Positions 1 to 49,503 of a stretch of 49,503 nt of DNA are shown here, piece by piece. Every line of letters starts with the position of its first letter. The stretch's first letter is position 1. A program made the translations under genes and the position numbers. The notes beneath the pieces were generated by a model. That model saw only the letters and a program-made list of their open reading frames with translations. It was not told the origin of the DNA and searched no databases. The DNA comes from an uncultured cyanobacterium (GTDB lineage Bacteria > Cyanobacteriota > Cyanobacteriia > PCC-6307 > Cyanobiaceae): the NCBI GenBank assembly GCA_903935205.1, contig CAIZQU010000169.1, positions 1-49,503 on the forward strand, written 5' to 3'.

Positions 1-69
1 CGTTCCGTAAAGCTTCAGAAACTCGGGCACAGAGAGCCCTTTCTGGAACTGAATGGCATTTCGGCCCAT
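1..69 (-). CDS. IS1595-family transposase, N-terminal fragment
   Basis: Only the first 23 codons are present; the gene continues beyond the left edge. The product begins MGRNAIQFQKG and continues with SVPEFLKLYGT. This is the typical opening of IS1595-family transposases, which precedes their zinc-ribbon and DDE-type catalytic domain. The reading frame stays open upstream to a stop at 136-138, but the ATG at 67-69 fits the family start. Identification rests on this short conserved N-terminus. The catalytic part, and whether the gene is intact, cannot be seen. Confidence 0.7.
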   Translation of the reverse strand, partial: MGRNAIQFQKGLSVPEFLKLYGT

Positions 70-172
70 AACCCGGATGGTATTTGTGTACCACTCTACG
101 GCCTGGCTGGGCCGGTTGCGGAGCTTGCTGCGTAATCAAGACAAATAAAGATCGACAAGCAGTTGATACCCC
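1..172 (-). mobile_element. Right part of an IS1595-type insertion sequence (partial)
   Basis: The transposase start at 67-69 faces the left edge, so the rest of the element lies outside the window. Non-coding sequence from 70 onward would be the element's 5' end. A plausible outer boundary is near 172, where the minus strand reads GGGGTATCAACTGC, the sort of G-rich end that could be a terminal repeat. The opposite end is not visible, so the boundary is a guess. Confidence 0.4.
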
Positions 173-234
173 GGAAACAAGTGCGCGGGTAACCGTCGGA
201 TGATGCTAGGGTTTAAACATGCAGTCGATGCCGT

Positions 235-1401
235 TCAGTGCCTAGGACTGAGAGGATTCTTGGCTGTCTCGGCAATGTTTTTTATCAATTGGCCAAGGTC
301 AGCCAGATGATGCGAAACAGTGAACTGTTGAGCCACCCTCATGTGTCCATTCGCCCCATAGATAGCCGCCAGCTCGGGATGATCTGCCATCATGCCAATA
401 GCATCAGCCATGGCCGAGATATCTCCCTCACCCACAAGAATCCCCGTCTGATTAGGAATGACCACCTCTGGAATTCCGGCATGAGAAGTTGATATCACAG
501 GCAAACCGCTGAGCTGTGCTTCTAACAGGGCAACAGGCACTCCCTCCTGGTCGCCATCTGGAGCCGTCAATGAATGAAGCAAAAAGCAGCGGGCCTTTCT
601 CATCAGATCAGCGATTGCCGTCGGAGGTTGAAAGCCGACAAAATCAACACGATCGGCGATACCGAGATCACAAGCCTTCTGCTGCGCAGAGGGAAAGAGG
701 GGTCCTTCGCCGACCATAATCAAACGCAAATCTGGTCGATGGCGCGCAGCCAGTTCAAAGGCGACCAGGGTGACAAGAGGCGCTTTTTTGGGAACAAATC
801 TGCCGACGGAGAGGAAGGTCGGAGGGGCCAGGGCGGGATCAGACCCATAAAAAAGACTCTGATCAGCTCCTGAAGGGCTAATCAGCACGCGTAAGGATTC
901 AGACTTAGCACCAGCAAGCGCTCGAATCGTCGTGGCCATTGGCTTGCTTTTAACGACGACAGCACTGACAAGGTGTAATAATCTCTGATAACGCTCTCCA
1001 AGGCGCTTGAGATAACGGTTTGAAGATGCATCTGCCCCGCGAAAATGTACGACTAATGGCAGTTTCGTGGCTGGCACAAGCTCCATAATTCTGACGGCAT
1101 GAAAGCCAAACTCAGCAAGAACCACATCCGGCTTTTCATGAAGACAGATTGCAGTCGCGACTTTAGAAGACAACCAGCTCGCAACGCGCAAGAACCCCAA
1201 TAAAGTCAGGACTTTGCTAATAAATACCGATAAACCATATGCCAGCCTGAGATTCGGTTTTCGCCACGGATACTCATCACCAAAGTAGGCGGAGATATGA
1301 AAGGGAAGACCTTTCAGATTGGCACGAACAAATGTTTCGGTGGAATTACGACGCGAGGGAGCAAAGACGACTAAGCGTATTTGGCGAGAATCGAAGCCCA
1401 T
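235..1401 (-). CDS. GT4-family glycosyltransferase
   Basis: This 388-residue protein is probably a retaining GT-B glycosyltransferase transferring a sugar from a nucleotide donor in surface-polysaccharide assembly at the cytoplasmic membrane. The C-terminal half has the GT4 donor-site features: LSVGRFVPKKAP at the start of the second Rossmann domain, and EGVPVALLEA with its E-x7-E spacing, followed by GLPVISTSHAGIPEVV. It is the last gene of the minus-strand glycan operon. Its ATG overlaps the stop of the preceding glycosyltransferase by one base (TAATG), which suggests translational coupling. Donor and acceptor cannot be read from the sequence. Local GC is well below that of the core region that begins near 8.6 kb. 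Confidence 0.88.
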   Translation of the reverse strand: MGFDSRQIRLVVFAPSRRNSTETFVRANLKGLPFHISAYFGDEYPWRKPNLRLAYGLSVFISKVLTLLGFLRVASWLSSKVATAICLHEKPDVVLAEFGFHAVRIMELVPATKLPLVVHFRGADASSNRYLKRLGERYQRLLHLVSAVVVKSKPMATTIRALAGAKSESLRVLISPSGADQSLFYGSDPALAPPTFLSVGRFVPKKAPLVTLVAFELAARHRPDLRLIMVGEGPLFPSAQQKACDLGIADRVDFVGFQPPTAIADLMRKARCFLLHSLTAPDGDQEGVPVALLEAQLSGLPVISTSHAGIPEVVIPNQTGILVGEGDISAMADAIGMMADHPELAAIYGANGHMRVAQQFTVSHHLADLGQLIKNIAETAKNPLSPRH

Positions 1402-2693
1402 TAGTTAGTGTTGGGAGTGAGCACCTTGTTCAGATTGAGGGCATCCTGCCATAGCGGTTCTATCACCGGCCAGTCATGGTTTGAAATCCTCAGTGATGCA
1501 GCTTGTCCCAGTCTGGTTCTCAAGCTCTGATCACACATGAGCCGAATAAGTGCTGAGACCAGTGGCAATACCTCACCACTGGCAACGACTAAACCTGTAC
1601 GCTCATGTGCAACAACTTCGAGGGGACCAGGTGAGGCATCGCTTACTATCACAGCAAGACCCTGACTCATCGCTTCTAACAAGGCATTCGGCATACCTTC
1701 AAATCGGGATGACAATATGAAAACAGATCCCTTCTGATAAAGGCTGAACGGATCAGGTACAAAGCCAAGGAAGTGCACCGAATCTCCAACGCCGCATTGT
1801 TCGGCCAAGCTTTCAAAGGCTGCACGCTCAGGACCATCACCAGCGATCAAAAGGGGCCAGTTTTGACGTAATGAGAGATCAAGCATGGCGTAAGCTTGAA
1901 TCAATAGGTCGATACCCTTTTGGGGCACCAGCCGACAGACAGCCAACAAATATGTAGCTCCATAGGGATGAACATCTCCAGATATCGGTGGGTTTTGAGG
2001 CAAAGACTTCGGAAGTGGATTGGGAAGCAATGTAATCTTTGCAGCAAGCTCAGGATGGATCGTTTTCAATGGGCCGAGAACACCTATTGTGTTGGCAGTA
2101 ATTCTATTGGCACGATGCCAGAGCAAGCTCTGCAGGCTTCTCCACGCAAAGGTCTGTCGCTGCAGACCCGGATCATTTCGCTCAGATATAACCAAATGAG
2201 AGGGTAAGTTCCACAGGGCTTGGCAGCACAACAAGTTGGTTTTTGTAAGCATGGAAAGGACTATTCGCGGAGGCCTCTCTTTGAACAGATCTCGAAGCAG
2301 CGCTGCCTGGGGGCCTGAGAGGCTAATCACGAGCCATTGAATCAAAGCGGCCTGGGCCGGTGCTCTTAAGGTCTTCAGCCAGGGCCAGCTGCAGAGGAGA
2401 AGGCTCAAAGATAAAAGCTTGGACGAATATGCCAAGCTAAACCGGCGTATCCTTGCGATAAGAGCACGGTCTTTCCATGTGGATGCGACAATCGGACCCA
2501 GATCGAGCCAAACAAGATTGGCAGGCAAACGATGGGCCAAAGCCTTACCTGGCAACAGCGTCACCAAAACAACATTTAAACCTTGACTCTGAAAATGTTC
2601 CGCAGCAAGCAAGGCAACTTTCTGAGCTCCGCCTGCACCCAGATGGGGCAAGACAATCACAAGGTCAGTAGCCTCGGGAAGGGCTGCGTTCAT
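1401..2693 (-). CDS. GT4-family glycosyltransferase
   Basis: About 430 residues, GT-B fold, probably a surface-glycan glycosyltransferase. The N-terminal domain has GAGGAQKVALLAAEHF, the acceptor-side glycine loop common in GT4 enzymes. The C-terminal domain has VCRLVPQKGIDLLIQAY and FEGMPNALLEAMSQG, with the two glutamates of the E-x7-E motif. I place the start at the ATG at 2691-2693 because it forms an ATGA overlap with the upstream gene's stop. A TTG two codons earlier would give a 432-residue version. It sits between two other GT4 enzymes in one run of overlapping genes. Substrate unknown. Confidence 0.88.
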   Translation of the reverse strand: MNAALPEATDLVIVLPHLGAGGAQKVALLAAEHFQSQGLNVVLVTLLPGKALAHRLPANLVWLDLGPIVASTWKDRALIARIRRFSLAYSSKLLSLSLLLCSWPWLKTLRAPAQAALIQWLVISLSGPQAALLRDLFKERPPRIVLSMLTKTNLLCCQALWNLPSHLVISERNDPGLQRQTFAWRSLQSLLWHRANRITANTIGVLGPLKTIHPELAAKITLLPNPLPKSLPQNPPISGDVHPYGATYLLAVCRLVPQKGIDLLIQAYAMLDLSLRQNWPLLIAGDGPERAAFESLAEQCGVGDSVHFLGFVPDPFSLYQKGSVFILSSRFEGMPNALLEAMSQGLAVIVSDASPGPLEVVAHERTGLVVASGEVLPLVSALIRLMCDQSLRTRLGQAASLRISNHDWPVIEPLWQDALNLNKVLTPNTN

Positions 2694-3865
2694 GGGCAAA
2701 TGGATGCAACGATTCTGTGAAACTGAGATTCAATTCTCTCTGCCGAGTTGTGGTCCCTGACAGCCATTGCGGCCATACCAAGCCGCTCTCTAAGTTGATG
2801 ATCGCTCATAAGAACACTCATCGATGAAGCCAACTCAGAAACAGTGGACTCAGCAGGGATAAGCCATCCATTGGATCCATGCTCCATCAATTCAGAAGGT
2901 CCTGTCGGACAATCATAGGCTATACAAGAGCAACCCGAAGCCATGGCTTCCAGCAATACATTAGGGTAACCTTCATAGCGAGAGCTGAGAATGAAGAGAT
3001 CAGCCTTCTTGTACCAGTCGGAAGGATTGCCAATCTTACCTGGAAACTGAATGCGCGATTGAAGTGCGGGATTGCCGACGAGTGATCGAAGATAGTCAAT
3101 CTGATTAATGCCATGATAAAGATGGGAGTCCAATCCCACAATGGCCAGATTCCATGATGGGAACCGATCGGCAATCAGTGCAAATGATTCAACCAGTCGA
3201 TCAAATCCCTTTTGGTAGAGTTTTGTGCCGACTGCCAACAACAACTTAGAACCAGGGGCTAGCCAGTGATTCGGATCGACAACGGGGTCATGGCATGGCA
3301 AGGGCCAGCTGACGGGATTAGAGAGACATGCGGTACGCACTGCCAAATGATGGCGTCTCAACCAGCGGGCGATTCTTTCCGTTTGCACAAGGTGCAGTGT
3401 CGAACGCGGATATGCGATTCGGCGTAGGATTCTCCATGGGATAGAGAGATGGCGAGCAGGTGGATAGTTTCTCTCTGAGACGATTACTGGAATCCCAATA
3501 CCTTGAGCCGCCAAGGTCAGTTTAATGGCGGGGATGGTAGTCACTCCAATCAATAATGAGAAGTGCCCTTTACTGAGCAGGCGGCGGAGCGTGAGGATCC
3601 GTTTAGGCCAAACCAGCCACCGCAAACGCTTGCTAGGAGCAGGAGGCTCAATCCATCTTTGGATCTCGGTAGGGCACGGATAAAAGTCATGATCGATATT
3701 TTTAGATGTTAACAGTACAACATCCCAGCCAGCGCTCTGAAGCCATTCAGCCCATCGCAACGTAATACGCTCGGCGCCTCCCGCCTTCAGTGAATCAATA
3801 AAGAGCAACGCCCTTGGGGCTTTTGCAACTTCAGTCGCAAACATCGATGAAGACAATAACGTCAT
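2690..3865 (-). CDS. GT4-family glycosyltransferase
   Basis: A 391-residue GT-B glycosyltransferase of the same operon. It shows KAGGAERITLRWAEWL near the N-terminus, VGTKLYQKGFDRLVESF at the domain junction, and YEGYPNVLLEAMASG, followed by DCPTGPSELM, in the nucleotide-sugar site. DCPTGPSE is characteristic of WfgS/PglH-like GT4 enzymes that add hexose or amino-hexose residues, but the sugar itself is not predictable. The ATG overlaps the stop of the upstream unknown gene by four bases (ATGA), and its own stop overlaps the next gene in the same way, so three genes are probably translated as a coupled set. Confidence 0.9.
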   Translation of the reverse strand: MTLLSSSMFATEVAKAPRALLFIDSLKAGGAERITLRWAEWLQSAGWDVVLLTSKNIDHDFYPCPTEIQRWIEPPAPSKRLRWLVWPKRILTLRRLLSKGHFSLLIGVTTIPAIKLTLAAQGIGIPVIVSERNYPPARHLSIPWRILRRIAYPRSTLHLVQTERIARWLRRHHLAVRTACLSNPVSWPLPCHDPVVDPNHWLAPGSKLLLAVGTKLYQKGFDRLVESFALIADRFPSWNLAIVGLDSHLYHGINQIDYLRSLVGNPALQSRIQFPGKIGNPSDWYKKADLFILSSRYEGYPNVLLEAMASGCSCIAYDCPTGPSELMEHGSNGWLIPAESTVSELASSMSVLMSDHQLRERLGMAAMAVRDHNSAERIESQFHRIVASICP

Positions 3866-4947
3866 TCCCTATCCATCATGGCGATAGAATGGTCCAATGG
3901 CAGGGAAGATGGATGCCGAGAAAACCAGTTCAAAATGACTTCACGAATAGCAGAGCTTGAAGAATGATTGATGAGCTTGGCGTAGCGTTGCCTTGCTTGT
4001 GCTTGGATAGCAAGCTCCTGAGACATCAAGTCCCGACAGGCCTCTTGTAAAGAGTCAAGCAACATGAGATGATTCTCTTGTGGTCGATTTTCATCGTAGA
4101 ATCGAGACGTCGATTGATCTTGCTCAAGACAGTGCACTTGAACAGATTGACGCAGCCTGTCGAATGCCTGGAGACGTCGCGACAGTGCTTCATGCTCGAC
4201 AGGGGGAGCCAAAAGCGCACCAAGAGCAAGGCAGCGACTTAGGTTGCTGGTCATACGCAAGCCTGCCCCCGGATTGATACGGGAATAGTCTATTCGTGCA
4301 AGCAGAGTGCTAGCCTCATGCCAATACAAAAAGCAATCGTCAATATGATCCAGCATCATCGAAAGATGGTAGCCAGTCGTGCAGAGAGAAACAAAGAGTT
4401 TTGTCGTGTTCTTCCGATTGGGTTGTTGACAGGAATACACATCCGGATGATCACGGATCTTGGCAATCCACTCATTTATTTGTAAGCGCACATCTCGCGC
4501 TTGTTGTCGATCACCCGTGCGAAGCACCTGATAGGCAATGGCAATGAGCGCATAGCAGCGAAGGGTATGTTCAACCTTCTCATGATCCGCGATCGCTCGG
4601 AGAACATTCAAGCATGCCGCAAGATCGCGAGGTCTGACCCCTTTGCGGAATAACAAGAGCTCGATCGCACGCTGATCACCCTTCGCTATGCTTGCATTCA
4701 AAAGCGCCATGCCATAGTTGAGATTCCCATCTCTGATGGCTAGAGTACATCGCATCGAATCAACATCTGGACTTATAGTGTATCTACGGGAGGAAATTTT
4801 AAGAATACTCTTAGCACGTTCATAATCGTGGAGACGCAACATCGATCTGAACAATAGGTAGGCCCTTGATGCACTGACATAGTAGCCAAGGCCCGAGACA
4901 AAAAGAATGCCGAGAATCTGTTGGCGAATTCGAACTACATCCAGCAT
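3862..4947 (-). CDS. Unknown protein of the glycan operon, helical, one N-terminal membrane segment
   Basis: I do not recognise this family. The product is about 361 residues from the ATG at 4945-4947; a GTG at 4957-4959 would add four. A hydrophobic stretch near residues 11-30 (ILGILFVSGLGYYVSA) could be a signal anchor. The rest is rich in Leu, Ala and Arg with repeated amphipathic helices, such as RAKSILKISSRRY and LLNASIAKGDQRAIELLL, which looks like a TPR or alpha-solenoid fold. It overlaps the downstream glycosyltransferase by four bases, so it is probably part of the same glycan pathway, perhaps as an assembly or scaffold factor. That role is inferred only from position. Confidence 0.75.
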   Translation of the reverse strand: MLDVVRIRQQILGILFVSGLGYYVSASRAYLLFRSMLRLHDYERAKSILKISSRRYTISPDVDSMRCTLAIRDGNLNYGMALLNASIAKGDQRAIELLLFRKGVRPRDLAACLNVLRAIADHEKVEHTLRCYALIAIAYQVLRTGDRQQARDVRLQINEWIAKIRDHPDVYSCQQPNRKNTTKLFVSLCTTGYHLSMMLDHIDDCFLYWHEASTLLARIDYSRINPGAGLRMTSNLSRCLALGALLAPPVEHEALSRRLQAFDRLRQSVQVHCLEQDQSTSRFYDENRPQENHLMLLDSLQEACRDLMSQELAIQAQARQRYAKLINHSSSSAIREVILNWFSRHPSSLPLDHSIAMMDRE

Positions 4948-5068
4948 AGACTTCAGCACGGCGGTCGATGGTAGGGATTGGCACTTAGGATGGCTTGTAA
5001 CACAATGCTAGGCCGTGCGATCTGGCTTCGCCAATAGAAGTAACCATGATCAAACTCAAATGCCATGG

Positions 5069-6316
5069 CTAAGAATCAAAGGAATGATAACCAGTTAGAT
5101 CTGTCGCAGGGTCCACAGTCTTCCCCATCTCTAACTTAGCCAAATCATTCAACATGGCTTGCGTACGCTTATTGTAGGTATTTGCAGCAGCAGCTGCCAG
5201 TCTTTTTTGAATGGTTGGGCCCTCCTTTTCCAAGGCAGCGGCTATTGCGGAAGCAAATGCTGTTGCTGTTGTATCACAAAGAAAAGCCACATCAGCAAAA
5301 GGCTGAAGAGCATCTATGGCCGATGAAACAACCGGCAGACCAGCCGCGAGATATTCGAAGAACTTCATCGGGAACATGGACTGAGTATAAGCATTAAGAC
5401 GTAAAGGCAAAAGACCTACATCAAAGCCTCTCAGGTAGTCAGGCAGTTCGCCATAAGAGCGGGTTCCAAGAAGGTGAACATTTTTGAGCTGCAATAAGGA
5501 GGTCACATCTGTGCTTGGATCACCTTCACCCACGGGACCAATCAGAACCAAGGACCATTCAGGGTGATTGCGAGCCAAGCACACTAGCATTGGCACATCA
5601 AGTTTATAATTGCTAATTGCCCCAACAAATCCCAATCGCGGAGTTGGTATTGCTGCTAAATCATCCGGAATAGGAAGAGCTTGATTGAGAGCGTGGCCGA
5701 AATGGTTGACATCAGCAACATTTGGATAGAAATAAGTTTGTGGATTGAGGGTGCCAAGGCTACGATACAAGCCTGGAGATGTAACAAATACAATATCAGC
5801 CCTGTGGCATAAGCGATTCTCTAACTGCTCAATCTCACGTGCAGGCATTCCCGGCTGGGCCTGAATGGCATCAACGCAATGATAAATTAATCGCTTCCAA
5901 GGGCGCGGATCCAGAACTGATAGCGTCATTGGGTTGTAGGTCCAAAGCCAATCAGCTTGCAAATGCAAGCTTCGACTCCATACGAACAAGCCAACACGCA
6001 GGACAAAGCGATTGATGGCCAATCGCCACCCAGCGAGGGCGCCCGGAAAAACAAGGGGTGACCACACCCATAAACCCGGTCTCACCTGGCGTGGAGGTTG
6101 CACTCCATGGCACAGACGTCGACGGATACGACTCCAATCCGATCGTGCCTGTGTTGCCACCGGAGCATGGGCAGCTTGCCGTGGCGAGCGAAGGCCAAGT
6201 GATTCAACGTAAAGCACACGATGACCCAAGGCAACCAAGCTGCAGGCAACGTGCTGTTTGTTCGTCCAGAGGGGGTGGTCCCAGTCTGCAGTCGCGAGTA
6301 GGGTGATATCAGCCAT
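5069..6316 (-). CDS. Glycosyltransferase, GT-B type (GT4-like)
   Basis: About 415 residues. The N-terminus ITLLATADWDHPLWTNKQH followed by GHRVLYVESLG is typical of bacterial GT-B enzymes annotated as surface-polysaccharide glycosyltransferases. The C-terminal half has RLGFVGAISNYKLD and VGLLPLRLNAYTQSMFPMKFFEYLAAGLPVV, given here in pieces: the donor-site motif is PMKFFEYLAAGLPVV. I chose the ATG at 6314-6316 because a strong AGGAGG lies ten bases upstream. ATGs at 6322 and 6325 are too close to it, although the one at 6325 would overlap the upstream ABC gene. A 121-base gap separates this gene from the unknown gene downstream. Substrate unknown. Confidence 0.85.
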   Translation of the reverse strand: MADITLLATADWDHPLWTNKQHVACSLVALGHRVLYVESLGLRSPRQAAHAPVATQARSDWSRIRRRLCHGVQPPRQVRPGLWVWSPLVFPGALAGWRLAINRFVLRVGLFVWSRSLHLQADWLWTYNPMTLSVLDPRPWKRLIYHCVDAIQAQPGMPAREIEQLENRLCHRADIVFVTSPGLYRSLGTLNPQTYFYPNVADVNHFGHALNQALPIPDDLAAIPTPRLGFVGAISNYKLDVPMLVCLARNHPEWSLVLIGPVGEGDPSTDVTSLLQLKNVHLLGTRSYGELPDYLRGFDVGLLPLRLNAYTQSMFPMKFFEYLAAGLPVVSSAIDALQPFADVAFLCDTTATAFASAIAAALEKEGPTIQKRLAAAAANTYNKRTQAMLNDLAKLEMGKTVDPATDLTGYHSFDS

Positions 6317-6321
6317 GGACA

Positions 6322-8202
6322 TCATTCCTCCTGCAACGCCACCAACTCTCGGAAGGTTGCAGAGCGATCCTGGAGCGCTTTGTAATCCCCATGAGCCTTG
6401 ATTCGGCCGCGCTCAAACTCGAAGATACGGTCGCAACATCGAATTGTCGAGAGCCTGTGTGCAATGACAATTGTTGTACAGCGACGTCCAATCAGTTCGA
6501 TGGCTTCTAGTACCTCATTTTCCGTTTTGTTATCGAGTGCACTGGTCGCTTCATCCAGGATCAGAACCTTGGCTTGTTTGTAAAAAGCACGAGCCAACGC
6601 CAATCGTTGTCGTTGGCCGCCTGAAAGACGCATGCCATCTTCTCCAACAACGGTATAAATGCCGTAAGGCAGCTCAGAGACAAATTCATCAAGCTGAGCC
6701 ATCTCAAGTGCATCCCAGACTCGATTATCATTAATATCATCATCCTCAATTCCGAATGCCACATTAGAGCGTACACTTGCGTCCAATAAGACAATATTCT
6801 GAGGTACAATTGCGCAACAGGCTTGCCATGCTGGCTGCTCGGCAGGACTTAATGGAATTCCATCCAACAGAAGCTGACCTTGCTGAGGTTGCAACAGACC
6901 AAGCAGAAGATGGGCTGCCGTTGACTTGCCACCACCAGTTTTACCAACCAGCGCGACACGAGCACCAACAGGAACATTAAGATTGACGGCTTGGATGACC
7001 CAATGATTGGACTGTGGATAGCGATACCAGGCATTCTCCAGACGAATTGAGCTTCGGGGCATCACGCCGCTGGGAGACGGTGTAGAGGCAGAACCCAGCA
7101 GCAATCGCTGCGGTTTGAGCTGAAGCAGTTCCAGAGCATCTGTAATGTCAGGCAATCCACCACGCAGTTTGTTAATGGCTCGAAAAATTGCTTGAATCGG
7201 GGCTGAGAGACGCAATCCGGCAAACATAATGCCCGCCAACGTAGGTATAGCATCTTGGATATTCCTATCTGCATTCTTTTGTAGCAAGGCTGGCAAGAGG
7301 CCGATCAGGAACAAGATGGTGATGCCGGCAGGCTCAATGAGATAGCGCGGCAATTCAGGAAGAAGCTTTGAAATCCGATCATATTTTTTACCACTTGTAC
7401 CAATTTTTTCAAATTCGTTCAGATAGTACGGCTCGGCTCCATAAAGCTGAACATCACGGATGGATCGGGTCGACTCCAGTAAAAGTGAATTGACGCGTAA
7501 GGAAAAAGCTAGCTTTTGCTTGGTCGCAAATCGCAGGGGTGGTATAATAAGCAGCGAAGACATCGAATAAGCGGCAAATAAGAATGCAAAGATGGCAAGA
7601 GCACGCCAGTCGAACGCCATGGCGATGCCAATGGTCAGAACGGCTACTGATAAGGAGCTGGAGACGACCGTCAATATGGGCAGTACGATATCATCTGAAA
7701 TTCGGCTGAGAATTCGATTCAGACGAGCCAGCACGTGAATGGTGCTTTGAGATTGAAAATATTCATACGACTGGAGCAAAACATTGGAGTAGATCTTTTC
7801 ACCGTAATCAGCCCAGATTTGGGCACTCAACAAGCTCTGGATCAAGGTTGCACCATATTTCAGCAGCGTCGAAAGCCATACCAGCAGCATCAGCAGAGCA
7901 GCGATCCACATGCCCTGATCAGTAGGACCACCTCCAAAAAAGAAGATGGTAGGAATTTTATCAGACAATTTTGAGCCGCTCATGGCGCCAACCAGCCGCG
8001 CCAAGAGTCCGACGAAAACCAGATCAAACATCCCTACCAGAAGGGATACAGACAGCAGCAGCAGCAAGCCTCGCAACCGCTGGCGGGGCAAATAAGCGAG
8101 CAGCTGCGAAAGCTGCGCAAGTGTCTGACTATTGAGCAGCTTGGCTGGGGGGCTGGCTCCCTTGCGGCCTTGCACAGTCGACTCCACCACGATCAAACCC
8201 AT
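6322..8202 (-). CDS. ABC exporter, fused membrane and ATPase domains (MsbA/PglK-like)
   Basis: A 626-residue half-transporter expected to work as a homodimer in the inner membrane. The N-terminal ABC-type transmembrane domain spans about residues 40-350, with hydrophobic segments near 45-70, 98-125, 175-225 and 290-305. The nucleotide-binding domain follows: Walker A GKTGGGKST at 420-428, signature LSGGQRQRL at 526-534, Walker B VLILDEATSALD near 546-557, and H-loop His582. All catalytic motifs are intact. As first gene of the glycosyltransferase operon, it may export a lipid-linked glycan or glycolipid, in the manner of PglK or MsbA. The substrate is inferred from context. No clear ribosome-binding site precedes the ATG. 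Confidence 0.92.
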   Translation of the reverse strand: MGLIVVESTVQGRKGASPPAKLLNSQTLAQLSQLLAYLPRQRLRGLLLLLSVSLLVGMFDLVFVGLLARLVGAMSGSKLSDKIPTIFFFGGGPTDQGMWIAALLMLLVWLSTLLKYGATLIQSLLSAQIWADYGEKIYSNVLLQSYEYFQSQSTIHVLARLNRILSRISDDIVLPILTVVSSSLSVAVLTIGIAMAFDWRALAIFAFLFAAYSMSSLLIIPPLRFATKQKLAFSLRVNSLLLESTRSIRDVQLYGAEPYYLNEFEKIGTSGKKYDRISKLLPELPRYLIEPAGITILFLIGLLPALLQKNADRNIQDAIPTLAGIMFAGLRLSAPIQAIFRAINKLRGGLPDITDALELLQLKPQRLLLGSASTPSPSGVMPRSSIRLENAWYRYPQSNHWVIQAVNLNVPVGARVALVGKTGGGKSTAAHLLLGLLQPQQGQLLLDGIPLSPAEQPAWQACCAIVPQNIVLLDASVRSNVAFGIEDDDINDNRVWDALEMAQLDEFVSELPYGIYTVVGEDGMRLSGGQRQRLALARAFYKQAKVLILDEATSALDNKTENEVLEAIELIGRRCTTIVIAHRLSTIRCCDRIFEFERGRIKAHGDYKALQDRSATFRELVALQEE

Positions 8203-8585
8203 TGGAGGGTTTGGAGTTGACGCAATCTACCCAGAGCTAGCAGCAAAAACGAGGCCAGCGTGGCCAGCCTTCCAACCGATCGACCGACGTGCCGCGATTG
8301 CCATCGCCCGCGTCCTGAATCGGTCACCAAGATCGGCTAAAACCCCGATCATCAAGAGCGCATTTTCCTAAGAGTGAACCAAGAACTCTCTCGATAGGGC
8401 CATGCCCAGCTCCAGAATCAGGCGAACCAAGATCATGAAGATCTGGACCTCCTCTCGCCTTGAGAGTTACTAGACAATGATCGACAATCGGCTGGTTAAT
8501 CGCTGCAGGAAGCCTAACGCCTAACCATCACGGCACCGCTTACAGCGTCGGATCGTCCCCTCAAACGTCAGCCCAACTCCAGAGA
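8203..8585. other. Intergenic stretch between the glycan operon and the core region
   Basis: About 380 bases without a convincing gene. It marks the change from the lower-GC operon to the high-GC core. The promoter of the minus-strand ABC/glycosyltransferase operon should lie here, just above 8202, but I cannot point to clear -35 and -10 boxes. No strong hairpin or repeat was seen. Confidence 0.5.
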
Positions 8586-9719
8586 TCAGCCCGAGGCTCC
8601 GGGGGAGCGGCATCGCCATCTCCTGGAGACACCGAGTCTCGCCCACAACCGCGCCCCCCGCTCCAGGCGCTGCCCCCAGCGCAGGCGCCAGGTCGGTGGC
8701 TCCTGCAGGGGCGGTGTCCCGTCCAGCAGCCGTTGCCAGTGCTGCTCGATCTCCTCGAGGGCCCGATGCCAACGCCGGGCCAGGGCCGCTTCGGAGCTCT
8801 GCTCCAAGAGGGCCGCCAACCTGACGGGATCCGCCCGCCAGGCAGCCGGCTCGGCCACCGCCGCAGCGATCCGCTCCAGGTCGGCCAGCAGGCTGCCGCA
8901 GCCGATCTGATGGCCCAGGTGGCCGGGATCGAGGCTATCGGCCAGGGCATGGTTGAAACTGCTGAACAGCACGCATCCAGAGGCCAGGGCCTCCAGGGGC
9001 GGCAGACCGAAGCCCTCGCTGACGCCACGGCCCCGCCAGTAGTCGGCAGAGTCGTAGAGGACAACGGTGGCGCTGCGGAACAGGTCCACCAAGTCATCGA
9101 CCCAGCCCTCCTGCAGCTCGACCCGCAGCCCCCGATCCCGCAGGGCCGGCACCAGTTGTTCCAGCACATAGCGGCTGTTCTTGCGCGCCTGAACCAGCAC
9201 ATCGATCGGCCGGCTGGGTGGCTGCTGAGTAGCCTCGTCCGTGACCAAGGTCCGCGGATCGTTCCAGGGCACCGCCGCCGACGCGGGCCGGAGCCATTTG
9301 CCGTCGAGGGCATTGGGAACCAACAACAGGGGATGGCGAGGGGCCCTGTCCCCCCAATACCCGAGGGTGTTGCGGCTCACCGCCAGCACGGGAACACCGG
9401 GGGGCAGATCAAATCCGTAGCCACTGCTGTGGGCGTGATAAGCCACGGGCCGGCCTTGCAGCCTTCGCAACAGACCCGGCACATCAAAGCCCCAGCTCAC
9501 CACCCACAGGCACTGGCCAGGGGCCCGCTCCCGGGCCAGCAGATCATCAAGAAAAGGATGATCGGCCTCGCGCTGCCGGTAGGTGACCAGCTCCACGGTC
9601 CGGGCGGGCAGGGAGGCCACCAGCCTGGCGGTCTGGAGCTCCACCAAAAGGCCGCCACAGCGGAACCGGCCCGTGGTGCCCGGCAGCAGGAAACGGATCG
9701 GTGCGAGGCAGCTGGTCAA
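8586..9719 (-). CDS. Putative glycosyltransferase (GT-B/GT4-like), high-GC
   Basis: A 377-residue protein whose C-terminal part carries EGFGLPPLEALASGCVLFSS, the E-x7-E motif of GT4 enzymes. Before it come DVLVQARKNSRYVLEQLVPAL and a segment resembling the second Rossmann domain. The N-terminal half contains PVAYHAHSSGYGFD. It probably transfers a sugar in envelope glycan synthesis. It lies 59 bases downstream of heme oxygenase on the same strand, but its GC content matches the core, unlike the glycosyltransferases before 8.2 kb. The track start is a TTG and no ATG lies nearby in frame, so the N-terminus is uncertain. The basic tail after about residue 340 is atypical. Confidence 0.75.
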   Translation of the reverse strand: MTSCLAPIRFLLPGTTGRFRCGGLLVELQTARLVASLPARTVELVTYRQREADHPFLDDLLARERAPGQCLWVVSWGFDVPGLLRRLQGRPVAYHAHSSGYGFDLPPGVPVLAVSRNTLGYWGDRAPRHPLLLVPNALDGKWLRPASAAVPWNDPRTLVTDEATQQPPSRPIDVLVQARKNSRYVLEQLVPALRDRGLRVELQEGWVDDLVDLFRSATVVLYDSADYWRGRGVSEGFGLPPLEALASGCVLFSSFNHALADSLDPGHLGHQIGCGSLLADLERIAAAVAEPAAWRADPVRLAALLEQSSEAALARRWHRALEEIEQHWQRLLDGTPPLQEPPTWRLRWGQRLERGARLWARLGVSRRWRCRSPGASG

Positions 9720-9778
9720 TGGGATCGGGGGTGTCCGCAGCGACGGTGCGGTCGCTGCGGAGTCTGCCGGAGCCTGGC

Positions 9779-10492
9779 TCAGGCCGGCACCACCTCGGTG
9801 CTGCCGGCCCGCTGGCGGCGGGTGAGGAAGCCGAACAGCACCTTGCCGATGGCGGCGATCAGGTTGCCTTCCAGCTCCTGGAACATCTTCATGTTGCAGT
9901 GGAAAGCCTGATTGGCCTCCTCGACGATCCGATCGGCCATCGCCTGATCGATCGGCAGGCTGTCGAGCACGGCGCGGTAGTTGGTCTTGAAGCCCTTCTC
10001 GTCAGGGATGGCGTCGAATTCGTAGAAGCGCAGGCCGTCGTGTTCGCCGAGATTCATCGCCTTCTGGGCGATGTTCTTGAGAATCTGGCCGCCGGAGAGG
10101 TCGCCGATGTAGCGGGTGTAGTGGTGACCCACCAGCAGCTCCGGTGCCTCCTTGGCGACGCGGCGCAAGCGGGCCGCATACTCCTGGGCGCCGGGGGTGG
10201 CGCGGATCTGGTTGCGCCAATCGGGGCCGAAGTAAAAGGCGAGGTCCTGTTCAAGGGATTCTCGCCGGTTGAGGGCTGGGAAGTGGATCGGACCGACCAC
10301 AGGATGGTCGCTGAGGCGGCCGATCTCCTCCTCCATGGCGCTATAGACAAACCAGAGGTCGGCCACCAGGGTGCGGTAGCTGGCCTTGTCGACCACACCC
10401 TTGAGGAAGCAGCTCACAAAGCCGGTGTTCTCGGCCATGGTGTGGGCCTTCTTCGTTCCCTCACGGAGCTGGGAGGCAAGAGCGACGGGCAT
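9779..10492 (-). CDS. ho1: Heme oxygenase (biliverdin-forming)
   Basis: A 237-residue heme oxygenase. It opens heme with ferredoxin-derived electrons to give biliverdin IXalpha, CO and iron, the first step of phycobilin chromophore synthesis. The N-terminus LASQLREGTKKAHTMAEN contains the proximal heme ligand His17. The distal-helix motif GDLSGGQILKN is at about 130-140. Other family hallmarks are FVYSAMEEEI, SLEQDLAFY and NMKMFQELEGNL. Length and sequence match cyanobacterial HO1 closely. The start is ATG. No adjacent bilin reductase gene is present in this window. Confidence 0.97.
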   Translation of the reverse strand: MPVALASQLREGTKKAHTMAENTGFVSCFLKGVVDKASYRTLVADLWFVYSAMEEEIGRLSDHPVVGPIHFPALNRRESLEQDLAFYFGPDWRNQIRATPGAQEYAARLRRVAKEAPELLVGHHYTRYIGDLSGGQILKNIAQKAMNLGEHDGLRFYEFDAIPDEKGFKTNYRAVLDSLPIDQAMADRIVEEANQAFHCNMKMFQELEGNLIAAIGKVLFGFLTRRQRAGSTEVVPA

Positions 10493-11268
10493 GGCCAGGC
10501 GAGCGGTCAGCGGAAGCGGAAGGCAAGGCTAGGCGGGGCCTGGTGGGATAAGGGTTCAAGGTTGCGAAGGATTACGGCTGGGGCGGCCCTGTGGGGCTGG
10601 GCCTGGGCGGCCGGAGGCCGAGCATGGGCAGCCCCCTGGGGCCGCAGGGGCCCGTGCGGCGTCCCGCAAAGGTCGCGCCCATCGAGAGCCTGGTCCGCGC
10701 GCCTGGGGAAGCGCTGACCAGCCGATCAGCCGCCCGGCCAGCCCATGGCCACCGCCTGGATCTCCGAACGCAACGGGCCAAGCGGCATGGTTGCCCAGGG
10801 CTCCTCAGGCCCCTGGATTCGCTCGCAAAGGCGGCCGCCGCGGCCCTGGCCTCTGGAACCGGACAGCATTGGGGCCAACAAGGACACCGGACCGAGGCGG
10901 CGCCCCCTCCAGCCCCAGGCGAGGGCAGCCCATGGGTCCGTTCGAATCGGGGTGCAGGGCTGCCTGAAAGTCCTCCCAAACGGGGATACCCAAGGCTGCT
11001 CTGCCTCAGGGATTGCATCGTCGACAGGGCTTGATCAAACGCTGCAGCGTCGTTCCGCCGCCATGGCAGGGGAGATCTCGACGTTGAAACAGCCCTGGAT
11101 CGGGCTGGACTCGGGGGCGGCCCCGCACCACTCCCGGGCTGCCCAGGCCAGCGCCACAGCGGCGGCGCCCCCTGACTCGTCGCCAGCAAGAAAAACCGAT
11201 CCTCCGCGTGCAGCCTCAACGCCCTCGGAGCTCCAGAATCCAGAGCCCTGATTTGCTGGCGCAACCGC
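10493..11268. other. Long GC-rich stretch with no recognisable gene
   Basis: About 775 bases between heme oxygenase and the next gene. Long open frames exist on both strands (minus 10572-11417; plus 10591-11034 and 10745-11251). All have low-complexity Pro/Arg/Ala/Gly translations and no family motif, as expected from chance frames in GC-rich DNA. It could hold a decayed gene. The heme oxygenase promoter should be near 10493-10560. No RNA gene was recognised. Confidence 0.45.
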
Positions 11269-11718
11269 TCAGGCCACCTGGGAATCGGCGTCGCCGAACA
11301 GCTCGAACAACTGGCGGCAGAAGGTGCGCAGGGTGTCCTCCACCGCGGGGCTGGGAGGGTGGGGGCCGCTGGCCCGCCAGTCCCCCACCGTGGCCAGGGA
11401 CCAGCGCTCGCCGGCATAGGTGAGACCCCGCAGGGTCACCCCCAGCAGGGGAGGCCTCGCGGGACCGCCCACCCCGCCAGGCGGGCCGGCCAACCGCAGC
11501 TGCACCAGCACCGAGCGGCACTGGATGCGGGGACTCCAGCCGGGGAAATGGAACGAGAGGTCCACCGTCTCCGGCTCGCCGAAGGCCCGGGTCTGGGGAT
11601 CGTCGCGCCAGGGGTTGAGATTGGCGCGAGCATCGGGGAACTGATCGCGAAACAGGCTGGCCGCCGAGGCGATCGCCTGGGCGAGCTGCAGAGTCCGGGC
11701 CTGGTCCGCGGCGTTCAT
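11269..11718 (-). CDS. Conserved-looking hypothetical protein, 149 residues
   Basis: I do not recognise a named family. The product from the ATG at 11716-11718 is soluble, with no signal peptide or membrane segment. It begins MNAADQARTLQLAQAIASA and contains ARANLNPWRDDPQTR, a segment around VDLSFHFPGWSPRIQC and a C-terminal helix RTFCRQLFELF. An AGGA sits eight bases before this ATG. The longer frame to 11892 has a low-complexity N-terminus and is less likely. Codon use matches the core. It is divergent from icd, with about 200 bases between. The sequence looks like a cyanobacterial protein of unknown function; that is an impression, not a search result. Confidence 0.7.
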   Translation of the reverse strand: MNAADQARTLQLAQAIASAASLFRDQFPDARANLNPWRDDPQTRAFGEPETVDLSFHFPGWSPRIQCRSVLVQLRLAGPPGGVGGPARPPLLGVTLRGLTYAGERWSLATVGDWRASGPHPPSPAVEDTLRTFCRQLFELFGDADSQVA

Positions 11719-11924
11719 GACAGCCATCCTGAGGCCAGTGGCGCCGCTGTGACAGGCCGATCGGCAGTTGCGCACAGGCAGCGCGGCGACAGCGGCCCAT
11801 CGACGGCCCCGACGGCAAGCAGGAACTGGGCGAGCACACAGGGTTCCCCAGGCGCCGATCACCGCAAACCTTCCGGTGTCAGCCACCGGCATAGGCTCGA
11901 AATTCCGTTGCGCCTGGGCGCCCG

Positions 11925-13355
<1,431 letters not shown>

Positions 13356-13620
13356 AACAGCCCGCCCAGCACAGGGCTCACCGGCAACACCGCTCAGGAC
13401 CGGCGTCGGATCCGGGCCGCCATGGCGCCATGGCGGCCCGGTGATGCGCCCGGTCGCGCCAGCTGACCGGGAAGAACTGGCAACAACTGGCCGGGATCGG
13501 AGCCGGCCTGCAGCAAGCCTGGCCAGGACTCCGCAGCCCGGGGCAGCCGGTCACGCCCTGCCGAAGGCTTGGTGCCCCAGGCCATCAACAGGGCGTGACC
13601 GGGGCAGGCAGACTGCAGCA

Positions 13621-15036
13621 ATGGTCTTCCGTGCTGAACCCTCCACCCCAGCCCCCGCCGCCGGTGGGCTGGCTGGCACCTCTGCCAGCTCCCCCTCCCC
13701 GACGGCGGCAGCAGTCCAGATCAGCGCCGCCGATCCCTGCGTCCACTGCGGCTTCTGCCTGCCCACCTGCGCCAGCTACCGCGTGCTGGCCACGGAGATG
13801 GATTCCCCCCGGGGCCGCATCCACACCCTCAAGGCGATCGAGGCCGGCACCCTCAGCCTCGATGCCACGGTGGCCCGCCATTTCGACAGCTGCCTGGGCT
13901 GCTTCGCCTGCGTCAGCGCCTGCCCCTCCGGCGTCCGCTACGACCAGCTGATCGAAGCCACCCGCCCGAAGCTCAACGCCCCGGAGCTGCGCACTCCCGC
14001 CCAACGGGCCTTCCGCCGCCTGCTGTTCAGCCTGCTGCCCTACCCGGCCCGGCTGCGGGCAGTGCTCACCCCGCTGCGGGCCTATGCCGGCACCCCCCTC
14101 CAGGCCCTGGCCCGGCGCAGCGGCCTGACCCGCCTGTTCGGCCCCCAGCTCGAAGCCCTCGACAGCCTGCTGCCGCCCCTGGTGCCGGAGGCCTTCCGCG
14201 ATGGCCTGCCGGTGGTGGTGCCGGCCCAGGGCCCTCGCCGCTACCGGGTGGGCCTGGTGCTGGGCTGCGTGCAGCGGCTGTTCGATCCGGCGGTGAACGC
14301 GGCTGCGATCGAACTGTTGAGCGCCAACGGCATCGAGGTGGTGATCCCCCCCGATCAGGGCTGCTGCGGCGCCGTGACGCACCACCAGGGGGAACTGGCC
14401 CAGACCGAGGAGCTGGCCAGCGCGATGATTCGTTCGTTTGAGGCGGTGCTGGGGGAGGGCCGGCCGGCCGGAGCCGATCCCCTCGACGCGGTGCTGGTGG
14501 CGGCTTCCGGCTGCGGCCACACCCTCAAGCATTACGGCACGATCCTGGTGGCCGCCCATGGCAGCGCCTTCGCCGCCCAGGTGGCCGACATCCAGGAATT
14601 CCTCGACCGGGTGGGACCGAGCGAAGCCTTTCGCGCTGCCCTCCAGCCCCTGCGCCACGACGACGGGCTGCCGGCCACGGCAGAGCGTCCACTGCGGATT
14701 GTGTATCACGACGCCTGTCACATGCTCCACGGCCAGGGCCTGCGCCGCGAACCGCGGGCCCTCCTGCGTCTGATTCCCCACGTGCAGCTGGTCGAAGCCA
14801 GCGAAGCCGGCGTCTGCTGCGGCAGCGCCGGCATCTACAACCTGGTGCAGCCCGAGGAGGCCGCCGAGCTGGGCCGGATCAAGGCCGATGATCTCAGCGG
14901 CAGCGGCGCCGATCTGGCCGTGAGTGCCAACATCGGCTGCACGCTCCAGATCCGCCGCCACCTCCAGGACAGCCCGCGGCCGATCCCGGTGCTCCATCCG
15001 GTCGAAGTGCTGATGCGCAGCCTCCGGGGGGGATGA
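13621..15036 (+). CDS. glcF: Glycolate oxidase/dehydrogenase iron-sulfur subunit
   Basis: This subunit carries electrons from FAD-dependent glycolate oxidation in photorespiration. From the ATG at 13621 it has 471 residues. It holds two 4Fe-4S ferredoxin motifs, CVHCGFCLPTC (Cys40, 43, 46, 50) and CLGCFACVSACP (Cys91, 94, 97, 101). Two cysteine-rich CCG domains follow, with CCGAVTHHQGE and a C-terminal CCGSAGIYN. The longer frame from 13441 adds sixty low-complexity residues and is rejected. The stop overlaps the ATG of the next gene by four bases, so the sensor-like gene is probably co-translated. glcE lies 3.9 kb downstream; glcD is not in the window. Confidence 0.94.
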   Translation: MVFRAEPSTPAPAAGGLAGTSASSPSPTAAAVQISAADPCVHCGFCLPTCASYRVLATEMDSPRGRIHTLKAIEAGTLSLDATVARHFDSCLGCFACVSACPSGVRYDQLIEATRPKLNAPELRTPAQRAFRRLLFSLLPYPARLRAVLTPLRAYAGTPLQALARRSGLTRLFGPQLEALDSLLPPLVPEAFRDGLPVVVPAQGPRRYRVGLVLGCVQRLFDPAVNAAAIELLSANGIEVVIPPDQGCCGAVTHHQGELAQTEELASAMIRSFEAVLGEGRPAGADPLDAVLVAASGCGHTLKHYGTILVAAHGSAFAAQVADIQEFLDRVGPSEAFRAALQPLRHDDGLPATAERPLRIVYHDACHMLHGQGLRREPRALLRLIPHVQLVEASEAGVCCGSAGIYNLVQPEEAAELGRIKADDLSGSGADLAVSANIGCTLQIRRHLQDSPRPIPVLHPVEVLMRSLRGG

Positions 15037-17249
15037 GGGCAGCCGCCGTGGCCACGACGTCGGCGCAGGGCACGACCCGCCGCCCGATGCGGCTGATCAA
15101 TGTGCTGGCGCTGGCCGCGGCGGCGCCCCTGCTGGCCCTCACAGTGGCGATCGGCTCGCTCAACTGGTGGAACGGCCAACGATCCGCCCAGACCCTGGCC
15201 TTCGGGCTGGGAGCCGCCATCAGCGCCCAGGTGCGTCTGCAGCTCGACGAACTGCTGGCCGCGCCGCGCCAGGTGAACACCCTCAATAGCCAGGCCATCG
15301 CGGATGGGCGGCTCAACCCGGACGACTTCGCCCAGATGGGCCAGACCTTCATCAGCCAGATGCAGGTGTTTCCGGTGGGCTACATCAACTACGGCAGCCA
15401 GGAAGGCGATTACATCGGGATCGAGCGACTCGACAACGGCCATCTCCAGCTCAACATCACCCAGCGACGACTGGGTCCAAGCCGCCAGTTCGTCTATGCC
15501 ATCGGCCCAGACGGACCGGAGACCCGGCCGCTGCAGATCATCGACCCGATCCCGGCCGCCACCGAGGAAGCCTGGTATCGCGAGACCGTCAAGGCGGGCC
15601 ATGCCACCTGGAGCTCGATCTACCAGTGGGACGACAAGCCCGAGGTGCTCTCGATCTCCTACAACCAACCCGTGCTGCACCCGGATGGCCGGCTGCGCGG
15701 GGTGATCGGCATCGACTTCACCATCAACCAGCTCAACCACCGCCTGGCCAGGATCTGGGGCGGCCGGCCCGGCGCCCTGCTGATCACCGAACGCAACGGC
15801 ATGCTGGTGGCCAGCTCCAATGGCAACACCGTCGAGACCCGCCCGGGCCAGCCACCACGGAGGCGGCGGATCAATGAAAGCCGCAACCCCCTGGAGCTGG
15901 AGGCGAGTCGCCTGCTGTTCCGGCCCCGTACCGCCGGCCAGGGATTACGGCTGGATGAAGCGCTGATTCAGCGTGGCAAAACCAATGGCAGCCACGGGGG
16001 CCTGAGCACCGACGGCACCTTCATCGAGGCCCTGCCCTGGAGCGACCGCCACGGCCTGAACTGGCTGGTGCTGGTGATCATCCCCAAGCAGAGCCTCACC
16101 GCAGAGATCCGGCAGCAGACCCTGCTGACCAGCCTGCTGGGCCTGGCCAGCCTGATCGTGCTGCTGCTGCTCTCCAATCGCATCACCCACTGGATCCTCA
16201 GCCCCCTGCGGGAGCTCAGTGGCGGAGCACACCAGCTGGGGATGGCGATCCGCCGCTCCCCCGGAGCCTCCCTGCAACTCAGGCCCCGGACAGTCCGCGG
16301 CAGCGCCGAGGAGATCACCGTCCTGGGCGATGCCCTGGACAACCTGATCAGCACCTTCAACGGCATGGTCGCCGCCCTGCGGCGCAGCGGCAATCGGCTG
16401 GAGCGGGAGCTGCAGCAGAAGGCAGCGGCCCTCGACCGCGCCAGCCGGCGCGAGCAGGAGGCGCTGGAGGCCGGTGCCGCCCGTGAGCGGTTCCTCGGCC
16501 ATCTGGGGCGGGAGCTACTGCAACCGGTGGCGGATCTGCGCGGCGCCACCCGCCTGGCCCTGGGCGAACAGGACGCCGGGCACCTGGCCATCCAGCTGGC
16601 CCGCCTCGACGCCGCGGCCCGCAGCCTGGAGCGCCTCGCCCAGTCCCTGCGGGACCGGGCCCGGATCGCGAAGGGCACGGTTGTGCTCCGCTCCGAACCG
16701 GTGGATCTGACCCAGCTGCTGAGCAGCACCGTGGCGATCCTCGAGCCGGCGGCCCGCAGCCGCGGCCTGAACCTGCGCTGGCGGCTGGAGACCGGCACGC
16801 CGCGGCTGCTCCACGGCGACCGGGAACGGCTGAGCCAGGTGCTGGAGCATCTCCTGGCCCGAGCGATCCGGGTCGGCGGGCCGGGGGAGATCTGGATCGA
16901 GGGCTCAGCCCCCCGCGAAACCGGCCAGTCCTGGCTGCTGCTGCGGATCGTTGACGGCGGCGGCGACGGTGACATCGAGCGGCTGCGGCGCTGCCTGTCC
17001 CCCTCCGGCCCCCAGGCCTGCCTGGACGACCCGGATCCGCTGGAGGATCTCGGGCTCTCGGTCTGCGGCCAGCTGCTGACCCTGATGGGGGGTCGGGCCA
17101 CGGTGGAGCCGCGCCCGGACCGGGGCACCGTGGTCAGCCTGCAGCTACCGACCAGCAGCGCGGGAAGCGCCGGCAGCGCCTCTGCAACGGCAGCGGAACC
17201 CGCGAACCTGAATCCCCCAAGGGCAGAGCCCTGGTGGGATCGACCCTGA
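15033..17249 (+). CDS. Sensor histidine kinase-like protein, degenerate catalytic core
   Basis: A 738-residue membrane sensor. Segment one is at about 21-43. A periplasmic double-Cache-like domain spans about 50-345 (VGYINYGSQEGDYIGIER, GVIGIDFTINQLN). A second membrane segment is at about 363-381, a HAMP-like linker at 383-450, then coiled coil and a kinase-type region at 480-706. The H-box reads FLGHLGRELLQPV, with Arg493 where the phospho-acceptor His normally stands. The N-box (HLLARAIRV) lacks the usual asparagines, and the D-T-G-x-G loop is DGGGDGD. It is therefore probably a pseudokinase or non-phosphorylating sensor. It overlaps glcF by four bases (ATGA), which suggests a link to glycolate or small carboxylate sensing. 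No response regulator is adjacent. Confidence 0.85.
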   Translation: MRAAAVATTSAQGTTRRPMRLINVLALAAAAPLLALTVAIGSLNWWNGQRSAQTLAFGLGAAISAQVRLQLDELLAAPRQVNTLNSQAIADGRLNPDDFAQMGQTFISQMQVFPVGYINYGSQEGDYIGIERLDNGHLQLNITQRRLGPSRQFVYAIGPDGPETRPLQIIDPIPAATEEAWYRETVKAGHATWSSIYQWDDKPEVLSISYNQPVLHPDGRLRGVIGIDFTINQLNHRLARIWGGRPGALLITERNGMLVASSNGNTVETRPGQPPRRRRINESRNPLELEASRLLFRPRTAGQGLRLDEALIQRGKTNGSHGGLSTDGTFIEALPWSDRHGLNWLVLVIIPKQSLTAEIRQQTLLTSLLGLASLIVLLLLSNRITHWILSPLRELSGGAHQLGMAIRRSPGASLQLRPRTVRGSAEEITVLGDALDNLISTFNGMVAALRRSGNRLERELQQKAAALDRASRREQEALEAGAARERFLGHLGRELLQPVADLRGATRLALGEQDAGHLAIQLARLDAAARSLERLAQSLRDRARIAKGTVVLRSEPVDLTQLLSSTVAILEPAARSRGLNLRWRLETGTPRLLHGDRERLSQVLEHLLARAIRVGGPGEIWIEGSAPRETGQSWLLLRIVDGGGDGDIERLRRCLSPSGPQACLDDPDPLEDLGLSVCGQLLTLMGGRATVEPRPDRGTVVSLQLPTSSAGSAGSASATAAEPANLNPPRAEPWWDRP

Positions 17250-17257
17250 AAGGCGCT

Positions 17258-18925
17258 TCAGACCCCTGGCTCCCGGCCGCCATCGCCCTCGAACAGCACC
17301 AGCAGCTCGGCCAGGGTGGCCTCACCGCCGAGATTCCCCGGCACGGTCACCACCGGCAGGTCGAGGGCTCCGGCCACACCGCCCGCCGCCTGGGTTCCCC
17401 CCCCTGGGGCAAGCACCAGAGACACACCGGGCAGCAGCTGCCCCTGCAGCTCCACCGCCGCCAGCCCCAGGCCTTCGGCCAATAGGGTCTGGCTGGTGGT
17501 ACCGCCCTTGCTGATCACGTAGCCAAGCCGCGGCGCCAGGCGCCCCACAAGCCGGGCCATGGCCCCGGCCAGGCTGAGGCCCAGGTGGCGCCGTTCGCGA
17601 TCGTGCCGGCAGGGAACTTCGCCCCGGCTGGTGTGCAGCACCGGAATCCGGCCCGCCACCAGCAGGCCCTCCAGCCGCTCCAGCCAGGCCGCCTCCAGGG
17701 AAGCCAACAGCCGATCCGGCAGGGGCCCTTCCAACACCCGCTGCACCTTCTCCACCGGCACATCCACCGCCCCACAGGAGGGTTCAGCCAGCAACCGGGC
17801 CAGCTGCCGATCCGCGAGCGGCACATGGGAGCCCACCAGCACCAGCCCCGGAAGGGGAGCACCGCCAGTCCCGCGGCGGCGCAGGGCCGCCAGCTCAGCG
17901 GCACTCCGGGGCTGGGGAGGTAACGGCGCCAGGGCGTTGAGCAAGCTGGCGGCACAGTGAACCAACAGCCGCGGCCGCGGCCCTGCACTTGGAGCGGGCC
18001 CGCCGCTGCTGCAGGCGCCGCCAGGCAGGCCAAGGGGGACCGGACCATGGTGGTCGGCCGCGCCACCGTCGCCGGCATCAGGGCCGGTCCTGCCAGGGGG
18101 GGCGGCACCAGTGGCGGCGGGGTCGCTGACGGCAGCCAGCGCCCGCACCGCCTCCCCCAGGTGAGCCAGCTGGCGGTGGCTGCAGGCATCGACGGCCACC
18201 AGTCGACCCGCCGACCAGGCCGCCGCCGCCGCCGCCCCGCCGACCTGGGGCACGGCAAGGGCGACGAGTCGGCGGCGCAGATGGTCCCCACCCCGCTCCA
18301 GGTCATCGAGGCTCAACCGGGCCACCCCGGCGGCGGGCAGTCGTCCGCCGCTCTTCTGCTCCACCCAGTCGGGCAGATAGCTCGTGCCATACCCGAACAG
18401 ACGATCGCGCCCAAAGGGTGTCTCATGCACCGGGGTGCCCTGAAGCCGATGCACCCCCTCGACCGTGGTGCGCCCTCCCTCCAGAAAGGCCGGCACCAGC
18501 AGGGTGGCGTCGAATGGGCCGAGGGCCTCGGCGATGGCCTCGATCTCCAGGGGGAAATGGCCCCGCAGGGTGGAATCACCACGGCTGACCAGCAGCCAGC
18601 GGTCGATCATCCCGGCGGAGCGCGCCTCCTCCAGGGCGGGCCCCAGGGCCGCGACGATCGCCCCCAGCCGCTCCCGGGCCGCAGCCGGAGCCAGGGCGCG
18701 GCTGTTGGCGAGCAGAAACAGAAACGGGGAGGGATGGCGCAGGGCCGCCGCCAGGGTGTCGCCATCCCAGCGCAGCAGCAGCGGGCAGCCGTGCAGGGTC
18801 TGGGAGCCGGTGGGGTCGTCATCGAAGACGATCACCTTGAGCCGATCGCCAGGCGGCTCCGGCGGGCGGGATCCCTCCAGGGCCGACCCGGCAGGGGCGA
18901 TGGGGGAGGGTGACACGGGGTCCAA
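17258..18925 (-). CDS. DUF1537 four-carbon acid sugar kinase family protein
   Basis: About 555 residues. Members phosphorylate four-carbon sugar acids such as erythronate, threonate or 3-oxo-tetronate with ATP. The N-terminal substrate domain begins LKVIVFDDDPTGSQT (about 29-43) and includes LLVSRGDSTLRGHFPLE, ATLLVPAFLEGGRTT and GYGTSYLPDWVE. The C-terminal nucleotide domain has YVISKGGTTSQTLL. Residues 268-319 form a Gly/Ala/Pro-rich low-complexity insert between the domains, which is unusual. The TTG at 18925 is the longest start; GTGs further in, for example at residue 31, are alternatives. It converges on the sensor gene with only eight bases between, and diverges from glcE. Confidence 0.87.
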   Translation of the reverse strand: MDPVSPSPIAPAGSALEGSRPPEPPGDRLKVIVFDDDPTGSQTLHGCPLLLRWDGDTLAAALRHPSPFLFLLANSRALAPAAARERLGAIVAALGPALEEARSAGMIDRWLLVSRGDSTLRGHFPLEIEAIAEALGPFDATLLVPAFLEGGRTTVEGVHRLQGTPVHETPFGRDRLFGYGTSYLPDWVEQKSGGRLPAAGVARLSLDDLERGGDHLRRRLVALAVPQVGGAAAAAAWSAGRLVAVDACSHRQLAHLGEAVRALAAVSDPAATGAAPPGRTGPDAGDGGAADHHGPVPLGLPGGACSSGGPAPSAGPRPRLLVHCAASLLNALAPLPPQPRSAAELAALRRRGTGGAPLPGLVLVGSHVPLADRQLARLLAEPSCGAVDVPVEKVQRVLEGPLPDRLLASLEAAWLERLEGLLVAGRIPVLHTSRGEVPCRHDRERRHLGLSLAGAMARLVGRLAPRLGYVISKGGTTSQTLLAEGLGLAAVELQGQLLPGVSLVLAPGGGTQAAGGVAGALDLPVVTVPGNLGGEATLAELLVLFEGDGGREPGV

Positions 18926-18977
18926 GGGAGCTGGGCGGGGGGCGACGGCGGGGAAGCCGGCGTGGCACCATCGTGCC

Positions 18978-20237
18978 GTGATCGTTCCCGACCCCGGCGA
19001 CCTGCAGGATCTGGTGCGGGAGCTGCACCATCAGTCCACCCCCTGGCTGCCGGCCGGCCTGGCCAGCCGCCTCGACTGGGGTGCGCCGCTGCGCCAGCCC
19101 TGCGAGGTGGTCAGCGCCGCCCGGCTGCGCGGCATCCTTGAGCACAGCCCCGGCGACTTCATCGTGCGCGTGGCCGCCGGCACCCCCCTCCAGGAGATCC
19201 AGGAGGAGCTGGCCCGGCACCGCCAATGGCTGGCCCTCGACCCACCCCTGACCACGGCGCCAGCCGCCACCATGAATGGCCCAGCCGCAGCTGGCGGCAG
19301 CATCGGTGGCCTGGTGGCCCGGGGGCTGGCGGGCGGCTATCGCCAGCGCTACCTGGGCGTGCGGGACCAGCTGATCGGCATCCGGGTGCTTCGGGCCGAC
19401 GGCGTGGCGGCCCGGGCCGGCGGCAAGGTGGTCAAAAACGTGGCCGGTTACGACCTGATGCGGCTGTTCACCGGCAGCTGGGGCAGCCTCGGCCTGATCA
19501 GCGAACTCACCCTGCGCGCCATGCCGCTGCCCCAGCACCGGGCCGGCCTGCTGCTGCAGGGCCCCGCTCCGCTGCTCGTCGCCCGGGTCGACGCCCTGCT
19601 TCGAGCTGGCCTCACCCCGGAGCGGCTCGATCTCTGGAATCCCGCCCTGGCGGCCGCCGCCGGCCTGGAGGCCGAAGCCCAGCTGCTGGTGGCTGTGGCC
19701 AGCGTCAGCGCCGAGGGATTGGCCGAGCAGCTGGCGGCGATCGGGGGCAGCGGCCTGCAGGAACTGGCCAGCCGCCCCTGTGCAGCAAACGAGCTGGCGG
19801 CGCTGCTGGCGGCGGCGCGGCCCCAGCCGCCTGCCCCCGGAACCCCGGATCCCGCCGCCTGGCTGCTGCGACTCGGGGCGACCCCGAACCGCGTCGCCGA
19901 ACTGTTGGCCCGCCAGGAGCTCGAGTCCCTGGCGGTGGATCTGGCTGCCTCCAGCGGCCTGGGCATGGCCTGGGGTCCGGCCACCTCCCTCAGCCCAGCC
20001 CAAGTGATGGCCCTGCGGCAGCACTGCAGGGCCTTGGGGGGACACCTGACGGTGCTCCGCCAGCCCCCGGAGGCCGCCGCGGCCGACAACGCTCTCACCG
20101 CCTGGGAGGATGCCCCTTCGCGGGCCTTGATGGAAGCGGTCAAGTCCCGGTTCGATCCGAAACTGCAGCTCGCCCCAGGCCGTCTCCCCGGCGTCGCCCG
20201 GCCCGCCAGGGCGGCCCAGGCCCCTGCCAGCCCCTGA
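18978..20237 (+). CDS. glcE: Glycolate oxidase/dehydrogenase FAD-binding subunit
   Basis: About 419 residues from a GTG at 18978-18980; the frame stays open further upstream but overlaps the divergent kinase gene. The FAD_binding_4 (PCMH) domain covers about residues 30-200. It includes EVVSAARLRGILEHSPG, FIVRVAAGTPLQEIQEEL, the flavin loop AAAGGSIGGLVARGLAGG, DQLIGIRVLRADG and AGGKVVKNVAGYDLMRLF. KNVAGYDL is diagnostic for GlcD/GlcE. The C-terminal PKLQLAPGRLPG matches the family ending. It works with GlcD and GlcF in oxidation of glycolate to glyoxylate. It is separated from glcF by a same-strand sensor gene and an opposite-strand sugar-acid kinase gene. Confidence 0.92.
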   Translation: MIVPDPGDLQDLVRELHHQSTPWLPAGLASRLDWGAPLRQPCEVVSAARLRGILEHSPGDFIVRVAAGTPLQEIQEELARHRQWLALDPPLTTAPAATMNGPAAAGGSIGGLVARGLAGGYRQRYLGVRDQLIGIRVLRADGVAARAGGKVVKNVAGYDLMRLFTGSWGSLGLISELTLRAMPLPQHRAGLLLQGPAPLLVARVDALLRAGLTPERLDLWNPALAAAAGLEAEAQLLVAVASVSAEGLAEQLAAIGGSGLQELASRPCAANELAALLAAARPQPPAPGTPDPAAWLLRLGATPNRVAELLARQELESLAVDLAASSGLGMAWGPATSLSPAQVMALRQHCRALGGHLTVLRQPPEAAAADNALTAWEDAPSRALMEAVKSRFDPKLQLAPGRLPGVARPARAAQAPASP

Positions 20238-20276
20238 TCTGACCTGAAGCGCGCCCAGCCCGAGTGGCCCCTCCCC

Positions 20277-20678
20277 TCAGCCCAGGGCCTCCACCCGATA
20301 GCAGCAGTCCAGGGTGATCTCCTCACCGGCCGCCAGCAGCAGGCGCCGCTCACCGCTGACCAGGGCACCGCGGGGCCCGGTCCAGGGCTCCAGGCAGACC
20401 ATCGGCCGGGGCGGTTCGCTCCAGATCAGCACGCAATCAAAGGGCGCGGAGCTCTCCAGGCTGACGGCCTGACCGGCCGCCGGATCCAGCAGTCGCACCG
20501 GCCCGGCCCCTGCAGCGCCTGGGCCGACCCAGGGCAGATCACCCCCCTCCCCCAACCGCCCCAACGGCTCCGCCGTGGCCGCGGCGGCGATCAGGAGCAC
20601 CAGCCGCAAGCCATCGCCGCTGCCGGGATCCCCGAACCACCAGTGGGGGCAGGGCTCGGTGCGCCGCTGGAGCGCCAA
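20277..20678 (-). CDS. Galactose mutarotase-like protein with a missing core (probable remnant)
   Basis: A 133-residue product. The last part (SSAPFDCVLIWSEPP, then PMVCLEPWTGPRGALVSG) is the conserved C-terminal end of cyanobacterial aldose 1-epimerase-like proteins. The first part, LQRRTEPCPHWWFGDPGSG, resembles their N-terminus. Such proteins normally have nearly 300 residues, so the beta-sandwich core between the two ends seems deleted while the frame stays open. The TTG start has no ribosome-binding site and a TAG lies ten codons upstream. Catalytic activity is unlikely. It may be a decaying pseudogene or a small derived protein. Confidence 0.55.
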   Translation of the reverse strand: MALQRRTEPCPHWWFGDPGSGDGLRLVLLIAAAATAEPLGRLGEGGDLPWVGPGAAGAGPVRLLDPAAGQAVSLESSAPFDCVLIWSEPPRPMVCLEPWTGPRGALVSGERRLLLAAGEEITLDCCYRVEALG

Positions 20679-20756
20679 GGCGAGGGGTGCCGCGGCCCGA
20701 ACCTAGCGAGAGGTTCCGGCCGCGGCCGGGGCGCGGATCAGGCCGGGGCCGCCAGC

Positions 20757-21770
20757 TCAGGCCGCGGTGCCATCGACCGGGGCGGCTTGTCCGCTCAGTG
20801 GTTCTGGAGCGGTGGCGACAGGGGCCTGCAAACCGGCGAGCCAGTCGAGCATGGCGGCGTTGACCGGCTGGGGCACCTCATCGTGGGGGCAGTGGCCCGC
20901 CTCCAGCACCACCTCGGTAGTGTCGACGGGGGCATGGCGCTGGAAAGCCTCACGCCGGGCGCCGGCGCGGATCCAGGGATCACGGAGGCCCCAGATCAGC
21001 AGCAGCGGGCAGTCGAGCGAGGCGAACAGGGCATCGAGGGGCTCGCCGCTGGGGATGTCGAAGACGGTGCGAAAAACGCCGAAGGCCCCAGGATCCTGAG
21101 AAGGGCGCAGGATTGAAGCCACCAGCTCCTCATCGACATTGGTGCGATCGATGTACACCTGGGCCAGGGTGCGGCGCACAGTGGCGGGCCGACGCATGTT
21201 CTCAAAGATCAGCCGCTGCACCAGCGGGCTCTTCAGCAGGGCCGAGCCGATCGTCCGAACGGCGATGGGCCCCAGGCCGCCCGGCGGCCTGCGCTGCTCC
21301 TCAGCGAAGGGACCGGCGGCATTGAGCAGCACCACCCCGGCGGCATCGGGCCCGAGGGCGGCGGCGGCGGCCAGGGCGGCATACCCCCCCAGGGAATTGC
21401 CGACAAGCACGGTGGGGCGACCGATACGCTCGGCCACATAGGCCATCAGCTGATCGCGCCAGAGGGCACCGCCGTAAGCCAGGCCAGCGGGCTTGGCGCT
21501 GCGTCCGAACCCGAGCAGGTCGATGGCATGGACCTCATGGCGCTCGGCCAGGACGGGAATGTTGTGGCGCCAGTGGTCGGTGGAGGCCCCGAAACCGTGC
21601 ACCAGCAGGATGGCCGGCCCTTCGGGGCGCTCAGGCGCCACCCGCAGGCAATGAACCCCATGGCCCTGCCACGGCCAGGTCTCAGCGACGGCGGATGGCG
21701 TGGGCAACGGAGCCGTACGGAGGGGGGTCAAGGGAGGGATCGTCGCAGGGGCACCCTGGCCGCATGGCAA
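20757..21770 (-). CDS. Alpha/beta-fold hydrolase
   Basis: A 337-residue alpha/beta hydrolase with a complete catalytic triad. The oxyanion motif LLVHGFGASTDHWRHN is at about 55-70, the nucleophile elbow VGNSLGGYAA has Ser126, the acid is Asp264 in LLIWGLRDPWI, and the base is His293 in EAGHCPHDE. Also visible are AIDLLGFGRSAKP and a cap region around residues 155-235. Cyanobacterial homologues of this kind are often annotated as pheophytinase-like or haloalkane-dehalogenase-like, but the substrate cannot be predicted. The longest start is TTG at 21770. Two further TTG codons about 14 and 22 residues in are possible, so the N-terminus is unsure. Confidence 0.88.
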   Translation of the reverse strand: MPCGQGAPATIPPLTPLRTAPLPTPSAVAETWPWQGHGVHCLRVAPERPEGPAILLVHGFGASTDHWRHNIPVLAERHEVHAIDLLGFGRSAKPAGLAYGGALWRDQLMAYVAERIGRPTVLVGNSLGGYAALAAAAALGPDAAGVVLLNAAGPFAEEQRRPPGGLGPIAVRTIGSALLKSPLVQRLIFENMRRPATVRRTLAQVYIDRTNVDEELVASILRPSQDPGAFGVFRTVFDIPSGEPLDALFASLDCPLLLIWGLRDPWIRAGARREAFQRHAPVDTTEVVLEAGHCPHDEVPQPVNAAMLDWLAGLQAPVATAPEPLSGQAAPVDGTAA

Positions 21771-21810
21771 GGGTGGTCGATGCTAGAGATCTCGCCCGGT
21801 CGCCCGCCCG

Positions 21811-22116
21811 ATGCCCCTATCCACATCCCTGGCCGACTGGCAACCCCTGCTCCCGGGGGTGGCCCTCTGGGCCCTTGCCCTCTACCTGCCCCTGAGCCTG
21901 CCCCTGGCGGCCCTGGAGGAGAGGCTGGCCGCCACTGGGCTGGCGGAGGGGCTGCAGAGCCTGGTGCTGGTGTTGATCAGCCTGGTGGTGGCCCTGATCG
22001 CCGGGCTGCTGGCCGATCTGCTGCTGGGCTGGGCCCTGGGACCGGGCTGGGGGGCGAGCCTCGGCCTGGTGGCCGCCCTGTGGGGGTTGTTCCTGGCCCT
22101 GGCCCGCAGGGCCTGA
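21811..22116 (+). CDS. Small hydrophobic membrane protein, unknown
   Basis: I do not recognise this family. The 101-residue product is almost entirely Leu/Ala/Gly with three likely membrane segments at about 15-33, 48-72 and 78-97 (for example SLVLVLISLVVALIAGLLA). A short Glu/Arg-containing loop, ALEERLAATGLAEGL, separates the first two. It diverges from the hydrolase gene, about 40 bases apart, and starts at ATG without a strong ribosome-binding site. The codon pattern fits a real core gene, but a small leucine-rich frame in GC-rich DNA can arise by chance, so confidence is moderate. Confidence 0.55.
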   Translation: MPLSTSLADWQPLLPGVALWALALYLPLSLPLAALEERLAATGLAEGLQSLVLVLISLVVALIAGLLADLLLGWALGPGWGASLGLVAALWGLFLALARRA

Positions 22117-22237
22117 GCCGGTTGCCGCTGCGGCGGTTCAGGCAGGGTTCGGCAGAGCGCAGGGGCTTGGCCTCAAGGCCTTGCCGCCTGGAGATTCGGC
22201 CAAGGCTGTCCGCCGGCAGAGGTTGCGGGGCCTGTGC

Positions 22238-22837
22238 TCAGCGCCAGTCCAGCCAGGGCAGGTGGGGAACGATGGCGGGGGTGACAGCCCGGTAGGCGGG
22301 GTAGGCGGGATGCAAACGCAGCAGGGAGCGCTCCTCCCGCCGCGCCTTGCCCCCCAACACCACCGCCAGCGCCAGCAGCAGGGCCAGATGCAGCGGGCTG
22401 CCCAGCAGCACGGCCATGCCGAGGGCGCCGATCAGGATCTGGCGGTAGAGGGGATGGCGGCAGCGGGCGTAGGGACCGTCGGTGATCAGGGCAGCCCCGG
22501 CGATCGGCTCGGGCAGGGGGGTGAGGCTGGCGCCAAGCTGGAGCAGGGAGCGGACCGCGCCGACCAGGGCCAGGAGCACCAGGGCACCCCCGACCAGCCG
22601 AGCGGGTAGAGGCCAGGCGAGGCCCAGGGCAGTCGGAGCGGGCCAGGCGGGCAGCAGCAGGGCACCGATCAGCAACAGCTGGGCCGCCAACCACCATTCA
22701 CCGTGGCGGTTATCGCGCCAGCCGGCCGCCGTGAATCCCCAGCGCCGAAACAGGGAGGCCGGGCCTCCAGGCGCGTCGGGGAGTGGGGCGAGCTCAGGAG
22801 GCGGGCTCGGCAACGCTGGCCTCGGGGGACGTGGCAA
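22238..22837 (-). CDS. ICMT/PEMT-like membrane methyltransferase family protein
   Basis: About 199 residues with four or five hydrophobic segments. The C-terminal half has GPYARCRHPLYRQILIGALG, then GGKARREERSLLRLHPAY, then YRAVTPAIVPHLPW. The RHPLY and EER elements are the S-adenosylmethionine-site signature of isoprenylcysteine carboxyl methyltransferase and phospholipid N-methyltransferase-type proteins. The methyl acceptor is unknown. The frame overlaps the end of the antiporter gene by 44 bases if the TTG at 22837 is used; a TTG at 22813 shortens the overlap. Both are on the minus strand, so the two genes are probably one operon. Confidence 0.82.
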   Translation of the reverse strand: MPRPPRPALPSPPPELAPLPDAPGGPASLFRRWGFTAAGWRDNRHGEWWLAAQLLLIGALLLPAWPAPTALGLAWPLPARLVGGALVLLALVGAVRSLLQLGASLTPLPEPIAGAALITDGPYARCRHPLYRQILIGALGMAVLLGSPLHLALLLALAVVLGGKARREERSLLRLHPAYPAYRAVTPAIVPHLPWLDWR

Positions 22838-24227
22838 GCACCAGTCTGAGCAGGATCGGGGCCAGGAAGGTGGTGCCGATCACCATCAGCAGAATCGCCG
22901 CCTCCAGGGGCGGGGTGAGGATGCCGGCCTGGCTGCCGAGGCCGAGGAAGATCAGACCCACCTCGCCGCGGGGCAGCATGCCCAGGCCCACCACCAGCCG
23001 CCGGGTGGGTTCGGCGCTCCAGTAGCTCCAGCCGGCCGCCACCTTGCCGGCCATCGCCACCGCCAGCAGGAAGGCCGCCACCACCAGCCCCTCGCGGTTG
23101 GCGGGGTTGAAGGGGTTGAGCACCGAGAGATCCATCCCGGTGCCGATCAGCACGAAAAAGACCGTGGCGAAGAGGGCCACCAGCGGCTTGACGGTTTCCT
23201 GAATCGCCTCGGTATGGCGGGAACGGCTGAGGATCAGGCCGGCGGCAAAGGCCCCCAGGGCCGCCTCCAGGCCGATCGCCTGGGCGGCGAAGCAGCAGAG
23301 GGTGAGCACCACGAAGCCGGCGACGACCACCTCGCCAGGGGCCTTGAGGCGATCGAGCACCCAGTCGAAGACCGGGGCAGCGGTGCGACTCAACCAGAGG
23401 GCAGCGGCCACGAACACCAGGGCGGCCAGCACCAGCCGCAGGATCGGGGCAAGGGTGAAGGAGCCGCCGCCGGCCAGGCTGACCACCACCGCCAGGATGA
23501 CGATGCCGAGGATGTCGTCGAGCACGGCGGCGCCGATCACGATCTGGCCCTCCCTCCGCCGCAACCAGCCCAGCTCCCCGAAGACGCTGGCGGTGATGCC
23601 GATGCTGGTGGCGGTGAGGGCGGCACCGGCGAAGACCGCCAGCATCAGGGGCACCCCGAACAGGAGATGGAGGCCGGCGGTGCCCAGGGCAAAGGGCAAC
23701 ACCACGCCAGTGACGGCGACGGTGGTGGCCTGGAGGCCCACGGCCATCAGCTCGTCGAGCTCGCTTTCCAGCCCGGTGAGAAACAGCAGGGCGTAGAGAC
23801 CCAGCAGGGACACCTGCTGGAGACCCGGAAAGTTTTCGGCGTAGAGGTTCTGCACCTGATCGGCCCCGAGGCCCGAGAGGGCGGCGACAAGGTCGAGCAG
23901 CCAGTGGTTGAGCCGGGCACCGGTCTCGGGGGGAACCAGCAGATGCAGCCCCGAGGCGCCGATCAACACCCCGGCGAGCAGTTCACCGAGGATCGTGGGC
24001 AGCTGCAGCCGCACCATCAGTTCAGCGAGGGTGCGGGCGGCCAGGAAGATCACCAGGAAGCGACCCACCTGGATGAGGGTCTCGGCCACCTCGATGCTGT
24101 GGTTGCCGATGGCGCTGGCGGCGGTGTCCGCAGCAGGGGCGAGTGGGGCGGTCAGGAGCTGGAGGGGCAGCGCGATCGACCCGATCGCGGCGAGGAGATC
24201 GGGGGGTGGCGTCAGGGCGATCAGCAC
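22794..24227 (-). CDS. CPA2-family cation/proton antiporter (Kef/NapA-type)
   Basis: A 477-residue inner- or thylakoid-membrane antiporter with about twelve hydrophobic segments. The core motif AAVLDDILGIVIL carries the paired aspartates Asp237-Asp238 of electrogenic Na+/H+ exchangers such as NapA. LQLPTILGELLAGVLIG opens the transport domain and LGMLPRGEVGLIFLGLG is the conserved segment near the C-terminus. No cytoplasmic TrkA-N/RCK domain is attached, unlike KefB or KefC, so Na+/H+ exchange is more likely than glutathione-gated K+ efflux. The N-terminal sixty residues are a hydrophobic Ala/Pro-rich extension. The start is GTG. It is probably co-transcribed with the methyltransferase-like gene. 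Confidence 0.92.
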   Translation of the reverse strand: MLIALTPPPDLLAAIGSIALPLQLLTAPLAPAADTAASAIGNHSIEVAETLIQVGRFLVIFLAARTLAELMVRLQLPTILGELLAGVLIGASGLHLLVPPETGARLNHWLLDLVAALSGLGADQVQNLYAENFPGLQQVSLLGLYALLFLTGLESELDELMAVGLQATTVAVTGVVLPFALGTAGLHLLFGVPLMLAVFAGAALTATSIGITASVFGELGWLRRREGQIVIGAAVLDDILGIVILAVVVSLAGGGSFTLAPILRLVLAALVFVAAALWLSRTAAPVFDWVLDRLKAPGEVVVAGFVVLTLCCFAAQAIGLEAALGAFAAGLILSRSRHTEAIQETVKPLVALFATVFFVLIGTGMDLSVLNPFNPANREGLVVAAFLLAVAMAGKVAAGWSYWSAEPTRRLVVGLGMLPRGEVGLIFLGLGSQAGILTPPLEAAILLMVIGTTFLAPILLRLVLATSPEASVAEPAS

Positions 24228-24456
24228 GGGGGAGAAAGGGTTGAGCCCAGCGTCAACCCACCGCCCAGGACCGGATTCGGGAACCGGTCGATCGATGGCT
24301 GGCCAGGGATGGAAGCGACCCTAAGACCGCGGCGCGACCGTGGCGCTTCCGCTTGGGGATGACCACGAAGCTGGGCGATCTCGGCATCAACCGCTACGTT
24401 CGGAACAGGCGCCCCTTGGCTTTTTCCGAAGCAGCCAGGGCCCCGGCCGGAGCGCC

Positions 24457-26994
24457 ATGACAACCACCGAACCCCGACCCCGCGATCTGCGACTGCCCAC
24501 TCCGGGCTGTTACGCCGAACCCGTGCGCAGCGGCCTGACGGCCGAGCACGTGTTTGACGGGATGACAGATCACCTGTTCTATACCCTCGGCAAGCTGGCC
24601 CCCACCGCCAGCCGGCACGACCTGTACATGGCCCTGAGCTATGCGGTCCGCGACCGGCTGATGACCCGCTACCTGGCCGGCATCGAGGCGATCGCCGCCA
24701 GTCCGACCCGGGTGGTGGCCTATCTGTCGGCCGAGTTTTTGATCGGCCCCCAGCTGGGCAACAACCTGCTGATGCTGGGCATCCGCGAGGAGGCGGCCGA
24801 GGCGCTGCGCCGCTTCGGGATCCCCGACATCGAGGAGATCCTGGATGTGGAGGAGGAGCCAGGGCTTGGCAACGGCGGCCTCGGTCGGCTGGCGGCCTGC
24901 TTCCTGGAATCCTTGGCCTCCCTGCAGATTCCAGCCACGGGCTACGGCATCCGCTACGAATTCGGCATCTTCGACCAGCTGATCCGTGACGGCTGGCAGG
25001 TGGAGATCACCGACAAGTGGCTCAAAGCGGGCTGGCCCTGGGAGATCCCCCATCCCGACCAGGCGTGCTTCGTGGGCTTCGGCGGCCGCACCGAGACCTA
25101 CCGCGATGAGCGCGGCGCCTACCGGGTGCGCTGGATCCCCGGCGAGCACGCCATCGGCGTGCCCCATGACGTGCCGGTGCTGGGCTATCGGGTGAACACC
25201 TGCGACCGACTGCGGTTGTGGCGAGCCGACGCTACCGAGAGCTTCGATTTCTATGCCTTCAACATCGGCGATTATTACGGCGCCGTCGAGGAGAAGGTGG
25301 GCAGCGAGACCCTCTCCAAGGTGCTCTATCCCAACGATGGCACCGATGAGGGCCGCCGCCTGCGCCTGAAGCAGCAGCATTTCTTCGTCAGCTGCTCCCT
25401 GCAGGACATGCTGCGCAGCCTCGACCATCGCGGCATCCCGGTTCAGGAGTTTCCCGAACACTGGGCGGTGCAGCTCAATGACACCCACCCGGCGATTGCG
25501 GTGGCCGAGCTGATGCGCCTGCTGCTGGACGACCGCAACCTCGAATGGGAGGAGGCCTGGTCGATCACGACCCGCTCGCTGTCCTACACCAACCACACCC
25601 TGTTGCCGGAGGCGCTGGAGAAGTGGGGCGTGGATCTGTTCAGCCAGCTGCTGCCGCGCCATTACGAGCTGGTCTGTGAGATCAACCGCCGCTTTCTGCA
25701 GCAGGTGAGGCTTCGCTATCCAGGCAACGACCAGATCCTGCGCAAGGTCTCGATCATCGATGAGGAGGGTCGCAAGGCGGTGCGGATGGCCAACCTGGCG
25801 ACGATCGCCAGCCACCATGTCAATGGCGTGGCGGCGCTGCACAGCGATCTGGTCAAGAGCGAACTGTTTCCGGAATTTGCGGCTCTGTGGCCGGAGAAGT
25901 TCACCAACGTCACCAACGGCGTCACCCCCAGGCGATGGATTGCCCTGGCCAATCCGCGGCTGTCCGCCCTGCTCGATGAAGTGGTGGGGCCGGGCTGGGT
26001 GCGCGACCTCTCTGAACTGCGCCAACTGGAGCGCTTCGCTGACGACACCGCCTTCCTGGAGCGCTGGGGCGCCACCAAGCTGGCCGTCAAGCAGCACCTG
26101 AGCACCTACATCCAAAGACACACGGGCGTCTCTGTGGATCCGCACTCGTTGTTTGATGTGCAGGTCAAGCGCATCCACGAGTACAAACGCCAGCATCTCA
26201 ATGCTTTGCAGGTGGTAGCCCAGTACCTGCGCATCAAGAATGGCGACACCACCGGCATGGCGCCGCGCACGGTGATCTTCGGCGGCAAGGCGGCACCGGG
26301 CTACGCGATGGCGAAGCTGATCATCCGCTTCATCAATGGCATTGCCGACATGATCAATGCCGATCCGGAGTGCGATGGCCTGCTCAAGGTCGTGTTTCTT
26401 CCCGATTACAACGTCAAGCTCGGTGAGCGCGTCTACCCCGGCGCCGATCTCTCCGAACAGATTTCGACGGCGGGGATGGAAGCCTCAGGCACGGGCAACA
26501 TGAAGTTCGCCATGAATGGAGCGCTGACGATCGGCACCCTCGATGGCGCCAACGTTGAGATCCGCGAGCAGGTGGGCGCCGAAAACTTCTTCCTGTTCGG
26601 CAAAACAACCGCCGAAATCGCCTCCCTCCAACGCGATGGCTATCGCCCCTGGGAGCTGATTGCCAGCCTGCCCTTGATGCCAGAGGTGCTGCGGCTGATC
26701 GAGCAGGGGCATTTCAGCCATGGTGATGGCGAGATGTTCCGGCCGCTGCTGCAAAACCTCACCGGCAATGATCGTTTCTTCGTCCTGGCCGATTTCGCCG
26801 ACTACCTGCGCGCCCAGGATGCCGTCAATGCCACATGGAACCAGCCGGGTCAGCGCGACTGGAACCGGATGTCCCTGCTGAACACGGCTCGCACCGGCTT
26901 CTTCTCCTCGGACCGCTCAATCCTGGACTATGCCCGCAGGATCTGGCAGGCCGAGGAGTACCCGGTCACGATCACCTGCGACCTCGACGATTGA
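24457..26994 (+). CDS. glgP: Glycogen phosphorylase
   Basis: An 845-residue GT35 enzyme that releases glucose-1-phosphate from stored glycogen. The ATG at 24457 has GGAG just upstream; a frame extending to 24340 adds thirty-nine unlikely residues. Visible motifs are YLSAEFLIGPQLGNNL, EPGLGNGGLGRLAACFLES, VQLNDTHPAIAVAELMRLL, FTNVTNGVTPRRW, VQVKRIHEYKRQHLN, and the pyridoxal-phosphate site EASGTGNMKFAMNGALT with Lys683. All key residues appear intact and length is normal. It is transcribed away from the antiporter and looks monocistronic. Confidence 0.98.
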   Translation: MTTTEPRPRDLRLPTPGCYAEPVRSGLTAEHVFDGMTDHLFYTLGKLAPTASRHDLYMALSYAVRDRLMTRYLAGIEAIAASPTRVVAYLSAEFLIGPQLGNNLLMLGIREEAAEALRRFGIPDIEEILDVEEEPGLGNGGLGRLAACFLESLASLQIPATGYGIRYEFGIFDQLIRDGWQVEITDKWLKAGWPWEIPHPDQACFVGFGGRTETYRDERGAYRVRWIPGEHAIGVPHDVPVLGYRVNTCDRLRLWRADATESFDFYAFNIGDYYGAVEEKVGSETLSKVLYPNDGTDEGRRLRLKQQHFFVSCSLQDMLRSLDHRGIPVQEFPEHWAVQLNDTHPAIAVAELMRLLLDDRNLEWEEAWSITTRSLSYTNHTLLPEALEKWGVDLFSQLLPRHYELVCEINRRFLQQVRLRYPGNDQILRKVSIIDEEGRKAVRMANLATIASHHVNGVAALHSDLVKSELFPEFAALWPEKFTNVTNGVTPRRWIALANPRLSALLDEVVGPGWVRDLSELRQLERFADDTAFLERWGATKLAVKQHLSTYIQRHTGVSVDPHSLFDVQVKRIHEYKRQHLNALQVVAQYLRIKNGDTTGMAPRTVIFGGKAAPGYAMAKLIIRFINGIADMINADPECDGLLKVVFLPDYNVKLGERVYPGADLSEQISTAGMEASGTGNMKFAMNGALTIGTLDGANVEIREQVGAENFFLFGKTTAEIASLQRDGYRPWELIASLPLMPEVLRLIEQGHFSHGDGEMFRPLLQNLTGNDRFFVLADFADYLRAQDAVNATWNQPGQRDWNRMSLLNTARTGFFSSDRSILDYARRIWQAEEYPVTITCDLDD

Positions 26995-27017
26995 GACTGA
27001 GGCCGAGACAGCCAGCA

Positions 27018-27050
27018 GGGGTCCACGGGCGATCGATCCTGTGGATCCCC
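27018..27050 (+). repeat. Imperfect inverted repeat after glgP
   Basis: GGGGTCCAC pairs with GTGGATCCCC across about 14 bases, with one extra T in the right arm. It lies 23 bases beyond the glgP stop and could act in termination or RNA stability. No T-run follows, so it is not a typical intrinsic terminator. Confidence 0.3.
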
Positions 27051-27230
27051 AGGCAGGGAGACAAGACAAGAGTGGCTGAAGCGACAACGCCAACCCTTTG
27101 GTGGGCCACTTCCGCCATGAAAAACCCCGATTCAGGCAGAACCGGAGCGGGTTCTGGCCATGGCCGCAGGTGAGCCAGGGCCATGACCGCCCCCAGAAGA
27201 ACGGAGCACGGGCCGGCCGATCCAGGAATC

Positions 27231-27746
27231 TCAGCCCCGATCCGGGAGATCCGGGGTCTGGTGGAGCAGACGATTGAGGCGGAGCCGATCGGCATTGAGG
27301 GGGTCGGGAGCCAATTCACCGGCCACCTCACGGAACTTCTGCTCCACCTCCTCAGGCACGCGCACGTCAAAAATGCGCTCCATCAGCACCTCGATCGAAA
27401 AGAGGTGGGCATTGATGTTCTCCAGATCGGCCATCGCCTGCTGGATCGCCTCGGCTTCGGGCGAGTCGGCGGCAGCGGTGGCCCCAGCCCGGGCCGGCTC
27501 GGCGGGTGGTGAGCTGGCGGCGCGAGCGGAATCGGGAGCAGGCTGCTCACCGTCGCCGTACTGCTTCTGAAGCTCTTCGAGCACCCGTCCGGCCAGGGTA
27601 CGGAACGATTGAAGGGCGGCCCAGTTGAGCTCCTGCTGTTGGCGGAGGCTGGCGTTTTCCCGGATCAGCCGATCGTGTTCCCGATAGAACCGCTGGCAAT
27701 CAGGGCATTGGCAGGGCTCTTCAGGCACCGCTTCCCTTCTGTGCAT
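27231..27746 (-). CDS. Hypothetical protein with N-terminal CxxC and coiled-coil
   Basis: Not a family I can name. The 171-residue product begins MHRREAVPEEPCQCPDCQRF, with three cysteines in a CxCxxC arrangement that could bind zinc. Next comes a heptad-like stretch, HDRLIRENASLRQQQELN, through about residue 65. A low-complexity Ala/Pro/Ser linker runs at about 70-97, followed by a second helical region, AIQQAMADLENINAHLFSIEVLMERIFDV. It is soluble. It lies 48 bases downstream of another unknown minus-strand gene, so the two may be co-transcribed. It converges with glgP. Confidence 0.72.
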   Translation of the reverse strand: MHRREAVPEEPCQCPDCQRFYREHDRLIRENASLRQQQELNWAALQSFRTLAGRVLEELQKQYGDGEQPAPDSARAASSPPAEPARAGATAAADSPEAEAIQQAMADLENINAHLFSIEVLMERIFDVRVPEEVEQKFREVAGELAPDPLNADRLRLNRLLHQTPDLPDRG

Positions 27747-27794
27747 TGATTCCCATCATGGCACCGAACCGGAAACCTTGCCCGGTGCTGGGCC

Positions 27795-28151
27795 TCAGGC
27801 GGCCAAGGGCCCGTCCGCGCCGGGGCAATCGCCGTCGCCATCCCCGTCCTCGGACTCTTCGCGGCAGCCGGGGAGAGGGATCTCGATCGAACTGACCACG
27901 TGGATCACGTCCCTCAGACGCATGGCATCGGCGAACCAGCCCATGGCCTGTTCGACATCGCCACGCTGCTCCGCATCGCTGGCCTGATCCTCATGGGCCT
28001 CGGCCAGCAGAGCCAGCCAGCAGAGGGTGCGGGCCTGGACCACCGAGAGATCCAGCTCCTGGGGTTGACTTTCGGCGATCCGCTCGCTCTCCTGCTGCAC
28101 CAGCAGCCGCAGCCGCAGATCGTGAAGCTGGCTGCCGTGGAGCGGGCTCAT
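27795..28151 (-). CDS. Hypothetical acidic protein, 118 residues
   Basis: Unrecognised family. From the ATG at 28149-28151 the product is mostly helical: QLHDLRLRLLVQQESERI, then VVQARTLCWLALLAEAHED, then DVEQAMGWFADAMRLRDVI, resembling a TPR-like bundle. It ends in an acidic tail, EESEDGDGDGDCPGADG. The longer frame to 28349 runs into the control region of the next gene and has an implausible N-terminus. AGG lies six to nine bases before the chosen ATG. It is upstream of, and on the same strand as, the CxxC coiled-coil gene, and divergent from the secreted-protein gene at 28352. Confidence 0.68.
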   Translation of the reverse strand: MSPLHGSQLHDLRLRLLVQQESERIAESQPQELDLSVVQARTLCWLALLAEAHEDQASDAEQRGDVEQAMGWFADAMRLRDVIHVVSSIEIPLPGCREESEDGDGDGDCPGADGPLAA

Positions 28152-28351
28152 CCGGTGCCTGACGACTGATGACACGCTAGCGGCAGGGATCGCAAGGGAG
28201 AAGGGCCCCAGGGGTGGCGAGCAGGCCCCGGCAAGGCCGGCAGGCGCCAGGCTTGAGGATCTGCGCACCAAACACGGAAACAATCCTGCAACCTGATGCG
28301 CACCCTGGAAACGGCTGATAAAATGCAGCCGACTCCCTTTTTGATGCATTC

Positions 28352-29011
28352 ATGACACTGAGTCACAAACTGAAGGCCGTTCTGCTCTCGGCCGCCACAG
28401 CCTCCCTCGCCTTGGGCGCCGGCATTGCGCCAGCTCAGGCCGCCGCCTGCCCTGGCGGCGCCGGTATCACACTGGGTTCACTGTCCACGCCTTACACCTG
28501 CACCCAGGACGGGTACTCCTTCACCCTGACCGGGTTTACGGGCTTCTCGGGCACCGATGCCATGTCGTTCTCTGCCCAGACAGTGGGTGGATTGCCAGCC
28601 TTCACCTATAGCATTCAATCTAATACCGGCTGGCAGGTAGCCACCGGAAATTACACCTTTGACTACACTCTTACGGCTCCGACTGGTTACGCCTTCAAAG
28701 CATACAGCGCTTCAGCCCAAAGCTCTGTTCCTGGTGCCGCCGGCAATTGGGAGGTTGATGCGATCGGACAGGGTGTAGCAGCGATCAGCTTCCCAACGAC
28801 TTCTACTGGCTCAGTGACTTACTCCAACGTGTTCAGCACGGATACCTTCGCTGGGAAACTCAGCTCAGCCAACGACATGCTTGGTGTCAGCGGCACAGTC
28901 ACCCTCAAGACCATCCCGGCTACCGGCACCCCCAGCCCTCTGCCCATTCTTGGGGCTACGGCTGCCTTCGGCGCTTCCCGCAGGCTGCGTCGCCGTCTGG
29001 CTGCGATCTGA
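28352..29011 (+). CDS. Secreted protein with PEP-CTERM-like C-terminal tail, copy 1
   Basis: A 219-residue exported protein. A signal peptide covers about residues 1-30 (LKAVLLSAATASLALGAG, ending AQA). The mature part starts with a cysteine pair, Cys33 and Cys50, then a Ser/Thr/Gly-rich beta-type domain. The final 26 residues (194-219) are PSPLPILGATAAF followed by GASRRLRRRLAAI: a proline motif, a short hydrophobic helix and a basic end. This has the layout of PEP-CTERM sorting signals handled by exosortases, although the PEP triplet itself is absent. The paralogue at 30485 has the same cysteine spacing and a nearly identical tail. Function is unknown; an extracellular or surface-matrix role is inferred. 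Confidence 0.85.
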   Translation: MTLSHKLKAVLLSAATASLALGAGIAPAQAAACPGGAGITLGSLSTPYTCTQDGYSFTLTGFTGFSGTDAMSFSAQTVGGLPAFTYSIQSNTGWQVATGNYTFDYTLTAPTGYAFKAYSASAQSSVPGAAGNWEVDAIGQGVAAISFPTTSTGSVTYSNVFSTDTFAGKLSSANDMLGVSGTVTLKTIPATGTPSPLPILGATAAFGASRRLRRRLAAI

Positions 29012-29027
29012 TCCTCAGATTCCCGTT

Positions 29028-29060
29028 ACCCCCTCTACTGTGTAGAGGGGGTTTTTGTTT
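29028..29060 (+). terminator. Intrinsic terminator after secreted-protein gene, copy 1
   Basis: CCCCCTCTAC and GTAGAGGGGG form a perfect ten-base-pair stem around a three-base loop, followed by TTTTTGTTT. It begins 17 bases after the stop and separates this gene from the downstream membrane-protein gene. Confidence 0.93.
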
Positions 29061-29138
29061 GTCTATTCATCGCCACTCCTGACTTGAACAGGTTCCAAGC
29101 AAGACGCTTGATCCACAATCCTCTTGAGCACCAAAAGC

Positions 29139-29885
29139 ATGACGGCCCGTCTTGATGAGCTGATCACAGACCCGCGCGCCAGCATCAATGGACGGCATCG
29201 CACTGCCCAGTCTCTCTACATCGCAGGGATCATGCTTTTTCTGGCAGGCATCAACACGTTTGCCTTTTCCCTGTTTCCGATCAAGCTGGTTGATCCGCTT
29301 TGGCAACTCAATCTCTGCACATCGATTCTCAGCAATTCCCCCTTCCTGCTCATTGCCTGTCTCTTCGTGCTGGCAGCCTCGGCACTGAACCAGAGGGACA
29401 AGCAAATCAACCGTAGAGCGACGTCCCTCTCCATTTTTTCTCGCTGGCTCAGCCTGATACTCCTGCTGAGCATCCCCTTCCAGCTTTATCTGGGCACCCA
29501 GGCCATCAAGATCCAGAATCAGGCAGTGATGGAGCAGGTGCAGGTCATCAGCAGGGTAGCCAAAGGCGTGAAGGCCACCACCAATGAACAAGAGCTCAGG
29601 GCCTTCGCGGCTACGCTCCCTGATCCCGTTAATCTTCCCGCCAAGATTGATATTCCGTTTGAGGCATTCAAGCAGCGCATCGGCGAAAGACTGCAGGGAA
29701 ACATCAATCGCGCCCTGGAACAGGCCAGCCAGCAGAAATCCAAGAATATTCAGACTTACATCAAGGAATTCACCCGCAACGCTATCCAGTCAATCATTCT
29801 TTCAACCGGCTTTGCCGCCGTGGCTGCTCTCAAGAACGAAAACTACGGTCTGCATAGCATCTTGATCTCCATGCTCCGCCTCTAA
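29139..29885 (+). CDS. HpsJ-like membrane protein, copy 1
   Basis: About 248 residues from the ATG at 29139; a TTG at 29124 would add five. Three membrane segments lie in the first half, the first ending in FAFSLFPIKLVDPLWQL, the others around FLLIACLFVLAAS and LSLILLLSIPFQLYLG. A soluble helical region follows (VKATTNEQELRAFAATLP, RLQGNINRALEQASQQKSKN), then a last hydrophobic segment, SIILSTGFAAVAAL. The F-x-LFP-x-LLDP-x-WQL pattern and this layout resemble the cyanobacterial HpsJ family, linked to hormogonium polysaccharide secretion and cyanoexosortase systems. That match is from memory. It is clearly homologous to the gene at 31256 and follows a secreted-protein gene in both cases. Confidence 0.83.
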   Translation: MTARLDELITDPRASINGRHRTAQSLYIAGIMLFLAGINTFAFSLFPIKLVDPLWQLNLCTSILSNSPFLLIACLFVLAASALNQRDKQINRRATSLSIFSRWLSLILLLSIPFQLYLGTQAIKIQNQAVMEQVQVISRVAKGVKATTNEQELRAFAATLPDPVNLPAKIDIPFEAFKQRIGERLQGNINRALEQASQQKSKNIQTYIKEFTRNAIQSIILSTGFAAVAALKNENYGLHSILISMLRL

Positions 29886-29952
29886 CGGGATCAAGCCTCG
29901 GCGATTCCCGGCAGCTCCAGGAAGAGGCGTCTGGCCGGGGTCCAAGCAGCCT

Positions 29953-29989
29953 GCAAACCCTGTCGATCGCAGTGATCAACAGGGTTTGC
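29953..29989. repeat. Inverted repeat, possible terminator of the HpsJ-like gene
   Basis: GCAAACCCTGT and ACAGGGTTTGC form a perfect eleven-base-pair stem. A further GATC/GATC pairing can continue inside after one mismatch. It lies 67 bases after the membrane-protein stop and 81 bases from the tRNA. There is no T-run on either strand, so its role is open. Confidence 0.5.
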
Positions 29990-30070
29990 GCAGAACAGCC
30001 AAACCATGCGCGGAGCCATCAGAATCAACTCCCTGCACGTCGGCAACCAGATCGGCACGGTCTCGGTTCA

Positions 30071-30144
<74 letters not shown>

Positions 30145-30484
30145 TCGCAGCCTCATCATAATGGGCAAGGCCCAGAATGTTCACCACGGGCATCCTCTGG
30201 GGCCGAGCTAAACCCCATCACGCTGGCTGCCCGCAGGCACGATGGCAGCTGCAAGGGCCTGAGAGCGCCATGCACGAACCGATGCGGACGCTGCTGGAAA
30301 CGCCCGCGCCTGCCATGGGCGGCATGGCGGCCCCCTCGAATCCACCAGCTCCGAGAGGCGCAGCGAGACTCAGGCAAGACAGGCGAGCTCCGCCTCGGGC
30401 TCGAAAACGCTGACCATTCGCCGGCAATCGCCACATTCGGGGCCAGATGTGCGACAATAAGGGTGAAAGTGAGGTTTTCATTTC
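30145..30484. other. Intergenic stretch upstream of the second cassette
   Basis: About 340 bases without a supported gene. The tRNA promoter (minus strand) should lie just above 30144. The promoter of the secreted-protein gene should lie near 30440-30470, where the sequence becomes AT-richer. A GAGG occurs ten bases before the ATG at 30485. Open frames here are chance frames. Confidence 0.5.
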
Positions 30485-31138
30485 ATGGTGCGCAATTTGC
30501 ACAAAATTTTTCTTCCCGCTCTTGCTGCAGCAGGGGTCATGGGAGCAGCAACACCCTCGCAGGCCGCTCTGTGCAACACATACACCACTATTGGGGACCT
30601 CGCCGCTGCATCCGGCGCAAGCTGCACTCTTTCGAGTGGCTGGACGTTTACCTACAAACCGACAACCACTCTCCCGCTGACGACTCTGTTCACATTCTCC
30701 GGCTCGGCGTCGATAGCGACCTTGAGCCTTCAGGGTGATCCTAATCCCTTTTCGCCTGGTACTTACAACTATAATTTCAGTCTAACTGCCCCTCCCACTA
30801 GGTATATGACCAAATATTCATCCTCGATCACGAGTTCTGTTTCTCCTGCTGATGCTGGCACTTGGGGCATTACAAGTGCCGCGACTGGCCAACAAGCCCT
30901 CGGCACCTACGTATCTCCCAATGGCGTAACCGCTAACAAGTTTTACGGCACCACCACCACTTACTCCGACATCTTCACTGGTGTCATGACCGTATCTGGA
31001 GGTCAAATCACCCAATTCACATCATCTTTCAATACCGCTCTAATTCCTGTTGGAACGCCGGGCCCTCTGCCTATTCTGGGTGCAAGTGCAGCTTTCGCCT
31101 ATTCACGCCGGATTCGTCGTCGGGCCATGGCGGCATAA
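30485..31138 (+). CDS. Secreted protein with PEP-CTERM-like C-terminal tail, copy 2
   Basis: A 217-residue exported protein. The signal peptide is at about 1-27 (KIFLPALAAAGVMGAATP, ending SQA). The mature part begins with Cys30 and Cys47, the same 17-residue spacing as in the copy at 28352. A Thr/Ser-rich domain then has many short beta-like segments and low charge (FTFSGSASIATLSLQG, TYNYNFSLTAP). The C-terminal residues 192-217 read PGPLPILGASAAF then AYSRRIRRRAMAA, nearly the same as copy 1. The central domain has diverged strongly while the signal and tail are conserved. An exosortase-type anchoring step is inferred; no exosortase gene lies in this window. Confidence 0.85.
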   Translation: MVRNLHKIFLPALAAAGVMGAATPSQAALCNTYTTIGDLAAASGASCTLSSGWTFTYKPTTTLPLTTLFTFSGSASIATLSLQGDPNPFSPGTYNYNFSLTAPPTRYMTKYSSSITSSVSPADAGTWGITSAATGQQALGTYVSPNGVTANKFYGTTTTYSDIFTGVMTVSGGQITQFTSSFNTALIPVGTPGPLPILGASAAFAYSRRIRRRAMAA

Positions 31139-31161
31139 TTTTTGCGCCTACTCAGCTTTTG

Positions 31162-31188
31162 GCCTCCCTAAATTAGGGAGGCTTTTTT
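31162..31188 (+). terminator. Intrinsic terminator after secreted-protein gene, copy 2
   Basis: GCCTCCCT and AGGGAGGC form an eight-base-pair stem around AAATT, followed by six T residues. It starts 23 bases after the stop, in the same place within the cassette as the terminator at 29028. Confidence 0.93.
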
Positions 31189-31255
31189 GTTCTTAGATAA
31201 TCCTTGGCAGCCACCTTCTCTGCCGTGATTGTCTATTATCCCAAGCCAATTTCAG

Positions 31256-32011
31256 ATGACAATGTTTGACATGGAAGGCTCTGCAGAAAGTCTTCTTCGG
31301 TCTTCTCGCAATGTTCGCCAGCGAGTGGCGCAGTGCCTCAATACATGTGCGATTCTCGTCGCATTTGCAAATCTCACCCCCTTTGTATTCTCCCTTTTTC
31401 CCTTAAAACTACTTGATCCTTTCTGGCAGCTTGGCCTCAGCGCATCAATATTGACCGCCAGCATTCCCATTCTGATTTCTTTTTTGTTGGCGATTGCTGC
31501 GCTGGGCTTCACCCCCAACAGCGAGATCTTGCTCAATCGCTACAATACTATTGCCAGACTATCGGCCGCCCTGGCGTTGATGCTTCTCTTGACCATTCCA
31601 TTCCAGATATACTCTGGACTCAACGCCTTGGATTCAAAAACTCAAACAGTGCTTGATGAGGTCAAGACGCTCAAGGCCATTGCCAGAAGGATCCAGGCAA
31701 CCAATAACGAACAACAATTGAGGCTCTATGTGGCCACTTTGCCGAACGCCCCGAGTCTGCCACCCAAATTTGATTTTCCATTTCCACAAGTCAAGCAAAT
31801 GGTCTTGGAAAACATAGAAGGCATCATCAACAAAGCGCTGAATGATTCCAGATCTCAAAAAGCCAGCGCCATGCAAACCTTCATTCTGGAATGCACGCGA
31901 AACAGCATCCAGTGCCTGATTCTGTCAACGGCCTTCACCGTGATCAGCGCCGTTGGCAGCGGTCGCTATGGCTTGATAGCGATAACGGTACTCGCTCTCT
32001 TCAGGCTCTAG
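31256..32011 (+). CDS. HpsJ-like membrane protein, copy 2
   Basis: About 251 residues from the ATG at 31256; a TTG at 31229 and ATGs at 31262 and 31271 are alternatives. It is clearly homologous to the gene at 29139. Shared segments are FVFSLFPLKLLDPFWQL, LLTIPFQIYSGLNAL, RRIQATNNEQQLRLYVATLP and NSIQCLILSTAFTVISAV. There are three N-terminal hydrophobic segments, a helical soluble middle, and one C-terminal membrane segment. The family resemblance is to cyanobacterial HpsJ. Sequence identity between the copies is moderate, so the duplication is old or the copies were gained separately. GC content is low compared with the flanking core. Confidence 0.83.
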   Translation: MTMFDMEGSAESLLRSSRNVRQRVAQCLNTCAILVAFANLTPFVFSLFPLKLLDPFWQLGLSASILTASIPILISFLLAIAALGFTPNSEILLNRYNTIARLSAALALMLLLTIPFQIYSGLNALDSKTQTVLDEVKTLKAIARRIQATNNEQQLRLYVATLPNAPSLPPKFDFPFPQVKQMVLENIEGIINKALNDSRSQKASAMQTFILECTRNSIQCLILSTAFTVISAVGSGRYGLIAITVLALFRL

Positions 32012-32296
32012 CCTGATCAGCTGTTCCGCCGATCCCCAATATCTTTTCAGGCTCCTTCGCGCTCGACTGCCTTGATCGCATCGGGCCCACTCTGCGACAG
32101 CTCCCAGGTCTTGATTCCTCCATTGGAGACATCAGGCCATGCCAGCAGATGCCACGGCGAGGCCGACATTGACTGAGCGCCACAGTCCCGGGCCTTCCCC
32201 GGATTATGGCCCTGGTTATGCCTTGATTCGGCTCTCGGTCGCCCGCGCAACCCACCTCAGCACAACTGACCTCACCAACACGGCGTACCATGCTCC

Positions 32297-32740
32297 AGGA
32301 AAAGCAGGCGAGGTGATCGCGATCGGTGAGGTCACGGCGGGTTTCGGCCGCGGCGGGGCTTCGGCCGGTTGAGGAAAGTCCGGGCTCCCCGATGGCCAGG
32401 CCTGCCGGGTAACGCCCGGTGCGGGTGACCGTGAGGACAGTGCCACAGAAACACACCGCCGATGGCAACGGCGGCCGTTGGCCGCCGCTCGCACAGGCAA
32501 GGGTGCAAAGGTGCGGTAAGAGCGCACCAGCGGCATCGAGAGGTGCCGGCTCGGTAAACCCCGGCCGGGAGCAAGGCCAGGGCTTCGGCCCGCGGAACAA
32601 GGGCTGGTCATCATCCCGTTCCGTTCCACCAGCGCCGCTTGAGGCCGCCGGTAACGGCGGTCCCAGACAGATGATCACCCCCACCGCTGGGTCTGTCCCT
32701 GCGGTGGTGAACAGAACCCGGCTTACGTCCTGCTTTCCCC
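32297..32740 (+). ncRNA. rnpB: RNase P RNA (bacterial type A)
   Basis: The catalytic RNA of RNase P, which matures tRNA 5' ends. The universally conserved 5' P4 strand GAGGAAAGTCCGGGCTCC is at 32371-32388. GCCACAGAAACAC follows at about 32442. The 3' P4 strand ACAGAACCCGGCTTACG is at 32711-32727. The terminal P1 helix can form between GGAAAAGCAGG near 32298-32308 and CCTGCTTTCC near 32729-32738, which sets the ends to within a few bases. Six T residues follow at 32741. A long minus-strand frame across it is a shadow. The gene for RNase III follows immediately. Confidence 0.95.
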
Positions 32741-32812
32741 TTTTTTCAGGCCCATGGGCCATGGGCCGGATGGAAGGATGAAGCTCCTTCCTCACCACCC
32801 TCCGCCGCCGCC

Positions 32813-33625
32813 ATGGGTCAGGCGTCCCCCGTTCCCTCGCTCAGCAGCGCACGCCGCGACGCATTGATCGGCCTGCTGAAACGCCTGGGCCTGGATCCCC
32901 GTGCCCCCGGGGGTCCCGGAGCCACCAGCACCGCCCTGGCTCCGCTCGAGGAGGCCCTCACCCATGCCTCCGCAGGCCGACCCCGCCACCACGAACAGCT
33001 GGAATTTCTCGGCGATGCGGTGCTGCGCCTGGCAGCCACCGAATTTCTGGAGCGCTGCCATCCCTCCCTGGCGGTGGGGCGGCGCTCCTCCCTGAGGGCC
33101 CAGCTGGTCAGCGACCGCTGGCTGGCGGAGCAGGCGGAGGCCCTCGACCTGGCGCCCCTGATCCACCTCGGCCCCATGGCGCTGGGCGACAGCAGCGGCC
33201 GCGCCACCGTACTGGCGGAGAGCTGCGAGGCCCTGGTCGGCGCCATCTACCAGGCCTGGGGAGGCCCCTGCGGCGGCATCGAGGCGGTTCTGCTCTGGCT
33301 GGCCCCCGCCTGGGAAAGGGCCAGCGCCGAGCTGCTCGCCGATCCCGAACGCCACAACTGGAAGACGGCCCTCCAGGAGAAGACCCAGGGCCAGGGTCTG
33401 GGCCTGCCTCGTTATGCCACCGCGGAGATCAGTCGCCGCCATGGCGATCCCCGACGCTTCCAATCCCAGGTGAGCTGGGGTTGCCTGCCGGAGACGGAGG
33501 TGCAGGGGGTTGGCAGCGGAAGCGCCGAGGGCTGGGGCGGCTCGCGCCGCGAAGCCGAACAGCAGGCGGCCCGCGCTGCCCTGGCCCAGCTCAGACAGCC
33601 TCCAGGGTCGCCAGGGGCAGGGTGA
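32813..33625 (+). CDS. rnc: Ribonuclease III
   Basis: A 270-residue double-strand-specific endonuclease processing rRNA and other structured RNAs. The catalytic signature HEQLEFLGDAVLRLAATEF is at about residues 61-79. The second metal-site region AESCEALVGAIYQAWGG follows at about 136-152, carrying the conserved EALVGAIY. A double-stranded RNA-binding domain occupies the last third (NWKTALQEKTQGQG ... [17 protein letters not shown]). The N-terminus is slightly longer than in E. coli Rnc and glycine/proline-rich. It starts 72 bases after the rnpB end. Its 3' end overlaps the convergent ndhS gene by 35 bases. Confidence 0.94.
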   Translation: MGQASPVPSLSSARRDALIGLLKRLGLDPRAPGGPGATSTALAPLEEALTHASAGRPRHHEQLEFLGDAVLRLAATEFLERCHPSLAVGRRSSLRAQLVSDRWLAEQAEALDLAPLIHLGPMALGDSSGRATVLAESCEALVGAIYQAWGGPCGGIEAVLLWLAPAWERASAELLADPERHNWKTALQEKTQGQGLGLPRYATAEISRRHGDPRRFQSQVSWGCLPETEVQGVGSGSAEGWGGSRREAEQQAARAALAQLRQPPGSPGAG

Positions 33626-33779
33626 CGAGCTTGTCCCAGTTGCCGCCCTCGAACAGCACCGCCGCCCGGCGATCGCTGATGCGTTGCACAAAACCGCGGT
33701 AGCCGTTGTAGATCGAAACCGGATCGCGGACCACCACCGTGGAGCCCGGCAGGATCAGGGCGGCGGGGGCGGGAGCCAT
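33591..33779 (-). CDS. ndhS: NAD(P)H-quinone oxidoreductase subunit S
   Basis: A 62-residue subunit of the cyanobacterial/chloroplast NDH-1 complex, with an SH3-like fold that helps dock ferredoxin for cyclic electron flow. The ATG at 33777-33779 gives [19 protein letters not shown]. The family core is seen in [19 protein letters not shown] and [15 protein letters not shown] longer frame up to 34031 lacks any family resemblance upstream of this ATG. It is convergent with rnc and overlaps its last 35 bases. Confidence 0.92.
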
Positions 33780-34006
33780 GGGGTGCCGGGTGTGACTTGC
33801 CCAGCCATTATCGGAGCACTGGAGCCCCCGTGGCGCGGCCAGGGGCTGGCGGCGGCGCCCCAGCCGCTTCGAAGGGGCGGATCGGGCGACGTAGCGTCGA
33901 GAGCCCCCCAGATCCCGCCACGGCCCGGCCGGCTCCACCCCCTGATCGGAAGCCCCCACCGAGTGCCAGCGATGCCCCGTCCCCCAGCCTGTCTGCTGCC
34001 GCCACC

Positions 34007-34600
34007 ATGAGCGATCCGCCATCCTCACCATCGGCTGCCGCCGCCTTGCCGCCGCCGCCGGATCTGCTGGTGGTGGGCCGCCTGGTGGCCGCCCAGGGGT
34101 TGACCGGGGAGCTGCGGGTGTTGCCCCTCTCCGACTTCCCCGAGCGTTTCACCCGGCCTGGCCCCCGCTGGCTGCAGGGAAAGGGGCAACCCGCCGTTGC
34201 GGTGACCCTGAGCCGCGGCCGCCAGCTGCCGGGCCGGGAGCTGTTCGTGGTGCGGCTGGCCGGCATCGACGACCGGAGTGCGGCGGAGGCCGTGGTGGGA
34301 CACGAGCTGCTGGTGCCCGCCTCGGATCGTCCCCGCCTGGCCCCCGGCGAATTCCATCTGCTCGACCTGGTGGGGCTGGAGGTGCGCTTGCTGGATGCCC
34401 CTGGGGCGGCGCCGATCGGCACGGTGCGGGACCTGATCCACGCCGGCAACGACCTGCTCGAGGTGGAGCTATTGGCGGCGGAACCAGAGGGCCCGGGTCG
34501 GCGGGTGTACGTGCCCTTCGTGGCCGCCATCGTGCCGGTGGTGAAGCTCGAGGAAGGCTGGATCGGACTGACACCTCCGCCCGGATTGCTCGATCTCTGA
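34007..34600 (+). CDS. rimM: 16S rRNA processing / 30S maturation factor RimM
   Basis: A 197-residue ribosome maturation factor that binds ribosomal protein S19 and helps fold the 16S 3' domain. The ATG at 34007 is followed by a short Ser/Pro/Ala leader. The RimM N-terminal domain then starts at [19 protein letters not shown], with [19 protein letters not shown]. The C-terminal PRC-barrel segment has [31 protein letters not shown] and [18 protein letters not shown]. The frame extending to 33797 is rejected because its added residues are low-complexity. Confidence 0.95.
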
Positions 34601-34741
34601 GCGGCCCGAGCGGCAGACGGGACGGTGCGGATCAGGTCGTCTCGCCGTTCCGGTGCGCAAACGTGCCCGCAGCGGCAACGCAAGCCGGCGGCGGCGGGAT
34701 TGAATGGCCCCCTGGCGTCACAGCCCATTCCCACGGCAACC

Positions 34742-36190
34742 ATGGCTCCGACACCTCTGGTCCCCGTGATCCTCTGCGGCGGCACCGGCACGCGCCTCTG
34801 GCCCCTCTCGCGGGCCTCCTACCCGAAGCAATACTGGGCTCTGGCCGGCAGCGGCGAGGAGACCCTGCTGCAGCTCACCCACCAGCGCCTTGAGGGGCTA
34901 CCGGCCCTGGCGCCGCCCCTGCTGATCTGCAACGAGGACCACCGCTTCATCGTGGCCGAACAGATGCGTCAGATCGGCGTCGAACCCGCCGGAATCCTGC
35001 TCGAACCGATGGGTCGCAACACGGCTCCGGCGGTGGCGGTCGCAGCCCTTCAGGCCACCGCCAACGGCGCCGATCCGTTGCTGCTGGTGCTGGCGGCCGA
35101 CCATGTGATCAACCAACCCGACCGCTTCCGCACCGCCGTGGTGGCCGGCATCGCCTCAGCCGAAGCGGGACGACTGGTCAGCTTCGGCATCGTGCCCACG
35201 GCGCCGGAAACCGGCTACGGCTACATCGAAGCTTCCGCTCCGCTGAATGCGGCCGAGCCCGTACCGATCGCCCGCTTCGTTGAAAAGCCCGACCTGGCCA
35301 CCGCCGAATCCTTCCTGGCCACCGGACGCTTCACCTGGAACAGCGGCATGTTCCTGTTCCGGGCCAGCGCCATCCTGGCGGAACTCGAACGGTTGGCACC
35401 CGAGGTGGTCAGCGGCTGCCGCGCGGCCCTGGCCCACGACAGCTCCGATCTCGAATTCCTGCGGTTGGAGAGGGAATCGTTCCTCAACTGTCCGAATGTG
35501 GCCCTCGATGTGGCCGTGATGGAGAAGACATCCCTGGGCGCCGTGCTGCCCCTCGACGCCGAATGGAGCGATGTGGGCAGCTGGAGCGCCCTCTGGGAGA
35601 CCGGCAGCCGCGATGCCAGCGGCAACGTGCTGCGCGGCCGCGTGATCAGCGAGCAGAGTCGCAACTGTTATCTCCGCAGCGAGCACCGCCTGGTGGTGGG
35701 TCTGGGGGTGGAGGATCTGGTGGTCGTCGAAACCGACGACGTGGTGTTGGTGGCCCACCGCGACAGGGCCCAGGACATCAAGGCGATCGTCGGCCGGCTG
35801 GAGCGGGAGGGCGCCCCCGAGAGCAAGGCCCATCGCCGCATCTACCGGCCCTGGGGCCACTACGACGGCGTCGTCGAAGGGGAGCGTTGGCAGGTGAAGA
35901 AGATCGCGGTCAAGCCCGGCGCCAGCCTCTCTCTGCAGATGCACCACCATCGCGCCGAACACTGGGTGGTGGTCAAAGGCACCGCCGTCGTCGAGAAGGA
36001 CGGTGTCGAAGAGCTGGTGGGTGAGAACCAGAGCACCTACATCCCCCTGGGCTCGCGGCACCGCCTGCGCAACCCCGGCAAGATCCCGGTCGAACTGATC
36101 GAGGTGCAGAGCGGTCCTTACCTGGGCGAGGACGACATCGTGCGGTTTGAGGATCGCTATGGCCGCAGCGACATCCTGGCCGTGTCCTGA
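34742..36190 (+). CDS. manC: Mannose-1-phosphate guanylyltransferase / mannose-6-phosphate isomerase
   Basis: A 482-residue bifunctional type II enzyme supplying GDP-mannose for glycans and GDP-fucose-type sugars. The ATG at 34742 yields VPVILCGGTGTRLWPLSR, the nucleotidyltransferase P-loop, with KQYWAL after it. Further motifs are ICNEDHRFIVAEQM, PMGRNTAPAVAVAAL, ARFVEKPD and FTWNSGMFLF. The C-terminal cupin domain carries RPWGHYDGVVEGERW and SLQMHHHRAEHWVVV, the metal ligands of phosphomannose isomerase. It lies between rimM and glmS and is oriented opposite to glmS. It could feed either glycan cluster in this window. Confidence 0.95.
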   Translation: MAPTPLVPVILCGGTGTRLWPLSRASYPKQYWALAGSGEETLLQLTHQRLEGLPALAPPLLICNEDHRFIVAEQMRQIGVEPAGILLEPMGRNTAPAVAVAALQATANGADPLLLVLAADHVINQPDRFRTAVVAGIASAEAGRLVSFGIVPTAPETGYGYIEASAPLNAAEPVPIARFVEKPDLATAESFLATGRFTWNSGMFLFRASAILAELERLAPEVVSGCRAALAHDSSDLEFLRLERESFLNCPNVALDVAVMEKTSLGAVLPLDAEWSDVGSWSALWETGSRDASGNVLRGRVISEQSRNCYLRSEHRLVVGLGVEDLVVVETDDVVLVAHRDRAQDIKAIVGRLEREGAPESKAHRRIYRPWGHYDGVVEGERWQVKKIAVKPGASLSLQMHHHRAEHWVVVKGTAVVEKDGVEELVGENQSTYIPLGSRHRLRNPGKIPVELIEVQSGPYLGEDDIVRFEDRYGRSDILAVS

Positions 36191-36249
36191 GCCGGTGGCG
36201 GGGGCCGACAGCCATCCGCCCCGCCGCCCCTCCGACGGAGCCGCGGCCC

Positions 36250-38205
<1,956 letters not shown>

Positions 38206-38369
38206 AGAAAGAGGAGGAGCGCCGCGAGCGGGCGGGGGGCCGGCGCTAGCTGAGCTTATGGGCAGAGGCACTCTCCAGCAGCAGGAGGGCGGCGGCCTGA
38301 GGGACCGGTCGGTGCCGGACGCCGCCATCTGTGGCCCGGGGGGATGGGGGCCTGGGAGACGGCCAAGAC

Positions 38370-38395
38370 AAAAAGCCAGGCCCGGAGGCCTGGCT
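38370..38395 (-). terminator. Intrinsic terminator downstream of psaC
   Basis: AGCCAGGCC and GGCCTGGCT form a perfect nine-base-pair stem with a four-base loop, and on the minus strand a T-run follows. It lies about 120 bases past the psaC stop, so it would end the psaC transcript before glmS. Confidence 0.88.
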
Positions 38396-38516
38396 GAGGG
38401 GTTTGAGGTCGCCTGGGCCGGCTCAGCTGGGCTGGGAAACCCGGACAGGAGCGAACCGGAGAACGGGAGAACCCGATGGACCGGCGGACGCGGATCGGCG
38501 CGGATCGGGCCGTGAG

Positions 38517-38837
<321 letters not shown>

Positions 38838-38917
38838 TCACCCTTGTTCATACGGCCCGGGGGAGGCAGGGGAGGATGGGGGCCGACCCGTAGGATGCGA
38901 CCTCCCGCAGCGCGGCT

Positions 38918-39169
38918 ATGTCCCAAGACAACCAGAATCTGATCTTCGAGAAAGTGCGCACGATCGTTTCCGAACAGCTCAGCGTCGACGCCGAGGAGGT
39001 CACTCTCAAATCCAACTTCCAGAACGACCTCGGCGCTGACTCGCTCGACACCGTTGAGCTGGTGATGGCCCTGGAAGAGGCCTTCGACATCGAGATCCCC
39101 GATGAGGCCGCAGAAGGTATCACCACCGTCGGCGACGCGGTCACGTACATCCATGAGAAGCAGGCCTGA
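38918..39169 (+). CDS. acpP: Acyl carrier protein
   Basis: An 83-residue carrier of growing acyl chains in type II fatty-acid synthesis. Ser42 in [13 protein letters not shown] is the phosphopantetheine site. [15 protein letters not shown] and [15 protein letters not shown] are typical. It is followed seven bases later by fabF, the classical acpP-fabF pair. The start is ATG; the region shared with the divergent psaC must hold both promoters. Confidence 0.98.
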
Positions 39170-39176
39170 GGCTTCC

Positions 39177-40424
39177 ATGGTCGAGGGTCTCCGCCGCGTG
39201 GTCGTCACGGGCCTGGGCGCGGTCACACCAATCGGCAACGACGTTGCCTCCTATTGGGAGGGTCTGCGTAGTGCCCGTAATGGGGTAGCGCCGATCACCC
39301 TGTTCGATGCCTCACGCCATGCCTGCCGTTTCGCGGCAGAAGTCAAGAATTTTGATCCGGCAGGTTGGCTTGAGCCCAAGGAGGCCAAGCGTTGGGATCG
39401 CTTCTGCCAGTTCGGCGTGGTGGCCGCCAAGCAGGCGGTGCTCCATGCCGGGCTGAGCATCGATGACAGCAACCGCCACCGGGTGGGGGTGTCGATCGGC
39501 TCCGGGGTGGGGGGCCTGCTGATGATGGAAAGTCAGGCCCATGTCCTGGCCGACCGTGGACCGGATCGGGTCAGCCCGTTCTGCGTGCCGATGATGATCC
39601 CGAACATGGCCACCGGCCTGGCGGCGATCGCGCTTGGCGCCCAGGGTCCGAGCAGCGCCGTGGCCACCGCCTGCGCGGCCGGATCCAATGCCATCGGCGA
39701 TGCCTTCCGCCTGATCCAGCTGGGCATGGCCGATGCCATGGTCTGCGGTGGGGCCGAGTCGGCGATCACCCCCCTCGGGGTGGCTGGCTTTGCCAGCGCC
39801 AAGGCTCTGTCTTTCCGGAATGACGACCCAGCCAGCGCCAGCCGCCCCTTCGACCGGGATCGCAATGGGTTTGTGATCGGAGAAGGTGCCGGCGTCCTGG
39901 TGCTCGAAAGCCTCGAGCAGGCGATCGCCCGGGGCGCCACGATCCTGGCCGAGATCGTGGGCTACGGCACCACCTGCGACGCCCACCACATCACCGCGCC
40001 CTCACCGGGCGGAACCGGCGGCGCTCAGGCGATGCGCCTGGCCCTGGCCGATGCTCACCTGGAGCCTGAGTCCGTGAGCTACGTCAATGCCCACGGCACC
40101 AGCACCCAGGCGAACGACAGCAACGAGACCGCCGCCATCAAGTCCGCCCTGGGTGCCCATGCCCTGCGGATCCCGGTGAGTTCCACCAAATCGATGACCG
40201 GCCATCTGCTGGGCGGTAGCGGTGGCATCGAGGCCGTGGCCTCGGTTCTGGCGATCGGCCAGAACCTGGTACCGCCTACGATCAATTACCACACGCCCGA
40301 TCCCGCCTGTGATCTGGATGTCGTGCCTAATCAGGCCAGGGAAGTCGCCGTCGATGTCGTGCTATCGAACTCGTTTGGGTTCGGCGGTCACAACGTCTGT
40401 CTGGCGTTCCGCCGGATGACCTGA
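39177..40424 (+). CDS. fabF: 3-oxoacyl-[acyl-carrier-protein] synthase II
   Basis: A 415-residue beta-ketoacyl-ACP synthase that condenses malonyl-ACP with acyl-ACP. The ATG at 39177 gives [18 protein letters not shown]. The active site is complete: Cys166 in [16 protein letters not shown], His306 in [15 protein letters not shown], Lys338 and His343 in [15 protein letters not shown], plus the end [15 protein letters not shown]. The open frame beginning inside acpP at 39102 is not used. It forms an operon with acpP. Confidence 0.98.
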
Positions 40425-40498
40425 GCGCCGCTCCGCGGCCGCATCCCCGGGACACCCTCCCTCCCCTACCACTTAAGACCCCCACCCCCGAGCCCCCC

Positions 40499-42505
40499 AT
40501 GGTCGCCGCTCCCACCACCTCGGTCGAGACGCTCTGCATCAACAGCATCCGCTTCCTGGCGGTTGATGCGATCAACAAATCGAACTCTGGCCACCCGGGC
40601 CTGCCGATGGGAACGGCACCCATGGCCTTTGCCCTGTGGGACAAGGTGCTGCGGCACAACCCCAAGAACCCGAAGTGGTTCAACCGCGACCGCTTCGTGC
40701 TGTCCGCCGGCCACGGCTGCATGCTGCTCTACGCGCTGCTGCATCTCACCGGCTACGACTCGGTGACCATCGAGGACATCAAGCAGTTCCGCCAGTGGGG
40801 CTCCAAGACTCCCGGCCACCCCGAAACCTTCGAAACCCCCGGGGTTGAGGTCACCACCGGCCCCCTCGGCCAGGGCATCTCCAACGCCGTGGGCCTGGCC
40901 ATCGCCGAAGCCCACCTGGCAGCCACCTTCAACAAGCCAGGCCACACCCTGGTCGATCACTACACCTACGTGATCATGGGCGATGGCTGCCATCAGGAAG
41001 GTGTGTCCGGCGAAGCGGCATCGCTGGCAGGACACCTGGGCCTGGGCAAGCTGATCGCCCTCTACGACGACAACCACATCACCATCGACGGTGACACCGC
41101 GGTGTCGTTCACCGAGGACGTGCTCAAGCGTTACGAGGCCTACGGCTGGCACGTGCAGCACGTGACCGACGGCAACCATGATGTGGACGGCATCCGCAGG
41201 GCGATCGAGGCGGCCAAGGCGGTCACCGACAAGCCGAGCATGATCAAGGTCACCACCACAATCGGCTACGGCTCGCCCAACAAGGCCAACACCGCCGGCG
41301 TGCACGGCGCCGCCCTTGGTGCCGAGGAAGCCGCCCTCACCCGCAAGGCCCTCGACTGGAACTACGGCGAATTTGAGGTGCCGGCCGAGGCCTACGACCA
41401 GTGGCGCCAGGCCATCGCCCGCGGTGCCGCCGCCGAGGCCGAATGGAATGGGGCCCTGGAGGCCTACCGTGCCGCCTATCCCGCTGAGGCCGCGGAATTC
41501 GAGCGCAGGCTGAGGGGCGAGCTGCCCCAGGGCTGGGACGCCTCCCTGCCGGTTCTGACCCCTGCCGACAAGGGCCTGGCGACCCGCCAGCACTCCTACA
41601 ACGCCCTCAACGCCTTCGGCCCCAGCCTGCCTGAGCTGATCGGCGGCTCCGCCGACCTCACCCATTCCAACCTGACCGACATCAAGGGTGAGAAGAGCTT
41701 CCAGAAGGGTGCCGAAGCCAACCGTTACCTCCACTTCGGGGTGCGCGAACACGCCATGGCGGCGATCATGAATGGCATCGCTTACCACGGCAGCGGCCTG
41801 ATTCCCTATGGCGGCACTTTCCTGGTGTTCGCGGGCTACATGATCGGCGCGATGCGCCTCTCCGCCCTGAGCGAGCTGGGCTGCATCTATGTGCTCACCC
41901 ACGACTCGATCGGTCTCGGTGAAGACGGCCCCACCCACCAGCCCGTCGAGACGCTGGCCAACCTGCGGGCGATTCCGAATCTGCTGGTGATGCGCCCAGG
42001 TGATGGCAATGAAACCATGGGTGCATACCAGGTGGCCGTCGCCAACCGCAAGCGTCCGACCGTGCTCGCCCTCAGCCGCCAGGCCATGGCCAACCAGCCA
42101 GGGTCCACCGCCGCTGCCGTGGCGAAGGGTGGCTACATCCTTGAGGACAGCAACGGAACCCCCGATCTGATCCTGATCGCCACCGGTACCGAGCTGGAAC
42201 TGGCCACCAAGGCCGCCGCCGTGCTTCGCGGAGAAGGCACCAATGTACGTGTGGTCTCCATGCCCTGTGTCGAGCTGTTCGAAGAACAGGACGCTGGCTA
42301 CCGGGAATCGGTGCTTCCTGCCGCCGTGCGCAAGCGGCTGGTGGTGGAAGCCTCCAGCTCCTACGGCTGGCATAAGTACACCGGTTTCGATGGCGACACC
42401 GTCTCGATCGATCGCTTCGGTGCTTCGGCCCCAGGCCCCGTGTGCCTGGAGAAGTTCGGCTTCACCGTCGATAACGTCGTCGCCAAGGCGAAGGCGCTGG
42501 GTTGA
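40499..42505 (+). CDS. tktA: Transketolase
   Basis: A 668-residue thiamine-diphosphate enzyme of the Calvin cycle and pentose phosphate pathway, moving two-carbon units between sugar phosphates. [18 protein letters not shown] and [17 protein letters not shown] come first. The cofactor motif [13 protein letters not shown] begins at about residue 161 and ends near [43 protein letters not shown] and the C-terminal domain follow. Length is normal. It starts at ATG 75 bases after fabF on the same strand, so read-through from acpP-fabF is possible. Confidence 0.98.
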
Positions 42506-42552
42506 GCAGCACGGCTGACGCCAGCCAGGAAGAGCAACAGCGGTGAATGGAC

Positions 42553-42580
42553 TCAGGAGCGTGGCCAGCCACGCTCCTGA
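42553..42580 (+). repeat. Perfect 13-bp palindrome after transketolase, possible terminator
   Basis: TCAGGAGCGTGGC and GCCACGCTCCTGA are exact inverse complements around CA, beginning 47 bases after the tkt stop. No T-run follows on the plus strand. It could be a factor-dependent or U-less terminator, or an RNA-stabilising hairpin. Confidence 0.6.
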
Positions 42581-42878
42581 CAGGGGGGTGTGCTGATAAA
42601 ACAGCCCCCTGCTTTCGCCGCATTGTTGCCGCGGTTCCAGAGCGGCCCAAGCATTTCCCTGCCCTGGGCCTGCACTTGTCCAAGATCCTCAGGGCAGCTG
42701 ATTTGCCAATCAAGAGGGAACGTGGGCGGAGATGACAGCGACAAAGCCCTCATCTCTCTCTGGTCCACTGATCAACAAGCACATGCTGGGTCCGATGCTG
42801 GCCGTTGCGGTCTGCTTACGTTGGTCTGGAGCCAACCAGCGGGAAGGCAGCTCCAGGAACCATTCGGTTCACATCGGC
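42581..42878. other. Gap between transketolase and the second sugar cluster
   Basis: Together with 42506-42552 this makes about 370 bases without a supported gene. A short plus-strand frame from ATG 42732 (GGCGG just before it) gives about 57 residues but shows no family motif and runs into the next gene's 3' end. The minus-strand sugar operon must end here, but I see no clear terminator for it. Confidence 0.4.
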
Positions 42879-43853
42879 TCAGAGGTGGGCCTGCACCGTA
42901 TTTAGAATTGCTTGGTCGAGGGGCACAGCAACACCGAGCCCATGCATTGCCTTGATCTTCTCGATCTTTGGCACATAGCGGTTGCGAGCGGCGGCGGGCT
43001 GGGAAGCTCCGAGGATATGCACAGGTTTGGCCGGAGCAATCAGATCACGAACGAGATGGGCAAGTTCGGCGATGCTGATCACCTGATCGGAACCGACGTT
43101 ATAGGTTTCGCCATCCTTGCCTTCCAGCAATAGGGTCCAGAGCCAGTGGGCGAGATCACGTTGATCGAGATAGGTGCGCAGGGGAGAGCCATCACCCGCC
43201 ACCGTGATCGCGTCGGCACTGAGTGCATCGTGGATGAAATTGCCGATGGCGAAATGAACATCCAGCGGCAGATCAGGGCCAATGAAGGCAAAACAACGGG
43301 CGATCACGGTTTCAAGACCGTGGGCATCGCGGTAGAGAGCGCAGAGATGCTCGGCTACACGTTTCGCCTGGCTGTAGGCGGTGGCAGGTTCGGCGAGGGG
43401 AGGACTACCGGGCCAGTCTTCGGGGATGGCATCAAGATCGGCGGGCTGGGGGCCGTAGATGCCACCGGAACTGGTGAGCAGGAAACGGCGTGCTCCACTG
43501 GCCACCGCCAGATCCAGAATGTTGATGGTGCCATCATGAATCTGCTTATAGCGCTGCAACGGCGTCAGCCGGGGTCCGAAGGTGGAATCGGTGGCGGCAT
43601 GCAAGACGTGGCTGAAGCTCTGTCCCCAGGGAAGGGAGTCACGATCCTGGATATCACCTTGGTGAAAAGAGATCCCTGGATGGGTGCATAGCTCAGGATG
43701 AGCATCCTGGAAACGAGCCGGATCACGGCTGAGCAGAACAATCGGCCAATCGATAGCCATCGACCTCTTGTTCAACCCGGCGACATACTGGTAGCGCAGC
43801 AGAGATTTGCCGAAGAATCCCGTACCTCCAGTAATCAGGAGCCTAGGCGTCAT
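42879..43853 (-). CDS. NAD(P)-dependent epimerase/dehydratase (extended SDR)
   Basis: A 324-residue nucleotide-sugar-modifying enzyme. The dinucleotide motif GGTGFFG is at about 9-15. The active site has the Ser of TSSGGIYG (near 127-134) and Tyr160/Lys164 in AYSQAKR. The C-terminal substrate domain contains RTYLDQRDLAHWL and GETYNVGSDQVISI, the usual RDLA and YNVGS signatures of NDP-sugar SDRs. As the last gene of the cluster it could reduce a 4-keto or branched-chain keto sugar, as YerF does, or be a 4-epimerase. It is separated from the aldolase-like gene by 120 bases and has higher GC than its neighbours. Confidence 0.88.
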   Translation of the reverse strand: MTPRLLITGGTGFFGKSLLRYQYVAGLNKRSMAIDWPIVLLSRDPARFQDAHPELCTHPGISFHQGDIQDRDSLPWGQSFSHVLHAATDSTFGPRLTPLQRYKQIHDGTINILDLAVASGARRFLLTSSGGIYGPQPADLDAIPEDWPGSPPLAEPATAYSQAKRVAEHLCALYRDAHGLETVIARCFAFIGPDLPLDVHFAIGNFIHDALSADAITVAGDGSPLRTYLDQRDLAHWLWTLLLEGKDGETYNVGSDQVISIAELAHLVRDLIAPAKPVHILGASQPAAARNRYVPKIEKIKAMHGLGVAVPLDQAILNTVQAHL

Positions 43854-43973
43854 AAGGTGGATAACAATGAAACGAAGATCGAGGTGTCAACGGCTAGACA
43901 GCCCCTGCTTGAATGCAAAACACAGCCGCCGCCAGCCAGAGTTGATAGCCATGTCAGGCCAAGTCTCAAAAAC

Positions 43974-44780
43974 CTAGAGCAGGATTTCCCTCTCGAGCAC
44001 TCCCCAACGACTTTCCAATTGATGAATACGCGCTTGATCTTCGCGATGAAGAGCGCCATAGTATTGACTTTTGTTAATCAACCAAAGAATCTCAAAATGA
44101 ACAGCATCCAATAACGATTCAGGCAATGAGCTATCACCGAGACTCGAAGATGCAAAGACGACTTTTCGAGTTTCAAAGCGATTGAGCTTGGCTTTAGCGA
44201 ACTGCTGAAGCTCAGGCAAGGAAGCAATGGAAACAGCACCACCGACGACGAACTCAAGTGGAGTGGCAGCGAGTTTGCTGGCCATTGAAACACCTGCAGC
44301 AGTCACCTCAGAATTTTGAACATCACTTTTAATTCCTAAAGAACCAGAAAAGTCGGTTCGCCCAAAAACAATGCCAGCGATACTTTGATTGCGCAATGCT
44401 GCCGACAAGAGATCGTCAAAAAGCCTGTAGGCCTGAATGGTTTCCACATTAAATAAAAAACGGACTTCGGAACGTTCGTCTTCCGGATAAACCTTAACAA
44501 TTGTATCCGCATACTTCTCAAGGGCATATGGCGATTCAATCATCGGTGCCACTATGAAACGGGCACCGAACTGGCGAGCTTCATATAGATCCTTGACGGC
44601 TTCACAACCACCAATTTTCAAGGTCAGTGGAACATTGTGAGTATGGATAATATCCAATAACCGCAACAATTCGTCATTTCGAGTTCCTTCTGCTTCAAAC
44701 TCAGCCTTAATACTTACAAGATGACCGCGGGACTTAATACGATTAACAAGCTCACACAGCTTTTTTTCGGTTGCGTTCAT
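43974..44780 (-). CDS. HpcH/HpaI aldolase / citrate lyase-like protein
   Basis: A 268-residue TIM-barrel protein of the phosphoenolpyruvate/pyruvate-binding superfamily. LTLKIGGCEAVKDLYEA, FIVAPMIESPYALEKYA (Glu82), VRFLFNVETIQAYRLF (Glu113) and GIVFGRTDFSGSLGI (Asp143) line up with the metal and pyruvate site of HpcH/HpaI and CitE-type enzymes. The reaction would be aldol cleavage or formation with pyruvate, or C-C lyase chemistry on an acyl group. Its ATG is five bases after the stop of the TPP-enzyme gene, with GGAG at good distance, so they are co-translated. Its role in a sugar cluster is not established. Confidence 0.8.
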   Translation of the reverse strand: MNATEKKLCELVNRIKSRGHLVSIKAEFEAEGTRNDELLRLLDIIHTHNVPLTLKIGGCEAVKDLYEARQFGARFIVAPMIESPYALEKYADTIVKVYPEDERSEVRFLFNVETIQAYRLFDDLLSAALRNQSIAGIVFGRTDFSGSLGIKSDVQNSEVTAAGVSMASKLAATPLEFVVGGAVSIASLPELQQFAKAKLNRFETRKVVFASSSLGDSSLPESLLDAVHFEILWLINKSQYYGALHREDQARIHQLESRWGVLEREILL

Positions 44781-44785
44781 CGGAA

Positions 44786-46600
44786 CTACTCCGTGAGAGT
44801 TTGCGTTGAGAAGTAAGGGGCTACTCGCCGAAACGTATCCTCGGGCAGATCAGGACCAATCAGATGTAGTGGATTGGACTCCATGCTGCCAGCACTCGTA
44901 ACACGAGATGAGATCTTGGGGAAGAATGTTTGCTCCGGGTGAATCGGAACAAGAACGGCACAAGCCTGATCCTTCTTTAGAAATTCGAGTAAATCCGGGT
45001 CGGCAAAACCAGCGGATGTCATTATAGCACACTCGATGCCAAAACTGGCAAACAAATTCTGCCAGTCAGGGAAAGCAAGCCCTGAGTCTTCATCGCAGCC
45101 AAGCCAAGCGCCCTGAAAATAGTTACGCTGTGTTTGACGAATGGATGCGTAACCACGATTAACCCACAAGAATATTCGCAGATTAGATACATGCTTATAA
45201 GCAACTACAAGTTCCTGAAGATTTTGAAGAAACCCCCCATCACCCTCCACTAGAAAGACCGGGCGGTCAGGATGAGCTAGGGCTACACCCAAAGCCCCAG
45301 ACAAACCATAGCCCATTGCAGCCTGGCTTTTATTGCTCAACATCAGAGCTTGATGCGGCAAAGAGACGGCTTGATAAGAAGACGTAAACGAAGAACCACT
45401 ACTGCAAGGGACCAGTACGGAGCGCTCAGGCATGTATTTAGATAACTGTTGCCAGAACTCGTATGGATTGATAGAGTTAGAATGACGTGAGTTGATCGGC
45501 TCACTGAGGGGAAGCTCATCTTTAACCCGCGTACAGAAGGCAAGCCAAGGCTCTTGCTCAGGAGTCAGTTGAAATGCGTCATCCATAAGCAACTGGTCTA
45601 GCAATGAATTGGCATCACAACAAAGACCGCAATCAACATGAGGGTGACCCTTGCTCAGTTCAGCCGGATCAATATCAACCTGAATTAGGTGTGCGAAGGG
45701 AGCAAACTCCTGCCAGTTAAAGCCAGTTTGTTGCAAGCCCAGGCGAGTTCCAAGCGCCAAGATAAAATCAGCTTGCTGAAGCAGAAGATTAGAGTATCGC
45801 ATTCCCCACGTATTTGGTCTTCCAAAGTAGTTGGGAGCTTGACTATCGATCCGATCAGTTCCATTGTAGGTTGTCATCATCGGGATCCTGGCTGCCTGCA
45901 GGGAATCAGCAAGATTCCAAGCCAGAGCTCGTGATATTCCTCCTCCAATAAGCAAGACCGGTCGTTTTGATTCTCTAAATCTCTCCACAAGGCCGGTCAT
46001 AGAGTCTCTATCCAGCCTAGCCAAAGGCTGTGGCGATTGAATATCAGCACCAATCTGTAGAGCCGCCTGAGAATCGAGCGCAAGGGCCTGAACATCCAGA
46101 GGGATTTCTAAAAAAACAGGACCTTTTCGTGCCGTCTGCCCGACGAGCACGGCATTCAGAGCATCAACCAGCTGGCCTGGCTCCTCGAGGCGGATCGAGA
46201 TCTTTGTGATCGATTGCGTTAAGGCAACGCCATCGACTTCCTGGATGCCACGTTGGCGCACATCACCTCGGGCCAAATCAGACAGCTTGACTTGACCTCC
46301 GATCAGCAAAAGTTCACGACTCTCCTGCCAAGCTCCTGCCACAGCGGTCAGAACATTGGTGAGGCCAGGGCCTGCGGTGACAAGACAGAAAGCACGACCT
46401 TCGCTGTCGTCAATCGAGGCGTTGTGGTACTCGGTGGCGATGGCAGCACCAACTTCGTGAGCAAACGGTATGCAAATCAGACGAGTACGCACGCTGTTGA
46501 GCATATGCATGATATTGCCGCCTGCAACGAAATAGCAATATCGATAGCCGAGCTCGACGAGCTTATCAACGAGGAAATCGGAAAGTTTTTGACTGGTCAT
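44786..46600 (-). CDS. Thiamine diphosphate-dependent enzyme, acetolactate-synthase-like (YerE-type candidate)
   Basis: About 604 residues with the three-domain layout of the acetolactate synthase/pyruvate decarboxylase group. The catalytic glutamate is in FAHEVGAAIATEY (Glu49 from this start). LVTAGPGLTNVLTAVAGAW follows, then a central domain (VLLIGGGISRALAWNLADS). The TPP/Mg motif VEGDGGFLQNLQEL ends at VNRGYASI, with GDG near residue 453. It could be a carboligase adding a two-carbon unit from pyruvate to a keto-sugar, as YerE does in yersiniose synthesis. The ATG at 46598-46600 forms an ATGA overlap with the HAD gene; an ATG nine bases earlier is possible. GC is about 45%. Confidence 0.87.
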   Translation of the reverse strand: MTSQKLSDFLVDKLVELGYRYCYFVAGGNIMHMLNSVRTRLICIPFAHEVGAAIATEYHNASIDDSEGRAFCLVTAGPGLTNVLTAVAGAWQESRELLLIGGQVKLSDLARGDVRQRGIQEVDGVALTQSITKISIRLEEPGQLVDALNAVLVGQTARKGPVFLEIPLDVQALALDSQAALQIGADIQSPQPLARLDRDSMTGLVERFRESKRPVLLIGGGISRALAWNLADSLQAARIPMMTTYNGTDRIDSQAPNYFGRPNTWGMRYSNLLLQQADFILALGTRLGLQQTGFNWQEFAPFAHLIQVDIDPAELSKGHPHVDCGLCCDANSLLDQLLMDDAFQLTPEQEPWLAFCTRVKDELPLSEPINSRHSNSINPYEFWQQLSKYMPERSVLVPCSSGSSFTSSYQAVSLPHQALMLSNKSQAAMGYGLSGALGVALAHPDRPVFLVEGDGGFLQNLQELVVAYKHVSNLRIFLWVNRGYASIRQTQRNYFQGAWLGCDEDSGLAFPDWQNLFASFGIECAIMTSAGFADPDLLEFLKKDQACAVLVPIHPEQTFFPKISSRVTSAGSMESNPLHLIGPDLPEDTFRRVAPYFSTQTLTE

Positions 46601-47241
46601 GACATGCAACCCATGGCTGGAAGTAAATCAATCATCTGGTCAATAATGAAAGCAGGCTTCGCCTCGCTAAGGCGATCTCTACCATGGGCACCGATGCTGA
46701 TACCGATGGCATCGATCCCTGCACGGCTGGCCGCCTCCATGTCAAAGACCGTGTCGCCAACCATCACAGCAGCCAGGGCTGGATCGTGAGAAAGACAAGC
46801 GAGCAGGATATCGGGGTGCGGCTTGTGCTTCAGAGGTGGATCCGTACCTTGCACATGACTGAAATAGGGCAGCAGACCATAGCGCTCCAACAAAAGGGCC
46901 GCCAAAGCAGTAGGTTTGGTCGTGGCGAGCGAAACCCTTGCCCCCAATTGATTTATTCTATTCAAGACAATCAGGACACCCGGATAAACACACTCGGGAT
47001 CGCCAGCATGATCGGCTAGGCGCTGGCGAAAACTGGCAACCAGTTGCTCAGCATCGGCGGGATTGCATCCATGATCAAGGAAGAATTGGACTGGAGGGCT
47101 GCCTGTCTTTTCGCGAATGTAACGCAAGCTGGGCTGCTCAAGGCCTTGCTCACGACAGACGTGGGCGGCGGCTTCATGAATTTCACTCGCAGAATCAACC
47201 AGGGTTCCGTCAAGGTCGAAGATAATGTGCTGATACTTCAT
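46597..47241 (-). CDS. HAD-superfamily hydrolase (phosphatase)
   Basis: A 214-residue phosphatase of the phosphoglycolate phosphatase/beta-phosphoglucomutase type. Motif I is IIFDLDGTLVDSA with nucleophile Asp9 and acid Asp11. Motif II is the threonine of SLATTKPTAL. Motif III is the lysine of KHKPHPDILLACL. Motif IV is VMVGDTVFDMEAASRAG. The helical cap lies at about 18-80. All catalytic residues are present. It sits between the RfbH-like and TPP-enzyme genes and overlaps the latter, so its substrate is probably a sugar or acyl phosphate of the same pathway. Confidence 0.9.
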   Translation of the reverse strand: MKYQHIIFDLDGTLVDSASEIHEAAAHVCREQGLEQPSLRYIREKTGSPPVQFFLDHGCNPADAEQLVASFRQRLADHAGDPECVYPGVLIVLNRINQLGARVSLATTKPTALAALLLERYGLLPYFSHVQGTDPPLKHKPHPDILLACLSHDPALAAVMVGDTVFDMEAASRAGIDAIGISIGAHGRDRLSEAKPAFIIDQMIDLLPAMGCMS

Positions 47242-47282
47242 GAAAGATGTTCTTGGGACATAGACACAATTAAGTCATCAAG

Positions 47283-48770
47283 TCAGCGGATAACAAAGGC
47301 GCGAATCACCTCAATCTCACGCGCCAACATCGCATCGGTGAGGCCTGGGTAGGTGCCCAGGAACAGTGTACTGGTCATGATCTCATCGGATCCTTCCATC
47401 TCCCCAACCACACGCAGGGCTTCAGGGCGGTCGCGGCGCAGCTGAACAAAGGCAGGCTGACGCAACAGGTTGCCGCCGAAGAGCATGCGATTGCCGATCT
47501 GATGGCGATCGAGCTCTTGGGCCAGCTCGGTTCGGTTGAAGGAAGCCTCTGGCTTAACAGCAAGCTTGAACCCGAACCAAGAGCATTCGCTGCGGCAGCC
47601 GCTACTGTCCCAGGAGAAACCTCGCTGGGCATCCCAGGCGGTGGCATGGGTTGGCAGGGCGAATTCGAGCACGTTCTCGTGGCCGGCGAGACCGCGGCGC
47701 AGCGTATCCCAGTTACGCTTGCGCGCCTCAATGAACTCGGGTAGGCGCCGAAGCTGCACCCGGCCGATGGCGGCCTGCGGATCGAGGGGTTTGAGATTGA
47801 AGCCGAGGTGGCTGTAGGTGTACTTGTGGTCATAGCCGGCGGGAAGTTCACCGAGCTGCCAGCCGAAGCGCTTGTTGCAGGTGTTGTCGATGCCACTGGG
47901 ACACCAGCAATCGCGGCCCCAGTCGCGGAAACTCTCGGCGATCACCTTGAGCTTCTGATCTCGGACGATATTGACGGCGCCGCCCTCGCCCATCGTGAGG
48001 TGATGGGGGGGATAAAAGCTCTGGGTGCTGATGTCACCCCAGGTGCCGGTCCAGCGCACCACCCGATCGGGACCTTCATCCAGCCCTGGGCTGTTGTCTG
48101 TGAGGCCAAGACTCTCGGCCAATTCACGCGGCATTGAGTAACTACAGCCGAGGGCGTCGCAGTTGTCCTCCACCAGCCACAGATCGTACTTGCGGCAGAA
48201 GGCCAGGGTGGCCGCCAGATCAAAGGGGTTCCCAAGGGCGTGGGCCATCATCACCGCCTTGGTCTTGCCAGGGCTGTAGGCGGCCTCGAGCTGATCGCAG
48301 CGAGCATTGCCGGTGATCGGGTCGGCATCGATGAACACCGGCACTGCGCCCACCTGCACAATCGGAGCGACGGTGGTCGGGAAGCCGGCGGCCACGGTGA
48401 TCACCTCATCGCCGGGCCTGAGCCTGCGCGCTTCGGGCAGCTTGGCGGAGGTGAGGGCTGAGATCGCCACAAGGTTGGCGCTGGAGCCGGAATTCACCAG
48501 GAGGCTGTGGCGCACGCCCATGAAGGCGGCCAGCTCACTCTCCATCGCGGCGCCTTCGGAGCCGAGGGTGAGCCAGAAATCGAGCGTGGTGGAAACGGCC
48601 GCTGCCACCTCATCTTCCGCAAAGACCCGGCCTGCGTAGGGGATGGTGCTGCCCTCCTGCCAGGGAGTGCGCTCCGGATCGGCGGCGGGTCGGAAGGATC
48701 CGTGCACCTGGCGCGAATACTCGCGGGTGAGAGCGAGGATCTGTTGCTTGAGCTCGGCGGGGGTGGTCAC
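47283..48770 (-). CDS. rfbH: CDP-4-keto-6-deoxyglucose 3-dehydratase (E1/RfbH-type)
   Basis: A 495-residue PMP/iron-sulfur enzyme of the aminotransferase fold that removes the 3-hydroxyl of CDP-4-keto-6-deoxyglucose on the way to 3,6-dideoxy sugars. In SFYPPHHLTMGEGGAV a histidine (His256) replaces the usual PLP-binding lysine, the mark of E1 and ColD enzymes. Cysteines in EDNCDALGCS and in FRDWGRDCWCPSGIDNTC match the 2Fe-2S region of E1. VNSGSSANLVAISAL and DEVITVAAGFPTT are typical cofactor-loop segments. The start is GTG with no clear ribosome-binding site. It is first in the minus-strand cluster. The cytidylyltransferase, 4,6-dehydratase and E3 reductase partners are not in the window. 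Confidence 0.92.
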   Translation of the reverse strand: MTTPAELKQQILALTREYSRQVHGSFRPAADPERTPWQEGSTIPYAGRVFAEDEVAAAVSTTLDFWLTLGSEGAAMESELAAFMGVRHSLLVNSGSSANLVAISALTSAKLPEARRLRPGDEVITVAAGFPTTVAPIVQVGAVPVFIDADPITGNARCDQLEAAYSPGKTKAVMMAHALGNPFDLAATLAFCRKYDLWLVEDNCDALGCSYSMPRELAESLGLTDNSPGLDEGPDRVVRWTGTWGDISTQSFYPPHHLTMGEGGAVNIVRDQKLKVIAESFRDWGRDCWCPSGIDNTCNKRFGWQLGELPAGYDHKYTYSHLGFNLKPLDPQAAIGRVQLRRLPEFIEARKRNWDTLRRGLAGHENVLEFALPTHATAWDAQRGFSWDSSGCRSECSWFGFKLAVKPEASFNRTELAQELDRHQIGNRMLFGGNLLRQPAFVQLRRDRPEALRVVGEMEGSDEIMTSTLFLGTYPGLTDAMLAREIEVIRAFVIR

Positions 48771-49398
48771 GCGTTGACGGCTTGCAGAGGGGAGGCGCTC
48801 ACAGGGGAACCATCACTACGATGCGTTCATCGTCGTCGCATCCCAGAAGGGATACGAGCTTAGGGGCCAGTATATTCTCTGGCAGCAACATCTGGAAGTG
48901 CAGCCGCAACGAAAACAGACAGCCGTGGTTTCAAGACGGCACGCTGGTGGCGGTTCGAGAAAGTCTAGATCGACACTGAGCAGCCCAGTGCACCTCCCGG
49001 AACACCAGCACAAGATGCAGTCTGTGGTTAATGATGCGAACAAGGTGCGCGGCAACGGCGATGGCCCCTGCTGGCACGATCCGATTGGATTGAGATGATC
49101 AGCTAGGTCCACAGCCTCGTCGCCGGCGAGCTGCAGGCGGTTGGTATTCGGCAAGCTGCAGCGCTGCAGGCGGCCATGGGCGTGGGCATGGGCGTGGGCA
49201 TGGACACCTCCTCTGGCACCAACCCAATGGCCAACAGCAGATCCACAGCTATCAGGAGCACGTTCCCTGAAATGCCAACACCAATTGGCCTGACTGACGG
49301 ACACAACTCCGGAAGCCCCTGTGCCGGAATGGGTCTCAAGCCATTGGGTGGGCAGGGAGCCGTGAGAGGTTGGGGTTGTCACACCAAACCAATCCCTC
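48771..49398. other. Non-coding or decayed stretch between the sugar cluster and a transposase
   Basis: About 630 bases. Frames on both strands (for example minus 48816-49433) have compositionally odd translations with His-Ala repeats and no motif. The sugar-operon promoter should be just above 48770. The 5' end of the next insertion sequence should lie in the last hundred bases, around GGTTGGGGTTGTCAC at 49367-49381. It may hold gene debris between the two. Confidence 0.4.
49175..49203. repeat. Short tandem repeat, 12-base unit
   Basis: CATGGGCGTGGG occurs twice in tandem (49175-49186, 49187-49198), followed by a partial third unit (CATGG). It lies in the gene-free stretch before the right-hand transposase. 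Confidence 0.8.
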
Positions 49399-49503
49399 GT
49401 GGATTCCCACGCCCGGCTCCATGCTGAACTCACCGGCCTTCTGCGTCAACACTGCCCGGTCTGCGACGAACGTCACCTGGTGCTGCTTGGCTGGATGGTC
49501 ACC
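49399..49503 (+). CDS. Transposase, N-terminal fragment (IS4-like family)
   Basis: Thirty-five codons run off the right edge from a GTG at 49399. The product reads DSHARLHAELTGLL, RQHCPVCDERHL, then VLLGWMVT. The pattern of an acidic-basic helix, a cysteine/proline turn, a D-x-RHL element and a W-MV helix is the opening of DDE transposases common in cyanobacteria and annotated as IS4-type. The family is judged from this short region only and the catalytic domain is outside the window. Confidence 0.55.
   Translation, partial: MDSHARLHAELTGLLRQHCPVCDERHLVLLGWMVT

What the first reader, a model, noticed from the sequence alone, without database searches (positions are those of the whole stretch)
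28352..32011. Duplicated secreted-protein / HpsJ-like membrane-protein cassette on both sides of tRNA-Arg
Two direct copies of the same gene order lie within 3.7 kb: a secreted protein (219 and 217 residues), a terminator, then a membrane protein (about 248 and 251 residues). The membrane proteins share motifs such as FSLFPxKLxDPxWQL and ATxNEQxLRxxxATLP. The secreted proteins share the cysteine spacing (17) and the last 26 residues, while their middles have diverged strongly. The block has lower GC than its surroundings and contains a tRNA. This looks like a surface-protein export or display module that diversifies its cargo, and I know of no description of it as a two-gene unit.
Basis: partly seen in the sequence, partly recalled or inferred. 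Interest (0 to 1): 0.75.

Follow-up and report, generated by a model that had tools for sequence, protein, structure and literature searches.

The report
Surface protein with its sorting partner
A cyanobacterium carries two copies of a recurring gene pair, a secreted protein with a shared C-terminal sorting tag followed by a membrane protein that in many other cyanobacteria sits beside the tag-processing enzyme (exosortase); in this genus many tagged proteins have their own neighbouring partner, a little-described variation on a known protein-sorting system.

Summary
In detail: two cargo/membrane gene pairs lie at 28352-29885 and 30485-32011 (cargos 31% identical, membrane proteins 42%). The pair recurs. 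In six congeners, 38 of 68 HpsJ-like places have a tailed cargo directly upstream on the same strand (0.11 expected); 52 of 56 strong ones have a tail within 3 kb. The tail (VPGPLPVLGAAAAFGFSRKLRRRI) is PEP-CTERM-like but reached no NCBIfam cut-off where tested. One cyanoexosortase A-like gene lies in a polysaccharide locus. In other genera of the family an HpsJ-like gene lies within 300 bp of the exosortase at 16 of 25 places, in this genus at 0 of 7. Within genomes, HpsJ-like similarity follows the cargo body, not the tail. A terminator-like hairpin lies in 23 of 34 longer cargo-to-HpsJ gaps and after HpsJ in 0 of 43. The site is conserved; six congeners hold one cassette, the window two. 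Best reading: exosortase-sorted surface proteins, each with an inner-membrane partner; contact and function are inferred. One similar pair with above-cut-off members was found in another family. New variant of a known kind.

The parts
28352..29011 (+). cargo 1: secreted protein, 219 aa, signal-peptide-like N-terminus, beta-rich body, C-terminal sorting tail
28910..29005 (+). cargo 1 sorting tail (PxPLPxxGAxAAFxxSRxLRRR)
   Evidence: profile match, (this tail is one of the six that seeded the profile)
29028..29060 (+). terminator-like hairpin with T run between cargo 1 and its partner
29124..29885 (+). HpsJ-like membrane protein 1 (253 aa from TTG, 248 aa from ATG)
   Evidence: NF050013 66.8 bits, below cut-off 140; model
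30071..30144 (-). tRNA-Arg(CCT), conserved neighbour at this site, not part of the unit
30485..31138 (+). cargo 2: secreted protein, 217 aa
31040..31135 (+). cargo 2 sorting tail
   Evidence: also a seed of the profile
31161..31191 (+). terminator-like hairpin with T run between cargo 2 and its partner
31229..32011 (+). HpsJ-like membrane protein 2 (260 aa from TTG, 251 aa from ATG)
   Evidence: NF050013 44.2 bits, below cut-off 140; 42% identical to copy 1
32301..32740 (+). RNase P RNA (rnpB), conserved right-hand neighbour, not part of the unit
   Evidence: RF00010, 205.7 bits

Best explanation
Each pair encodes an exosortase-sorted surface protein and its own inner-membrane partner. The cargo enters the periplasm by its signal peptide and stays held by its C-terminal tail. 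The single cyanoexosortase A-like enzyme reads the common tail, cuts it and hands the protein on towards the envelope or exopolysaccharide. The HpsJ-like protein, membrane helices with a predicted long helical stalk, probably periplasmic, acts on the same face of the membrane as an accessory (escort or adaptor) for the neighbouring cargo. Shown: gene adjacency, common tail, one exosortase gene in a polysaccharide locus, HpsJ-exosortase linkage in other genera, joint divergence of HpsJ-like protein and cargo body, a hairpin between the genes. Inferred: tail cleavage, topology, physical contact, the escort role, and cargo-rich expression through the terminator.
For: Recurrent adjacency: 38 of 68 places co-directional within 700 bp, 0.11 expected (computed for 67 places). 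Tail in 13 of 13 genomes of the genus and 0 of 7 of other families. Of 151 family genomes, 21 of the 23 with the tail have the exosortase; all 29 with the exosortase have an HpsJ-like match, 28 and G085. HpsJ-like match within 300 bp of the exosortase at 16 of 25 places (22 genomes of other genera), within 900 bp at 19 of 25, and at 0 of 7 in this genus with about 4 kb read on each side. Other families: exosortase within about 1.5 kb in 26 of 30 loci, these being the best-scoring match of 30 genomes. In G120 and G085 tail, HpsJ-like gene and exosortase stand in a row. In G247, another family, an above-cut-off HpsJ_like_A follows an above-cut-off PEP-CTERM ORF by about 60 bp. Own exosortase gene beside glycosyltransferases and a polysaccharide synthesis gene; PF09721 91.9 bits, cut-off 25.7. 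HpsJ similarity tracks cargo body within genomes (r 0.65, 0 of 5000 shuffles as high; without same-locus pairs r 0.43, 9 of 5000), not the tail (r -0.15, below most shuffles). Hairpin in 23 of 34 gaps, 1.9 expected; 0 of 43 after HpsJ.
Against: Both membrane proteins score below NCBIfam cut-offs (66.8 and 44.2 against 140; 47.3 and 33.3 against 60). In this genome 9 of 16 HpsJ-like genes have no strict tail in the stretch read, about 5 kb on each side or to the contig end, and at least 33 of 41 tails have no HpsJ-like match near, so the partner is not needed beside every cargo. The body correlation also follows from duplication of whole units, without contact. Nine of 43 pairs overlap or have gaps under 40 bp, and 11 of 34 longer gaps have no hairpin; orthologous pairs are counted separately, so these are not independent events. 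Of 10 further HpsJ-like A stretches in five genomes of other families, 7 have no exosortase within about 3 kb, and only one of these 7 has a PEP-CTERM-like ORF. Models are of middling confidence (mean pLDDT 68 and 77), and HpsJ has no PDB match at E 0.001 or better. The hydropathy rule finds no fourth membrane segment in copy 1, and loop charges do not settle the topology of copy 2.
Confidence: 0.55

Rival explanations
1. The HpsJ-like protein belongs to polysaccharide assembly (a chain-length or export helper), and the tailed protein decorates or anchors that polysaccharide. The pair links one surface protein to one glycan rather than an escort to its client.
For: HpsJ takes its name from hormogonium polysaccharide genes (NCBIfam name; hpsJ listed in the hps set in PMC10581220, one passage); the exosortase lies in a polysaccharide locus; the cargo model resembles carbohydrate-binding beta-sandwiches, weakly; membrane helices with a long helical stalk.
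Against: The paired genes sit beside cargo genes and outnumber the exosortase (5 to 18 merged places per genome, weak matches included). Middling fold matches are common for such models (note). I did not annotate the flanks of the paired genes for glycan genes, so this is weak evidence.
Confidence: 0.2
2. Linkage only: the two genes travel and duplicate together, but the proteins do not act on each other.
For: Intergenic hairpins suggest partly separate transcription; unit duplication alone gives joint divergence; solitary members of both kinds are common.
Against: Adjacency recurs in different arrangements (of 56 strong places: 38 co-directional within 700 bp, 2 further up, 10 divergent, 2 convergent, 4 with none within 3 kb), among pairs whose cargo bodies show no detectable similarity, and once in another family; passive linkage would tend to be lost.
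Confidence: 0.18
3. A polymorphic secreted effector with a membrane immunity protein.
For: Two diverging adjacent genes, tandem arrays, orphan copies.
Against: The same membrane family lies beside the exosortase in other genera and families; gene-wide dN/dS is below 1 in the nine orthologous pairs compared; PHROGs and PADLOC give only weak matches (E 0.0073 and 0.0049).
Confidence: 0.05

Closest known systems
PEP-CTERM/exosortase (EpsH) protein sorting
   Same: Signal peptide, C-terminal motif plus hydrophobic stretch plus basic cluster, an exosortase among polysaccharide genes, many cargos with divergent bodies (PMC1569441, passages read).
   Different: The motif is PGP or PSP followed by LP rather than PEP; no NCBIfam tail model reached its cut-off where tested (TIGR04155 over the whole genome; all models on the two window cargos, three other cargos and three typed tails); a membrane partner gene accompanies many single cargos.
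Cyanoexosortase A with HpsJ-like A (NCBIfam TIGR03763, NF050013)
   Same: The membrane proteins match NF050013 best, and the genome has one TIGR03763-like enzyme.
   Different: Both are below the curated cut-offs; here the HpsJ-like copies lie beside cargos, not beside the exosortase, and number up to 16-18 per genome. Several copies, some without an exosortase near, also occur in other families.
PEP-CTERM ORF followed by HpsJ-like A in G247 (another family)
   Same: Same order and strand, about 60 bp apart, both above NCBIfam cut-offs (TIGR02595 21.3 against 16; NF050013 215.8 against 140).
   Different: Canonical PEP tail, a repeat-type cargo body (TIGR05002), and the only such case in the 10 further stretches.
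Cyanoexosortase B (CrtB) system of Nostoc punctiforme
   Same: Cyanobacterial exosortase acting with PEP-CTERM proteins on surface adhesion and polysaccharide (PMC12188702, passages including parts of abstract and discussion).
   Different: Different exosortase type; the passages I saw (12 of 52 places) describe no partner gene for each cargo.
HpsJ of the hormogonium polysaccharide locus (NF050014)
   Same: Weak resemblance (21 and 12.1 bits).
   Different: Far below its cut-off of 260.

Membership tests
PEP-CTERM sorting signal | N-terminal signal peptide | tested here: met
   signal-like N-terminus by a simple rule in 32 of 36 paired cargos of 150 aa or more; starts were chosen partly by that look and no trained predictor was available
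PEP-CTERM sorting signal | C-terminal motif, hydrophobic stretch, basic cluster | tested here: met
   tail alignment and column counts
PEP-CTERM sorting signal | Pro-Glu-Pro motif, or cyano_PEP (TIGR04155) above cut-off | tested here: not met
   PGP/PSP in place of PEP; no match over cut-off in the genome; best typed tail 16.7 bits against 21.6
PEP-CTERM sorting signal | exosortase in the same genome | tested here: met
   own genome; 21 of 23 tail-bearing genomes among 151
Exosortase/archaeosortase superfamily | PF09721 and TIGR04178 above cut-off | tested here: met
   91.9 bits against 25.7; 43.1 against 23
Cyanoexosortase A (TIGR03763) | score above curated cut-off 150 | tested here: not met
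   119.4 to 119.7 bits; 0 of 151 family genomes over the cut-off
HpsJ-like A (NF050013) | score above curated cut-off 140 | tested here: not met
   66.8 and 44.2 bits, though all 8 members of alignment A3 match it at E up to 0.001
HpsJ-like A (NF050013) | association with cyanoexosortase A | tested here: inconclusive
   29 of 29 exosortase genomes in the family sample have an HpsJ-like match, but the genes are not adjacent in this genus (0 of 7)
HpsJ family (NF038305) | score above curated cut-off 60 | tested here: not met
   47.3 and 33.3 bits
Exosortase substrates | tail is cleaved by the exosortase | not testable with these tools
   needs an experiment

The most novel reading that the evidence does not exclude
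One exosortase, many adaptors: in this genus an exosortase accessory has multiplied into cargo-specific adaptors, so that the shared tail addresses the enzyme while each HpsJ-like stalk recognises its own cargo body, and an intergenic terminator keeps the adaptor scarce relative to the cargo.
Probability: 0.3. Interest if true: 0.75.

Novelty: new variant of a known kind. Interest (0 to 1): 0.55.

Why it matters
What HpsJ-family proteins do, and how exosortases pick and hand over cargo, are open questions. Cyanobacteria with one exosortase gene and natural cargo/partner pairs, some in tandem, would make both testable by removing or swapping single pairs. If true, it also shows how a fixed chromosomal site can renew a surface protein while keeping its sorting route.

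Tried and rejected
Mobile island at a tRNA: rejected. The order glgP, two small genes, cassette, tRNA-Arg, rnc, rimM, manC is shared with congeners. A cassette lies before the tRNA in G003, G004, G009 and G010 and after it in G006 and G008; the window has both (rnpB was searched in seven stretches besides the window, not in G010's, and found in six of them, not in G011's). G002 has a tail but no HpsJ-like match between tRNA and rnpB, and its stretch shows no glgP on the left. G011 gave no rnc match, and its related cassette (L121) showed none of the flanking genes.

Multiplication of HpsJ-like genes as something unique to this genus: not upheld. Other families also have genomes with several copies (up to 5 or 6 matches). 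Of 10 further stretches in five such genomes, 3 hold an exosortase, 2 a PEP-CTERM-like ORF (one stretch holds both), and one of these ORFs lies directly upstream of HpsJ-like A.

Positive selection: gene-wide dN/dS was below 1 in all nine orthologous pairs compared. In several, the cargo body has a higher dS than its HpsJ neighbour, which may mean exchange of bodies or alignment error. The G006/G008 pair at this site is nearly identical in cargo (100% of 224 body codons by amino acid, rounded), so fast change is not uniform.

Functional fold: cargo, Foldseek best E about 1e-3 to a PNGase domain and carbohydrate-binding modules with low TM-scores; VIA-align best Z 7.4, none at 8 or more, within the range its note calls common; no function is claimed. 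HpsJ: no PDB match at E 0.001 or better. PDB sequence searches gave only weak matches (best E 0.046) or none. Promoter scan: no excess over shuffles; the tool's terminator count over the whole stretch (7 against 4.0, sd 2.1) is a modest excess. The stronger result is the position of hairpins across pairs, by my own rule and with mononucleotide shuffles.

Literature: cyanoexosortase (5 papers), HpsJ/exosortase/cyanobacteria, PEP-CTERM with picocyanobacteria terms (20 of 185 listed), HpsJ alone (20 of 83 listed, unrelated clinical papers), PEP-CTERM with accessory/adjacent/cargo, PEP-CTERM with Cyanobium (none), hormogonium polysaccharide (10 of 16 listed). Nothing in the listings or the passages I saw (one search found no term in the main text) described the pair. 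Only open-licence papers are held.

Limits: profile A1 was seeded with six tails lying near HpsJ-like genes in this genome; it found 35 further tails there, at least 33 of them not near an HpsJ-like match. Profile A2 (14 rows) comes from this genome; the adjacency count uses six other genomes, chosen for contiguity out of 12 congeners. In the family-wide searches only part of the candidates were scored (52 per genome, 16), so their counts are lower bounds; an HpsJ-like match next to the exosortase in G102 and G085 was missed there and seen. Merging first gave 67 places and fused two copies; the corrected count is 68. The tail columns were cut by a motif that fixes two prolines. The draft of this report gave 14 of 25 places for the exosortase neighbourhood, read by eye; one search replaces it.
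Full report
1. The observation. The cargos share 31% identity, the membrane proteins 42%. Both cargos have two cysteines 17 apart. Both gaps hold a terminator-like hairpin. GC is 0.49-0.61 against 0.68-0.70 in the two stretches compared.

2. The same genome. It (3.82 Mb, 169 contigs) has 16 matches to NF050013, none over its cut-off, one cyanoexosortase A-like gene, and 41 tails at E up to 2e-4 by a profile of six tails. By a strict tail rule, 5 of the 16 HpsJ-like genes have a tailed ORF directly upstream, one has a tail 2.1 kb upstream, one has a tail downstream, and nine have none in the stretch read. Profile A2 adds another HpsJ-like place on contig C133, 147 bp behind a tail.

3. Congeners. 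In six contiguous genomes of the genus, the HpsJ profile gave 71 matches and the tail profile 78. After merging and one correction there are 68 HpsJ places: 38 with a tail directly upstream on the same strand within 700 bp, 3 co-directional further up, 10 divergent, 3 convergent, 1 downstream, 13 with none within 3 kb. For the 56 strong places (E below 1e-20) the numbers are 38, 2, 10, 2, 0 and 4. Chance from gene densities, assuming even spacing, is 0.11 for the first class and about 2 for any tail within 3 kb. Several cassettes in a row occur in G004, G006 and G008.

4. The tail. Over 36 paired cargos the consensus is VPGPLPVLGAAAAFGFSRKLRRRIK. It has the three parts of a PEP-CTERM signal, but PGP or PSP in place of PEP, and reached no NCBIfam cut-off where tested. 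It is in 13 of 13 genomes of the genus and 0 of 7 of other families, and in 23 of 151 genomes of the family sample.

5. The enzyme. The exosortase-like gene passes PF09721 and TIGR04178 and lies among glycosyltransferase and polysaccharide genes; it is below the TIGR03763 cut-off. Of 151 family genomes 29 have it. All 29 have an HpsJ-like match (28; G085), and 21 of the 23 tail-bearing genomes have it; the two without are 85 and 88% complete.

6. Where HpsJ-like genes lie. I read about 4 kb on each side of all 32 exosortase places found, less at contig ends (the own genome's stretch is L030). In this genus 0 of 7 have an HpsJ-like match there. In other genera of the family, 16 of 25 have one within 300 bp, 3 more at 670-880 bp (weak matches), 6 none. 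In G120 and G085 tail, HpsJ-like gene and exosortase stand in a row. In other families, 26 of 30 loci (the best-scoring match of 30 genomes) hold an exosortase-like ORF within about 1.5 kb, one of them weakly (E 1e-4), and 1 of 30 a PEP-CTERM-like ORF by a simple rule. Further copies in multi-copy genomes are different: of 10 stretches, 3 hold an exosortase and 2 a PEP-CTERM-like ORF. In one, G247, an above-cut-off HpsJ_like_A directly follows an above-cut-off PEP-CTERM ORF. By inference, an exosortase neighbour has multiplied, and in this genus many copies have settled beside cargos. NCBIfam also holds an HpsJ-like family named for cyanoexosortase C, which fits a role tied to exosortases.

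7. Joint divergence. Within genomes, HpsJ similarity follows cargo body similarity, with signal and tail removed (r 0.65, 0 of 5000 shuffles as high; without same-locus pairs r 0.43, 9 of 5000), and not tail similarity (r -0.15, lower than nearly all shuffles) (an earlier version). Units therefore duplicate and diverge together; this does not by itself show contact.

8. The gap. Of 43 pairs in seven genomes, 34 have a gap of 40 bp or more; 23 of these hold a hairpin with a T run, 1.9 expected in shuffles. The same rule gives 0 of 43 after HpsJ, 2 of 43 inside HpsJ and 4 of 43 before the cargo. Nine pairs overlap or nearly so. Orthologues are counted separately. I read this as high cargo and lower partner expression, or separate promoters; neither is shown.

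9. The site. RNase III orthologues in congeners lie near the same kind of cassette. With tRNA-Arg(CCT), rnpB, glgP and manC they define a conserved site. HpsJ-like proteins there are 29-34% identical to the window copies (41% for G010 against copy 2), while rnc is 55-60% (71% for G010), rimM about 69%, and glgP and manC mostly above 80%. In a tree of 75 HpsJ-like sequences the window copies are sisters (0.99), next to G010 (0.93), within a clade (0.97) of the site's members plus one from G011. The second copy therefore most likely arose in the window's lineage.

10. Structure. The cargo model is all-beta with a C-terminal helix at the tail (mean pLDDT 68). The HpsJ model is helical, with two helices of 59 residues (mean pLDDT 77). 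In copy 1 positive charges lie mainly in the N-terminus and second loop, which would place the stalk in the periplasm, but the hydropathy rule finds no fourth segment there; copy 2 has the fourth segment and uninformative loops.

11. Host. Named records with close relatives of this HpsJ subfamily are Aphanothece cf. minutissima CCALA 015, Synechococcus sp. CS-1332, a metagenome-assembled cyanobacterium and Cyanobium sp. Cruz CV13-4-11, all four with a tail upstream. No call names the window's own species; a Cyanobium-like picocyanobacterium is an inference.

12. Verdict. A real, recurrent two-gene unit within the exosortase sorting world: a new variant of a known kind. Most likely an exosortase-sorted surface protein with its own membrane partner; how the partner acts is open.

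Noticed in passing
window 235-8202, minus strand: Low-GC run (0.47-0.53 per kb over the first 8 kb) with four glycosyltransferases and an ABC exporter, likely a surface-glycan cluster.
   Followed up: partly
window 42879-48770, minus strand: Partly GC-poor stretch with sugar epimerase, aldolase-like, TPP enzyme, HAD hydrolase and DegT aminotransferase genes, likely nucleotide-sugar synthesis.
   Followed up: partly
window 32001-32798, minus strand: This 265-aa ORF lies over RNase P RNA (32301-32740) and is probably spurious.
   Followed up: yes
G000:C152:28063-30610: Three tailed genes within 2.6 kb in the window's own genome, without an HpsJ-like match on that contig; this genome has 41 tails against 5-17 in the six congeners counted.
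   Followed up: no
L119 (G002:C61) 6567-6653: Tail between tRNA-Arg and rnpB with no HpsJ-like match in the stretch, an orphan at the same site.
   Followed up: partly
L083 5973-6779: HpsJ-like gene of Cyanobium sp. Cruz CV13-4-11 falls in two reading frames, so it may be broken or misassembled.
   Followed up: no
L001 737-1411, minus strand: The 224-aa protein encoded just after the exosortase matches no NCBIfam model (E up to 10) or Pfam model (E up to 0.001).
   Followed up: partly
L157 1678-3609 (G247, another family): PEP-CTERM ORF with NxxGxxAF repeats directly followed by an above-cut-off HpsJ_like_A, a similar pair outside the family.
   Followed up: partly
L149 (G085:C2) 3986-5601: Small genome (1.7 Mb) with tail, HpsJ-like match and exosortase in a row.
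   Followed up: no
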